From contig OZ034977.1 of assembly GCA_964030785.1 (NCBI GenBank), forward strand, positions 31,703,652 to 31,767,651: a stretch of 64,000 nt of DNA, read 5' to 3'. Shown here piece by piece: positions 1-64,000 of the stretch; the first letter of the stretch is position 1; every line of letters starts with the position of its first letter. The DNA is from Siderastrea siderea. Lineage: Eukaryota > Cnidaria > Anthozoa > Scleractinia > Rhizangiidae. The notes beneath the pieces are model-generated. The model saw only the letters and a list, made by a program, of their open reading frames with translations. It was not told where the DNA came from and ran no database searches. Made by a program: the position numbers and the translations under genes.

Positions 1-19
1 TTATTATTATTATTATTAG
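1..19. repeat. (TTA)n microsatellite, cut by window edge
   Basis: The window opens with a run of TTA triplets that probably continues to the left. Nothing else can be said from this short stretch. Confidence 0.8.
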
Positions 20-99
20 TTTTTACTGCGAGATGGACATTTCCGCGGCCAACTATCAGCCCACAGTCAAGTCTATTAAACACTCTATTTATTGTTTAG

Positions 100-480
100 T
101 CACCGATAAATAGTCCCTGCTGTTGATCGACCGCTGCTGTAAAGTAGTCTACTCAGTTGGGTAATCGCTATTGTCGTAAGTAAGTCACTACTATTGGGTG
201 ATCACTACTGCAGGTTGGTCACAACCGTCAAGTGCACCTGCCGCTGCTGTGCAGTTGCTGCTTATAACGAGTAGCTGATACTCTTTCTTCTGTTGGGCGG
301 TCGTTACCGCCGCGTGGAAACTTCTGTCAGGTGGTTACACGTTCATTCAGGGTGGTCGCCACTGTCAGTTAGTCGCTATTGCGAGACAGGTGCTACTTTA
401 GGTGCCGGCCATAGTAGGTGTTCCCACCTATCATCTGGTGGCTTTTGTTGGACAGTCAGTCCGGTGTGGTCCAGTAATGG
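100..480. repeat. Degenerate short-period repeat region
   Basis: Phrases such as CGCTATTG, CGCTGCTGT, CACTACT and GGTTGGTC recur every 20-35 bases, which suggests a decayed minisatellite. An open frame at 293-490 runs through it but has no protein-like composition. The period is irregular, so this is a weak call. Confidence 0.35.
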
Positions 481-539
481 GAGAATGTAATGTTTCAAGC
501 AAGGGAGGGGCCTGACTGTGAGGTGCATCATATTTTAAA

Positions 540-2210
540 AGAGGGAAGCTTTCAAGAAACCACCTCCTAATAGAGGAGTATCAAGTTCGCAACTGATAAT
601 GAACGTGCCGAGTGCTCTAAGGTGTAAGCACTTATGGCACGGCTATCTCCCTGCACCAAATCCAGGATAAACCCAATACACCAAGCTTTTGCATCGCTTT
701 AAAATGCCATAATTGTTTTCAATCGATTTTTATCATTATCATATCTTTAGTTTTGATGTAAAGCACCTACCTCGAGAATTTTATAGAGGATAAGCTTCTC
801 TCCCAATCTTCCCACCTCAGCCTTCCCTCGGTTCGTTAACACTGTATTATCAGCTTCTGGTGGTAAAATAACAATGTTATCTTGGCTTATTTTACTTCTG
901 ATATTTTCTCTGCAGCGGAAAGTAAGCCGAGACTAACCCCAGTTACTTCATTTTCAGTTATGGTGACATGATTCCGATCACAGCTATAGGTAAGATTCTG
1001 GGTTCTGTCTGTTGCCTGTCTGGAATTATCATGCTCACTCTGCCGATACCAATCATACAGGAAGGGACCATGAAGAGCAAGTGAAATATTTACTTTCAGT
1101 CATTGACTGTATCAGCTGGAGCTTATCACTAGGGAGCTTTATTCTTTATAAGATAGAAATGTCCTCGGTTTATATTACAGTAGAACTGTACTTTCTACAA
1201 CCCCATCAATAGGGCCGACTTGTTATTAAGACTGTAACTATTTTTGTAACCCAAAATAAAGCTGTTATTCTTTTTTTTATCTAAACTTTCTCGTGACAAA
1301 CGACAAACGGTCACAGTTTGGTCACCAACGCTGTTTTGTTTTCTTTTTTAAATAAATTTATTCCGTTAATTCGGCCATTATAAATTCTTGGTGGCTTAAA
1401 TGATGAAAGCCAATAAAAATTCACAAGGTGAAAGTCAAAACTATCTTTAAACTGCATTCTGCAATCTATTAAGCAATCTATTAAGTCAAAACAGAACTCA
1501 AGTCCTTCAAAACAGATGTATATTTTATTGCTAAAATAAATCATTAAAATAACTTTAACACTTTCGGCCTCTAGCATCTTTGATAATCCTGAAATTTATA
1601 CAGGAAGTGACTTGTTAAATATTTCAACTTTCGATGCATTTTACAAATGGACATGAGCCTTAAGACCCTTTATTAGCGGAGCCAGCGCTAGCGCGCCAGC
1701 GGAGCACCATTGCTAAGCAAATTTGGTAACCTATGAAGCCAAGAAAGTTTGGAAGTGACGTTATAGTCACGTGACCTTCCGTCCGTCTGCACCACAGGGT
1801 CACCAATATAAGGTGGCCTACACTTGATATAACCCTGTGCTGTAGCCTGCGTTTTTGGCGCGAAATCGCATGGTGACCCGCGTTGTAGCAAAACAAGCAA
1901 AGACAACCAAAGTCAAAAATAATTTTACTAATAATGGAAACAAAAGTTCAAAAGAATACTCAGTTGCCTTTTTGGTGGAAGGCGAAAAGTACAATTTAGG
2001 AGAAAAAAGTTAGGCGAAAAAGTTCAGGCGAAAAGTTCAAATTTGCCTTAGGACTTCATCTTTGTTGGCGCTTCCCCTGCGAACTCGGTCGGCACACCAC
2101 TTGAGTGTGCAAAATTTCGCAGCATTTTGCCGGGAAAAACACCAGCACTTTCATGTTGATAGGCAGCTTGTCAAGGAAAAAGAAATAAGTAGTAAAATTA
2201 ACATAAGACA
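540..2210. other. Intergenic, no supported gene
   Basis: No convincing exon or RNA gene is seen. The short open frames on the minus strand at 1311-1906 have no recognisable domain and overlap each other. The stretch at 1676-1890 (GC-rich, containing GTCACGTGAC near 1770) reads like a dispersed repeat, but no ends were found. Confidence 0.5.
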
Positions 2211-2217
2211 GTAACGT

Positions 2218-2300
2218 TAGCGCTCGTGGCCTTGTGGACTAAACGCCAGCTGCTCTGAGTTCGATACCCAGCGGGGACATAAACATTTTCTTTTCTTTTT
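2218..2300 (+). repeat. tRNA-derived SINE-like head (pol III A and B boxes)
   Basis: TGGCCTTGTGG (2227-2237) fits the A box and AGTTCGATACC (2258-2268) fits the B box of an internal RNA polymerase III promoter, 31 bases apart. A T/C-rich tract follows from 2287. A clean cloverleaf with an acceptor stem was not found, so a tRNA-derived SINE or decayed tRNA copy is more likely than a working tRNA gene. Confidence 0.5.
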
Positions 2301-2440
2301 TCTTTTTTTTTTAATTTAATGGTTTGAATGAAAGTATTTTCACAAATTAATAAGTGCCAGCACAAAAAAAAAAAAAACAACAACAACAACAACAAAAAAG
2401 CAAACAAAAAAAGAAAAAAAAACAAAAAAAAGGGGGGGCA
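2286..2440. repeat. Low-complexity T-rich then A/C-rich tract
   Basis: A poly-T/C stretch is followed by A-rich CAA repeats and a G run ending near 2440. It creates an apparent minus-strand open frame of Phe and Leu only, which is not a gene. It could be the tail of the SINE-like unit just upstream. Confidence 0.75.
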
Positions 2441-2449
2441 GGGGGCTCC

Positions 2450-4440
2450 GCTTTTAGGCTTGGCTAAATCTCTCTATTAATGAATAGAAGTAATGCACGC
2501 TCCCTGCCGATGCTGACTTCGAACCGCACTCGAACATGTTGTACTACAACACATTATCCAGTGGGGCGTGGTTGAGACGGACAGAGATCAGATACCACAG
2601 AAACTAAATACCCCTCTTTAGGTTTCATTGGCTAAAGAACCGTGGTTTCGCGCACAACTCAAAGCAATTTAGGCAATTCATGAACTTGCGAACACCTAGT
2701 ATACATGGAACTATAACTTACCCCTTACTGCCACAGAACAGCTCTAACGTCCGAACGAGGCACTCCAATTGTGTTCTTGAGGTAAAATGGGGTTTATATT
2801 GCCCAGTGGGTATGGCATGATAAATACCCAATACCGGAGCCCCATATTTCCGAGATGGTTATAGCCACCTTAAATGCAATACACACGACATTCTTGCCGA
2901 GTTTTTGGACAGACTTTTTGTTTCACAACAAAACCGTTGAAGGCTCCGACACTTAGCATGCATGACATCCAATTTCCTGAAAAAAAAAAGCTTGTGTGAA
3001 ACAATGGGAAACTTAGGAATCCAGTACTTTCATACGAATGGAAAGTCTTCTCTCGACGTCTTCGTCATAGTGAAATAATGTAATTTAGGTCTTTGAGGTG
3101 GTGTGCATGATCCGGTCACTGAAGACCTTTGGGGCAAGATTGGTCCCCAAGGTACTGGACCTTTCCACAAGAGCTCCAGGTATAGCTTTAGTGGTCTTAA
3201 ATACGTTGTACTAGCGGCTGTTCTCGTACAGTGGTAGGTGAATTCTTTTTTTCATGCAAAAGGGGGCAATTTACATGCCACACCCCTCTCCCTTCACCCC
3301 CAACAAAATAACTTGCTATTTCACGGGAAAATGAAAAGGTACGATCCCGACTTACAAAAATATCCAATTCTCCCTTCTCGGTATCCGTGTGAGAGATCTT
3401 GGTCTAATAATGTTTAGTTCGTCCGTTTAATGATTCTTAGTATGTTTGTATGGGGAAGGGCCGTAAGCGTCCCGCTTCAACTCATGTCTACTGTCAGTGT
3501 TGCCACCTTTATACATACGAACTACGAGAGGTGTAACCAGATTGATTAAAGTGCACCTAAGCCCTAAATTTTTTTTCGGCTAAATAAATTCTGTTATTAT
3601 CTGGAACAATTCTTCGTAAAAATGTTTTGATTTGGTTAAATTCTCGATTTTCTGTGCCCTGTTAAATTCGAGAAAAATTTGGTTCAAGTCCGAGTAAGAG
3701 GAACCTGGGGCGAGCCGTAGTTGTGACGTCAGATCAAGAACCAAGAATTCCACGCCGCTTAGTTTTAGCTGTGTTTCTCTGACTTAACCTTCTAGCTAAT
3801 TCGAACAAAGTCATAGTATGACTAAAATTCCAATGTTGTAATCCAAAGCAGATACTGAGACGAGCTACGCGGATTCTGCTAATTTGTAGATGAATTTTAG
3901 CTCTGAATACGAGATAGATGCGGAACACGAAGTCACGAAGTCGACAGTACACCGACAAAGGATGAAGAAAGTGCCATCCTGCCCATATCTGCTAAAAAGC
4001 TGCTAACCAACGAAGAATGAATTGCTCAATGCAAAAAGGAAATAAAGGCAAACTAAGAACTGGAACAGCAAATAAAGCAACTTACGATTGGCCTTGGAGG
4101 GCCGTGAAGAAGCCGGAATGCTGAGCTTCGCCCGTGAGTGTTTACATTTTATTTCGCACGTTCGGTCTTCACGTTTGGTCTTGGTTTTCCTGCTCTCCAC
4201 TTCTCGCATTTGAGATTTATATTCAAGCTGAGGGAATCTCTTGTAGAAATAGAGATTTTAATAAAGCATTCCTTTCTTCATTTATTTATTTTACATAGAA
4301 GTAAATGTGGAAACTGCGATATTACTTACGTTTTGTCCATTTCTGTAACCAGCATCAACAATAACAACAATGTATAACACTAGTAAATCAGGAAGGCAAT
4401 TATTTTCTAAAGGACATTGACGAGAATTATAAGCACGAGA
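2450..4440. other. Intergenic, nothing recognised
   Basis: Both strands lack a recognisable exon, RNA gene or terminal repeat. Open frames at 3734-3958 and 4003-4377 overlap on opposite strands and look like chance. Confidence 0.5.
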
Positions 4441-4454
4441 GTTTGTTAGTATCG

Positions 4455-4461
4455 GTTCATC
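4455..4461. repeat. Candidate 7-bp target duplication of the outer element (left copy)
   Basis: GTTCATC lies directly outside the left end of the outer transposon and recurs directly outside its right end at 7657-7663. Confidence 0.5.
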
Positions 4462-5770
4462 AGTCCGGGCCATAGACAGTTTTGTCTATATAATTTCTAG
4501 CAATGTGATTGGTCTAGAAAAACCAAAACAAACTTATTTGGCCGAGAGGGACTCGGACTGTTTTTATTTTTCTTGCTGCCTCATGCCTGGCGGCCATATT
4601 CTAATATTACTTTGGCGAAGGGGAACAGTGTAAAATTAGCAATAAATTACACGAAACATATCATTTATTTATTTTCGCATCACAAATAACTTTCGACATC
4701 TGATCTAATTTTCGAAATCTACTGACATATGTATTTCATTTTCACACTCCGCTAGGGTTACGCGAACTAGATGAAGCACTTCGGTTGCAAACTCCGTCTC
4801 TTGGGCCGTCGATTTAAGTCGCGGGACGAATGCTCCTCCGCCGGCCTGTTCATTTCTTCGGAAATTTTGCTCCTGTTTGGTGCGAAATGTTACGGTGGGT
4901 TCTCCACATACAATCCTAGGAAAGAGAGGGCAATAAAACTTCATTAACACAATACATTTACGAGAAGCGTCCTTGATTCTAACAACCAGCATTTCAACTG
5001 CTGCAGATTCCTGTTAACAAATGGAGGTTTAGAAAATCGTTTATGAACTACAAACAGCCCTTCACAGTAAGGTCAAACAACAACCTCTGTCAGAATTGCC
5101 AAGCGCAATTAACTGCTGGAGAGCTATCTGTTGGATGATAACAACGCCATAAGACAATGGAGATGCAATGTTTAATTAAACTTTCAACTGATTTCAACGA
5201 CAACCATGTATACATGATGTATACGTAAAACGCCGTAGCTAGTGTGTGATGAAAGAAAACTGCAACAGTCTCAGAATAACTTAGGTCCTTTAGACACTTA
5301 CGACATCCGTGATAAAGTTACATGTCTTGCAGATAACCGGAAGCAAACATCATATCACCCATTTATTAATTAGAAACTCGCGTACCCTTTGAGAACTGAA
5401 ACATCACTCCTTTTAGCGGCTTTTACAACTAGGAATCTTGCAATCAAGATGAGTCCAAAAACCTAATTTATTGCCCAAAGCTAGCACACCCAAAGATTTT
5501 AAAGGGCTCTAAGAGCTTCAAAACTTCCAAACAGTACCACAACTTGAGAGTTTCTCTCTCTCTCGATTAATATTTACCGGCCAAATTTAGCTGTGTCGCA
5601 AATTAATTAGCTTTGGCCTTTGTATCTTGATGAAAGGGACAAAGCTGTTACGATTGAACTTATGAAAACTCTATTTCCACGAGCTGAAAAGCAAAAACAA
5701 CGAACTTAGGAATTAAAAGTCGATAAGCCTGAGCAGCAGTCATAACTCTTCATTAATCGCAATTTATAAA

Positions 5771-6165
5771 GGCCGTGCATATGAACTAAACCATGATGCA
5801 TATGACTTCTGTTTCGATGGATCTGAAGCAAATTTACTTAAGATTACAGCTATATTTTCCATTTTAAAGCAAAAAATCTGACGTACCTCAATTTTCCATT
5901 TCCATGGTAGCGGTACCTTCTCGCTCGAGTCAAACTAAACGTGGTCACTCGACTTCAAGTTAAAATTACAACGGCCGTGCATATGAACTAAACCACGATG
6001 CATATGACTTCTCTTGCGACAACTTCGAAGCAAATTTATCGAAGTTTTACGTGGTATAATTTATTTTTTATTGAAAAAAATATTTCTTACCTCAAATATC
6101 TATTTTCGTGGTAGCAGGTACGTCTTCAAACGTACTAAACAAGACATGGACGCTCGCCTTCAACA
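5771..6165. repeat. Direct tandem duplication, about 202-bp unit, two copies
   Basis: GGCCGTGCATATGAACTAAA begins at 5771 and again at 5973, and similarity continues through GATGCATATGACTTCT to the GGTAGC tract at each unit's end. On the minus strand each unit contains a splice-donor-like GAG|GTACG or GAG|GTAAG. It lies inside the outer transposon. Confidence 0.65.
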
Positions 6166-6373
6166 ACCGATTTCTTCGCTACATTTGAACCGACACCATT
6201 CATGTTGCTTTGCTTTGAAGCTCTGTTGGTCCTCTTTGAAGTAAATTGGGACCCAAGGGACAAAACAATCAGAGACAAAAATGCAGGGCTAAAAATTGGG
6301 ACCGGTATAGGGTTTTGGGAATTGTACCCAGACGCCATATTTGATGACGTAGTCATATACATTAGACAAAACT

Positions 6374-7631
6374 CAACCTCGTACCCAGGGTCCTCTCTCT
6401 TCCTCCCTCGAGAAAGTACCCTGGTTTCGGCTGGTCACGTGTCTCCCTTAAGCAAACAGCTCCCCACCAGGGTGGACTCACTTTTCTTCAAGAAGCGAAG
6501 GGAAAAGCGAATGCAAATCTTTTCAAACTGGCACGAAGACAGAGGAATGGAAGTCATTAGCTCACTTTTTTTCAAAGACAGGGACGCTGAAAAAATCTAC
6601 AGTATACTATGGGCGGCGTTTCAGAAGCACAAATAATGCAGATTTCCCATCAACAAAATATTTTACGGTAGGCTCGATCTGTTTTGAATTTGCCGAAGGC
6701 GTTTGATAAGAAGCTGCTCGTATTGCCCGAACAAAATGTCACACACTCATTTGTTTGCTATTTATTTTATTTATTGGCCTAATAATGCAAGTAAAATTCT
6801 GATAATAAAAGCCTACGCTGCACTTGTGTATTTTTATCTGCAAGCTTCAATGTAATGGTATAAATCCTGCAGACCAGAGTACAACCTTCTTGTCAACAAA
6901 GCTCTTAATTATAAATATTATTTAGTTTAGCACATTTTTCATTTTGTCATGTCACTGTTTTGGGTGAAAAAAGTTAGGTTTTTTCGGTCAATCGACGTAT
7001 GAGAGCAATTTCGCCTACTCGACAGGAATAAAACAAATTACCTTCAAATTCTTACAAGAACGGTGGTTTCAGTCGGTTGGCGCGGCGTATTTAACCTGAT
7101 TTTACCATCGCGCCGTTTGTCTGTCTTGTGTACGGTTGCCGAAAATTCTGCTGCTCCTTGGAGATGCCAATAATAAATTAGTTCTTCCTAATCCTTGACA
7201 CTCCATTTCATTTCGAGCTCCGTAAAGCATAAAGCCGACGGCTCTCCTTGTTGTAAATTTGTTATGTTGTGACTCGTGCCGGCTTCCGTTGACTATGGCG
7301 ATGGTTAGCGACAGTGTTTTCAAATTCAGAGACTTGTAAACGTGTTTTTCTGAGTCGAAAATAACATGGACCGCTTCGATGTCGAACGTTCATATGTAAT
7401 GAAGAAATACTTGTCTATAAAAGGAGTTCTTATCACCACAAATATTCCTGAAAAAGCTTACATCACCTCCGGTACTTTCCACCATTCTGACACTAGTGAC
7501 AATCTTACACTTTGCTACCCCTCCCCTGTAGAACATTCTTGTTAGCACCCAGATTTTGGGTGCCACGTGACCAGCCGAAACCAGGGTACTTTCTCGAGGG
7601 AGGAAGAGAGAGGACCCTGGGTACGAGGTTG
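6374..7631. mobile_element. Inner DNA transposon with 9-bp target duplication (Mutator-like or hAT-like)
   Basis: Inverted ends CAACCTCGTACCC...GGGTACGAGGTTG bound 1,258 bp, and the inverted match runs about 70 bp through a CTCGAG block to GGCTGGTCACGTG. GACAAAACT flanks it directly at 6365-6373 and 7632-7640. A 9-bp duplication fits Mutator-like elements. An 8-bp reading would fit hAT, since one base at the junction is ambiguous. No transposase is seen. Open frames at 6202-6636 and 7512-7784 run across the terminal repeats and are not genes. Confidence 0.75.
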
Positions 7632-7839
7632 GACAAAACTGTCTATGGCCCGGACTGTTCATCTGAGATTATCTTACCAATCATTTTTCTAGCGTCAACG
7701 TGCGAGCAGTTTCCTCAGACCCACGCGCGAGCGGAAATGTACAAATTATGTAAATCAACCGGCCCTCGCTTAACTCGCGACTAGAGGCTTCGCCGCTCAT
7801 CGCTCACAGTTAAATCTTCTTGCACAAAAGATGGTAATA

Positions 7840-8442
7840 TTACACTCAAACGAAGAAAACCGTGAACGCTGAAAATATTCCTGGTATGTGTGTTTTGACT
7901 AATCGCGCGCGAGACTTTATAGCCGCAGAAAACGAACGGGTTTCTCAGTCATGGAATCGAGTTGGTTCTCGAATTGTTTTGAAAGGCCTCAAGATTTAAT
8001 CTTCATCTTTATCTTACAGGAATTGAAATTACTATTCCTTTCTATCTGAGAGCCATATGCACTACGTAAGCGAAAATATGTTTGAACGCTTTTGGAGAAT
8101 AAAATTTTTCGACATGGCGGGCCAACGATTAGTGGTTCCGGCATTTCAAATAAAAGCAACTTAAGCGGCAGTTGTTTCACCTTGATGTAAAAATTGCAAT
8201 GTCCTCCCTTAAAATTCGCCCAAAGCTGCTATTATTTCTGATAGCACAGCTGACTCGATTTATTTAGGCCGAAATCGTTAAATCTTGAGGTCTTTCGAAA
8301 CAAATTGAGAACCAAATCCTTTCCGTGACCGAGCAACCCATTCGTTTTCTGCGGTTACAAGGTATCGCACGTGATTGGACAAAACACAGTGAACATTCCA
8401 GAAATATTTTCAGTGTTCACGGTTTTCTTCGTTTGAGTGTAA
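7840..8442. mobile_element. Foldback MITE with about 160-bp inverted arms
   Basis: The left arm (7840-7999) starts TTACACTCAAACGAAGAAAA and ends near CTCAAGATTTAA. The right arm (8278-8442) is its imperfect reverse complement, with conserved islands GAAAACCGTGAAC, GCAGAAAACGAA and GGTTCTC. The loop is about 280 bp and has no gene. Target duplication not resolved. Confidence 0.75.
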
Positions 8443-9020
8443 AACGGGGGACGGTTGTTGCTCTTCTTAAGGCGTAAGCCATGCAAGTTTTGTTCGTCAA
8501 GTAACAGAGTAATATAATGCGGCAGGTGCTTCACCGCTAAAACCCTGTTAGTTTAAAGTAAGTGCATGAAGTCCTGGGAGTGGCAACAATAAGATTTTGA
8601 GCAGTGGCTCGTAATTCTTGTCTATCAATGAGATCCCGAATAGTTTCCTTAACAGATTTTTCTTTGGCTGTGGTGAGATCTTTGTCAACTTTGGCACAAA
8701 AAGAGGTGACGGAAAGTAACCGAAAAGCTTCTTGTCGGTAAAGGTTGGTGCGTCAAACAACTACCACACTGCCTTCGTCGGCCTCTTTGATAACAATATC
8801 TTTGCCTTTACTAAGACTTTTCAGTACTGCCTATTCTTCTGTAGAAAGGAATGACAAGGACGCATCCATCCAGTCGCCGCAACACTCCAATCGCCCGGAT
8901 CATTTTAGCTAACACATGACGGTCTGGGGGCCTTTCCCCGTAATGTAGGCTACATTAGGGTAACACGGAAAGCCTAGTCTCGCTTAATCTCCACGGTATC
9001 AACGAATGCCGTTCATTCAA
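8443..9020. other. Intergenic, no gene seen
   Basis: Only unremarkable AT-rich sequence. The minus open frame at 8548-8760 has no recognisable domain. Confidence 0.5.
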
Positions 9021-9023
9021 CTA

Positions 9024-9508
9024 CCGTAAATGCTCGGATCCGAATAAGCCCCCCTCTTAAGGCTAAAAATATTAAATAAGCGCACAACTTCCAATAAGCG
9101 CCCCCCACCCTCCCCCAAGAAAGTAAGAATTATGTTACAGAATGTTGTGCGATACACGTAGACGGTACTTTTAATGAATATAACATAACAGTACAAACGT
9201 TCTTTAAAGTCCTTTAAAGTCGCACCGGTATTCTTCTCATTTCCTCGAGGGAAACGGCATACGCCCTTCACGTTCGTAAGTTCCTCGTTAAACTTCGCGC
9301 CCAATCGCCGGCTTCTTGTTATTGCCTTGAAAGTACCTGGAATTACAAGGCCATTTTCAAGCTTCCTACCTCCAATGACTTCAACCACCACCTGATTATG
9401 AAGGCCAAAAATTGAAGAACGAAATAAGCGCCACCGTTCGAATTAGCGCCCCCTTCTCGCCTTAGAAAATTAAATAAGCGCCCCGGGCGCTAATTCGAGC
9501 ACTTACGG
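9024..9508. mobile_element. MITE with TA target site (Tc1/mariner-like)
   Basis: The left end CCGTAAATGCTCG and right end CGAGCACTTACGG are inverted and each is flanked by TA. Subterminal AATAAGCGC and ATTAGCGCCC motifs recur near both ends in inverted order. The length of 485 bp and lack of a transposase make it a miniature element. The 124-residue open frame on the minus strand spans it and is not a gene. Confidence 0.7.
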
Positions 9509-9510
9509 TA

Positions 9511-12500
9511 AGTTACTCTTGTTTTTCACGTTGCCATGTTCCTACCAATAGCGTAGCTCCACCGTTCCCTAAACCAAGGGCAAACCCCAATTCCTTGATT
9601 CGCTCTGCGTCGGTTTTCAATTTCTCTGCGGTGGCCAATTTACCTTATCAACTCAGTTGATAGACAGCAGGAGCTCCTGATACACATTCAATGAACCAAT
9701 ACTCAGTTCCAGACCAGATCGCACAAACCTAACCCTATTTCAGACCAAAATAATCAAAATCTATACCCTATTTCAGACTAAAACGGCTCGAAAACCATAT
9801 CCTTTGTCGCCGCACATTAGCAAAGGGGGTACTCCCTTAGCTTACATAAGGGAGTACACCCCCCGGGGTTCAACGTAGCCTTACTAGTACTGAATATAGC
9901 ATAGTGAATGGACAAATCTGTAATAAAAATAATGAATGTGTATTAGAGCTGCGTTTAGCTAATCCGAACTGACAATGTGATTATTCAAGCAATTGCAGAT
10001 TCTTTAAATTTTTTAATATAGCAGAATCGAATGAAATCTATACTCCAGTGGCCTCTATAGAGTAAGTTGTTTCGCAACAAAAACCTACTGTTATTTAGTC
10101 GACCATATAGACGAAATTCACTAGCCTATCAGTATCTTCCATGCCTCAAAAAACAAAAAACAAACAAACAAAAAAAAAGGGTAAAAAAACTCCAAGGAAT
10201 TCCAAGGCCCGAAGATATGCCTCATTTACTGATAAGTTGCCGACATTCGGATAACCCTTCCTTTTGAGGAAAATGCTATATTATGTATTTGAACAATTAA
10301 TTCGTTCCTTTGAGCAGCTTTGAGCCCTTCAATGACGTGCAGTTCATTTGAATCGAGACTTCCAAAGCTTTCCATTTTGTTTTCACCTTTTAAATGGCGT
10401 AATTTGATCCGTATAATGTCCAAAACCCTCTTGCCATTGTTGTGTACAACAATTGGTCGGACCATCGTTTTTCAAAGGGTCTCTTAAAACTTCTAAATAT
10501 AAACGTGGTGGAGGCATTGCACTAACCTAGCCTGTCCCCAAGAAAGCTACGGTCAAAACACAAGCCCTCTCCCGTCCCCACCCTCATAGGACATCATTAA
10601 GCAACCAATCAATCATCCAGTGACCTTGAACAACCTACTACGACAAAACTTTTGTAAAACTAAAAAACGGTGCCCCTACAGGCCCGTCTTAACAAGTTAT
10701 CTACGATCCTACTGTAGATAAAGTCCATTTATCTATTGGAAACTTGTTTTCGGCCTTTATTCACACCCCAAGACCCCGCTACTCCAGACGACAGGTGGAC
10801 ATCGAGTGACACTGAGACAACAAAACTGCTTTAAAATCGGCAAGGAAAAACTACTAGACAATGGAGTAGAAGGAAGGGAGCTTTATATTCTTATTTCTTC
10901 GATCTTCAAATCTTGTAAAAATTAACACGTCTTACACACATCGCCCGTGCAACCTCTGTCTTAACCTTGCTGGTTTACTAAACTTGAATAGGAAAGGAAA
11001 AAAAATTCTGTCACTAAGTTGTAGTAAAATCACGTCTATGCGAAAAATGGCCTATTTTGCTGGCGTTCAATTCTCACGTGGCCTTAAAAGCAGAGGCCTT
11101 CAGATATCGTGAATGTACCGGAAGATAGAGAAGAAAAGCCCCGCGAGCTTGCCGGTTTGCACTGAGAAAGAGGCTGGGGACTAATATATAAAAGTGACAT
11201 AAACGCTAGAAACCGAACAAGTCTTCGACTGGAACGTACAGCTTGCGGCCTTGTGACCTGATAGGTTTTGTTATGGCCAACCAATGTTCACCAGCTCACC
11301 CGGAAGGACTGTATTTGAGCCTCGCACAATTATTCTTGAACCAGCCATTGTTTATACACATCCAGTTCTCGTCGCATGGCAACAGGCATGAAGAGTCATT
11401 GATGCTGTTTTCTTTTTTGCTGTTTTTAGGTCAACTTTTATTCGCAAGGACATCAAATCTTTTCTTTAAATCGCATAAAAAGGGTGTCGGCGATAGCGAG
11501 TTGTCCCCAAGGCTGAAGTTACGGACGTAAAACAGAATGATCTTTAAAGCGTTATCTCTTTCTCCAATTTAAACTTTAACCGAGAAACTGTCTAATTGCG
11601 ATTCCCTGATAGTCTAATACTCACCAATACTTTGTGGCTTTGCCGCAACTTCGCGCTTTGCTAGTCACCTTTCGTGAGTCCAAATGGCCTTTCAATAAAT
11701 AGACCGCTCTGAGTTTTGGCTCCGAATTAATCACGTAAATTTGAAAGCAGTGAGTCATAACTACCTTATCTCTCGTTTTGAAAAATAGTTATGCATGATG
11801 TTAATTGCAGACTCCACTGCACTCAGTCACAGAGGGCGAAGTAAAACCTTAGTGACGTCCGTGCGGTATTTTATCGTGAAGTAATATCAGGACTCGAGTA
11901 CTAAAATCATCCGAGATTACAATAAAAGAACACTGAGAACATTAATTTACACCATTTGATTTAAAATACTATTATTTCACCATTTTTTCTTTTGATTTCT
12001 TACGCGAAAGATCCAACCATTACATTTTTTAAGGCCCCTTCACTTATTTGTCCTTATTTGTTCAAAAATCGAGTTAAGAAAATGTTGTCTAATGTTTTGA
12101 AACCGGGGATGTAATCCTCAGTCCGATCGTTTAAATGAGGGACTTTCATATGATATTATGTACTATTTCAACACTGCATTCGCAAACTTCTGAGTCTCTT
12201 CTGCTTGGGATTTTGAGAGATTCGCCACCTCTTACAAAATGGTTAGAAAATGGTTGAATCTGTACATACATACATACATACATACATGACTTTATTTTAT
12301 CTCGAATTTGTGTTATATGTGTCCACTATGTCGAGTCCGCCGAATTTGGAACGAAACGATTCCCTTGCGTAACAATGCGTGTTTCTAGAACATTAAAAAT
12401 GCAGAACACGCTCTCATTGGTCAAATAATGACAGCTGTCAATAAACTGTAACCAATATATGGCGCGCGTTCAAGTCATGCGTGCATTCAAGCATAACACT

Positions 12501-15500
12501 TCCATTGTTCTAGTGATTGACAGCAGAGCGAAGGCCGCTGGACTTATGCAAATCGGGATTGAATAACTCTCGACAGTTAGAAAGAGGTCAAATTTTACAG
12601 CCTGCGAGTTATATCTACCGTGATCCTTGTCTGCCAACGGGAGAGAATAATAGATTTTCGTGAGCTGCTTTGTTCCGGTAGTGGAAATGCGTCTGGCTTG
12701 AGGCAAACGTCTGGAAAATTTCCAAGTTGTGTTTCAGGGAAGGTTGCTGCGTTGTTGTTGAGATTTCGTTGGTGAAGTTGGCAAATTGCGTGCCAGTGAT
12801 TGAGTTATACAATTTTTAAAGAGATATATCCGGTAAAGTGCGGTCAGTAAAACAACAGAGTTCTTTTCAGCGAAGACAGATAGCATTGTTGTGTTTTACA
12901 GGAAGCACTGAAGCGTTTTTCAATCCTTTATTTTCGTAGGTTGTTAGGGAATCACGCTTGAAGTCAAACCGGCAAAAACTGAATGATCGCCATTCACGTT
13001 CAGTATCTCAGAAGCCACTGAATGAAGTTTTGACGAGGAAGACAGAAGGATAAAGAAGAGACACTGGGAAAGTATCCACAAGGTCAGTGGAAGCTATAAA
13101 CTGCTTTGGTGTTTTTTTTTACTATACTCCATTACATGCTGCGATGGTTCGGTTTGTTTGTGACTCGCAAGGCCTCACTCTTCAGTTGTATAGCTCGCTG
13201 TTGAAAGGTAGGTTCTAAGACACCAGAATCTAGCTTTTGAATGTGCTTTAGACGGCTAAAAGACGACTGAAAATGATTGTGTAATTCTGTTGTAGTTGCA
13301 ATCTGGCGGAGACTCGTCGCGTAGGTTGTGGCGATAAAATATCAACGCTGTTCGCTTGTGAACATATTCTTCACAACACCAAAGTCGATTACAAAACAAC
13401 ACTAACGTAGGAAAGCGCTCACAAACAAATTAATCACATTCGGTCATTAAAGCACAGTGAGTAGTTACGATGCTCTGAATTGGAAAACGAAATTCCATAC
13501 CCGTTTTTGTATTCGGAGTAATATAAACATTCCTCGTGCTAAAGGGGTTTTAAACCCGACGACACACACTGTCAATTCATACAAATGGCACATGGCTCAG
13601 TGATGGGCACGTTTTTAATATAGCTGGTGAATGGAATCACTTTCAGTCCTCCCCAAATCTAAAATCACAGAAGATTGCCCATTGGTACTATGACGTGATG
13701 CTTTACTTTTACTCAGCAGCGCGCGTGCAGATCCTCTTGAAATTTTATTTTCTATCCCATAATATTATCGTACACACATGCGTACTTCAGGAAATTCCAC
13801 AAGGGGGTACACTTTATTATATTATTTCGACGGCATCGTTTATTGTTTTAATCATTAGATTCTGGTTAACGTTTGCGGCTTCAAATGGTTTGAAATCACC
13901 CGTTATGAATTGATTGTGGAAAATTAAGCCGCTGGTCGATTCATGCTCCATCCTCCATTGACGTTTGTTATATTTTTCGTCATTGATGGAGTGTCTGTTG
14001 AAATCTGAGCTTTTTGACACTTGACGCCACCGTTGACTCCATTGATATCCTCCTTCAGGGAATTTAATTCACTATATCCACTTTGTTTAATAGATGATTA
14101 TTAAGTGAATGTTATTGACGGATCATAAATTTGATTTAAATATTTGAATGACTAATTCTTCTTCTTCTTGAATTTCGTATTAACTAAGTTATTAAACATA
14201 GTAAGTATAATCATACCGGGAAGCAAATAGGCCCTCGTTGTTATGCAACACAATAGCAAGAGATAGTAAAAATTCCAGCTATCCCGGAACTCTTGCCATC
14301 TCAAACGTTATCCCGTTTCCTATGGACTCTGTTCTTCAGTAATTTACCTGACATATCGAACTCCCTTTTTCTTCGACATTTTTTCGTTGTTCTTGAGTGT
14401 TGGAGAAAACGAGAGTTAGCTGTGAATGGAGGCACGCTAACGCGACCATCCTGAGATTCTCACCATAAATTTTCTAGATGATAAAGCTCCGCGTTTTGTT
14501 GTTTAGGACGTAACACATTTTCTCAGATTGAAGGTCACGCTGCCGTTGGATTCTTGTTGCGCCTGGTTGCTTAGATAACGTCAAATAACGTTAATCAAAG
14601 GGTAAAAGTAGGGGATAAAATCATTTGAGGAAGCATTTTGTTTTAAATGTATTAGACTAAACGTGTCTTTTCCGACTTGGCACATTGTTGTATCATCATT
14701 AAATATTTATAAGGTTTACGTCATACTCTTCGCCCCTTGGAGAATGATTATTTTTTTAAATTGTAGCCTCGTGGTTTTCTTTTTCCCCTTCCAATGTGTT
14801 CGAAATAGTTTGAAAGGGCTATTCTGGACATCCAAACTTGTATGTCCTTAACATATCTTTCTCACTGAAACGATCCCATTTTTGGCTTTCAAAGAACCGA
14901 CGAATCTGTGAAGGGGGGCGATCTGTGCGGTTCCTTTTGACCTAAAGAAATTTTCTGTGTTCGTAGGTCGTTTTATCCTTTCCATATATGAGCACTTTCT
15001 TTGTCTGTAAAACTATGACGTCAGGTGTCTAATATTTCTCTAAGTTCTTCTTCGATCTTTAGAGCATACTGGGCATTGAATAACATGAATAACTTTAATG
15101 TTGTTTTTCCAAACGTCTCACTCCGCGCCAGTCAAGAGCAAACATCGAAAGTTCTGTCTGTTGGCCATGTGGCTTTAAAGTATTGAGTACACCCAGCTTT
15201 TTATTAGCTAGATTTATCTGCGTGTTTAAGTCGCTGATTGGCTTTCGTTTTTCCAAACAGCAAAAAAAAACCAATATAACAGTGCCAACACTTTCAGCTA
15301 TTAGAAACGGTTCATTGGTTGCAAATGAAATCAACATATCTCAAGGCTCCAATACAACGTTTGGATTACAAATGCAAATTACGTATCAACTTTCGCAATC
15401 CACTGTCACTGTAATAATGGATTTTGTTCGGTTGCTAGGTAACGGATCGTCAACTTGTTGTTATATTCAAATCGCCCATTTTAAAGCGAGGCTTGATGCA

Positions 15501-17230
15501 CAGCCTTTCATACTATGAAACCAGTGTTTATTCACATGCAAATAAAACTAACTTTCTGATGAGTGATTTGTCTCTCTTTCAAAATAGGTTTACGGAAACT
15601 CGAAAAGGGCCTTTTTAAATTTTCGCACTGCTGAAATTTTAACCTGTCTCTTCGAAAGCTAGAAGGCGAGAAAAGTAAGTCTGAGCGGAGGAGAAGTCAG
15701 GTTTTCTCTAAATTTCGATAGGTATATTAATGTTGAACGAAACAGCGTAAAAATTCAAGGGTTTATGGCGAGAAGAATTCTGGGAGGAAAAGTAAATTTC
15801 GATACAAGTTAAAAGGGAGATTAGTGAAAACGTCTTCGACGCTTAAAAATTCAGCTGCTTCAGTTATATCGGTCAGAAGGGGAACAAAAGCTAGACATTG
15901 AAGGAGAGCAAAAGGTCTGGTTTCAATGTTGTTAGGCAGGTAAATAAAAAAACTTTGAACGCCATCTTCAGAACACACGAGCTTCCTTAGTTCGAAATAA
16001 CAACACAGCGTTCTCGTTAGGGCAAACTTTGTACCACACGAAACTTCTCTGGTATAGCAAGGGCAATACACTGAGTAAATTTTGACTAACACACTTGAGT
16101 GGACTTGAAAAAATGAGGCCGCAGCGACATAAACGTGCTCGGAAATTATATTTATGTACTCTGATTGCCTCGATCAAGCCAAATATGACCTTGTGGCTTT
16201 GTGATTGGTTTTCAACCAGCCGTCTCGACTTTGCTTGACCTTTTTAAGGAAAAAGAGCCGCGCATCAGATCTTATCAGTGGCATAAATTTCGTATTGCTA
16301 ATCTTTACCAGAAAACGGTGAAAAAGAACGTCTGCGCCATTTTAGGCATGTGCAAACTAAGAAAGTAGCATTTACTGGAATGCTTGTTTCACTTGATGTT
16401 AAGCGCACCTGTATTGTTATGTATTCTATTTTAATTTGACATGAACTGACAGGCACTAATTAACAATTAGACCATGAGGTCGAGTTTTTTATGAGCGGTT
16501 TACTTACGGTCACCCAGTATTGACCTCGATTTTGCCTTCCACCGGCCCTAACTGATTTAGTAGACAACTCAATAATTGCAATCGGAAAACAACAGAAGTA
16601 TTTAGGTCATATTAAAAAAAAAATAAACTAATAAATAAATAAGTTACTTTTCAAGTCATTCAAAGTGCGTGCGGCCGTTTTTGTTCAGCGATTGGACAAT
16701 GACTATTAAGCCAATCAGATTTACGTATTCCAATGGAGCACGAAAGCAAAAGCGATATATTTGACGTGACGCACAGTGACAGGTGTCACGCAACGCCCAA
16801 TAATTCCTTGAAGCTCCAAACATTAAAACCAGCGCGTTAAGACTACTGCGTTAAAAATACTGCTGTGCTTAAATGTTATGGTAAGTGCTTTAACCTTAAC
16901 ACTTCTTTTCGAAACTCGAATTGGAAGCTGGAAATCGTGAAGTGGAGAATTCTGCACCGGATTTTGGAAGTTAGTGATATTTGGCATTGACCTCTCGGAA
17001 GAAATCCTGCCAGTCGCTTTATGGTACAGAAACCCAAGCTCAGATCTGACAATCTGGACCACTTGGCTCCTATTGTTACCTTACGTTTGTGCATTTCATT
17101 AAACACCAGTGGCCATAGATATAACAGAGTTTTGGATGGTGTCTATTGGTTAAGACTGCTTTTCTTTACGGTTAACTATAATAACCCCGTCTATAATAAT
17201 ACATTTTGCTGTGACACTCTTGTTTCTTAG
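9511..17230. other. Long gene-poor stretch upstream of the Ser/Thr-rich gene
   Basis: No exon, RNA gene or paired transposon ends could be supported. It holds an A-rich tract near 10143-10180 and a (CATA)n microsatellite at 12262-12287. Open frames at 11243-11530, 15183-15518 and 15763-16092 have no recognisable domain or splice context. Non-coding first exons or promoters of the gene starting at 17231 may lie here but cannot be pinned down. Confidence 0.45.
12262..12287. repeat. (CATA)n microsatellite
   Basis: Six tandem CATA units in an otherwise ordinary intergenic stretch. Confidence 0.85.
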
Positions 17231-17448
17231 CTCACAAAGAAGCATTACCATGGCAACAGATAGCCACCAAGTGCCAATCAACGGCCACAGCAAACAAAAG
17301 GAATCAGGTGTAGTGATGACAGGACCACATAGCAAGACGCCACTCATAGATGACAGTCTTATCGTGGATGACAATGAAGGGTTTCCCCTCATTTCTGCTG
17401 TGTATTCTCTGGCAACGGACGAAAAAAGCGACGGGGCTTCGTCTGGTG
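17231..17448 (+). CDS. First coding exon of the Ser/Thr-rich gene
   Basis: The acceptor at 17229-17230 precedes ATG at 17250. The exon encodes MATDSHQVPINGHSK and an acidic stretch and ends phase 1 at GGTG|GTTAGT. Without the splice the frame stops two bases later (TAG at 17451), which supports the donor. Confidence 0.7.
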
Positions 17449-20400
17449 GTTAGTTCAGCTTAAATGTATTGCTAAGGGCCTGGATTAACTAAAGAACTAT
17501 TGTTGCGGAACACATGGCAAAAACACCCGTTTGTCCACTGGGGTAATAATCAAACATTGGGAAACAAGGGGGCGGAAGAATATTTAATAGGGAACAACGG
17601 CAACTTTTGAACGGCAGCGACTGGAAGTGACGCGAAAGAAAGTGCGTAAGCGTACGACAAAAAACGTCATTTATTCTGTCTTCAACATCATTCAAATTTG
17701 TTAAATAGAACTTTGATGAACGATGTCGAACGAGATGACCAACAGAACTCATCTCGATTGAACAACATTCAGCATTGTTGAATTTAACCTGTTTAATGGG
17801 TTTGTCCACCCTGTTTAATGGTTTTGAATGTTGTTAAACTATGCGAACTGGTGTTTTCTTTACGTGCATTTCTTCATCATTGTTTCACGTGCCTTCCAAA
17901 AAAATTAGTTGTTCACACGTGAGGGAAAAAACGTGGATTTGGCGCTAGATCAAAAGCTCCAGTGATGGCAATCAAACGTCGTTCAACACCATTTAGTATC
18001 ATTCAACAGGGTGGGAAAACGTGTTCTGCATATTAAATGCTACAATGCTGAGCGATGTTGAATCGAATCGTCGAATCCGTTTGGCTGATGCCTTAGGCGG
18101 TAGTTCAAGTCGTCTTCAAGCAAGTTAAACGCACAAGTTTGTCGGTCAACAGACGTCGTCGTCGTCACTCTTGTCGCGCTTTTTTCATGTAGTTCTCTAA
18201 CGTAACCGAATACCCAACTTGGTGAGCGTTCAACAAGCCTTACGTTTTATCTAAATTTGTAAGCTGAAATTATATTTTTTTATTATATGGCAAGCAATTC
18301 TCCAGTCTAAATCGAGTGTTCTGATTGGTTAGTTTTCGGTCAGGATTTTACAGTACGGACCATTACTATGGAAACGGTCCTTTTTGGATATTTTTTTCCC
18401 GCTCCCGCTCCCGCAAATTCAAACTGCGAAAACGCAAGAAGATAATAAAAGGAAAGGTTTGGAGCTGGTACAAAACCGGAATGAACGAGGTAAACACGCC
18501 TGTTTAGAAAAGGCGCTCTTCGATTAACTTTACCGACTTTTTGATATAAGCAAAACACTCGCCAGCAGTGAATCAAAAAGCATGGCCAACGTTCTTCAGT
18601 GACTGTGTGTGTTTATTGTTTTTTTGTACGGCTATAAGACTGTAAGCTGTAAAGAGCCGCGTAAATCGGCCAACACTTAAACAATAATTATTAAAATTCA
18701 GCATTAACAAGAAAACCTCTCGGCGAAAAAAACTGAAAATTGCAAAACAACTAGCAAACGGCTTTCATCAGCAACTGTAAATCGAAAAGAAACGATCATG
18801 TTTTTGTTTGGTTTAGTATTGGCCATCGCTTTAGTCAGCGCTTTCCACAAGAACAAATTAAAGCTACACGTACATGTATTAAACTAACAGTGTACCTTGA
18901 TTCCTCAACGAGATTTTTGCTCTTGTAGTGGGCATCCTTGAAAATAATTCTAGCTTGTTCACAAGTCCGCTCTTGCTGTAGCTCGCGCTAAAAACCACTT
19001 TGTTAGGTGCGACGAAAATCTGCTCCCAGCATCCACAAAGTTCTCCATAAAGCCACTGAAGCAAACAACTTGCAGTATTAGAGATAATTTCCAGTGTCTT
19101 CTTTTTTTAAGTTCGAGTGTACCTTCATTCACATTACGGACTAACACGCTGCCACAATTTCCAGTTTGAGAAGCACGTTTCTGAGATTTTATCGCGGCCT
19201 TTTCATTATTCTTCTTTTTCCCGAATTGTCTCCGCCCATATAAACGAAGACGTATTTTCAAATAAAACTATCGTGTTGTAGAGGACGACGGAAAACTGAC
19301 ACATATATTAGAAGCAGAGCAGTTTCCATTCAAGAACCACGCAAATTTTCGCCGATCGACAGCGACGATCGTCAAACTGATTCGAAAGCAAGTTAAAATC
19401 GCTGGGTTCTTTCCTCGACATCGCGCCGGAAATTGACTTGAATGAACTACCGGAAGTGTTGCTTCGTACGAAAAATGATGCCATATAATAAACTTCTTAC
19501 TAACTTCACTTGCTCGGGACCGTACTCAGGAATATTGGCCCTCGGTCGTTTTTGTACGGACCGAGCGCAGCGAGGTCCGTACTGCCACGACCTCGGGTCA
19601 ATATTCCCCAGTGCGGCCCTCGCGTTCAGTTAGTAAGAAGTTATTATTTAAGTGCTTGTCTGTAAACCAGCTGGTTTGTCTGCAGCGACTCGACTCTCGA
19701 GGCGAGCAGCGCTGAGGACATTGCTTGCTCACATCCAGGAGAGGTTTTTTGGTAACCTCAAATACCCATATGCGTTGAATAACTTGACGTTTTAACGTTT
19801 ATTTCAGGAGCTGAAATGGGCGTTTTGAGTTCCATTTCAACGACAGGATCGTCGTCGATTGTCAATTTGGGGAAGTCCAAATCTCATAATTCAAGCTCTC
19901 CTAATAGGAGTGGTTCTTTACTTAGCAGTGATTCGGTTACAACAAATATTTCTGGTAGAGTTACAAAGGAGGACTTTCAAACGAAAGGAAGTCTTCTAAC
20001 TCAGAGTATCGCGTCAGAAAGTCTCGGTAACAACACAATGGAAAATTCTTGTGTTGATAAGACACCAATTGATACCACGAACTCCTTGCAAGGTACAGTG
20101 GTTTCAGAGTCACACGAGCAAAAAGCAAGTCCGCAGAAAATTGAGGCTAAGTCAAGAACAACATCTACTTTTACTACCACCGTATCAAACTTGCAGTCTT
20201 CAGGAAACATGTTGCACCTTGTGAAGTTAGTTAACAGCGTTAGCAAGGTCGAAGCGCCTCAAGCGATGCCTCCATTGGTATCTACAAGTGTTGTCAATAG
20301 CAAATCACCGCCATCAGTAACCCTGAACAGAGTTTCTACTTATGGTCCTGCTAAACCAGGAACGCATATTCCTAGGCAGATTGCAATGAAGCAACCTACG

Positions 20401-21342
20401 ACCACACCGGTAGCCAGACCCACGTCTATAGTTTTGAACCTTAAGCCAGGTGAACCCATACCAAAGGCAATTAATTTTCTGGGCCCAGATGGAAAATCAG
20501 TGTTGTTAACGTTATCCGACGGCGGTAAACAACTTGTAACGCCAACTGGTGCTCCAAATACTGCCAGGAAAATCTTGATTCAAATCCCGTCTCCCATAGC
20601 TTCCCCACCTGCACCGAAACAAGTAACTCTTCTTAACATTGCGCCACAACCTCCTAAAACAACTATAGTGTCACCACAGGGAGTGGCTTCCTCCGTGATC
20701 CTCTTGGCCTCAGGTTCTTCACAGAAGCCAGTTGTATCGAGCAGTGTTGTGGCTGCACCAGGTTTGTCTATTTCAGGGAATACTTCCACCTCGTCTGAAT
20801 CGCGTCTTTCTGTTGTCAGTCCAATTGTTTCTAGCGCTGAATTGGGAAACAGGCTCGACTCATCGTCAGTAACTCCGTCAACGCCAACAAAAGTCACTCC
20901 GTTGGAACCAAAGCCATCGTCGTCAGAAAATGTTAAGACCACTGGGCTTTCTCCCCATGAAGCGAAAATTCAAAAACTTAAAGAGCTTATTAAACGCCAA
21001 GAGGAAGCAGTAAACAAGCTTCGTGAAAAGAGACGTTTAGAAATTGAGCGAATCAGGGACCCATCATTAACTTCAAAGCTGAACGACGATCCAGTGACGC
21101 ACGACTCGTTAAAATCCGAAAGACCTCCCTTGACTGAACATAAGAGACCTTCAAGTCCATTCGCTGTGCCTCTTCCACCAAAGAAACGAGTCAAAGAATA
21201 TGACCCAAACTTCAAAACTAACGTAACCAAGGCGACAGATTCGTCGGTAACGCCTTCCGAAGGTGCGTTTATTCCGAATGCCGATGATAAAGCCTTTGTC
21301 CAGTTGGTAGGGTTGGAGAATGTTGTAAAAAGTATAAAATGA
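17231..21342 (+). CDS. Ser/Thr/Pro-rich probable nuclear regulator, two coding exons joined (17250-17448, 19808-21342)
   Basis: Splicing the exons (GGTG|GTTAGT donor, TTTCAG|GAGC acceptor, phase 1) gives one frame of 577 residues. Order: a short acidic N-terminus; a long Ser/Thr/Pro/Val-rich low-complexity region; a predicted charged coiled coil near residues 445-480 (KIQKLKELIKRQEEAVNKLR); a basic nuclear-localisation-like KRPSSPF...PPKKRVKEYD; and a short C-terminus ending VGLENVVKSIK. The start ATG at 17250 has a good Kozak context (ACCATGG) just after a splice acceptor (TTTCTTAG), so a non-coding exon probably lies upstream. No zinc finger or catalytic domain is seen. A role in transcription or chromatin is inferred from composition only. 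I do not recognise the family. Confidence 0.75.
17690..18080. repeat. TTCAACA/TGTTGAA-rich dispersed repeat fragment
   Basis: Short phrases such as TTGAACAACATTCAGCATTG and GAATGTTGTT recur in both orientations. A similar block lies at about 36520-36820. No ends or target duplication were found, so the type is unknown. Confidence 0.4.
19487..19645. mobile_element. Foldback MITE, about 75-bp arms
   Basis: AATAAACTTCTTACTAACTT on the left pairs with GTTAGTAAGAAGTTATT on the right, and the inner parts (GGAATATTG...CGGTCG, GTACGGACC) also pair. The whole unit can fold into one imperfect hairpin with almost no loop. It lies 160 bp before the coding exon at 19808. Confidence 0.7.
19808..21342 (+). 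CDS. Large terminal coding exon of the Ser/Thr-rich gene
   Basis: The acceptor TTATTTCAG|GAGCTG joins in frame to the exon at 17231-17448. The exon runs 511 codons to TGA at 21340-21342. It carries the low-complexity region, coiled coil and basic motif. Overlapping minus-strand frames at 20001-21230 are shadows of this exon. Confidence 0.85.
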
Positions 21343-24060
21343 CAGGACGGTTTTTACGTAGAGGGCTCTTCCAATAACTTTGATAAGAAGTATTTGTTGG
21401 CTGTGTTCTTTGCCAAGTTTTTAAATTAATTGAGGATGGTTCAGTCAATCTGACGCATTTAGCTAACGCAACATTTTGGCGTTGCTGACTGCTTGGTGTT
21501 TTGAATGCCAACCTAATTTCGCAAATCTATTTTGTTCCAGCTGGAGATCTGATTAGTCTGTTACTTGCACCTTTTTCGATGGTTTTACAGATAGTTCGCA
21601 CGGAAGTTTTACTGAAAATGAGTAGAGTGGCCGAGGGTATTTTTATCCTCTTCGTTTTCCCTGTGATTTAGTTTTAATTCTATGCTGTAAAGCGGTCACT
21701 TTGAGATTCTACCTTGTAATACGGGATACTACAGTGTAATAACGTGGTTCATTCTGCGTGGACTCCTATTCTTACACGACAAAATGACGCAGTGGCGGTA
21801 CGACAAACTTAAATTAGTGTAGTCTAGAATGTGTTTGAACGCATAGAGAGGATAAAGCTATTGTTTTGAACAGACCACCCTAACAAAAACGGCGCGAAAT
21901 TTTCAACCAATCACTGGCTCGCTTTCCAGACGGCAATACGTGGTTGTATTAACGTCTAAAAAGCAATCAAACGAAACTAAGAATAGTGGTGCAACGTATA
22001 ACTGTGTCGTAATATAGCTACAGTGGAACCCTCTCCCCTTTACGACCAATTGTTTATAAGACTGCAAATAAGAAAAAGGTTAGTTTACCACCCTGTAGAC
22101 ATTTTTGTGGCCCGTCGTTAGCCGTATTGACGGGTTTCACTGCAACTGGATTTGTCATCATTTTACTGGTTCGGTAATTACTGTGGTTTTAAGTTTAGAA
22201 CACCATTCCGTCAGTGTAAAGACCATTCCATCAGTGCTACTTAAGATGATTCAAGGTTTAAACTTCTTTGAGATTTTTCTGGAGTTAATAGACGCTTAAT
22301 GGTTATATACGCACTTTCCGTTGTGTTTCAAGTCTAAGCCACTTATTTTCGTCTGGCGCATTTACTTCGTCAATCATAATTAGAGACGGTGGTGGTGAGA
22401 TCAGTTTGACTGATGGGAGCAAAACAATCCCTTTAAAGCCAGCAGTAGGTCGCAAGAACTTTCAACATTGAGATTTGAGAACATGGCATGTTTGCAGGTG
22501 TAGGTAATGTGGACTAATCTTGTGTCTGAGGTAGCTGCTGCGGCCTTGGCTGTTCCAAGAGAAGTCTATTGGCCAGAACTAGTTGAACATAGATATGCGA
22601 TCTGAATAATGGAAAGCACGCGCTGGTCACTACTTCTAAGCACGTTGCGCAAGGGAAACGTCCCTTAGCTGAACTGACAGTAACTGATGAATTCTCTTAT
22701 AAACCCTATTTTAGGAAGAATAAATTTAAGTTTTGTCAGGAGCCCTGGTTTTGTGTGATAAGCATGTACGAATAGGAGAATGCGCTCATCCACTGCTCTC
22801 ACCACTCACCGCTGACTGAAAGCTTACGATGTTGGAAATGACAGCGTTATTCGTAGGCCAGCGTTCAAGCGACCCACTCCCCATTGTTTTATATCAAAAC
22901 CGCTCTTTAAAGTAAAGTTTGCATTAAAGGAACACTGAGCAGTTTATTGGATTCACGTTTATGCCCGGATTCGATGAAAACTAATCGATTGGTCGTGACA
23001 TCGTTGCTGGAGATCTCATGCAGCGCTTCTTGTTTCCGTTCTATTTTCTCTATAGTTAATTCAAAGTTTATTACAGTTTATAGCAGGTGTTCGCGATTTT
23101 CGGATTGGCACAGTAAACCTTAGCGTTAGCATTGCTGTAATCCTCTCTAGACAGACCCTTGGAGATTGGCTGGTCTCGAATCATCAGCCCTCGATCCGTT
23201 GAGGTAAAAGGGTGGACTCAATCCTCAAGTTTGCAGATTGCTTTTGTCTGGTTGTTTCTGAACCGCCGCACGTCCATTCTTGAACTCATAAGTGAATAAC
23301 CTCAATAAGAAATTCGAGATGCTTACATTCCGTGGACCATTTCCTTTGAAGTTGGAGGATTTTTACGGTTTTGTGCCATGAGTTTTGTTCAGTGTTGTTT
23401 CTTTCTGTGTTTGGCTACTAGAAACTTACAAAAAGTTACAAAAATGAGATATAAGATGGAGAATACAACCAAGTTGAGTGGCGTAGACATCAGTCTTCAC
23501 AAGAGATGCCTGGGTTAAGGAATATCTGTTAAAAAAAAATCAGATTATATTGGAGTTCAATACTGGGAACCAACGAGGGAATTACATTAAGACTCGTAGA
23601 AGCTTTTGGAAAATAACAATGAAAATAATGTAGAAAATATATATTTTTTTGAGTTTTCGGTATTTCAGTCCCAGAGAATTATCGAAAATCTGAAAGCCAG
23701 ATTATATGAATTTTCGCCCGACCAGGCAGGCTGAGATTTTAAGCCCAGGCTTTGCAAACAAGTTCTCGTTGCCTCCTAAGTAAAAAGGTTCAAAATACCT
23801 ATTAATGTATAGCCTTTTGTTTCCAAATTTAAATTAACTTTGAAAAAAAACCTGGTTTACCCCATGTTTCTTTTTGGATTCCTTGCTAAGATCTGCTTTC
23901 CCTGCACTGTCATAAACTGCGTAAAAATTCCTTTGTATTAGTAGGCACCGTCCCTAAGAAACGGAGATTCTCGCACCATCCCCAGATACGCAGAACGTAT
24001 GCGCAGTAACAAGAAGAGGCACCGTCCTTACAAAGAAGTTTGCAATAACATCATGAAATC
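21343..24060. other. 3' untranslated and intergenic DNA
   Basis: The start of this stretch is the 3' UTR of the Ser/Thr-rich gene. The first AATAAA I find on the plus strand is at 22719-22724, so the UTR could be about 1.4 kb, but this is a guess. No other gene is visible. Confidence 0.5.
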
Positions 24061-24064
24061 TTAA

Positions 24065-24638
24065 GGTTACTCCGGACCCTCGCGGGTGTCCTCCCGTGTC
24101 CTCCGGGAAAAAAATTCGTATGCGCGCCATTTTAAAGGAAGGCACGGCAAACTATATATCGTTGGATAGGTTAATAAATGTAGATTTCGGAAAAAAAAAA
24201 GAATTGCCAGTTTTTTTTAATTCCACAAGAGAAAATTGCAAAAATGACCATGGGTCATTCAATCAAACAAATGAATTAATAGGGTACCAAAATTCGGCAG
24301 ATTTCTGTGAAATTTGGCCTGAACACTCCTTAGATGTTGTGAAACAAAAGTGTTTCGGGGATTGTTGATGATTGATCCTTTGTGATTAACACTGTTCAGT
24401 TAATTTGCCAATGCGCTTGGATTTGATACCCTATTAATTCAATTGAATGACACATGGTCATTTCGTGGTTGTTTGCGATTTTCTTTTGCGGAATTCAGGA
24501 AGCTGGCAATTTATATATTTTTTCCAAAATCTACATTCATTAAGCTTTCCAACGATGTCTAGTTTGGCGTGTTTTCCTTTAAAATGGTGCGCATACGAAT
24601 TTTTTCCCCGAGGCCACCCGCGAAGTTCCGGAGTAACC
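24065..24638. mobile_element. TTAA-flanked foldback MITE, about 225-bp arms
   Basis: The element runs GGTTACTCCGG...CCGGAGTAACC and is flanked by TTAA at 24061-24064 and 24639-24642. The arms (24065 to about 24291, and about 24410-24638) stay inverted through CCATTTTAAAGGAA, CATCGTTGGA/TATCGTTGGA, GAATTGCCAG, ATGACC and GAATTAATAGGGTA. The loop is about 120 bp. TTAA sites are typical of piggyBac and Kolobok elements. No transposase is present. Confidence 0.85.
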
Positions 24639-24642
24639 TTAA

Positions 24643-27160
24643 GGCGCAGGCCAGAACTCAGTCTGGGCTGAAAATGTTAGCCCATTTTTTAATTTTCATT
24701 CAACCAGACTGGAACATTCATCCCGGCGAAAGATGCTGAAGTAAAACTATAATTTTAAAAGCATTTAAAGTGACTGAATAGTTTGCGTGCGCTTTGTCAT
24801 GGCGCGCTTAAGGATTGACAAAGACAAACATTGCGCCGATAAAGTGATCATATTATTTTGTTTTAAATGGATGGCAAAGTGGCGTTCCCTTTCTAAATAA
24901 CTCATTGTGTTGTTTGTGAAATGATTTTTTTTATCACTGAGAAAAAGGAAGTTAGTTCACAATGACCCCAACCCTTTTCAATGCTTTTGTTCTTCTTCAC
25001 CGAAACCCCATGAAATAACTCGTATGTGCACTTGGCAAAAAAAAAAAACGATTGTGTTAGTGAACTTTTTCGGAAATGTACCGATTTCTTGCGAACCACT
25101 CATTAGAATTTCACGGAATTTGGCAGAAAGATACTGTATCTTGGCATTGTCAGTGGTTGTCAGTCACCATCCGCGGCTTAAATTGCTGAGAGAAACACAA
25201 GGACATTTTTGCCCAGCCCTGGGAATGTAGTTGACTTTTGTCCCTCTGAAAACAAAAGCCAGTAATTTATGCTTGTTATGAAAGTTCAAGATGAAAATTG
25301 ACCCAACAAAACTATTTTATGGCCCTCCCCACTGTAATTTCTTTCTTTGTATACGTATGAATTACAAATGGAAGACTGGCAAAGATGTGTACTTGGAATA
25401 CTTATACCAGGAGAAGTCCAGATTTTATACTAGTCATCCAAAGCGGTCATTACCTCATTATTGTCGATACTATAATCCAAACTTTTGTTTCAAGGGTTGG
25501 CTAATTTATGTCTGCTTGCATGACATGCTAAAATAAATAACGTAAAACTACGAATAAAAATTCACTTTTGTATCGAGATCCGCGAATCCGCCATTGTTTT
25601 TTTTCTCAATTTCTGGTTCTATCAATCGGGAGAACTCAATTTTCGGGGCCACAGGGCTAAATCAGTTTTGAGGCTGTTCTCCCAGATTAAGAGAAAAGAG
25701 ACTAACATGGGTGTACATACGAATAGAATGGTCAAATAATATTGACAACGAGGTGTGGAGTATCCGGCAGACAGGAGCATCAACCTTATCGACAAATTAA
25801 ATGCCAACGACACTTTGGGTAGGCAGTGTAAACTGTTTCCATATACGTATCTGTACTGAAACACAAGGAGCTGTAGGGCTTCTGAACGGCTTTATGCAAA
25901 TCTTGTCCAAGAGTAGTGCAAGAACAAAAAAAATTCACCAAAACAACGTTTAAATTCTTCATCAACGAAACTTTTTACACTCAGCTGCTGACGTTTCAGC
26001 TGCAAAAGCTTCTAGGAGCCCGGAGAGACGAGGGGTGGCTGTATTTGCAGGCGATTGAATTTTGACTTTTGAGTCAAAGAAAAATTACAGGCATTTTCCT
26101 GTGGCACTGTTTATCATACCAGTTTAAATGAGGTTCCTTGAATAATTTCCTTAAATGACCATTTGTTGTGCTGTAATAATGGTCGTAACGTTCTAACTTT
26201 TAAGTTTAACGGATGAAATCCAAAATTGCGACAATTCAAACGAGAGCTATTGAACACTTCTCTATGCATGCTGCCGTGCATTATGCTGTACGATTGCAAG
26301 TTCATACTAGTATGCTTTAAGTTTGAGTTTTTTGGTCGGTAGGCTTCAGCCCCATTGTTCAAACCCTTTCCCTTTCAATTGCTAATTTCATCGAAATGGT
26401 ACCTCTTCCAATAAATTTTTACTAAAGACAATATACTCCTCGCTCTTCAGAACTGCATTCTCTATGCAAAATTGAAATGTACAAACTATGGCTCCTTAAA
26501 TACAGCGGTAGTAGCCTTTATGGCGAATACCATTTTAAAAAAGTAAGATTTCCAGCCTAATAAATATGTTCCTGTTGCCATTTACACTACAAAAAACGTC
26601 TTGCAGTCATGTTGAGCGTTGTCACTTGTAACTGTTTTCACTGTAATCTAAGCCATTCTTATTCTTTTCAATACAATAGTTGTTTAATTTAATATGAGTC
26701 TTGTTTACTGTATATTTCTATTCAACTTCAACGTTCATGATTCCGTCGCGATTTCCTCTGTTGATACTGGGCCTGAAAGTGTTACTCCCATTTACCATTA
26801 TTACATGCATGCTACACACCTACCATTCAATTACTATACAGCGGTTCTCAACGTTAATCGCATCTCCCAACCCACATCTCCGCCCGCACTTCCTAACCAT
26901 TGGTTACTGCTAGTAAAATAGTGAGTCCCGCTACTCTTTGGTATCGCTGCGAACGTTAAATATAGACCCATTTCGATGGGAACCTCACAGTATAGGCTAA
27001 TGAACGATGCAACCTCCCCCCCCCCCCGGGGGGGTTCCAGAGTCATAAGTTAAGGTTCAAAAGCTTAACGAACCTGTGGCTGAAATCGTATGAGGTGTGA
27101 GCATTCGAACTGTAAGTGAATTGTTTTTATTTTCAGAAATTTACTGTATTATATTTACTT
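24643..27160. other. Intergenic, downstream of the PAN-like exon
   Basis: Later exons of the minus-strand PAN-like gene should lie in or beyond this stretch, but none could be recognised. The open frames at 25291-25536, 25622-25864 and 26114-26362 show no domain. Confidence 0.45.
27016..27034. repeat. Poly-C/poly-G palindromic run
   Basis: Twelve C are followed directly by seven G, bounded by AACCT and TTCC. It can form a very GC-rich hairpin. Such runs are prone to sequencing and assembly error. Confidence 0.8.
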
Positions 27161-27227
27161 ATGGTTACTTAAAATTAAACTTGAATCTCTTGGAAACAAA
27201 ATTAGTAAAGCAGTGCGTTGCACTTAC

Positions 27228-27575
27228 CTTATGCAAGGTTTCAAAATCAACATCATAGAGGTCTGTTCCTGTTTTTCTGCGCACAACATTTGGATCAGTG
27301 TCAGTCCACTTGACGTCGTTGATCTCACATAAGTTGACGTCGTCGTTCTTTTGTTTCCGCTTAAAATTAAACGATTTGCACCTCGTATCTCTCAAGCAGG
27401 TATCGGCGCATTGATAAGGCGAAAGCACTGAAATTTCATACATTGAATGCCCCCATAGTTTTCTGTCCCTGTAAAGTTTGTCACTTAGAGATGGTTGGCT
27501 TGGGCAAGTTCCGCCGATTTCGTCGGCACATAAGAAAACAACAAAAACTGGAACCAATAATTGCACGTGGAGCAT
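27228..27575 (-). CDS. First exon of a secreted PAN/Apple-like domain protein
   Basis: ATG at 27575 opens a hydrophobic signal peptide (MLHVQLLVPVFVVFLCADE). A Cys-rich segment follows, with the spacing of a PAN/Apple module: Y-x-C-A-D-T-C-L-R-D, then C-K-S-F-N-F and a later C-E-I before D-V-K-W. PAN domains bind proteins or sugars in extracellular and matrix proteins. The exon ends at a strong donor, CATAAG|GTAAGTG (exon end 27228), after 116 codons in phase 0. Beyond the donor the frame runs into the intron. Downstream exons to the left were not found, so the full architecture and partners are unknown. The family call rests on Cys pattern and the typical C-x-S-F-N-F motif. Confidence 0.75.
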
Positions 27576-30500
27576 TTCAAAAGCTCCTTTTTTGAATAAC
27601 AGGCTTTCTTCTTGAGGTTTGGCTAGGCTAGCCGCATCATTTAGGTCGCAACGCTAATTCTTATAGTTACCTCGAAGGCAGACGAGTTTCCCGTTGGTCT
27701 CCTGCCGATGTCTTTGACCTATTTGTTATCATTAATCGAAATCTCATTTTCTTCCTTTAATTACATTTTAATCAAATAGAGTCGTTTTTTGGCTGAAACG
27801 TAAAGCTTCATCTGCATCTTTTTAATTAAAGTTCGTTTCAATAAAGGACATTGAATGTAACATAGATTAAGAAGGACAAACAAAGGAATTGAAGTGTTTC
27901 ATGGTTGTAGAATAAACATTCAAAATCTGAGATCACAATTTTGATGACGAGCTGTTTTGTCTGCTGAGCTTGAGTTTATTTAATTAGGATACAGTGGTTT
28001 TATTTGAAGCCTCATGTTTTTCTTACAATTTGGAAACATTTAATGCTATATGTGTAATGTGCTGTATGTAAGACTGATGTTTTAATAATTTTGGTTGACA
28101 GATATGCAGTCCCATTCTATTTGATGACAACGTCATATCCACTTTACAAAATGGATTTTTGGTAACAACGAGCGACGCAGTTTCGTTGTTGCGCAAGAGT
28201 TGCGATCTTATCAAAGAGATTAATGAGAATAAGCTTTAACGAAAAAGGACAATGCAAATACTAAATTGACAGCAAAGTGGCTTCTTCCACTTCCAACCGT
28301 AACTCTTAATTAAAAGTTTAAAATGATCATTTTGCTCCAATAACTGAAACAAAAACATTTTCAGATTTTGCTTTCTTTTAAATTGCCTATTAGGATTTAG
28401 TGTAAAGATCGTTTAAGGTTTCACAATAACATTAAATAAGTCTGTTAGTTGTGAATACGGTTTAAAGGCCTTTTAAGAAAAAAAACAAACAAAACAGGTT
28501 TTTTAACGTACATCAAAAAAAGAAAAAAAAAACTTTAAGTGCACCCGTCAAAGACCGTCAATGCCCCGGATATCACAAGCACTAACATCAGTCATTTCAT
28601 AGATTGCAAAATCGCTATTTCCAATTATTTAGCTTTGTGTATTTTGGCAATAGGTATACAAAAGTGCTTGTATTCATTGAGGCGCAATGTAGAGTTCAAC
28701 TTTTTCTTGGATAGTATCTTTGCTTGAGGGTAACCACAACTGAATTAAGTAATGTCAGCCCCAATCTCGTTCCCAGAGGCTGCATTCCTTTTGGTCAGCA
28801 CCAAGGATGCAAGGCCTCTGGGATAATCAATGTCAAAATGCTGACGAATCGAAATCTGATTGGCTACTAAAATTTACCGGAAGTCTACGAGTAAGAAGTT
28901 TCAAAACAGGAAACGAAAATGTCTTGCAATGATTTTGCTGGACGTTTTTCGATCACGTCAGAGACCGACAGTGGGAAAGAAATCAGAAAATGGGCTATAT
29001 AAACTCCCAAAGAATCGATAAATGCAGTCAAATTCACATTCATGTTAGAAAAGACGTAAAACAGGAACAAGTGTCGGTCGCATGATTACCTTGAGATACG
29101 TTGCAGCGGTTCTTGCCAAAAGCTGAATGAATACCCGCTTCAAGATAAATGACGGTCGAAGAAGCACAATTTTGGAATAATTCCTCTGATTTCCAGCTCT
29201 AAAGTATGGTTTATGGACAATGGTGGCTTGAAAAAGCGGATGGAAGCTGTCAGTCTTTCCAGTGCAGTCGCAGAAGTTAAAATAAGCGGCTTTGTGTTAA
29301 GAATCCGTTCACTCTGCGGGGTCATGTGCGAGTTTGATGGAGAAGACAGGATTTAAGCTTATTTTGTTGAACTGGAGCAGATAATCTCACTGTTGCTGAC
29401 AAGTGAATGGTGGATTGACTTCTTGAATTACGTGGTGCAGAAACTGGTGCAGCGGCCAGACAGGATGACAAAAACAACGAGAACAGCGATCCTGTTTATT
29501 TTTGCAAGACATCGCATCTGTCGTATTTGTAAGCTTTGAAAGTTTGCAGCTGGCAGGACTAGTAAACCTCTTCGAGTGTAGGTAAAAGGTCTTTCTTTAG
29601 TATTAAATTATTTTCACTATCAACTTTCATTGTCTTTGTAAGAAATCGTCCATCCTTGATTGTGATAGATTTTCAATGTTTCTAGCCGTACTAAAAAGTG
29701 GCTGTTTAGTTTGCCTTGATTCACTGAGTTGAATTATTTACAGACCTGTGATGCTCGTTAATAAATTGTACCTAAGTCATTTTGTTGTGTTTATTCTATG
29801 TAATGTTTTAGTATTTCGGCAAACGAGCTTTCCGGTACAAAACCTATACCGTTGTAAAATATTTACCGACGTAGTGGTGGAGAAAACACAACACCAGCAC
29901 AGTTGAAAGGAGAACACAACACAACGCCAGCTCGGGTACGTTTCATAAATGACTTCTCGACTTTGTCCAAGACCGCTTAATAGCAACAGTACAGTTGATT
30001 TGCTTTATGTCTTCCTTAATAAATAAGCAGTCGGACTGTGCTCAGGTAAACTTTTCAAACTAGTAAACTTGCAAAACACAAAAAGGTTCAACACACTATT
30101 TGACTGCTAAATGAACCTCGCCCATGACTACAATATCAATTTTGTAAAGGGCCGTAAGATGTGAAATAAAATTTGGGTCGGCACTTCAAACTCTTCGACA
30201 ATGGCTACGTTTTGAGTACCCTTGAAAACTTTCATGTTTGATATTTGTTCGTCGATCAAAAAGTTTAATGAGGATACGACCTACAATAAAAGAATTAATT
30301 TTCTCTTCACCACTTTTGCTAAAAAACACACACACATTCAGTCACAAACGCATGGAGGTAGCCAGTCACTGAGAGATCTTCCATATTCAGCTGGCAGTAC
30401 ACAAATGGTATCTTTACCCTCAACAACAACAGTCTTCAACGCCTCATATTGGCGTTCTTTTCATTAGAGGTCCTGTCTCTTTTCTGAATTGAATTTTCTA

Positions 30501-31750
30501 ACGTGAAGTGAACAAATTTAAACAAATATTATAAAAACCGGGGCGGCCATCTTCGCAAGTCTGCGAGCGAGGATTTTTTTTTATTTTCACGCGAGTCTCA
30601 CGTGAATGTCAAAGGCGCCAAAAACAAAAGGACGTCCTAATATTTCACGCCTTTTTGGTCTTTACACGACCCATAACGCATGCTCAGTTCAAAATCTGCT
30701 GCACATGTGCTTTAAAAAACTGGAAGCCGCAAAAGTGGCATCCGGTTTTTGACATCACGAGCCAGAGAGAACCGGAAGTTTAAAAATTCTCAAGGTCTGG
30801 TTGCTAGGGAGTGACGTCATGGGCTTGCAAGTTAGCCGTCACCGTATTTGACTTGCGGTTTCACACCCGCAGGGTTTCTATCGGGCTCTTTTGACTTAAA
30901 GTTCTAAAGAGGTTGGATTTCATAAATATTTTGACAAGAGCGGTAAAATTCGATTATTCAATCTTTCACTCCTTTCCTTCTGCGAATGGATGCTTTCGAT
31001 AATCGGCGGGTTCGAGCTCTCTACAAGCACTTCAGGGAGTGTTTTTAACTAAATTAGAAGATGTGTGAAATGTGGCGTTTCCGCCCTGAGTGTAGTCCGT
31101 TCACTGGCAAGTTTTATGAACGAAGTGGCCAAGTACCAGCTCGCAGACGTGGCGGGCTTTCTGATCTTTCTGATCGGAGAGTTACCAAAGAAGAGCTGTT
31201 TCTTATTTGGTGTTGCTTTTGCCATTCCGCGTTACAAATGTAAAGCAAGCATAGCGTGGTATCGGCGAAAATTACCTACAAACAATGCAGTACAGACTAC
31301 AAATCACTACGGCGAAAAGTCTTCAGGTAATGGAAGGAATCCACTGTAACATGTAACTGGTAGTCTAGCGAAATAACCGTACAACGAGGTAAGTTATTCC
31401 TTCGATCGTTTCTTTAGATAAGGTAAACGCTTGCGTCCGCTCGCTCGCAATCTCTCCTTTCAGCGATAATCGGGCGAAAAAAACACAGCAGCAGCGAGCG
31501 CCAAAATCGCCTGCCGCGTGGAAACGTGGGCCGCGCGTGATGAGCTGCCGCTGTAAGCGCACGCCACGTTTATATTTATTTTTAAAGAAAAGTAGCTCTT
31601 TCACAAATGCGGTTTTCAAAGAGGTCCTTAACGAAATAAATAAACTAAACATCAATGAACTCTTTCGTAAGAAAATAAACAAGTAAACAAGAAGCCCTGT
31701 TATACACTCTGTAGTAAAAATAACATAACTGAGTTGACACGCGCATTTGA
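27576..31750. other. Intergenic, no supported gene
   Basis: This is upstream of the PAN-like exon. It contains a hairpin at 28771-28823 and GC-richer repeat-like DNA at 30530-31550. A block at about 31480-31545 (GCGAGCGCCAAAATCGCCTG) is repeated in the same orientation at about 33440-33490, beyond the 113-bp array. Minus frame 31365-31844 crosses this repeat and is not credible as a gene. Confidence 0.45.
28771..28823. repeat. Short hairpin, 53 bp
   Basis: TCCCAGAGGC...GCATTCCTTTTGGT pairs with ACCAAGGATGC...GCCTCTGGGA around a short loop. This resembles a solitary MITE terminus or very short foldback. Confidence 0.6.
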
Positions 31751-31766
31751 ATACCTTTTCTCGTTT

Positions 31767-32949
31767 ACCCAGGTTGGAGTCCATAGCATCACCGTATGCC
31801 AGAGCGCTTCTGGGATATGCAACATAATAAACATTTTGAGACAAAATTTAAGAGAAATGTTGTTTATCTTTTCCTGGCTCACCCAGGTTGAAGTCCATGG
31901 CATCAACGTATGCCTGAGCGCTGCTGGGATATGTAACATAACAAACATTTTAAGACAGAATTTTACACAAATGTTGATATCTTTTCCTGCTCACCCAGGT
32001 TGGAGTCCATGGCATCAACGTATGCCTGAGCGCTTCTGGGATATGCAACATAGCAAACATTTTGAGACAGAATTTTAGACAAATGTTGATATCTTTTCCT
32101 GGTTCACCCAGGTTGGAGTCCATGGCATCACCGTATGCCTGAGCGCTTCTGGGATATGCAACATAGCAAACATTTTAAGACAGAATTTTAGACAAATGTT
32201 GATATCTTTTCCTGGTTCACCCAGGTTGGAGTCCTTGGCATCACCGTATGCCTGAGCGCCTCTGGGATATGCAACATAACAAACATTTTGAGACAGAAGT
32301 TAAGACAAATGTTGATATCTTTTCCTGGTCCACCTAGGTTGGAGTCCTTGGCATCACCGTATGTCTGAGCGCTTCTGGGATATGCAACATAACAAACATT
32401 TTAAGACAGAATTTTAGACAAATGTTGATATCTTTTCCTGGTTCACCCAGGTTGGAGTCCATGGCATCAACGTATGCCTGAGCGCTTCTGGGATATGCAA
32501 CATAACAAACATTTTGAGACAGAATTTTAGACAAATGTTGATATCTTTTCCTGGTTCATCCAGGTTGGAGTCCATGGCATCACCGTATGCCTGAGCGCTT
32601 CTGGGATATGCAACATAACAAACATTTTGAGACAGAAGTTAAGACAAATGTTGATATCTTTTCCTGGTCCACCCAGGTTGGAGTCCTTGGCATCACCGTA
32701 TGCCTGAGCGCTTCTGGGATATGCAACATAACAAACATTTTGAGACAGAATTTTAGACAAATGTTGATATCTTTTCCTGGTTCACCCAGGTTGGAGTCCT
32801 TGGCATCACCGTATGCCTGAGCGCTTCTGGGATATGCAACATAACAAACATTTTGAGACAGAATTTTAGACAAATGTCGTACATCCTTTCTGGTTTACCC
32901 AAGTTGGAGTCCTGACATCACCGTATGCCTAGAGGCACTTCCGGGATAA
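31767..32949. repeat. Tandem array, 113-bp unit, about 10-11 copies
   Basis: The phrase AGGTTGGAGTCC recurs near 31771, 31888, 31999, 32111, 32224, 32337, 32450, 32564, 32677, 32790 and 32902, a period of 113 bp in the inner copies. The first and last copies are the most diverged. Open frames on both strands cross one to two units (for example 32527-32760 and 32580-32873, minus) because the unit is poor in stops. 113 is not a multiple of three, so each unit changes frame and a coding repeat is unlikely. No spacer structure of a CRISPR is present. Confidence 0.9.
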
Positions 32950-34131
32950 AAGTCACACATTCTCCGTACTTTTTCTGAAGAATCGCCCTCCAATTTAATG
33001 GGAAAAAAGTGATTCTTGTCTTATTATCAATAACCCCCCTCCCCCAAAAACAATCCTACCTCAAAGATAAGCCCCAGAAAAAACGGTTTGGAATTATTGT
33101 CTTTTTTTATTATCGCAAGCAAAGCCTGTGTATTTCACGCCCGCCTGCTTAAAGGTCACTTTGTTTTCTTTTGACTAAATATTTCCTTTTTCTGATGCTT
33201 GTCCTATTCTCAGTGCACCAAAAGAACCCCCAAACACTTCAGTTAGTCAGGAGCCCTACGCTGTCAAATGTTGTCCGTATTTCGCAAGTTGGAACCGGAA
33301 TAAAATTGGAGGTGCTTATAATTATTCCGGTGCGGCTTTCGAACCGGTGTGAGTTTATTTTGGTTCGCTCTGTATTTATTTTACATGATAGCGGAAAGTA
33401 CACAAGAAGACATAGCACAAAGGACACGCGAGAGACACGAGCGAGCGCGAAAATCGCCTGGGGCGCGAAAACGTGATGCGCGCGTTATGAGCATGTGTCA
33501 GGGTGTTCTTTTTGCCTGACTATTCTTGAGTGAAAAGAGACTGCTCGTAGTCTAGATACTGGTCCAGAATCCTATGTCGGTAAAATTCAGTCTTTGTCTT
33601 ACTATTTCATGACAGAATGAGCTCATCGTCGCAAAAATGGAATATGTAAACGCGGTATAAATCTCCTACCGGAAAAGGATAATATGAGCTCGTCTGGAAG
33701 AAATTTAAACGGCTGATAATTTCACGTAGTATTTCAGCGTTGATATCCTTGTTTCAGGCTTTGCCGATCGAGTGAAGCGGGATGAATTTTTTAATTATTT
33801 TGCAGCACAACTAACGCCAGGACAGTGTGCTTGAGTAAAGTGTAGTTTTTTCGATTTGCCGATGGAGATCCGTCGCGTGGTCAACAGCCTAAATCTTTCT
33901 TCTTCAAGGCTATACGTTTTTAAGCGATTTCCTGCCACACCGCAATTAAAACCTGTTTATGTATCTCTCAAACGCCATGAATAACATTAGATTCAATTAA
34001 AACAAGAAAGAAAGAATTTCACGCTTAAAGATTATAACACATTCGCGCGAAAATTAACGCCTAAGTGGAACAGAAACGATCATCAAAACTGATTTAATTA
34101 CATTGGAATGCTAGTAAGTTACTGGGCTTCA

Positions 34132-34168
34132 CGCAGAGATACGTGTCTTTAAGACACGTATCTCTGCG
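34132..34168. repeat. Perfect 18-bp inverted repeat with one-base centre
   Basis: CGCAGAGATACGTGTCTT, one T, then AAGACACGTATCTCTGCG. It is a perfect hairpin. The following 120 bp contain a CTCTGGGGACGAGATT phrase that looks like dispersed-repeat DNA, so this may be part of a decayed element. Confidence 0.9.
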
Positions 34169-36519
34169 GGATCCCAAGGTAATTTTTGGTTGCTAAGAGC
34201 GTCTGGCTCGTTATGTATCCCAGAGTCCGTGACATTTCGATCCCGCTGACCGTAAATGCGCGCGGGCTCTGGGGACGAGATTGTGTCAGCCCCTGCAAGA
34301 GCGTCTAATCCGTTCAACTGCATTGCGCATCCTTTCTGCGCATACTTTTTTGAGTGATTAGCGCGCACGTTCAGAACTTGGTAGCTTTTTCTTGGAAACT
34401 GATCTGTTCAGAGAAATAAATGGTCGTTTTCTCCTAAATGAGATAGGTGAGCCCCCTTTTTTAATGCACAAATTTAAATGGCTTACGGTTGAGTACCATT
34501 ACTAAGAAAAGTTAAAAACCTCTGCTATGAGATATTTTTATTTGAATGCCAAGAAGAACACCTCTATATGTACAGCAGCAATTTCTTTAGTTTCTTTCAT
34601 AATCTTAATTCCTGATCAACTAAAATAGTATACAATGCAAGATATATGTCCATTTTGTTGAATGCTCCAATATTTCAGTGGAAGCAATGACTTTTTAAAA
34701 GAAGTTATAGTTCTCATTTCTGATTACTAGAAAAATATTTATCAACTGGACTGAGTTTTAGAAAATTTTAAATATTCTTTCTAATTCGATGGAATCAACT
34801 TACATTGTAATGACGCTGTATTTTGTAATACGCGCAGTAAATTGTAATTTTAACAGTCATCACACTTTCTGAGGCGTACCTTAATAAACCGAGTTGCTGC
34901 AAAGTGTATCAACGCATTGCCACATTCTGTGGTAAGATCTACTTAGAAATGTCATTTTTGTCATTCGGTAGATAAACGTCTCGTTTATTTCAGTACTAGT
35001 CAAATCATTCTGTATGAAAAAGCTCTTTTGAGCTTAACGAACGGGCTTGGTGATATCACATAGCACCCCTGAGTACTAGTGTTCTAGAAGAAAAGTTTGG
35101 AATAATTAGAGAAGGCTTTCCGTACGGTTATGTAACTCTGTTGAAGTTCAGGAGTTCGCAGTGAAGTAAGGAGGAAGGTGAGAGCAAACGAAAAAGGCGA
35201 ATTAAAATCAGAAGATAGCCCTGACGTAAACTGGCTGTCGAAATGTTCCCAAAAATTCACTGATTGTATGTAGTTTAACAGAGACGCAGGTGTGGCCGCT
35301 AGTGGCCTGGGGCTGTTTAATAACGGCACTATCGCGAATTCATTAACATATCAGCGATTTGAACTAAACTATAGAGCTCCGTAAAAAGGGACTAGCAGAA
35401 AAACCACGACAAATTAAAATTCTACCAAGACTTTAACCCTTTAATAAGTTGCTTTAATATGCTTGCATCATGTACATCTTAGGCTAACTGAGAATGATAC
35501 AGAAGATTTTGTTCTCACTATTTTTATCAAGTCCAAGTCAAACTCTTATCAACATTAAAATTTAGGCTAACGTAATGCATTGCTTGATGTGAAAGTATCC
35601 CTTTCTTAATATAGCGATTAGCATATTCGACCAGGTACACAACATGAAATCCTTTTCATGTCCGTTGGACTTCCTATAACGTTCCTTAAGTAACTGGTGG
35701 AAACAAAGTAACCAGAGCAACATAAAAAGTACAAAGAACATTTCCATCGATACTGAAGTTATCTTTTCTTCCTAAATATAAGTGATAATATAGGCTACTT
35801 ACGGTGTACTAAAAACGTAGAACACAATTATCCAAGCTTATCCAGGTACCGCCTTTTCCCACAAATTGCGAGTGGAACGTGCTAAAATGTCATGCCATAT
35901 TTCAACTAACACCATCTCAACAATAGATCAGTCTTCTATCCTGACTAGCACATGGTCTCTTAAAACAGACTGTCTAAAAAGCAATTATCACAAGAAATAT
36001 TACGAATTTGGAAAGAAACACGAAGAGCGAAGAAATAGCACCAAAATGATCAAAAGTAAGGAAGAAAGTCATTAGCAGGAAAAGACTGATGAGCGGTAGC
36101 GACTTTGAGGTGAAGAACCAGTGTAAGAAAATTGATGTACACATCGTCATTGCAACCTTTACTTTAGGTAAAGATTAACTCCTAGCAACAAATAAAGCGA
36201 CGATTATTACATATTTATATAAAACATATATCTTAAAACCTTGCTAAACCTAAATCTAAAACTGCGGGCGAACTATCATAAACGTTGCAATGGTCAGAAA
36301 CTCTACAGCATTACATTTTAAACTTGTACACTTAGTACCCTAACGAATCACAAAATACTCAGTACCAAGTATGAAGAGTACAATTTAGCGACAGTTTTGA
36401 TAACGATAGGCTTGTACTTAAACAATTCACAGTAACCGTTTAATAATCTTGCGACTTGATCGTGCCCTTGCTTATTGAGTTAGGTTGGATTTGTTTGTAG
36501 CAAGGCGGGTAGTTATCGC

Positions 36520-36820
36520 CTTCAACATAATCCAACATTATTGAATACAGCTTTGTTGTACGAACTTGGTCCGATCGCAATCAAGCTTTGTTCAACACCT
36601 TTCATCATCATTCATCAGCTTGTGTTGAACGGTGCTGAATTCCGTTTGGCCAAAGACCAAAATCAAATGGATCCAACATCATCGAAGATTGCTGAATGCA
36701 ACTTTGTTGTACGATGTTGAGCGAGGTGGCCAAACAAAATCAACCTTATTTATCACACCTCAGAACAAAAGAACAGTCAACATCACTCAACAGGTGGCCA
36801 ATCGGGGTTAGATATACTTA
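36520..36820. repeat. TTCAACA/TGTTGAA-rich dispersed repeat fragment
   Basis: Same composition and phrases (CCAACAT, TTGTTGTACGA, GTTGAACGG) as the block at 17690-18080. Internal sub-repeats are visible, such as CTTTGTTGTACGA twice. No termini were found. Confidence 0.4.
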
Positions 36821-37410
36821 ATCAATTCAGAAGCGTTCAAAGGTGTTAAATGGAAACGATGAATCTTTTTCTGAAGGCCTAATGCGACAGCTGTAAGCGT
36901 ATGCTACAATGCTAAAAAGAAACCAGTTAATTGGACCGAGAAGAGTCCAATTCAGGGACTAATCTGGGACAAATAAACTCAAATCGACCGAGGGCGTAGA
37001 GCAAGGGCGAGCACAATTACTAAATACCCCTAAATTTTACAATAAATTAGTTCAAAAACCAATTAATGGTATCAATTACAAAATCCGAGTCAAGGAAGTA
37101 TATGAAAACTCCTTTTTACTTAAATATCTAGGTTTTTTAAAAATAAATAAGCCCCTTCCGGCGGCTGGCGCAGTAGCGAAGCTTCTACGCCAACTGTGAA
37201 ATTTTTAGGACAATTTTTCTGCTAAGGGCTTTGTCATCCAATATTCCAGCAAGCCAGGGAGGAATTTATTCATTTTATGACCCTCTGATTAATTCCTGCA
37301 ACGCGTATGCTTTATTGTTGTAAAGAAAAAGCATTCAGTGAGGGTCACAGCACTGAAAAGTTAAAACTTGAAAAAGTGACTTCCTGTCTTGTTTTTCTTT
37401 CGTCAATAAA

Positions 37411-37495
37411 ATTGGACGACGGATATAAAATCGGACGACAGGTATCGCCTGGTACCTGCGTCCGATTTTGTACCACCTGACGTTTTTCGTCCAAT
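37411..37495. repeat. Foldback hairpin, about 40-bp arms
   Basis: ATTGGACGAC...AAAATCGGACGACAGGTA pairs with TACCTGCGTCCGATTTT...TCGTCCAAT around an 8-base loop. It lies 460 bp past the stop codon of channel gene 1 and could be a solitary MITE. Confidence 0.75.
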
Positions 37496-37953
37496 GGGTG
37501 CGCGCGAAAATTAAGCGGTGGATTATAGTTGCGTATATTCTATCGCATCCGATTTGCGAAGTGTGTACAGATTGATCAAGAGTTCAATTCCTATCAGTGA
37601 CAGATGTTTTTCTCTGTAATCCCATGTTTGTGACAAAGTGGATAGAGTTCATTTGAACTTGATTAGTTTTGCAAAAATTAAAGAAACAGCACGACAGAAT
37701 CTGTTTAAGTGTATGATATCTCTAATTATCTGAGTGCATCTGATTAAACTGCGCCCGGGTGTATAGGGGTCATTTTTATAAAAGCTATTCACCCTCTCAA
37801 TTTCAAAACAGCTTACAGTGGACACCCACGTGACTGTGCTCCAATTATAAACAAGCACGCGTTAAGGGAGCGTTTTGTTGCAACTAACAATATTATTGGT
37901 GAGTTCTCACCAAGCATAAAACTACACAAATCCTAATTACCGGCGCATCAGAT

Positions 37954-38262
37954 TTATGAATACCTAATCCAGTAGCCAAGAGTATAACTCGCAAAGGCAA
38001 TTGGAAAGAGAATCCGAGACATCTGATCAATCTGCAAGGCTATCTTTTTGTTTCTGCGCAAAACCATCTCGTGGCATTCCCTTTCTTCCTTCTTTCTTAT
38101 GTCTTCTAAAGACATGGGCAGTGAGTGGTCCGTTAACGTGATGTTCATATTGAGTTCAGCGGATTGGCCTCCATCCGGGGATTTATATCTTGTTCCAGTT
38201 TCCCTGTTTCTTTTGCGCGTTTTGAGAGATGGCAGTAACTTAGATTTGAGAGAGTGACAAAT
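37954..38262 (-). CDS. Channel gene 1, last exon (loop and M4)
   Basis: The acceptor CTTTTGCAG|ATTTGT joins in phase 0. The exon encodes a basic cytoplasmic loop and M4 (RILFPIAFASYTLGYWIRYS, then stop). Confidence 0.9.
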   Translation of the reverse strand: MCHSLKSKLLPSLKTRKRNRETGTRYKSPDGGQSAELNMNITLTDHSLPMSLEDIRKKEERECHEMVLRRNKKIALQIDQMSRILFPIAFASYTLGYWIRYS

Positions 38263-38408
38263 CTGCAAAAGTTAATATTTTATAGCCATTAATTACCAAC
38301 TGAAAGATACCAGCGACGGACCGTTTAGATGGAAAGAAGTGGACATAGAGTATAATAACGTAGTCGGATCCTGTTCTCAAGCGGTCAAACTGTGTGATAT
38401 TTGCTTCA

Positions 38409-38440
<32 letters not shown>

Positions 38441-41400
38441 TTTCTAATTAGTAACAGAAGCGCTCTGGCCTAAAGCTGTGTTAAAATTCCTTCAGTTTTC
38501 CTTGAGGGCATCTCTCTCTTTTTAGAAGCGTTCATTAGTCCTCGCACTTTCGCACTTTACTTCCAGGCGTCGACCGTCATACAAACACCACACATCTTGA
38601 ATGATCAGTAGCGCTCGAAAAAAGCCTTGAACAGATAAAATGTTGCCCGTGATACTGTTGCAGCGGCAAAATATCTACAATTTGCGTTATAGATAATTTG
38701 AGGCAAAACGCTTCAACCAAATATGGGGATCAGTGCAACTAAATATATGGATGCATCTCAGCCTTGAAATTGGCGCTATTTGAGCCGTATTTTAGGAGAA
38801 CCGTTATTGTTCCTTTTTTCACCCATAGAGCCAAGCAGTCCAAATTTAGGGCCAAGCAGGGTCAAATTTTCTCACAAAATAGTACATTAAAATGAAATTT
38901 TGTTACCATTCCTTTCGCCTTCAATGTCTTCCCAAGCGGCTTTGAAAACAGCACAAACACAATAAGGCTCTCAATAACGGACAGAAACACAAACGCAAAC
39001 GACACTATGAGATACCAGTCCATGGCCTTGGCATAACTGACTGGAGGCATGGAGGCGTTGATCGCACCCGACAAAAACATTATTGTGAGGATTGTAGTGA
39101 GTCCTATTGTCAACCGACCTCCGGCATCATCAGGGACTAACCAGAATACAATCCAGCTTAAAAGGACAATCAAGATGTCAGGAATGTAAACTTGGAGGAG
39201 GTAGTAACCGAGGCGGCGCTGGAACGAGAAGGTGGCTATTATCGTGGTATAGTTAACTAAAAAGAGCAGAAAAAAAATGTAAATTAGATTCCATTTGGCC
39301 TTGCGTGTGTACGCTGATGACGCTTAGGTGACGTCAGAAAGTGGTAAAAACAAAGAAGTACGCTAGGACTCCCAGAGAACGTCAACATGATAGGATAAAG
39401 CACGAGTTCTTCAACTCATAAAAGAGTTTAAAAGTAAAGATTCATGTATGCTCAATGTTAATAGTATGATATATTTCCTGGAAACACGTGCACTGTGACG
39501 ACATTTTAGTTCATAGATTACTGCAGGTTACTTAACTTACCACCGGAGAAGCTTTGCAATTCAGTGGAAAGTTTTCCTCCGAGGTAAGAGAACTGAGCCA
39601 TATTATCGTGACTGACTTGCACCTCGTGATTTGACCATTTTAATATGACGTCAGTGTCGTCATAAGCATCTGAAAATTCCCAAGACACAACAGGAGAACA
39701 AACTGCTTATTATCATATCCTGTAGCTGTTAGATAAAGGAGGTACATCTCACAGCAATTCGTACGCTGAGAGTATACCACCAATGCACTGTACTAAGCAG
39801 TACGGCTTCCATAAGCCGGCAAAAAAGGAGCAATTATTGGACGACTGTGAATAAGAATGCCAAAAGAAAACGCCAAAAAAATAGATATATTTTGAAGATA
39901 ATTGGAAAACCGTGATCTGCGAGGGTTTTTCAAGGGTCCCGAAAATTGTTGGGCTGTCCAAAGCTGTGTTGTCAATTTAAATTCCGCTCTTTACTCTGCT
40001 GATTTAAATTCATCTGAGACACATTCAACCAAATATTCAAAATGATATCTCACGATTTTACCAATTTCTCAGCTATAATCACATGTATGGTTGTTTGCAA
40101 GGTATTAGTGGCATTGTTAACATCATAATTAATCACTCACTTGCACTGAAAACAAAGGACAATTATAAACATAAAATATTATCTCATCATACACTCTACT
40201 GTATATATCACGAGCTTCATTTGTGTCATTTTATACATTAACCACCCTGAACGCAACGACCAGAGCGCAGAAGAAATGGACCGAATAATAACGCATGCGT
40301 GTTACCCACCCTGTTAAGAACTGATACTTACAACTTCCAAACTTAAGGAAACATGATTGTCTGTCGTGAGGAAAACTGTGTAAGTCCATCACGCAAGACG
40401 CAGTAAAAGCCACCCTGCAAAATAATACACTACAGTAGGTTAACACCTGCGACTTTTAAAAGATATATTTCTCTGGTAACACTATGTCGTAAAAGTTAAT
40501 TTCAAAATACAGTCTTTATTACCTACCCTCTGCTATAAACAAGCTCTCCCTCTGGACTAACCGACGCCTTACTATGTGTTTCCGAGTTTGGTAACATTAT
40601 ATTTGTCACCCGAGCGTTATAGCAGTATGCATCAGGAGTCCACAAGTTTTCTATATCAGCCCCTTTAAAGGTGACAGTGCGATTTATTTTTCCTGCCAGT
40701 CTTTTATCTGTCCAGCTCTGCAAAAGGTAAGAGTAGACCTGGAATTCCTAAAGACAAATAATAATAAAAAAAATAAAATAAAATAAAATAAAAAGTTTAA
40801 AGACTTGGTAGTCAGTTTTCCTTGAGCCTTATAAGATGAACTCACACACTTCAAAGATGGCTGTGAACTTAAAGGTTGCCAACAACGTAATATGGCCATT
40901 TGATCTTAGTAACGTAAACACGACGACTATTGAATCACTAAATCATAAAAAGCATCATCATCTTTGGTGAACTGCCGCTTACAAATGATACAAATGACCG
41001 ACAAGAGCTAGAGCGATACAAGATAATAGATATAAGTTGTAAGGTATAACATGTGTAGGATAAGAGATTAAAAAAGGTGGTGTCTCCTACCATATTAGCT
41101 TCTTGAATATTACCAAATGATTCCACATGCAACTGTGCAAAAACTTCTACAGGCGATCCTGAAATATAATTTCGCGAAAAACAAATTACTTATTTTAATA
41201 AAAGGCAGGATAAGCACAAGATTTTGTAACAAACCTGGTGAATATTAGACTTCCCTGGTCCTTGGTAGAACCTTGGAAAATCCTTGGTGAGTTTTTTTCT
41301 CCCCGGTAGAGAACTTAGTTACCCTGGTGGGGTGTGCTCTTAACAGTTTCCCGAGACTTTGCCGATTGTTTTACAATTGTATTGTGACTCCTGCATACGT

Positions 41401-44400
41401 TTCTTTTTTCAGTTAGTGGTGCAAAATTAAGCAGATTTTAAAAGCAGTTAAAAAGTTCCTTGCCACTGAAAAATGTTAAGAATCGCATTTCCGAGGACCT
41501 AAATTTAAACTTGAGCGTGGGAGCATATCCTCAGACCTCTCCACTAAATACTTGTTTATTCCGCTCTTGTTTGCTCAAATCCCTATCCTTCAATTGATTC
41601 ATGCGAAACGAAGCCTTCCTTTCCCCACTTAAACTTACGTTCTCAAACCCTAGACATGAAATGAAAGTGAGATTCGTTGCTACGTACATAAAGGATTGGG
41701 GGGTCTGGGCAGAACACGCAAAACCCTTAAGCGTCTCGCCTGCATAAAAATACACAGGCACAGCCAAATTCTATAAATCACTGACTTCGGCAAGTGATAA
41801 ATTGAAACATCCTGGTGGACTTATCTCTTCCCTGTTGAGATTTTTATCCAATCCCTGTCGAGCATCCGGGTTTCACCAGGGGCCCGTTTGTCAAAACTCC
41901 CCATAACTTTCTGGGCGCGAAAACTATTTTAGGTGCACAATATTCTTCAATAGCTATACTATTTTTATTGATTTTGAAAGCTAAATTTTAATCTTTATAA
42001 TTTCGTTCAGCATATTGCTAAGTTTGCGCCAATAATTACCATTAGCTGATAAATAAATCAGCTCGAAAAAATACTCACTGGGCCCGGAAAGTTATCTGGA
42101 GTTTCGAGAAACGGCCCCAGTAGTACTGTACGCCCAACGGGACATCTTGGCCAAGTTAATTTGCATACACACCCCCTATGTTCTGATTGGTGGAGAAGAG
42201 CAAAAAGTCGGCCATGTTGGATTTTTCTGGCTTCTGATTGGTGGAGAAGGAAGGGTTGGGAAAGGGTGCAAAAAGCATGTTGGGTATCATGTGATCATTG
42301 GAGTGTGGCTGTGTCATGTGCCAAATAAGGTCATCCGGAAGGGAAATCCAGACGAGTTAGCCTTGTTTTGATGCGAATGGAAAAATGACTTAATAGGGGG
42401 AACCAGAAGGGATCACCATGGCAACCAGGGACGGGGAACGGGAAATGAAAAATCATGACGACAACGGGAAGTGGAAGTGAAAAAAGAATTTTAATGAAAT
42501 GACTTCGATTTTTACAAACGGGAACGTCTGCCAGGACCCGAGTGGTCAGCGGCGTCCCTCAACAAGAGTTCAAAGTCCAACTGGTTAGGTGTGGGGTGGA
42601 CAGCGTGGTGCCTGGACCCGATTGGTCAGCGGCGTCCCATGAGAAAAGTTCAAAGTCCAACTGGGAGAGCGTGGTTTACAAGAAACTCAAACACGTTTCT
42701 TGGCTAGCATGATTCTTTTGACTAGACGTTCCGTCATGGTTTTCTTGCTGGGTAAACAATCGATGGCTTTGATCATCTTGGCATCGGCTTTCCGCATGTC
42801 TTGGAGATTCTGCGCACGACTGTAATCGATGTCGTATTGTTTAACAATCTTGTCCAAACGACGGACACCAGGATTTCCACGTTGCAGGATCTCTAACGCC
42901 TCAGGACTGAAATGATCTGCCATCACACAAAATCACATACACTCCACATTTTCTTGATCTGTCATGAAGATTCTACCTTGCTTGCTTGCTTTGCTTGGAG
43001 TGAAGAATGAGATGGGAAAGGTTGAGTGATTGGGTTTTTATAGAAGAAAAGAGTCATGTGACAAAGCCTCGAGGACCAATCCCCAACAGAAGTCATGGGA
43101 CGAAGCCTCGAGGACCAATCCCCCACCCTGTGTTTTGCTCCCATGATGCTTTTGGAGGGGTGGAGAAGGGGTGGGGGTGCCCCCCTCCCCCCTTCCTATT
43201 TCCCATCATGCTTAGCGAATTTCTGGGTATAAAAACCCTAGAGGTGCACCCCTGGGCTTCACTCCTAGCTTTGATTGGTCAGTCTTGACTTATGCCAGTT
43301 TATGAAAAGAAAAAAAAAATGTCAAAAAGAAAGTCATTGGGCTGTCTGTCCAGTTTTGTGAAGGTAAAGGGAGAAGAGGCTGTAGGAAGAAGAGTCCAAG
43401 CAGAGAGGACACACGTGCAGAGAATAGCGGAAAGAATGGCGGCGAGGAGAGAAGAGACGTGGAGACCTCTGAACCGAAATCGTGTGGCGGCGTTCATCAA
43501 GATGTATTTACTGGCTTTGGTCTACGACGAGAACGCGTATCGTCAGCCAGAAGAAAAAAGAAAATCGAAAAAAATTTTAAATGAAGCCCTGGTCAGACGG
43601 ATCATCCCCTTTATCTACAGGAATATTGTATTGTACTCGATCTTGTCGTACTCCAGTAGGATGCCCTCGTGCTCCTCACATCCTGGATGTACTGCTGACG
43701 TTTGTTCTCGTCGTCGCCTACCCCCTCGGGCCAACCGCGGGCTTCTTGTTTGATTTTCATCCAGGCGTTGATGTAGTCTTGGAGGAGGCGTCACGTGAGA
43801 TGAGTGGAAGAACCAATGACGGGGAAGTCATATGGGGGAAAAAATAGGGGAGGGGTCTTTGGTTTGAAACAACCAATGACAGAGAAGTCACGTGAACCCA
43901 ATAAACAATTAAGGGGTGGGGTACCCCCTCCCCTTCCACATTTCCCCATCATCCTTTGCGATCCACCTGGTATAAGACCCTCAGCATGTGAAGCGGGGCT
44001 TTACTCTCAGTTTTAGTCTGTTTCCAAGATGACAGAAGAGAAGAGAAGAGAGGTTTTAGACGATCTGACCAGTTTTTTAAATGTCCATGACGACGGGACC
44101 TTCAATGAAGCGGTGAACGAGGAAAGAACGCAACTGGAGAGAACGGAGGGAGAGGATGAAAAGGTAAAAGGAGACCCCCTCATGGAGTTAATGGAAATGA
44201 AACGGAAACTACGGGAGCAAAGAAAAAGGTACCGCGAGAAACACCCTGAGACTTTTCGGGAGCAAAAAAGAAGGTACCGCAAAAAACATCCTGAGGTCAT
44301 ACGTGACCAAAACAAGAGACACAGGCAAAAGAATCGGGAAAAATTGACCGAGGTTAAACGGAAAAAGTATCCCGAGGCACACCCCGAGGGAGTCCGCAAG

Positions 44401-45108
44401 CATCAAAAAACAGCGATTCGACGTGCTGAAGAAGAAACGCCCCCTGAGGGAGTCCACAAATATGAGCAGGAGGCACAGTCATCATGTTGAATGAAAACTT
44501 TTTATTTTGATTGTCAGACAAGACCTGTGAGTCAAGAAGAAATGAGAATTTTTTTGTAAATAAATGTTGTGAAAATTTGAATTAAACACTGGTTATTTTT
44601 TTAACAACAAACTCTCTCTCTGTTTTGCCACGTTGTATTGGCGCGTTGCAAACGTTCTTATATTTGTTGTTTTTAGTGTCGCCGTTAGGTGGTTAGAGGA
44701 GGGGGTACCCTACGACACCAGTCACCATAGCAACAGTGTCAAAGAAAGGAAAAGTACTGCCACACGCCTGGGAAAGCGCAGACCATATTTGGGTGGTTAG
44801 AGGAGGGGATACCCCTTTGGAATACGCAAGGAGTGCTGGGAAAAGCAGAGGAAAAAATAAAGGGCGGGTATCCCCTAGTTCATTATTGGCCAACCAGGTA
44901 TCTTGGTGGAGATGACAGGTGTCACGCAACCAAACTCCATGAAGCAGGTGACTCACGTGATGTCTGTCACGTCATACCTTTCATGTGGGCGAGGCCTGTC
45001 ACGTGGCAATAAATGAAGGAGTAGCCCTCTACCCCTCTTGTCTTTGCCCAGGATTTTTTGCGAGGGCGAGTACAAAGGGAAACGATTTCACTTGGAGGGG
45101 CAACAATG

Positions 45109-45173
<65 letters not shown>

Positions 45174-47890
45174 CGATCACGTGACTTTGTTGACCTGTTG
45201 GGAATGTATGTTATTAAGCTATTTTAAATGTTGACCAGCTTCCGTGTGGCGGAAGTGACCGTAGGCTGACCGGTAGGGATTGCAGGCCCATATTTTAAGG
45301 AAAAGCGACGTCCATTAACGTTGCAGGGTCCAGTGTAAAAGAAAAAGTCTGTTGACTGATAGAGATTGCAGGCTCAGGCCTTAGGATAAGACCGTTGACT
45401 AGGATCAGGTCAGAAAAAATACTGCTAACCAGCAGGCTAGGCTCTCTGGAAAATTGGGATCGTGAGCTCCGACCCAGTGGGAGTACTGCTGGCTAACTCA
45501 ATTAGAGAAGATCCCTGCCCGTTCAGGCTTTTGCGGGCTGAGGCTTCAGAGGAAGACTACTGACCAGTGACTAAAGAACAAATTTATGGCGTTTTCTTCC
45601 AGCGATTTTTTGCGATACGTTGCAAGGCCTTGCAGCATACACAACCACCTCTAACCCTCCTCCTAGGGTGCCCTTATTTGGACGGAAACTAGACCAAGGG
45701 AGGAACTCCACCTCCGGTCTTTGTTGATCCCATACCTTTCTCTGCCAAACCTCTGTAGCTACAGACAGCTCAGAGTAGCTTCAAGTAGCTCAAACATAAA
45801 CATTTCTCAAGACAATAATTGTAGCAAAGGCAACCTTGGAGTGCTCACGTGACAATCACTTTTATTCATGTTCGTTACATTACAATTTCATCTGGCCAAC
45901 TTGGTTCACTGCACAGTCTCATGGTCAACTTTCTTTGTCTTCTTCGTCTCCTTCCTTCTCCTCCTCCTTCTCCTCCTCCTCCTCCTCCTCCTCCTCCTTC
46001 TCCTCCTCTTCTTCTTCTTCGTTCTTAGGGACTGGCCGTGGTTGAAAAATTTTGTTCAATAAAAATTTTCGCCTCTCCACGGCTGCGTCTGCGGCGTCTT
46101 CATAATCCATACCTTCTTCCTCGTCCATGAAACGACGTAGGGTTTTCATGACTTCTTCGTGTACGGGATCACGTTTGAGACGACGGAACCACTTGAGATA
46201 GTGCAGGTACAGCTTCCGTAACTTTCCTCTGAAAACTGGCAACAAAGCATTGAAAGCTTTGGCTTCAGCAACCGGTTCAGAAGCCCCCTTTTCCAGTAAC
46301 TGCTCCACTTGTTTTCCGAAGCGTGAACTAAGGGACTCTTTAGCTTTGGCACGGAGATCTTCCCATGGATCAACGATGTCATATTCCACCTCACTGTCGT
46401 CTTCATCCTCGGAATCGATTTCCATGTCTTCATCTTCATTTTCTTTATCCTCTGAATCCTCGTTTATGCTTCCTTCGTCTGATCCAACTTCAGACACCAC
46501 GTCCTCTTGGGAGACAGTAGCCATGGTTGTACTTTCCCCTTGTTGTTTTTCTAAACGTTTCCAACAACCCCGCTTCTCGTGACGGTCTCTATTGTAGATT
46601 CGACTGAACGGTTTTTGACAATACCGGCAAAGATGTGCCATACACTAACTCATGCAGACTCGGCGCTCTTTTAGTCAAAATGAGCACCATGCGCTTGGCG
46701 CCTAGTTACATCGTTGATCCATGGGAAGATCTCCGTGCCAAAGTTAAAGAGTTAAAGAGTTAAAGAGTTCACGCTTCGGAAAACAAGTGGAGCAGTTACT
46801 GGAAAAGGGGGCTTCTGAACCGGTTGCTGAAGCCAAAGCTTTCAATGCTTTGTTGCCAGTTTTCAGAGGAAAGTTATGGAAGCTGTACCTGCACTATCTC
46901 AAGTGGTTCCGTCGTCTCAAACGTGATCCCGTACACGAAGAAGTCATGAAAACCCTACGTCGTTTCATGGACGAGGAAGAAGGTAGGGATTATGAAGAGG
47001 CCACAGACGCAGCCGTGGATAGGCGAAAATTTTTATTGAACAAAATTTTTCAACCACGGCCAGTCCCTAAGAACGAAGAAGAAGAAGAGGAGGAGGAGGA
47101 GGAGGAGGAGGAGGAAGAAGACGGAGAAGACAAAGAAAGTTGACCATGAGACTGTGCAGTGAACCAAGTTGAGCAGATGAAATTGTAATGTAACGAATAT
47201 GAATAAAAGTGATTGTCACGTGAGCACTCCAAGGTTGCCTTTGCTACAATTATTGTCTTGAGAAATGTTTATGTTTGAACTACTTGAAGCTACTCTGAGC
47301 TGTCTGTAGCTACAGAGGTTTGGCAGAGAAAGGTATGGGATCAACAAAGACCGGAGGTGGGGTTCCTCCCTTGGTCTAGTTTCCGTCCAAATAAGGGCAC
47401 CCTAGGAGGAGGGTTAGAGGTGGTTGTGTATGCTACAAGGCCTTGCAACGTATCGCGAAAAATCGCTGGAAGAAAACGAAATTTGTTCTTTAGTGACTGG
47501 TCAGTAGTCTTCCTCTGAAGCCTCAGCCCGCAAAAGCCTTAACGGGCAGGGATCTTCTCTAATTGAGCTAGCCAGTAGTACTCCCATTGGGCCGGAGCTC
47601 ACGATCCCAATTCTCCAGAGAGCCTAGCCTGCTGGTTAGCAGTATTTTTTCTGACCTGATCCTAGTCATCATATTTATCCTAAGGCCTGAGCCTGCAATC
47701 TCTATCAGTCAACAGTCTTTTTCTTTTACACTGGACCCTGCAACGTTATTGAACGTCGCTTTTCCCTAAAATATGGGCCTGCAATCCCTACCGGTCAGCA
47801 TAGGGTCATTTCCGCCACACGGGAGCTGGTCAACATTTAAAATAGCTTAATAACATACATTCCCAACAGGTCAGCAGAGAAACGTGATCG

Positions 47891-47937
<47 letters not shown>

Positions 47938-50900
47938 CATTGTTACCCCTCCAAGTGAAATCGTTTCCCTTTGTACTTGCCCTCGCAAAAAATCCTGGGC
48001 AAAGACAAGCGGGGTAGAGGGCTACTCCTTCATTTATTGCCACGTGACAGGCCTCGCCCACATGAAAGGTATGACGTGACAGACATCACGTGAGTCACCT
48101 GCTTCATGGAGTCTGGTTGCGTGACACCTGTCATCTCCACCAAGATACCTGGTTGGCCAATAATGAAGGAGGGGGTACCCCGCCCTTTATTTTTTCCTCT
48201 ATTTTTCCCAGCACCCCCTGCGTATTCCAAAGGGGTATCCCCTCCTCTAACCACCCAAATATGGTCTGCGCTTTCCCAGGCGTGTGGCAGTACTTTCCCT
48301 TTTTTTGACACTGTTGCTATGGTGACTGGTGTCGTAGGGTACCCCCTCCTCTAACCACCTAACGGCGACACTAAAAACCAACAAATATAAGAACGTTTGC
48401 AACGCGCCAATACAACGTGGCAAAACAGAGAGAGAGTTTGTTGTGAAAAAAATAACCAGTGTTTAATTCAAATTTTCACAAAATTTATTTACAAAAAATT
48501 GTCATTTCTTCTTGACCCCTGACAATCAAAATAAAAAGTTTTCATTCAACATGATGACTGTGCCTCCTGCTCTCGTTTGATGTTGTTGTAGCACTGGGCG
48601 TTCGCCTGCCATTGACCTTTAATACTTGTGGACTCCCTCAGGGGGCGTTTCTTCTTCAGCACGTCGAATCGCTGTTTTTTGATGCTTGCGGACTCCCTCG
48701 GGGTGTGCCTCGGGATATTTTTTCCGTTTAACCTCGGTCAATTTTTCCCGATTCTTTTGCCTGTGTCTCTTGTTTTGGTCACGTATGACCTCAGGGTGTT
48801 TTTTGCGGTACCTTCTTTTTTGCTCCCGAAAAGTCTCAGGGTGTTCTCGCGGTACCCATTACAGAACTGCGCCCATTGAAACATGTCGCACGGGAAAATT
48901 CAAATTAGCAAGAAAGCAAGACACAGAGCATGCGTAACTTAAGGCCGGCCTGTCAATCTTACTGTCAATCAAGTAATCCCCTGTGTAGGTGGACTTCTCA
49001 AGCATTGTTTTTGCAAGGACTACCGAAACGTTGCTCTATTCATCGAAGAACAATAGACGTAACTTGTCAGGTTATCTTAATTACGCTGTATTGTTTAAAA
49101 ATCTCTGAGTTGTAAAATCCAATTACCGTTTGATTTCCGCTTTTTAACTGGAATGAACAGTGAAAAACCGGAAGATTGTTTTGTTTTAAATGTTTCTCAA
49201 GGAAAAAAACCCACAACGATCGATCGAATGTTTAATAAAAAGTCGCACATCGATATGCCGGAGACGTTAAGCTCTTAAAAATGTTGTTAAATTGAATACA
49301 TCACAGTCAACTTTAAAAGTACTTACATTTTATTTGTCCAAGGCAAAAGGCTTTCATGCCGTTAATGGCTGTTGATGCCTTTTTACTTCACGGTGAGTTT
49401 AGGTTAGATTGCGACACGCGAATCGATCGAAGCGACGGCTTCCGACAAGCGATTAACGAAAGCTAGTAAAGCCACGGCTATCGAGGTTTGACTCGTCTTG
49501 AAAACAAAACCGTATTACGCAAATATTTTTCTTGTTGTTCCAAAGAACTACAAATGATTATAAATCTATTAACTATTGGAAAGCAAACTTGAAGCTATAA
49601 GTGCTAGCGCTGAAGCGCGAACACGCTTTCTCATTCCCGATCAGTTACTTTAACTCTGATAACTCCACGAGCTGGCACGAGGCAAACGGCGCTTCAATCT
49701 TTCAATTTCTTGTCGTGAAATTATTACTTGCGAGGTTTTGCATAAACACATCACGCTCCGTTGAAAGTGGCTTTTACCAAAGAACATTTCGACACCTTCA
49801 AACAATACTGATTCATCAGCATTGCCCTTTAAAGGACTCAGAGGCATAACTCTTAGCTCTCTTTTGGGAATTCGTCGCTTTAGGATCATAAGAAGCCGAA
49901 AACGTCGGCAGCCTTTACAACCTCGTTTCCAGGGCATGATGCCCGCAAAGTGTCATGGGTACCCCACTTTTCCCGGGCGACGCGTTTCAATGGGCGCACT
50001 TCTGTAATGTTTTTCTTTGCTCCCGTTGTTTCCGTTTCATTTCCATTAACTCCATGATGGGGTCTCTTTTTACCTTTTCATCCTCTACCTCCGTTCTCTC
50101 CAGTTGCGTTCTTTCCTCGTTCACCGCTTCATTGAAGGTCCCGTCGTCATGGACATTTAAAAAACTGGTCAGATCGTCTAAAACCTCTCTTCTCTTCTCT
50201 TCTGTCATCTTGGAAACGGACCAAAACTGAGAGTAAAGCCCCGCTTCACATGCTGAGGGTTTTATACCAGGTGGATCGCAAAGGATGATGGGGAAATGTG
50301 GAAGGGGAGGGGGTACCCCACCCCTTAATTGTTTATTGGGTTCACGTGACTTCACCGTCATTGGTTGTTTCACACCAAAGACCCCTCCCCTATTTTTCCC
50401 CGATATGACTTCCCCGTCATTGGTTCTTCCACTCATCTCACGTGACGCCTCCTCCAAGACTACATCAACGCCTGGTTGAAAATCAAACAAGAAGCCCGCG
50501 GTTGGCCCGAGGGGGTAGGCGACGACGAGACCAAACGTCTGCAGTACATCCAGGATGTGAGGAGCACGAGGGCATCCTACTGGAGTACGACAAGATCGAG
50601 TACAATACAGATGCCAAGTGACTATCAAGGTTCTTGAAGTCCTCCAAAGTGATGGGCCATAAGGTCTCGTCCAAGGTCCAGACACGATTCCTGTAGATAA
50701 AGGGGATGATCCGTCTGACCAGGGCTTCATTTAAAATTTTTTTCGATTTTCTTTTTTCTTCTGGCTCACGATACGCGTTCTCGTCGTAGACCAAAGCCAG
50801 TGAATACATCTTGATGAACGCCGCCACACGATTTCGGTTCAGAGGTCTCCACGTCTCTTCTCTCCTCGCCGCCATTCTTTCCGCTATTCTCTGCACGTGT

Positions 50901-52474
50901 GTCCTCTCTGCTTGGACTCTTCTTCCTACAGCCTCTTCTCCTTTTACATTCACATAACTGGACAGACAGCCCCACGACTTTCTTTTTGACATTTTTTTTT
51001 TTTCACAAACTGGCATAAGTCAAGACTGACTAATCAAAGCTAGGAGTGAAGCCCAGAGGTGCACCTCTAGGGTTTTATACCCAGAAATTCGCTAAGCATG
51101 ATGGGAAAATAGGGAGGGGGAGGGGGTACTCCCACCCCTTCTCCACCCCTCCAAAAGCATCATGGGAGCAAAACACAGGGTGGGGGATTGGTCCTCGAGG
51201 CTTCGTCCCATGATTTCTGTTGGGGATTGGTCCTCGAGGCTTTGTCACATGACTCTTTTTTTCTATAAAAACCCAATCACTCAGCCTTTCCCATCTCATT
51301 CTTCACTCCAAGCAAAGCAAGCAAGCGAGGTAGAATCTTCATGACAGATCAAGAAAACGTGGAGTGTATGTGATTTTGTGTGATGGCAGATCATTTCAGT
51401 TCTGAGGCGATAGAGATCCTGCAACGTGGAAATCCTGGTTGCTGTCGTTTGGACAAGATTGTTAAACAATACGACATCGATTACAGTCATGCGCAGAATC
51501 TCCAAGACATGCGGAAAGCCGATGCCAAGATGATCAAAGCCATCGATTGTTTACCCGGCAAGAAAACCATGACGGAACGTCTAGTCAAAAGAATCATGCA
51601 AGCCAAGAAACGTGTTTGAGTTTCTTGTAAACCACGCTCTCCCAGTTGGACTTTGAACTTTTCTTATGGGACGCCGCTGACCAATCGGGTCCAGGCACCA
51701 CGCGGTCCACCCTGCACCTAACCAGTTGGACTTTGAACTCTTGTTGAGGGACGCCGCTGACCACTCGGGTCCTGGCACACGTTCCCGTTTGTAAAAATCG
51801 AAGTCATTTCATTAAAATTCTTTTTTCACTTCCACTTCCGGTTGTCGTCATGATTTTTCACCTTTGGTTCCCCGTCCCTGGTTGCCATGGTGATCCCTCC
51901 CGGTTCCCCTATGACGTCATTTTCCATTTGCATGAAAACGAGGGTAACTCGTCTGGATTTCCCTTCCGGATGACCTTATTTGGCACATGACACAGCCACA
52001 CCTCCAATGATCACATGATACAATATGCTTTTCGCACCCTTTCCTAACCCTTCCTTCTCCACCAATCAGAAGCCAGAAAAATCCAACATGGCGACTTTTT
52101 GCTCTTCTCCACCAATCAGAACATAGGGGGTGTGTATGGAAATTAACTTGGCCAAGATGTCCCGTTGGGCGTACAGTACTACTGGCCCCCAGGTCTGTTA
52201 CAGAGGGGTGTATAAAACCAAAGGTAGGGAGAAGCTTCCAACAAGTTGTTACCGAAGCGAGTTTGTGAAAAAAGGGCTCTTGAATTTAAAGAAGTTATTT
52301 CCTGCCACAGGAAACAGAAAAAAATCACAAAGATCCAATTGTCTGGATTTGAACAGGACAATGATTGGTAAGGCCGTGCGCATTCCTTATAATTACCTTC
52401 GTAGAAACCAGGTCTCAATACTGGATCATAATCAGGACCAAGTTCATCCTTCAAATATGAACTGCAATTGATTC
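37954..52474 (-). CDS. Cys-loop ligand-gated ion channel subunit 1 (GABA/glycine-receptor type), seven exons, 5' end missing
   Basis: Exons in transcript order: 52397-52474, 41091-41158, 40527-40747, 40332-40414, 39541-39669, 38907-39256, 37954-38262. All junctions are GT-AG with agreeing phase and give 411 residues plus stop, lacking the signal peptide exon. The order is: YDPVLRPGF; the ligand-binding beta strands with VESFGNIQEANM and W-T-D-K-R-L; a 13-residue Cys-loop (C-VMDLHSFPHDRQS-C); M1; the M2 pore (RLTIGLTTILTIMFL); M3; a short cytoplasmic loop; and M4 at the C-terminus. It would form a pentameric plasma-membrane channel opened by a small transmitter. The intron after the first listed exon is 11.2 kb and contains the palindromic Polinton. 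The residues before M2 Arg0' are Gly-Gly, not the Pro-Ala of known anion channels, so ion selectivity is uncertain. Confidence 0.9.
38907..39256 (-). CDS. Channel gene 1, exon with M1-M3
   Basis: The acceptor CTTTTTAG|TTAAC and donor GGAATG|GTAACA bound 350 bp. The exon encodes F-Q-R-R-L-G-Y-Y before M1, the M2 pore helix, and M3 after S-M-P-P-V-S-Y-A-K-A-M-D-W. Confidence 0.93.
39541..39669 (-). CDS. Channel gene 1, exon after the Cys-loop
   Basis: 129 bp between ATTTTCAG|ATGC and CCGGTG|GTAAGT. It encodes YAYDDTDVILKW, the loop C/beta-10 region before M1. Confidence 0.9.
40332..40414 (-). CDS. Channel gene 1, Cys-loop exon
   Basis: 83 bp between TTTTGCAG|GGTGGC and GGAAGTT|GTAAGT. It carries both Cys of the signature loop, 13 residues apart, with the usual F-P-x-D inside. 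Confidence 0.93.
40527..40747 (-). CDS. Channel gene 1, beta-strand exon
   Basis: 221 bp between GTCTTTAG|GAATTC and CAGAGG|GTAGGT. It encodes S-Y-L-L-Q-S-W-T-D-K-R-L and L-W-T-P-D-A-Y, typical of the extracellular binding domain. Confidence 0.92.
41091..41158 (-). CDS. Channel gene 1, 68-bp exon
   Basis: Flanked by ATTTCAG|GATCG and AATATG|GTAGGA. It encodes SPVEVFAQLHVESFGNIQ. It has the same length and phase as the exon at 60438-60505 of gene 2. Confidence 0.9.
41879..42118. mobile_element. Short foldback MITE that received the Polinton
   Basis: GGGGCCCGTTTGTCAAAACT...GATAACTTTCTGGGC-type ends at 41879-41918 are inverted at 42079-42118 (GGGCCCGGAAAGTTATCTGG, ...AAACGGCCCC). The length is 240 bp with about 40-bp terminal repeats. 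Its terminal GGCCCC is exactly the sequence duplicated by the Polinton insertion. Confidence 0.7.
42113..42118. repeat. Left 6-bp target duplication of the Polinton (GGCCCC)
   Basis: GGCCCC directly precedes the element's first bases AGTAGTACTGTACGCCCAAC and recurs directly after its last bases at 52184-52189. Six-base duplications are the rule for Maverick/Polinton integration. Confidence 0.85.
42687..42923 (-). CDS. Polinton-element gene 1, left copy (78 aa, unknown)
   Basis: The open frame encodes MADHFSPEALEILQRGNPG and ends AKKRV. It is basic, mostly predicted helical, with no membrane segment or zinc motif. It is preceded by a TATA box at 43035-43042 (minus) and two copies of a GGTCCTCGAGGCTT motif. 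The right-arm copy (51383-51619) is also intact and differs at 7 of 78 residues. I do not recognise the family. A small DNA-binding or virion-associated protein would fit, but that is a guess. Confidence 0.7.
   Translation of the reverse strand: MADHFSPEALEILQRGNPGVRRLDKIVKQYDIDYSRAQNLQDMRKADAKMIKAIDCLPSKKTMTERLVKRIMLAKKRV
43001..43090 (-). promoter_or_regulatory. Promoter of element gene 1, left arm
   Basis: TATAAAAA lies at 43035-43042, with initiator-like TCATTC and TCACTC 34-41 bases downstream. Upstream, GATTGGTCCTCGAGGCTT-type motifs occur twice in tandem (about 43061-43080 and 43103-43122). The same arrangement is kept in the right arm. Confidence 0.65.
43160..43266 (+). promoter_or_regulatory. 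Promoter of element gene 2, left arm (shared module)
   Basis: A GGGGGTGCCCCCCTCCCC block is followed by CCCATCATGCTTAGCGA, then TATAAAAA at 43228-43235 and TCACTC at 43260-43265. CATCAT starts 24 bases before the TATA box. The promoter of gene 3 has the same parts at the same spacing. Confidence 0.7.
43292..43753 (+). CDS. Polinton-element gene 2, left copy (unknown; 3' part altered)
   Basis: ATG at 43292 lies about 30 bases after the predicted start of transcription. The protein is strongly basic: KKKMSKRKSLGCLSS, then a helical Arg/Glu-rich region (RIAERMAARREETWRPLNRN) and A-F-I-K-M-Y-L-L-A-L-V-Y. Relative to the right copy, 25 codons are deleted in frame after F-I-Y-R-N. The last 40 or so codons are antisense to the polymerase B remnant, so that tail is probably read-through and not original. 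The family is unknown. A nucleic-acid-binding role would fit the charge. Confidence 0.6.
   Translation: MPVYEKKKKMSKRKSLGCLSSFVKVKGEEAVGRRVQAERTHVQRIAERMAARREETWRPLNRNRVAAFIKMYLLALVYDENAYRQPEEKRKSKKILNEALVRRIIPFIYRNIVLYSILSYSSRMPSCSSHPGCTADVCSRRRLPPRANRGLLV
43629..43790 (-). pseudogene. Remnant of protein-primed DNA polymerase B, left copy
   Basis: Read on the minus strand: L-Q-D-Y-I-N-A-W-M-K-I-K-Q-E-A-R-G-W-P, then N-K-R-Q-Q-Y-I-Q-D-V, then after a one-step frame change E-E-H-E-G-I-L-L-E-Y-D-K-I-E. This matches my knowledge of the segment just before polymerase motif B in Polinton polymerases. Only about 55 codons survive, the frame is broken, and no exonuclease or palm motifs remain. It overlaps gene 2 in antisense. 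Confidence 0.65.
43913..44008 (+). promoter_or_regulatory. Promoter of element gene 3, left arm (shared module)
   Basis: GGTGGGGTACCCCCTCCCC is followed by CCCCATCATCCTTTGCGA, then TATAAG at 43971-43976 and TTACTC at 44001-44006. CATCAT to TATA is 24 bases, the same as at gene 2. The right-arm copy has TATAAAA at 50260-50266. Confidence 0.7.
44029..44490 (+). CDS. Polinton-element gene 3, left copy: charged protein with KHPE repeats (153 aa)
   Basis: The N-terminus is acidic (MTEEKRREVLDDLTSFLN). The second half is a tandem array of about 14-16-residue basic units around R-Y-R-E-K-H-P-E, R-Y-R-K-K-H-P-E, R-H-R-Q-K-N-R-E, and P-E-A-H-P-E. Such Lys/Arg-rich helical repeats suggest nucleic-acid or histone-like binding. 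ATG follows a TATA promoter by about 55 bases. A poly(A) signal AATAAA at 44559-44564 lies 70 bases past the stop, giving a very compact unit. The right copy is split by an insertion. I cannot name the family. Confidence 0.65.
   Translation: MTEEKRREVLDDLTSFLNVHDDGTFNEAVNEERTQLERTEGEDEKVKGDPLMELMEMKRKLREQRKRYREKHPETFREQKRRYRKKHPEVIRDQNKRHRQKNREKLTEVKRKKYPEAHPEGVRKHQKTAIRRAEEETPPEGVHKYEQEAQSSC
44690..45060. other. Non-coding segment of the left arm with repeated GGTACCC blocks
   Basis: GGTGGTTAGAGGAGGGG followed by TACCC or TACCCC occurs at 44687-44715 and about 44791-44815, and GGGTATCCCC at about 44864. Two CACGTG sites lie at 44954 and 45000. It resembles a regulatory or packaging-type region but has no proven role. 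The mirrored copy is at about 48000-48365. Confidence 0.45.
45108..45173. repeat. (AAT)n microsatellite, left arm
   Basis: About 22 AAT units. The mirrored tract in the right arm is shorter (47891-47937), so the two have changed length independently. It produces a spurious poly-Asn open frame. Confidence 0.95.
45235..45590. repeat. Degenerate tandem repeats, left arm, non-coding
   Basis: Units of about 55-70 bp begin with G(C/T)TGAC or GCTAACC-like phrases and contain GGATTGCAGGC, AGATTGCAGGC or TGCGGGCTGAGGC followed by an AGGA(A/T)AAG-like end. Five or six units are visible. The mirrored block is at about 47470-47815. Confidence 0.5.
45925..46641 (-). CDS. Polinton-element gene 4, intact copy: zinc-finger acidic protein (238 aa)
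   Basis: ATG at 46641 opens MAHLCRYCQKPFSRIYNRD, a single C2HC-type finger (C-x2-C, then H and C in R-H-E-K-R-G-C). A Glu/Asp-rich segment follows (residues about 45-88), then a helical domain (DPWEDLRAKAKE; LRKLYLHYLKWFRRLKRDP; F-M-D-E-E-E-G; R-K-F-L-L-N-K-I-F), and a Glu-rich tail coded by a GAG/GAA microsatellite. The first part lies in the palindrome loop and is therefore present only once. The other copy lacks it. No TATA box is seen just upstream, where the palindrome junction cuts the flank. A poly(A) signal is at 45861-45866 (minus). DNA binding is inferred from the finger. The family is unknown to me. Confidence 0.7.
   Translation of the reverse strand: MAHLCRYCQKPFSRIYNRDRHEKRGCWKRLEKQQGESTTMATVSQEDVVSEVGSDEGSINEDSEDKENEDEDMEIDSEDEDDSEVEYDIVDPWEDLRAKAKESLSSRFGKQVEQLLEKGASEPVAEAKAFNALLPVFRGKLRKLYLHYLKWFRRLKRDPVHEEVMKTLRRFMDEEEGMDYEDAADAAVERRKFLLNKIFQPRPVPKNEEEEEEEKEEEEEEEEEKEEEKEGDEEDKES
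45955..46020. repeat. CTC/CTT trinucleotide tract coding for the Glu tail of gene 4
   Basis: On the minus strand it reads GAG/GAA codons. Length differs between the two copies of gene 4, giving Glu tails of different length. Confidence 0.85.
46380..46707. other. Single-copy loop at the centre of the palindrome
   Basis: These 328 bases have no inverted partner. They hold the first 87 or so codons of gene 4, its start codon at 46641 and about 66 bases of its 5' flank. The right boundary joins directly into the truncated gene 4 copy at ACATCGTTGATCC. Confidence 0.8.
46708..47143 (+). pseudogene. Polinton-element gene 4, truncated right copy
   Basis: Homology starts at I-V-D-P-W-E-D-L-R-A-K of the intact copy, so the zinc finger and acidic segment are missing. 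Just after the junction a 9-base unit (GTTAAAGAG-like) is repeated three times at 46743-46769, which breaks the frame (TAA). The rest from about 46784 is open for 119 codons and near-identical to the intact copy. A poly(A) signal is kept at 47202-47207. Confidence 0.8.
47470..47815. repeat. Degenerate tandem repeats, right arm, non-coding
   Basis: Inverted copy of the block at 45235-45590, with the same unit phrases (GCCTGCAATC, GCCTCAGCCCGCA) on this strand. Confidence 0.5.
47891..47937. repeat. (ATT)n microsatellite, right arm
   Basis: About 15-16 ATT units, the mirror of the longer tract at 45108-45173. Confidence 0.95.
48546..50208 (-). pseudogene. Polinton-element gene 3, right copy, split by an insertion
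   Basis: ATG at 50206-50208 begins the same MTEEKRREVLDD protein. The frame runs to about 50010, where a 1,153-bp insert enters inside the first R-E-Q-R-K repeat unit. The rest resumes at 48856 in the 3' half and ends near 48546. About 51 extra bases lie before the end of the frame. The copy cannot make a normal protein. Confidence 0.8.
48857..50009. mobile_element. 1,153-bp DNA transposon-like insert in the right arm
   Basis: CATTACAGAACTGCGCCCAT at the left and ATGGGCGCACTTCTGTAATG at the right form inverted ends. The match extends about 42 bp through GAAAC, CGTCGC and GGGAAAA. The empty site is visible in the left arm (44224-44236 region). No clear target duplication or transposase is seen. 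Short frames inside (49601-49849 and 49650-49937) have no recognisable domain. Confidence 0.75.
50260..50340 (-). promoter_or_regulatory. Promoter of element gene 3, right arm
   Basis: TATAAAA at 50260-50266 (minus), preceded upstream by TGCGATCC, CATCAT and a GGGGTACCCC block, as in the left arm. Confidence 0.65.
50446..50621 (+). pseudogene. Remnant of protein-primed DNA polymerase B, right copy
   Basis: Plus-strand frame L-L-Q-D-Y-I-N-A-W-L-K-I-K-Q-E-A-R-G-W-P continues to Y-I-Q-D-V at 50557, then a frame change gives E-E-H-E-G-I-L-L-E-Y-D-K-I-E before TGA at 50619-50621. It is the mirror of 43629-43790 and carries the same frame break, so the break predates or accompanied the palindrome. 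An upstream TGA is at 50443. Confidence 0.65.
50483..51016 (-). CDS. Polinton-element gene 2, right copy (177 aa, unknown)
   Basis: This is the longer copy: MSKRKSWGCLSSYVNVKGEE, the Arg/Glu-rich helix, F-I-K-M-Y-S-L-A-L-V-Y and then R-V-W-T-L-D-E-T-L-W-P-I-T-L-E-D-F-K-N-L, absent from the left copy. After about residue 137 the frame runs antisense to the polymerase B remnant and is probably not original protein. TATA at 51073-51079 (minus) and the CATCAT module upstream are conserved. Start ATG at 51014-51016. Confidence 0.6.
   Translation of the reverse strand: MPVCEKKKMSKRKSWGCLSSYVNVKGEEAVGRRVQAERTHVQRIAERMAARREETWRPLNRNRVAAFIKMYSLALVYDENAYREPEEKRKSKKILNEALVRRIIPFIYRNRVWTLDETLWPITLEDFKNLDSHLASVLYSILSYSSRMPSCSSHPGCTADVWSRRRLPPRANRGLLV
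51073..51125 (-). promoter_or_regulatory. Promoter of element gene 2, right arm
   Basis: TATAAAA at 51073-51079 (minus), with GCTTAGCGAATTTCTGGG and CATCAT upstream in the gene-sense direction, as in the left arm. Confidence 0.65.
51200..51310 (+). promoter_or_regulatory. Promoter of element gene 1, right arm
   Basis: TATAAAAA at 51264-51271 and TCACTC at 51303-51308. Two GGGATTGGTCCTCGAGGCTT motifs lie upstream, about 42 bases apart. Confidence 0.65.
51383..51619 (+). CDS. Polinton-element gene 1, right copy (78 aa, unknown)
   Basis: Intact frame from ATG 51383 to TGA, MADHFSSEAIEILQRGNPG... AKKRV. It differs from the left copy at seven residues (P/S, L/I, V/C, R/C, R/H, S/G, L/Q). Both copies staying open for their full length is consistent with recent duplication or with constraint. 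Family not recognised. Confidence 0.7.
   Translation: MADHFSSEAIEILQRGNPGCCRLDKIVKQYDIDYSHAQNLQDMRKADAKMIKAIDCLPGKKTMTERLVKRIMQAKKRV
52184..52189. repeat. Right 6-bp target duplication of the Polinton (GGCCCC)
   Basis: Direct repeat of 42113-42118 immediately after the element's last bases, ...CAGTACTACT. Confidence 0.85.
52397..52474 (-). CDS. Channel gene 1, N-terminal exon beyond the Polinton
   Basis: 78 bp between TTTTATTGCAG|GAATC and TACGAAG|GTAATT. It encodes S-Y-L-K-D-E-L-G-P-D-Y-D-P-V-L-R-P-G-F-Y-E, the usual segment before the first beta strand of GABA/glycine-type receptors. Phase 1 at its 3' end joins exactly to the exon at 41091-41158 (GAAG + GATCG). It lies 208 bp past the right Polinton duplication, which shows that the element is intronic. 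Confidence 0.85.
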
Positions 52475-55405
52475 CTGCAATAAAACTAGAGGTACGAGTA
52501 GACGTTAAGGTACTACGTTATTCCTGCACTTTTTGATGAGCGGGCTACATTGTAATTTTTGCGTGTCGTGATTTTGCCATATTTATGTGTGAAACGTGGA
52601 ACGGCTGTTTTCTTTCTAGACACGGTAGCTTTCTCAGTAACCTTGAGCCATGATTTCCCGTTATTATAATTACAATTGGTACGAGAATTTAGTTTTTAAA
52701 TGTCATGAAAGATGATGATCTGGAATTAACGGAAAAGGACTGTTTTATTTTCCTTGAGGAGTCGACCCCCCACTCCATACCTACCTATTTTATTATGCAA
52801 ATGTATTATAAATCATGCAGTGCACCAGAACATTAGTTTTTAACTAGAATGCGCAAGTTAAATTGCATGTATAGAAGAAATATCTCAACATTATATAATA
52901 AAACTTATATTCTTTCCGCTTATATGTATGTTAATTGCATTTACGTTTTTAAAGTACACCCGTTTGAAAAAACGTTGTCGGGTGAAAAATATAAACGATG
53001 GACAATGCAACACAATGGAACTCTGGGAAGATGGCAGGGACAAGTCTGTTACTGGGTTTCGTTTCTTGATAATCAAAATATTTTCTTTCCAAGATAATTT
53101 AAAAAGTAAACTAAGGCATGCTGTGTTACTATAATGTGCAAGTGTCGAAGAATAGAGGCAAGTTTTCATCCTCCCAGAGCACCACTGGGTCGCATCGTCA
53201 ATGATTTATGCTTTTTACCCGACAACGTTTCTGCAATTGGGTGTTTATAGTACGCTATTCAAGCTTTGGTGGCACCTGTATTCCTGTCAATTAACTATCT
53301 ATCTAATTTATGCAATCTTAGTGATCTCTTTATTAGCCTGGAGAAAGTAGAACAACTGACCAACAAACATGCTGTTTTGTTGTTGTGTGAGCTTTGCAAT
53401 CAGGTTTTATGGGGGTTACTTTTGTCGTGCCCGTACAATAATTTAATTTAATCAGTAATTTGCTGAAGAGCTAAGCTTGACATAAGATTAAAGATTTTTA
53501 ACTTTCATTGGCACTTACCAAACAAGTAGGATTCCAAATAGGGAATCAGCCATTTCTCCTAGAGCTGCCGTAGTGGGTTAAATTTCCTCCCCTGGTCAAG
53601 CAAAAAAAAAAAATTCTAGCAAGCGATGTACCAGGCAGATCTGCGTGCATGCTTTAAAGCAGCCAGTTCATTCTGTCTTCGACCTTCTTTCACTTTTATT
53701 TTAAGACGATTGCTTGATGATTGCGTAGAAATAGCACAGTAAAAGTCGCTGTACCGGTTGATCCAAAATGAGAATTATTGTTTTCTTTGAGTTCACTTAC
53801 AAACTAAAAGACAATATTGAAAGTTGCTTTTTACTCAACAGATCGTTTCGGCGAATCTTATTTCAACTGCATGAGCTGATGAAAAGGTAAACTAGCCAGC
53901 GAAGGGAATCTTAAAATCAGAACGCTGAGAAATCATCGGGCATTGCAGGTTGATTTTTATAATTCTTCAAAAGCTGCTTCGTCTAGTAATGCCGAACGTT
54001 GAACTGAAGGGTAAGTGGAAAGCAGGGCCTCGTGTAGGTGTGACTTGCGGGGTAATTTCCACTTTTTTACCTTTTCTGTGATTCCTATCATTACTAGTCA
54101 AACGAAAATAATTGATTTTACCGGGAAACAAAAAGAGAGCAAAGCTTGCGGAAATAACAACATTTGAAGCAAATAAAAGATTGCCCTATTGGAGGAACTT
54201 GCAAATTTGAGCTTGATTCACCTAACAAGCAATCTGACAGCAAGTTGCAAGTTCTCCAATTAATAAGTTAGGTATAAAAGTCATCGACATTGCCTAGGAA
54301 AGATCATTTCGTTTGAATTTTGCTTGTGTCAGTAAGTAACGACACATGTTTAAGACATGAGACCTCTCAAATTCATATAAACGTCATATCCAATAAGCCC
54401 ATTTCATATCACATATCTCAGAGGATTGAGAAAAGAGCGGATAATGTTATGTCACCTCACCTAAGTAATTCTTCTTCTTTTCCGTTTGAAATTCCCAACC
54501 TTGCAAGCTATTTCCCCATCGTTCTCTGATAAAACTGAGTTAAAGTAAAGGTTCAATGTTTTGTTTTTTTGGTCGGCCGCCTGCGACGTTACAACACTGG
54601 TGGACTTTATTTACAAAAGGCTGTTCTCTGATAAAATGCAAATTTCAAAAGTTATTTCTTTTCGGTTTTTAATTGACGTGAAGCCTTCATATAAAAAGAC
54701 GTCCAGCTGTCAAATTTAATTGACATACAGCTGTCAGGTGTTAAAAACCACCAGCACCATGTACAGAAAAACTGTTTTCCATCTTGGATAACAAAATATT
54801 AGCATCTGAAATACGTAGTGTGGTTGGAGTTCAACTCATAGGGTCAGGCTCCAGTTGTTAAGTTAAATACGTCGTCGTCTACACAAATTTTTTCAATTAA
54901 ATCGACTGTACATTCTGGTTTTGTCATAAATGCAAATAAACTGGTCTTTGCCCAATGTTTTGACGAAAGGTCGACTTGCGCTAAAGTATATTTTTATCTC
55001 GGCTCGGATAAAAACGGTAAGGGTACATGTCCTAATTTTCTACCTCCTGCTAACTACTCTTACATAACGAAAAAATAATGATGTGAAAAGTTTTAGCTGA
55101 CCATGTCGTTTTTTCTCATCATCTCGCGAGAAACACACAAGAGAGATTTTACATTTCACTCGTGCGCGGGGACTGCCTTTACAGACGGTCCGAGTACTGG
55201 AAAATCGATTAGACTAAGAATTTATTATTTTCATTCACACTTAACTGTGACGCTAAAGTTTCTTTCACAGTTGGTTCTTAAACCTCACCGGGCTCACAGT
55301 AACCATTACAATGCCAACATAATGTTTTATTCTTTTAGTTGTCTTTTTTTTTAGCAAAACGTATCTGTAAAGCCCTCATAGTGACCCCCGATGACGCCAA
55401 AACAC
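52475..55405. other. Probable upstream intron/intergenic DNA of channel gene 1
   Basis: The signal-peptide exon of channel gene 1 should lie here or further right, but none was recognised. A short hairpin is at 54188-54260. Open frames at 52849-53169 and 55103-55354 lack domains. Confidence 0.45.
54188..54260. repeat. Hairpin, about 20-bp arms
   Basis: ATTGGAGGAACTTGCAA pairs with TTGCAAGTTCTCCAAT across a loop of about 40 bases. Confidence 0.7.
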
Positions 55406-55408
55406 TGA

Positions 55409-55587
55409 CAATAGGCCATTTCCGAATTGCCTTGTGCCTCTTTTTCAAAGCGAGTCTTCGTGCAAACTTTTCATATGAAAATGAGTTTTATCTGCATGTG
55501 AATGAAAACTCATTTTCATATAAAAGGCTATGCACCAAGACTCACTTTGAAAAAGAGGTACAAGACAACTCGGAAATGATCTATTGG
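55409..55587. mobile_element. Foldback MITE, about 80-bp arms
   Basis: CAATAGGCCATTTCCGAATT...CCTCTTTTTCAAAGCGAGTC on the left pairs with GACTCACTTTGAAAAAGAGG...CGGAAATGATCTATTG on the right. CATATGAAAATGAGTTTT and AAAACTCATTTTCATAT also pair in the centre. The whole unit is one imperfect hairpin of about 179 bp. Confidence 0.8.
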
Positions 55588-55589
55588 AG

Positions 55590-56490
55590 GCAGCGACAAC
55601 TCTAGCTCGCTTATTCAGCCCCTCAACCGTGATTACCCATTTAATGCCTGTCATTATAATAGCAATATTTCAGTTATAATAATATGATTGGCTTAGCCTG
55701 AGAACAGGCTCTATTGTAAGAAACAGGTATCACGAAGTGCGTTCACGGCTGGCTGGTGAGCCCTATTTTCCCCGAGGAGCCCCTACACGGGCTATGCGGT
55801 TACAATGACACTATTTTCAAAATGATGTATGAGAAAACAAAAAGACTTGCTAAACATCCTGTTAAATACTTTAATCAGAAAAAAGCAAGATTTCGTTTCC
55901 TTTGTCATGATGTATTAAACGTGGCACAGGTAATAAATGTACAGGCCTGAGTCCAAAGCCGTTCTTGTCTCGAATGAACAACATATTGATCTACGTTGAG
56001 CTGTGATGTCTACCGTGCGCACAACGTGGCAAGGAGGAATACCTATGATACCACTGTAGGCTGAAGCGCACTTGCAAGAAACTAGATATGCTTCTGTGGA
56101 AATTTACTTCTGTTTGCATAATTTTCATGGTGTTTAGAAGGCTGTGAACACTTAGCTTATCTTAACTCATATACATGTTGACATAACAGTTACAAGAGAC
56201 CACAATGACATGACATTTATATTTTATCCCATAGTTTTAATTTCCTAAGCAAGAAAAATCCACCATTAAAGTACTCAAATTACAATTTCATTAACCCTTT
56301 TTTAGCGTTGGCTCTTGAGTCTCTGAGGCTGGGGTGGGGCTGTTTGCCGGGCCACCTCCTTATTTTCAACAGCATTGATTTGGGGAAACAATAGTACGTA
56401 AAAAACTCTTCCCACGAGATGCTATATCATGAAAACAGTTGTCAGTCAAATTTTAGCCTGTCCATATAAATTTTCCCTGATAATTCCTGA
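55590..56490. other. Spacer between the two channel genes
   Basis: No exon recognised. It contains the 3' flank of channel gene 2 and possibly the promoter of gene 1, but no TATA or initiator can be assigned. Confidence 0.45.
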
Positions 56491-56496
56491 TGTTTT

Positions 56497-56810
56497 CTAA
56501 TTTGCAAGCAAATAGTAACACCAATAAACCAAGTTAAAAATCACGAAGACGAAAGGAAACAAGCCTCGCGAAATTTTATCGATAAAATCAGCACGGGTCT
56601 CTTCCTTTTTCTGGTGACGTCTCGTTTGTCATCTAGAAACGAGGCAATCTCACAAGTGGCGGCGTCATAGTCAGACTGACATCCGAGGTTCACATTATCA
56701 ACACCAAACTGCTTTATATGACGCTTGTGTTCGACTGATGTTTCGCACTGGCCTTCACGAGGCGATGGCTTTACTGTTGAAGATGTGTTCAAACTTGGAC
56801 GATCTTCCTC
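56497..56810 (-). CDS. Channel gene 2, last exon (frameshifted)
   Basis: The acceptor TTCTCCGACAG|GAGGAAG joins in phase 0. As given, 314 bp cannot be read in one frame. The loop is in one frame (to 56541) and M4 in another (to 56497). This is either a real lesion or a one-base sequence error in a homopolymer. Confidence 0.75.
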
Positions 56811-59800
56811 CTGTCGGAGAAGAAAAAGTATTTACTGCCCATGCACTAAACCATAAGTTACATTAAAAGTTATTCAATTTTACAGTTCAAATTGTAAATT
56901 TGCGACTCCTTTTTTTGTGCTTTTGTTGTAATTTGTTGGTTTCCAAACAGACTAAATTTATTGTCACAGGCTTTCTCTGACGACAAGGGTGGCCAGCGAG
57001 TAGCTAGTACACAGTTGGAAAACCAGCATACAAATCGGAAATATACAAGAGCGATATCGAGCAAAGACATTCCCCGGTTCTTAACTCTTCTTTGCTTTAA
57101 AGTGCATTCACCAACCTTCATCTGTTTTCTTTTACTTTCATTCAGCCAAACCACAAACACGATCATACACTCCACCAACGACAAAAAAGCGAGTGAAAAT
57201 GACACCAGAAGATACCAGTCAAGAGCCTTAGGGTAGCTGACTTTTGGCATAGAACCGTTGAGAGATCCAAGGAGGAACATGATGGTTAGGATGGTTGTGA
57301 TCCCCAGGGCCATTCTGTTTCCCATATCAGTTTTGTCCATCCAGAAGACAATCCAACTCAGTACCACAACAAACATGTCAGGAAAGTAGACTTGAATGAG
57401 ATAGTAACCAATACGTCGCTTGAAGAAATATGTCACCGTTATTGTGGAAAAGTTACCTGAAATTCGCAGAATTTGTGTTGTCAGCAGATTAAAAAAACAG
57501 ACAACTATAATAAATAGTTTAGTTTTCTTTTTGTATTCGGATCTACTGATTCAAACTTAATTTCTTGTGGTTATCCATCTCGTGACAATGCCAAGATGGA
57601 TAAGTTTCGTAAGAATTTGTCAATAGAATAGATGGATAGAAAGGTAGATGAATAGAATTCGTAAAAAAAGGAAAGGAAACCGCGCAGTTACGTTTCTAAT
57701 GCATTACTAAACTGGTTACTTTCATTTTATATATCTTGCTTGTCATTCGTCTTGTTTACAATCATAGGTGTCCCCAATTAGTAGGAAAGAAGGCTAGTAG
57801 ACTTTGACACTTTAATAAGAAAAATTATGATAACAACAATAAAAATACTTCAACTTTTCGCCTTTAAGGCCAAATTAGTCAGCCTCGTTGACTATAAATG
57901 GTCAACGAGGACTAGGTCGTTGCCTCCCTCCCCCCCCCCCAAAATATATGTATGTGTACAAGAGAGGATGAAGTAAGAGAGTGAATCCCCGTGCCCCATG
58001 ATAATTATCTGAAATTTATTATTAGTTCGAACCCATGCTGCGAAGGTTATTCTCATCTGTTGCTCCTATGACAACAATATAGTTACATGACGTCATTCTA
58101 ACTGACCAATGAGGTGTAGTCCTTAAAATAACCACGAAGTATGACACAGAACAAAAAATAGATTTCATAGAATAGGATAGAGGGCCATGTGTGGGGGATT
58201 CGCTCTCTCCCTTCATCCTCTCAGTGCACGATTGTTGACTGTCAAAAAATAGTGACGCTTGAGCCAATCCGATTCGTGCATTTACCGTTGCACAAGACTC
58301 CTTATAGCTGATAGTAAATTATTGTACGCGCGCTGTCAAATCAAATTTATTTTTATTATTTGTTTTGAATATTTCTGAAAAAAAATCCTTTTTATCTGCT
58401 GAATCGAAACAACGGATATTCCCGCACCTGCATGTGGTCTATTGATTTGAAAACTGAAATGCAAACAGATTTACCTATAGCGAAGCTGTCCACAGAGGCT
58501 GAAAGAGTGGCCTTGTGGTAGTCAAACTGCGCCATCCGGGTTCTTTGAACTTTTACGTCATCATATTTCCACTTGTAAATAATGTCGTCGGTTGTATAAG
58601 CATCTTGTAAACGCGAAATAAACAACAAATAATTAGAATTTCGCGCATTAAGTCACCTTGCTCTTGCAGCAGAAAACGGGAACATCTTATATGCAAAATT
58701 TACAATTTGTCTTATTCACTACTGCAGCTTGAAATAACACGCAACTCAACCAATGTTGGCGCTTTACACTACCTAACATATTTTGACAGATCGAAGGCCG
58801 ACTACAAGGATTAGTTCGAGGCCTTTCAAAAGGTAACGTTCGTGTGCTCTCATTGTTGGATTTGGATTCATTTTTAATTTAATAATCCGTAGCCTCCTAC
58901 GCAGACGTTCTTTTGGCTTGTCACGTGACAAGCCAAAAAGAACGTCTGCTTAGGAGGCTGAACGATCCGTTGATCGTCCAGGTAATTTATTATCACCGGC
59001 GAAAGTAAAGAACGCAATCGTTTGTCGAGTTTAGCTTCAGATTTTTCATCAAATTGAAAGACGCAGATACTTATTATGACGACGTTAAAAATACTTACAG
59101 CTTCCAATTTTTAGAAAGCATTCCTGTGAGTCAAAGGGAAAATGACGGAGATCCATTTCACAAGATGCTGAGAAAGTTACTCTAAAGTACAAAATTGGTT
59201 GGTCAGAGAGAAAGAAAGAAAGAAAGAATAGAAGGAGTGAATGAGTAAATTGAATGAATGAATGAATGAATGAATGAGTAATAAAAACGCCCTATATGAA
59301 CACAATGCCCCAACTTTATTAAGCTTTATATTTAAGATAAGCCGCCATATTTATTTTGTATGTTTAAAATGTAAGGCAAGAAATAAAACTGAAATGATGA
59401 ATATATGAATATTAAAATCGGATTCCCCCCAACATTATATCATTGCCACAACAAATAAAGGAAGCCGTTTATTTGGGGAGGGTATTATGAAAGGGGGAGA
59501 GGATAGAGGAGATATTGTGGGGGGGGGGGGGGAGTGTTCAAGTCGCACCCATGCAAGGTTTTTATCTCCAGTTTCATTAACATGAATTCACAAGTAGAAC
59601 ACTTTCCCCTGAATGAGACGTTAGTTCATTACCGAATTTCCTACATCATTTTGTTAGGTCAAGCTCTAATAATTTTGAGCTCGGGGTCCGACATGTTAAC
59701 CACTTTACAAAAACATCATACTCTATTCGGCGATCACCCTCCGAAGTACGTCAATGTCCCACAAGACGACGTAATCGGACGAAAACCGCTTTCGCATTTC

Positions 59801-60505
59801 ATGGCTGTAGATCCAAGACAATATATAATCATGTTAACATTTATTGTACTGGTATTGAACCTCTAACCCTTTCGTGTAGAACACATTGCCTTGCTTGTCA
59901 ATAGAAACCTTGCTGTGCACTGCAGAATCAGGAAGCATTAAGTTGGAGTCGCGTGCATTGTAACAAAATGGGTCAGGTAACCAAAGTCGGTTTATGTTTT
60001 CCCCTTTTATAGTCGTGGTTTCGTTTATCTTTCCCGTAAGCCTTTTGTCCTTCCATTGCTGTCGCAAATATCCAAAGACCTTAAATTCCTGAAGAAAAGA
60101 ACAATTTTCTTATTGTTAGCCTGCGTGTCAGTTACGTGATACATTCTTTTAAAGTTTTCTCACTGAAATGAACGAAGCATCACTTCCACGTGGTAATGTT
60201 TATTCCACTATTCAAGTCGTATCTTCACTTGAGTGACCGTGAATAAACTTATAAGTATGCCGATGACCACGCAGATGAAGGCTATTTTCCTGTGGTTTAT
60301 CTATTGTACGAGCTGTTTTTTACTAGTGAATCTGTGCATAAATCCTGAAATTATGACGTCTGATGGATGAAGGGTATAATCATTCCGAATAAAACCTATT
60401 GAGCAGTAAGTTTGAAGGATTAGTATAGTACACGTACCATGTTTGCTTCTTCTATGTTCCCAAAGGATTCCACATAAAGGTCTGCCAACACCTCTGTTGG
60501 ACGGG
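56497..60505 (-). CDS. Cys-loop ligand-gated ion channel subunit 2, six exons seen, frameshift before M4
   Basis: Exons in transcript order: 60438-60505, 59868-60088, 59099-59181, 58475-58603, 57116-57456, 56497-56810. Junctions are GT-AG with agreeing phase, and exon lengths match channel gene 1 (68, 221, 83 and 129 bp identical). Features: VESFGNIEEANM; R-Q-Q-W-K-D-K-R-L; Cys-loop C-EMDLRHFPFDSQE-C; M1; M2 R-M-A-L-G-I-T-T-I-L-T-I-M-F-L; M3. In the last exon the frame coming from M3 ends at 56541 without a membrane segment. A good M4 (F-P-F-V-F-V-I-F-N-L-V-Y-W) lies in another frame, ending at TAG 56497-56499. A missing base near the A-run at about 56605 explains both. Residues before Arg0' of M2 are Gly-Asn, so ion selectivity is unclear. 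The exon before 60505 was not found. Confidence 0.88.
57116..57456 (-). CDS. Channel gene 2, exon with M1-M3
   Basis: 341 bp between AATTTCAG|GTAAC and ATGAAG|GTTGGT. It encodes F-F-K-R-R-I-G-Y-Y-L-I-Q before M1, then M2 and M3 (S-M-P-K-V-S-Y-P-K-A-L-D-W). Confidence 0.92.
57885..57912. repeat. Short hairpin in a channel gene 2 intron
   Basis: CCTCGTTGAC, eight bases, then GTCAACGAGG. A C-run of about 12 follows at 57930-57940. Confidence 0.7.
58475..58603 (-). CDS. Channel gene 2, exon after the Cys-loop
   Basis: 129 bp between TTTACAAG|ATGC and GCTATAG|GTAAAT. It encodes A-Y-T-T-D-D-I-I-Y-K-W and the pre-M1 strands. Confidence 0.9.
58891..58959. repeat. Near-perfect 69-bp hairpin centred on CACGTG
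   Basis: AGCCTCCTACGCAGACGTTC...GTCACGTGAC...GAACGTCTGCTTAGGAGGCT folds with arms of about 34 bases and almost no loop. It lies in an intron of channel gene 2 and is probably a solo foldback MITE. Confidence 0.9.
59099..59181 (-). CDS. Channel gene 2, Cys-loop exon
   Basis: 83 bp between TACTTTAG|AGTAAC and GGAAGCT|GTAAGT. Two Cys, 13 residues apart, with F-P-F-D inside. Confidence 0.93.
59210..59282. repeat. (GAAA)n and (AATG)n microsatellites
   Basis: GAAA units at about 59211-59226 and AATG units at about 59252-59276, in an intron of channel gene 2. A G-run follows at 59519-59532. Confidence 0.85.
59868..60088 (-). CDS. Channel gene 2, beta-strand exon
   Basis: 221 bp between CTTTTCTTCAG|GAATTT and ACGAAAGG|GTTAGA. 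It encodes Y-L-R-Q-Q-W-K-D-K-R-L and L-W-L-P-D-P-F. Confidence 0.92.
60438..60505 (-). CDS. Channel gene 2, 68-bp exon (first one identified)
   Basis: Between CTCCGTAG|CCCGTCC and AACATG|GTACGT. It encodes R-P-T-E-V-L-A-D-L-Y-V-E-S-F-G-N-I. The preceding 78-bp-type exon was not found up to the window end. The THAP-type element at 60748-63578 would lie in that intron. Confidence 0.9.
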
Positions 60506-61077
60506 CTACGGAGTATTTAAAACTTAAATGTTTAACTGATATATATTGATTGCTAAGGGTTACTAAAAAAGAAGGTGAAGAGTAAGTAACCTAAGGACAC
60601 GGTACAGTAACCAGTCTGAGAGGGAGAGAGGAAGAGTGGTGTTAAATTTCGTATTATTTAAAATTAAAACTGAACTTCAAACCAACCATTGACCAATCAG
60701 TGTGTTCCGGAGTGTTATTGTACGTGTAGGATAACAACATCACTTAAAGTGCCACTGAGACCAGAATTTTGGTATTCCATTTTTTTACATTTTCGAACAT
60801 AGTTTGTGGTTCTTAGTCACCATGCCAAATTTTAACTTATTACGACAACTAGAAGTCGCTTTTTTCGAACGGTTTTTGCCGAGATTTTGCGACCGCCATT
60901 ACTGGCCCTTGTTCCGGAAGCTGGCTTAAGAATGAGCGGAAGTGACGTCAGAGGCTCACCTCAAACCTAGTGCCTTCACATTGGTTACTTGCCACGGGAA
61001 AGTAAATTGTCCTCGAGGAAAGATTTGTTGCCAAGTGTTTTTCTACGACTTTGAAATCTTCCTTGCTGCAGCAGTAA

Positions 61078-61377
61078 TGACAGGTAGTACTTGTGTTGTA
61101 CAATGCCACAACAATAAATCCAACCAGGGAGCTGGTATTTTCCTTCATTGAAGCCCTGCGAGCGGACCCGCAATGGAAAAAAGGACAATGTTCTTACTCT
61201 CACACAGAGTGCGAATTTCAACCCGAGAGGCATTTTGATCACTTCACGGACGAGTTTTTCCAGAAGGCTGTTCATGTCGCAAGATCCCAGAGGTCGATCA
61301 TTCCATTGCCCATTCCAACTATATGGAAAACAGGACCAAAAAAAAAACATTATCTGCGCGAACAAGACGAAAGGTAA
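61078..61377 (+). pseudogene. Degenerate THAP-domain coding fragment
   Basis: ATG at 61078 opens MTGSTCVVQCHNNKSN (C-x3-C of a THAP finger) and stops at 61150. The continuation lies in another frame, with D-P-Q-W-K-K, H-F-x-x-F-T-D-E-F-F and I-P-L-P-I-P-T-I-W, which resemble the middle and the A-V-P-T-hydrophobic end of THAP domains. The second Cys of the C-x2-H pair is not in place. At least one frame change is needed, so it is broken. Confidence 0.5.
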
Positions 61378-61599
61378 CTTACCTAATCTTATAACGCAGT
61401 TGAAGTGATAGTTTGTTTCTTCTTTAACGCATCCACCATTGTGCAAAGCTGATTTTCTTTCAACGTATTTTGAAATTTATTATCGTCGTGGAAAACCCTT
61501 TCAGTTCTGCCGTCTGCTAGCGCGAAGATCCTCGGCGAATGCAACCCTGACCGCCGTGATTAACCTGATATAGTTTGTACTGCTTATCTTTTCCTTTTT

Positions 61600-62165
61600 T
61601 TAATTCCGCGTGTGTTAATTTCAGAGCAGTAATCGCTTCGAAGCATGGACATTTATTTTATAACATACCATCCTGAATGTGGAGAAACTTTTCTCTCTTT
61701 ACTCCCTGTCGGTGAACAGTCGATTGACATTATTGTTCGGGCAGTAGCAAAACTTAGGTTAGGTAATTACAACCTAAGAATTGAAAATGGAAGACATTCC
61801 ACCGCTAAACTCCCTGAGCATCTGAGAATTGGTCAATGCTGCAGCTCAAATGAAGTTGAAAACGAAGTACACTTTCTCTTATCTTGCAATAGATATGATG
61901 CAATTAGAAAATCTTCAATGGACGATATTATTAGTAAATATTCCGATTTCGATTCTTAAAATTGTATTTCTCTTAAATAGCATTGACGCTTTCACTTGTA
62001 AAAAATTAGGTTACTTTATTTACGAAGCTTTTGCATTAAGAAATTGATCAATAGACACAGGAATTGTAAATTAATCGATTTTGCAACTTTCTTTCTTTCT
62101 CCTTTCTATGTGCAATGGCATTTTTGATTGGAAATGCAAATAAAATGTTGTTGTTGTTGTTCGAG
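61600..62165 (+). mobile_element. 5'-truncated non-LTR retrotransposon tail
   Basis: The frame 61645-61959 encodes K-L-R-L-G-N-Y-N-L-R-I-E-N-G-R-H and E-V-E-N-E-V-H-F-L-L-S-C-N-R-Y, the Cys/His-type segment after the reverse transcriptase in LINE-like elements. A short 3' UTR ends at (TTG)n at 62148-62162, a usual tail. The reverse transcriptase itself is missing. It is nested in the THAP-type element. Confidence 0.7.
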
Positions 62166-63211
62166 ATAAAGGCTTTAATAGATCGGATCGTCGGTGCGTG
62201 GAAATTGAAGCTGGGAAAAAATATCACACGCCACTATTTGCCTAAGGGTTTAACAGTGTTATTTAGTTTTACCTGTCATAGCAACCTTAGTAAATGGACT
62301 ACTAAGAAAAATGATTAAATGTCATGTTATTATTTTTACCCAGCGAATAAGGCAAGCGAAAGTTTCGTTTCCTCGGCGGTCCGCATGTTGTTGTTGAGCA
62401 GCGGAAAATTTTCCTTGTGGCTTTTAATTTTGACTACAAATATTTAGATTCCGGTCACACAAGGCTTTTGATTTATTTCACTTCTTTCGGCTCAGAAAAA
62501 GGATTCTATAAAAACTGTTTAAAATATTTAGCAGCGCCAAGCACTTGTGTTTCAATGTGTTGAGTGACCACTGTACTATGATAGACACGATAAGCTGCCT
62601 GCCAGCTGATTACAACAATTACGGTTTTTCAAGAAAGTTTCCCAGACTATGCCAAGAATGGCCAAAAATTTCAATGCTTTTTTTTATAATATATAATGAA
62701 CATAAACAACGGCAGACAAAGTATCGCTTCTTTTATTTTCTCCCACACCAACAGTAACATCGATCGACCCATGGTTGAGAATTCGCGAGCATCATAGTCT
62801 AAAGTTTTCATAGGTGTTTTGTCTAAATTTCCACAGCTTAAAAGACCAATTCTTCGAATAGCCATGTCTATTTTGCTACAGGTTTAGAGTGGATAAAAGT
62901 TACACAACCTATCTTGGAATGGACAACTTTATGATCGCTGGATAGCGGCTGAACAGCTGGCTGGATCGGCGCTATCCAAACGTTGAACAACTGAGATGAA
63001 GTGATAAATTTTATCCACGGGACAGCGACTTATCCGTTGAAAAAGAGTTATCCACTTTTTGAGCAACTGGGGCCTGAACTACAATCATTGTCTAAGCATA
63101 TTTCGCTTATGTTTTCAACTCCCGCCAAATAACTAAAATAATATGGCGAGAAAAAAACTTTAAACAGTTTGTTGACAAGATTATTAGTTGAAACCTCACA
63201 TCAGTTCTTAC

Positions 63212-63334
63212 ATCGTACGGTAAGAAAAATTCTTCATTTGCCGAATGAAACGAATCCTCGGAGGCTTCGGAAGCTAAAGACTGTTCCGAATCGTAGAAAT
63301 ACTCTTCGGAGGTTTCGCAGTCGACGGTGGACAT
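63212..63334 (-). CDS. Acidic first exon within the THAP-type element
   Basis: ATG at 63334 (MSTVDCETSEEYFYDSEQSL...) opens 41 codons rich in Ser and Glu and ends in phase 0 at a good donor, TACGAT|GTAAGA. It starts 34 bases inside the conserved GTGACGTCAGAGG island of the right terminal repeat, which is probably its promoter. Later exons were not recognised. The protein's function is unknown. Confidence 0.5.
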
Positions 63335-63762
63335 CTTCAGTCAAAACACAAGGAAACGCGACTGAGGTGAGCCTCTGACGTCACAAGCTATTAAATTGCG
63401 CAATCACCCAGGAACACGTTTTCAGTAATGGCGGACACATTTTACGCGACTTTGGAGCTAAAAAATATTAGGATGGAAGGTTTGTTGTTCAATTTTCTGG
63501 AGAAATATGAACAAAACGCGATATTCTGCGACAGAATTTGGCCGAAATAAACCTATGAATTTTCGTCCCAGTGGCACTTTAAGGATTAAAGTATTTCGAT
63601 CTAAAGACAAATCTTATTTAAATATCTGCAACGTTGTTTCCTGTTGTCATTCAGTTAATTATTGCACTTCAAGAGGAGGCGTGTTGATCTGGGCCACGAG
63701 AAGGGATTTTTTGTTTTTTTGAGATTCGAGATATCCAAGTTCGAGATAGCCATCAATTGTAA

Positions 63763-63831
63763 ATGAGCAAATTAAGTGAGCAATCAAGCGAGCAAGCAAG
63801 CAAGCTAGCAAGTAAGTAAATAAATAAAAAG
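63763..63831. repeat. Degenerate GCAA/GTAA/AATA tetranucleotide tract
   Basis: Tandem AGCAA, AGTAA and AATA units, near the right window edge. Confidence 0.7.
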
Positions 63832-64000
63832 CGATTAACAAACGAGAAAAGGATATCAGTTTAAAATAGCGGAGATTCGAAATAGTGGGGTCAACGTGGG
63901 CTCGGCACTTTTACGAATTGATACATCTATCTTTTTTACAACTTTTAATTTTGTGACGCACCCAGGTATAGTCATACGCCGATGATATAAGCTGTTTCCT

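What the first reader, a model, noticed from the sequence alone, without database searches (positions are those of the whole stretch)
42119..52183. A 10-kb perfectly palindromic Polinton derivative with intact target duplications
Seen: two inverted arms of about 4.3 kb, a 328-bp loop, AG...CT ends and GGCCCC on both sides. Known: Polintons have 6-bp duplications, AG/CT ends and a protein-primed polymerase. Protein-primed linear genomes can form fold-back, defective-interfering-like palindromes. Inference: this is a palindromic defective Polinton genome, copied and then integrated as such by a helper element's integrase. A normal Polinton has terminal repeats of hundreds of bases, not the whole element.
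Basis: partly seen in the sequence, partly recalled or inferred. Interest (0 to 1): 0.92.

Follow-up and report, generated by a model that had tools for sequence, protein, structure and literature searches.

The report
Mirror-image satellite Polintons that swap ends
This 10-kb stretch of an animal (likely coral) chromosome is a mobile element whose two halves mirror each other, one of at least eight mirror-image copies read in that genome at different sites between short target repeats; no polymerase or integrase gene was found in it, so it is predicted to be copied and inserted by virus-like Polinton relatives with similar ends, and its mirror shape is likely regrown from a single half.

Summary
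The palindrome is real but not perfect: arms 42119-46379 and 46708-52183 match at ~97%, with a 1,153-bp insert in the right arm, a 328-bp loop, (AGT)2...(ACT)2 ends and exact GGCCCC duplications. It is not a one-off. The genome holds a family of palindromes; eight have both ends and target sites read, seven with exact, different 6-bp duplications, one 5 of 6. Seven of the eight match a common centre; ours lacks it, probably by a later central deletion. Two young copies are near-perfect (8 and 13 mismatches over ~4.1-4.2 kb). Ours, C13 and C11 share a ~2.3-kb inner core but not their outer halves. In C11 both arms carry the same core/helper junction with 8-bp microhomology. Full-length (not all intact) 22.7-28-kb Polintons with like ends and 6-bp duplications occur. 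Reading: a heritable palindromic Polinton satellite, replicated and integrated in trans, that borrows helper ends and regrows its second arm by fold-back (inferred).

The parts
42113..42118 (.). left target-site duplication GGCCCC
52184..52189 (.). right target-site duplication GGCCCC
42119..46379 (+). left arm, begins AGTAGTACTGTACGCCC
46380..46707 (.). 328-bp loop: arm sequence present only once, read as the result of a central deletion; junction 46707|46708
46708..52183 (-). right arm, ends ...ACTACT
44378..46707 (+). inner core shared at 88.5-90.7% with the C13 and C11 palindromes, whose outer halves are unrelated at DNA level
45925..46641 (-). C2H2 zinc-finger/'DPW' protein gene, 238 aa
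46708..47143 (+). right-arm copy of the DPW gene, N-terminal part absent; in-frame stop
42687..42923 (-). 78-aa ORF (MADHFS), remnant of a PF08398 phospholipase-A2-like protein family, N-terminal part missing
   Evidence: relatives in full-length Polintons
51383..51619 (+). right-arm copy of MADHFS ORF
43319..43753 (+). MSKRKS ORF, family found near one end of full-length Polintons; in-frame 75-nt gap against the right arm
50483..50992 (-). right-arm copy of MSKRKS ORF
43630..43787 (-). broken relic (~55 aa) of Polinton protein-primed DNA polymerase B
50449..50645 (+). right-arm copy of the PolB relic
44029..44490 (+). MTEEKRR ORF, 153 aa; a 49-aa stretch is 47-55% alike to stretches of full-length Polintons
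48622..50208 (-). right-arm MTEEKRR ORF, split by the 1,153-bp insert
48857..50009 (.). 1,153-bp TIR-bearing insertion (CATTACAGAA...), absent from the left arm

Best explanation
The locus is one insertion of a multi-copy, palindromic, non-autonomous satellite of Polintons, likely copied by a helper's protein-primed polymerase and predicted to be inserted as a linear palindrome by a helper's integrase. Shown: the palindromic family, a centre common to most copies read, 6-bp target duplications at eight sites (seven exact), Polinton ends, no polymerase or integrase gene found, longer elements with like ends, and arms that match each other within a copy while outer halves differ between subfamilies. 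Inferred: the two identical ends act as terminal-protein origins and integrase substrates for helper proteins. When one arm recombines with a helper end (microhomology template switch), a strand that runs past the centre would fold back on the centre's inverted repeats and copy itself, so the new end appears on both arms. One arm would then be the unit of inheritance. The core gene (C2H2/DPW) shows purifying selection between age groups of copies; its role is unknown, perhaps DNA binding through the zinc finger. Our copy then lost its centre and decayed neutrally after insertion.
For: Palindromes with both ends found and TSD read: 8 (C12 ours, C4, C8, C6, C13, C11, C5, C3); 7 exact and all different, C6 5 of 6. 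Of 4 full-length elements fetched, 3 have exact 6-bp TSDs, C14 does not. Head-to-head inner arms at 11 loci (45 matches, 40 of 120 candidates scored). Centre: 7 full-length and 4 partial matches besides shorter repeats (40 of 42 candidates scored); by my arithmetic it lies within 30 bp of the element midpoint in C13, C11, C5, C3 and C7, not in C8:38832740-38845761 (2.2 kb off). Near-perfect young palindromes C13 and C11. Outer-arm distance within a copy: C12 2.7, C4 2.9, C8 4.9%, against 13.8-18.5% between those three (12.8-26.2% with C6). The same 37-bp junction sequence starts at base 1773 of both C11 arms, with core and helper parents both seen. dN/dS between our two arms ~1.1 (32/1205 nonsyn, 8/325 syn). 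DPW dN/dS within copies 1.14 (10 pairs), between age groups 0.38-0.57 (pairs not independent). The 470-nt centre strand, arm ends included, folds at -189 kcal/mol, 0 of 100 shuffles as low. Long open PolB frames exist: many near 1,390 aa, and 1,449 and 1,460 aa at 87-89% identity to the C13 arm's PolB relic.
Against: No extrachromosomal palindromic molecule, helper action or replication intermediate was observed. C6: outer arms differ by 27.8% while inner arms match; I read it as an unresolved one-arm swap, but it could be a chromosomal rearrangement. C8 has lost part of one inner arm. In the inner arm L and R are nearest to each other in 5 of 10 copies (C12b, C4, C6, C5b, C7, some by little), tied in C13, and not in C1 (8.56 against 6.94%), C11, C3 and C8b. 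DPW compared directly between C12L and other copies of its own age group gives ratios of 0.77 and above with very few synonymous changes, MTEEKRR 0.32-1.90, so constraint shows only across age groups. C3 differs from C11 only in the terminal ~85 bp of the 700 compared. The fetched full-length elements are not intact: C4 and C5 carry reverse-transcriptase inserts and the C4 PolB is in pieces. The best C11-type helper (C5:46358297-46378128) was sampled in 4.8 kb: integrase N-part below Pfam's cut-off, PolB not seen. C5 and C3 palindromes were read at ends and inner arms only. Copy counts are lower bounds from capped searches.
Confidence: 0.74

Rival explanations
1. Ordinary Polinton deletion derivatives whose terminal repeats simply grew long; both arms are kept alike by the usual TIR homogenisation (panhandle or recombination) and no fold-back at the centre is needed.
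For: Full-length Polintons here also have alike ends (92, 95 and 98% over the first 100 bp in 3 elements), so some end homogenisation exists anyway.
Against: In C13 and C11 the repeats take in the whole element down to a 186-bp spacer, against 46-1,447 bp in intact vertebrate Mavericks (PMC8097293, passages); identity of arms and junction over 4.2 kb.
Confidence: 0.17
2. Arms are homogenised by gene conversion on the chromosome after integration.
For: Large inverted repeats can undergo conversion (general knowledge, recalled).
Against: Arm-specific indels persist in ours (75 nt, 49 nt, 1,153 bp); differences are spread along the arm (bins); C6 outer arms stay different.
Confidence: 0.06
3. Independent one-off fold-back (defective-interfering-like) events of different parents, each integrated once.
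For: Ours has its own junction at 46707|46708.
Against: A common centre at 11 places and a common core in ours, C4, C8, C13 and C11 point to one ancestral palindrome.
Confidence: 0.03

Closest known systems
Polinton/Maverick elements
   Same: (AGT)2//(ACT)2 ends and 6-bp TSD (PMC8097293 passages); PolB relic and ORF families of full-length Polintons
   Different: 10 kb instead of 22.7-28 kb for full-length elements here; inverted repeats make up nearly the whole element; integrase, ATPase and four other ORFs or parts from longer elements not found in it
Polinton-like viruses with long TIRs in protists (PMC12220804, passages)
   Same: TIRs of hundreds to thousands of bp, 5-6-bp TSD
   Different: reported there as complete viral elements; no palindromic satellite in the passages seen ('palindrom' 0 occurrences in the main text)
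Palindromic defective adenovirus genomes (end-duplication and symmetric recombinants; recalled, not found)
   Same: protein-primed replication of a genome with two copies of one end
   Different: as recalled, by-products of virus growth, not an inherited, transposing family with TSDs
Teratorn (PMC6431247, passages)
   Same: virus-derived mobile element with long inverted repeats
   Different: herpesvirus/piggyBac, 41-182 kb, with a unique region between the repeats

Membership tests
Polinton/Maverick (autonomous) | 6-bp target-site duplication | tested here: met
   GGCCCC; 7 of 8 palindromes exact
Polinton/Maverick (autonomous) | (AGT)2//(ACT)2 termini with inverted repeats | tested here: met
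   motif from PMC8097293 (passages)
Polinton/Maverick (autonomous) | protein-primed PolB gene | tested here: not met
   only a ~55-aa relic per arm
Polinton/Maverick (autonomous) | rve integrase gene | tested here: not met
   integrase of the C5 full-length element finds the C11 full-length element but nothing in our element or in C13, C11 and C4 left-arm pieces
Polinton/Maverick (autonomous) | packaging ATPase and capsid genes | tested here: inconclusive
   ATPase and the 476-aa and 246-aa ORFs of full-length elements not found in ours; whether those ORFs are capsid genes was not established (no PDB match for the 476-aa ORF)
Non-autonomous Polinton derivative | ends like those of longer elements in the same genome | tested here: met
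   about 70-80% over hundreds of bp to full-length C4, C5 and C11 elements; C11-type ends 94-99% alike to three 19-20-kb elements
Non-autonomous Polinton derivative | mobilised in trans by helper enzymes | not testable with these tools
   no experiment; integration shown only by TSDs
Snap-back (copy-back) defective genome | two copies of one genome end joined head to head | tested here: met
Snap-back (copy-back) defective genome | made by polymerase fold-back on its own strand | not testable with these tools
   inferred from the same junction on both C11 arms

The most novel reading that the evidence does not exclude
A heritable palindromic DNA satellite: its genetic unit is one ~4-kb arm, its second arm is regrown by fold-back priming at a conserved 186-202-bp centre, and by template-switching onto the ends of whatever Polinton is active it re-licenses itself to new helpers, the new end appearing on both arms at once. 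C6 would be a frozen intermediate with one arm swapped.
Probability: 0.55. Interest if true: 0.92.

Novelty: new variant of a known kind. Interest (0 to 1): 0.84.

Why it matters
Virus particles of Mavericks have not been observed (abstract start of PMC8097293), and their free replicating form is expected rather than seen (recalled). A family of palindromic satellites with Polinton ends is indirect evidence for a linear, end-replicated form, and suggests a way for a parasite to keep pace with changing helpers: swap one end, then copy the arm. It makes testable whether Polinton-type DNA replicates as a free linear molecule in this host, and supplies natural junctions that record template switching. 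No palindromic Polinton appeared in the titles and abstract starts listed (20 of 44 papers; 20 of 32; 5 of 5; 12 of 79; 15 of 26); the library holds open-licence papers only, so this is not proof of absence from print.

Tried and rejected
IMG/VR scans with the DPW and MADHFS proteins and a DPW alignment gave no relative. Pfam and PHROGs gave no match over a curated cut-off or at E<0.001 for the window ORFs scanned (6, 5). The DPW profile has no credible PDB match (best E 0.22). Its predicted structure is mostly helical, mean pLDDT 69, and Foldseek finds nothing at E<=0.001. The idea that 46664-46707 is the start of a divergent gene was dropped when the C4 relative diverged without keeping that frame. 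The idea that our loop is the original fold-back point was dropped. Literature searches for adenovirus palindromes gave noise or nothing; one search gave nothing of use.

Rows dropped before counts: arms with under 380 aligned columns (C12R, C14R); arms covering half or less of a segment; BLAST pieces under 60-70 bp in listings; columns in the poly-E part of the DPW gene.

Full report
Observation. The window holds a 10,065-bp element at 42119-52183 flanked by exact GGCCCC copies. The left arm 42119-46379 is repeated, inverted, from 52183 down to 46708. Arms differ by ~3.3% outside the 328-bp loop, plus a 75-nt gap in the left arm, and a 49-nt and a 1,153-bp insert in the right arm. The insert 48857-50009 has matching inverted ends (27 of the first 30 bases). 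So it is a clear palindrome, but not a perfect one.

What the arms carry. Each arm has a MADHFS ORF, a truncated relative of PF08398 phospholipase-A2-like proteins; in the alignment our copies have Y where the five PF08398-type relatives shown have H in KQHDIDY (that this H is catalytic is recalled). Each arm also has a MSKRKS ORF, a broken ~55-aa relic of PolB, a MTEEKRR ORF, and all or part of a C2H2/'DPW' ORF. The DPW family search gave 123 proteins at E<=0.001 among 7,982 candidates scored; two of the 120 listed are named as Oculina patagonica proteins. I infer a stony-coral host; the genome itself is unnamed (830.9 Mb, 402 contigs). Full-length Polintons in the genome encode relatives of MADHFS, MSKRKS and part of MTEEKRR and share DNA with the PolB relic.

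A family, not a single copy. A terminal 601-bp query found 71 matches (40 of 198 candidates scored). Pieces fetched around paired ends showed further palindromes at C4:20873k-20884k, C8:29628k-29636k (one inner arm partly lost) and C6:53913k-53928k. C4, C8 and C6 share a centre at ~95%. A centre query found 7 full-length and 4 partial copies, besides many shorter repeats (40 of 42 candidates scored). An inner-arm query found head-to-head pairs at 11 loci (40 of 120 candidates scored). TSDs were read in 8 palindromes: GGCCCC, CCCTCT, CCTGTG, ATTCTA, AAAAGC, CAGGTC and CATTTG exact, and CAGTGT/TAGTGT in C6. C7:50614265-50622251 and C8:38832740-38845761 have inverted ends but their TSDs were not both read. 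For C5 and C3 only ends and inner arms were read. Arms without a partner in the stretch fetched occur too (C2, C10).

Age. C13 and C11 are near-perfect palindromes (8 mismatches and 57 gap columns in 4,140; 13 mismatches and 5 gap columns in 4,244), while ours and C4 have 2.0-3.6% arm divergence depending on the segment. Between our two arms the ORF differences look neutral (dN/dS ~1.1). The DPW gene is neutral within copies (1.14, 10 pairs) but constrained between age groups (0.38-0.57; pairs not independent); 19 of 25 arms have no stop in the part aligned. Against this, C12L against copies of its own age group gives DPW ratios of 0.77 and above on few changes. For MSKRKS, between-copy ratios are 0.17-0.29 (6 comparisons), against 0.71 within ours.

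Modularity and concerted arms. Ours shares only bases 2260/2284-4589 of the arm (44378-46707) with C13 and C11 (88.5-90.7% in the long matches); its outer 2.26 kb has no match there apart from a 91-bp secondary hit from within the core. Outer segments agree within a copy (2.7, 2.9 and 4.9% for C12, C4 and C8) and differ by 13.8-18.5% between those three. C6 is the exception (27.8%) and looks like a one-arm swap. In the first 100 bp, 10 of 11 elements have their own other end at least as near as any end of another copy (C13 tied at 100 with C5b; C6 only 83 against 82; full-length C11 92 against 91); C5b is 99 against 100 to C13. In the inner arm the picture is weaker: 5 of 10 copies, one tie, four not. 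C11's outer part matches a 19.8-kb element (C5:46358297-46378128): bases 1-700 at 94% and 1702-1791 at 100%; the part between was not fetched. That element carries a GRF protein and an integrase N-part (18.9 bits, below the 32.6 cut-off). At the junction helper and core share AAAAACAG, and the same 37-bp junction sequence starts at base 1773 of both C11 arms. One switch followed by arm regrowth explains this with the fewest events; that step is inferred.

Mechanism. Shown: Polinton ends and TSDs, so rve-type integration of the whole palindrome is the natural reading; PolB only as a relic and no integrase found. Inferred: helper PolB and terminal protein copy from either end, and fold-back in the centre, whose single strand with its arm ends is strongly self-complementary (-189.4 kcal/mol, shuffles -52.6), regenerates the palindrome from one arm. 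Our copy lacks the centre: compared with C4 it has lost ~0.8 kb around the middle (my arithmetic), with no more than a few bases of homology at 46707|46708. Possible helpers: PF03175 found 204 matches, many in open frames near 1,390 aa; frames of 1,449 and 1,460 aa are 87-89% identical to the C13 arm's PolB relic (150 of 1,572 candidates scored). The full-length elements fetched are not intact (reverse-transcriptase inserts in C4 and C5, C4 PolB in pieces).

Literature. Passages of PMC8097293 give the (AGT)2//(ACT)2 motif, 6-bp TSDs and TIRs of 46-1,447 bp. Passages of PMC12220804, PMC6431247 and PMC2836005 show no palindromic Polinton; 'palindrom' was a search term in the first two only. The partial listings showed none by title or abstract start. 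Adenovirus palindromic defectives are recalled only.

Noticed in passing
31747-32948: Tandem array of about ten ~113-bp units (offsets in the self-comparison; sequence read).
   Followed up: no
48857-50009: 1,153-bp insertion with inverted ends CATTACAGAA(C/G)TGCGCCCATTGAAAC and no obvious target duplication in the right arm.
   Followed up: partly
55409-55586 and 58891-58959: Self-complementary stretches (180 bp at 83%, 70 bp at 94%), perhaps hairpin-type MITEs; not tested.
   Followed up: no
38862-39323 and 56870-57550 (-): ORFs that by eye look like exons of ligand-gated ion channel genes; not tested.
   Followed up: no
G000 C2:41748k-41758k and 41779k-41789k (L037, L036): Two right arms 30.7 kb apart with the same end flank, so perhaps a later segmental duplication.
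   Followed up: partly
G000 C3:8262k-8268k and 8308k-8315k: Two more places with the C13-type PolB relic in opposite orientations plus one listed DPW copy each, ~46 kb apart.
   Followed up: no
L058:998-1747 (-): C11-type arm encodes a 250-aa ORF with sub-cutoff DprA/SLOG-like matches, lying in the outer half that our copy does not share.
   Followed up: no
P0121, P0122: Database proteins share our MSKRKS/antisense-PolB fusion at 83-86% identity, so this outer-arm type exists beyond this copy.
   Followed up: no
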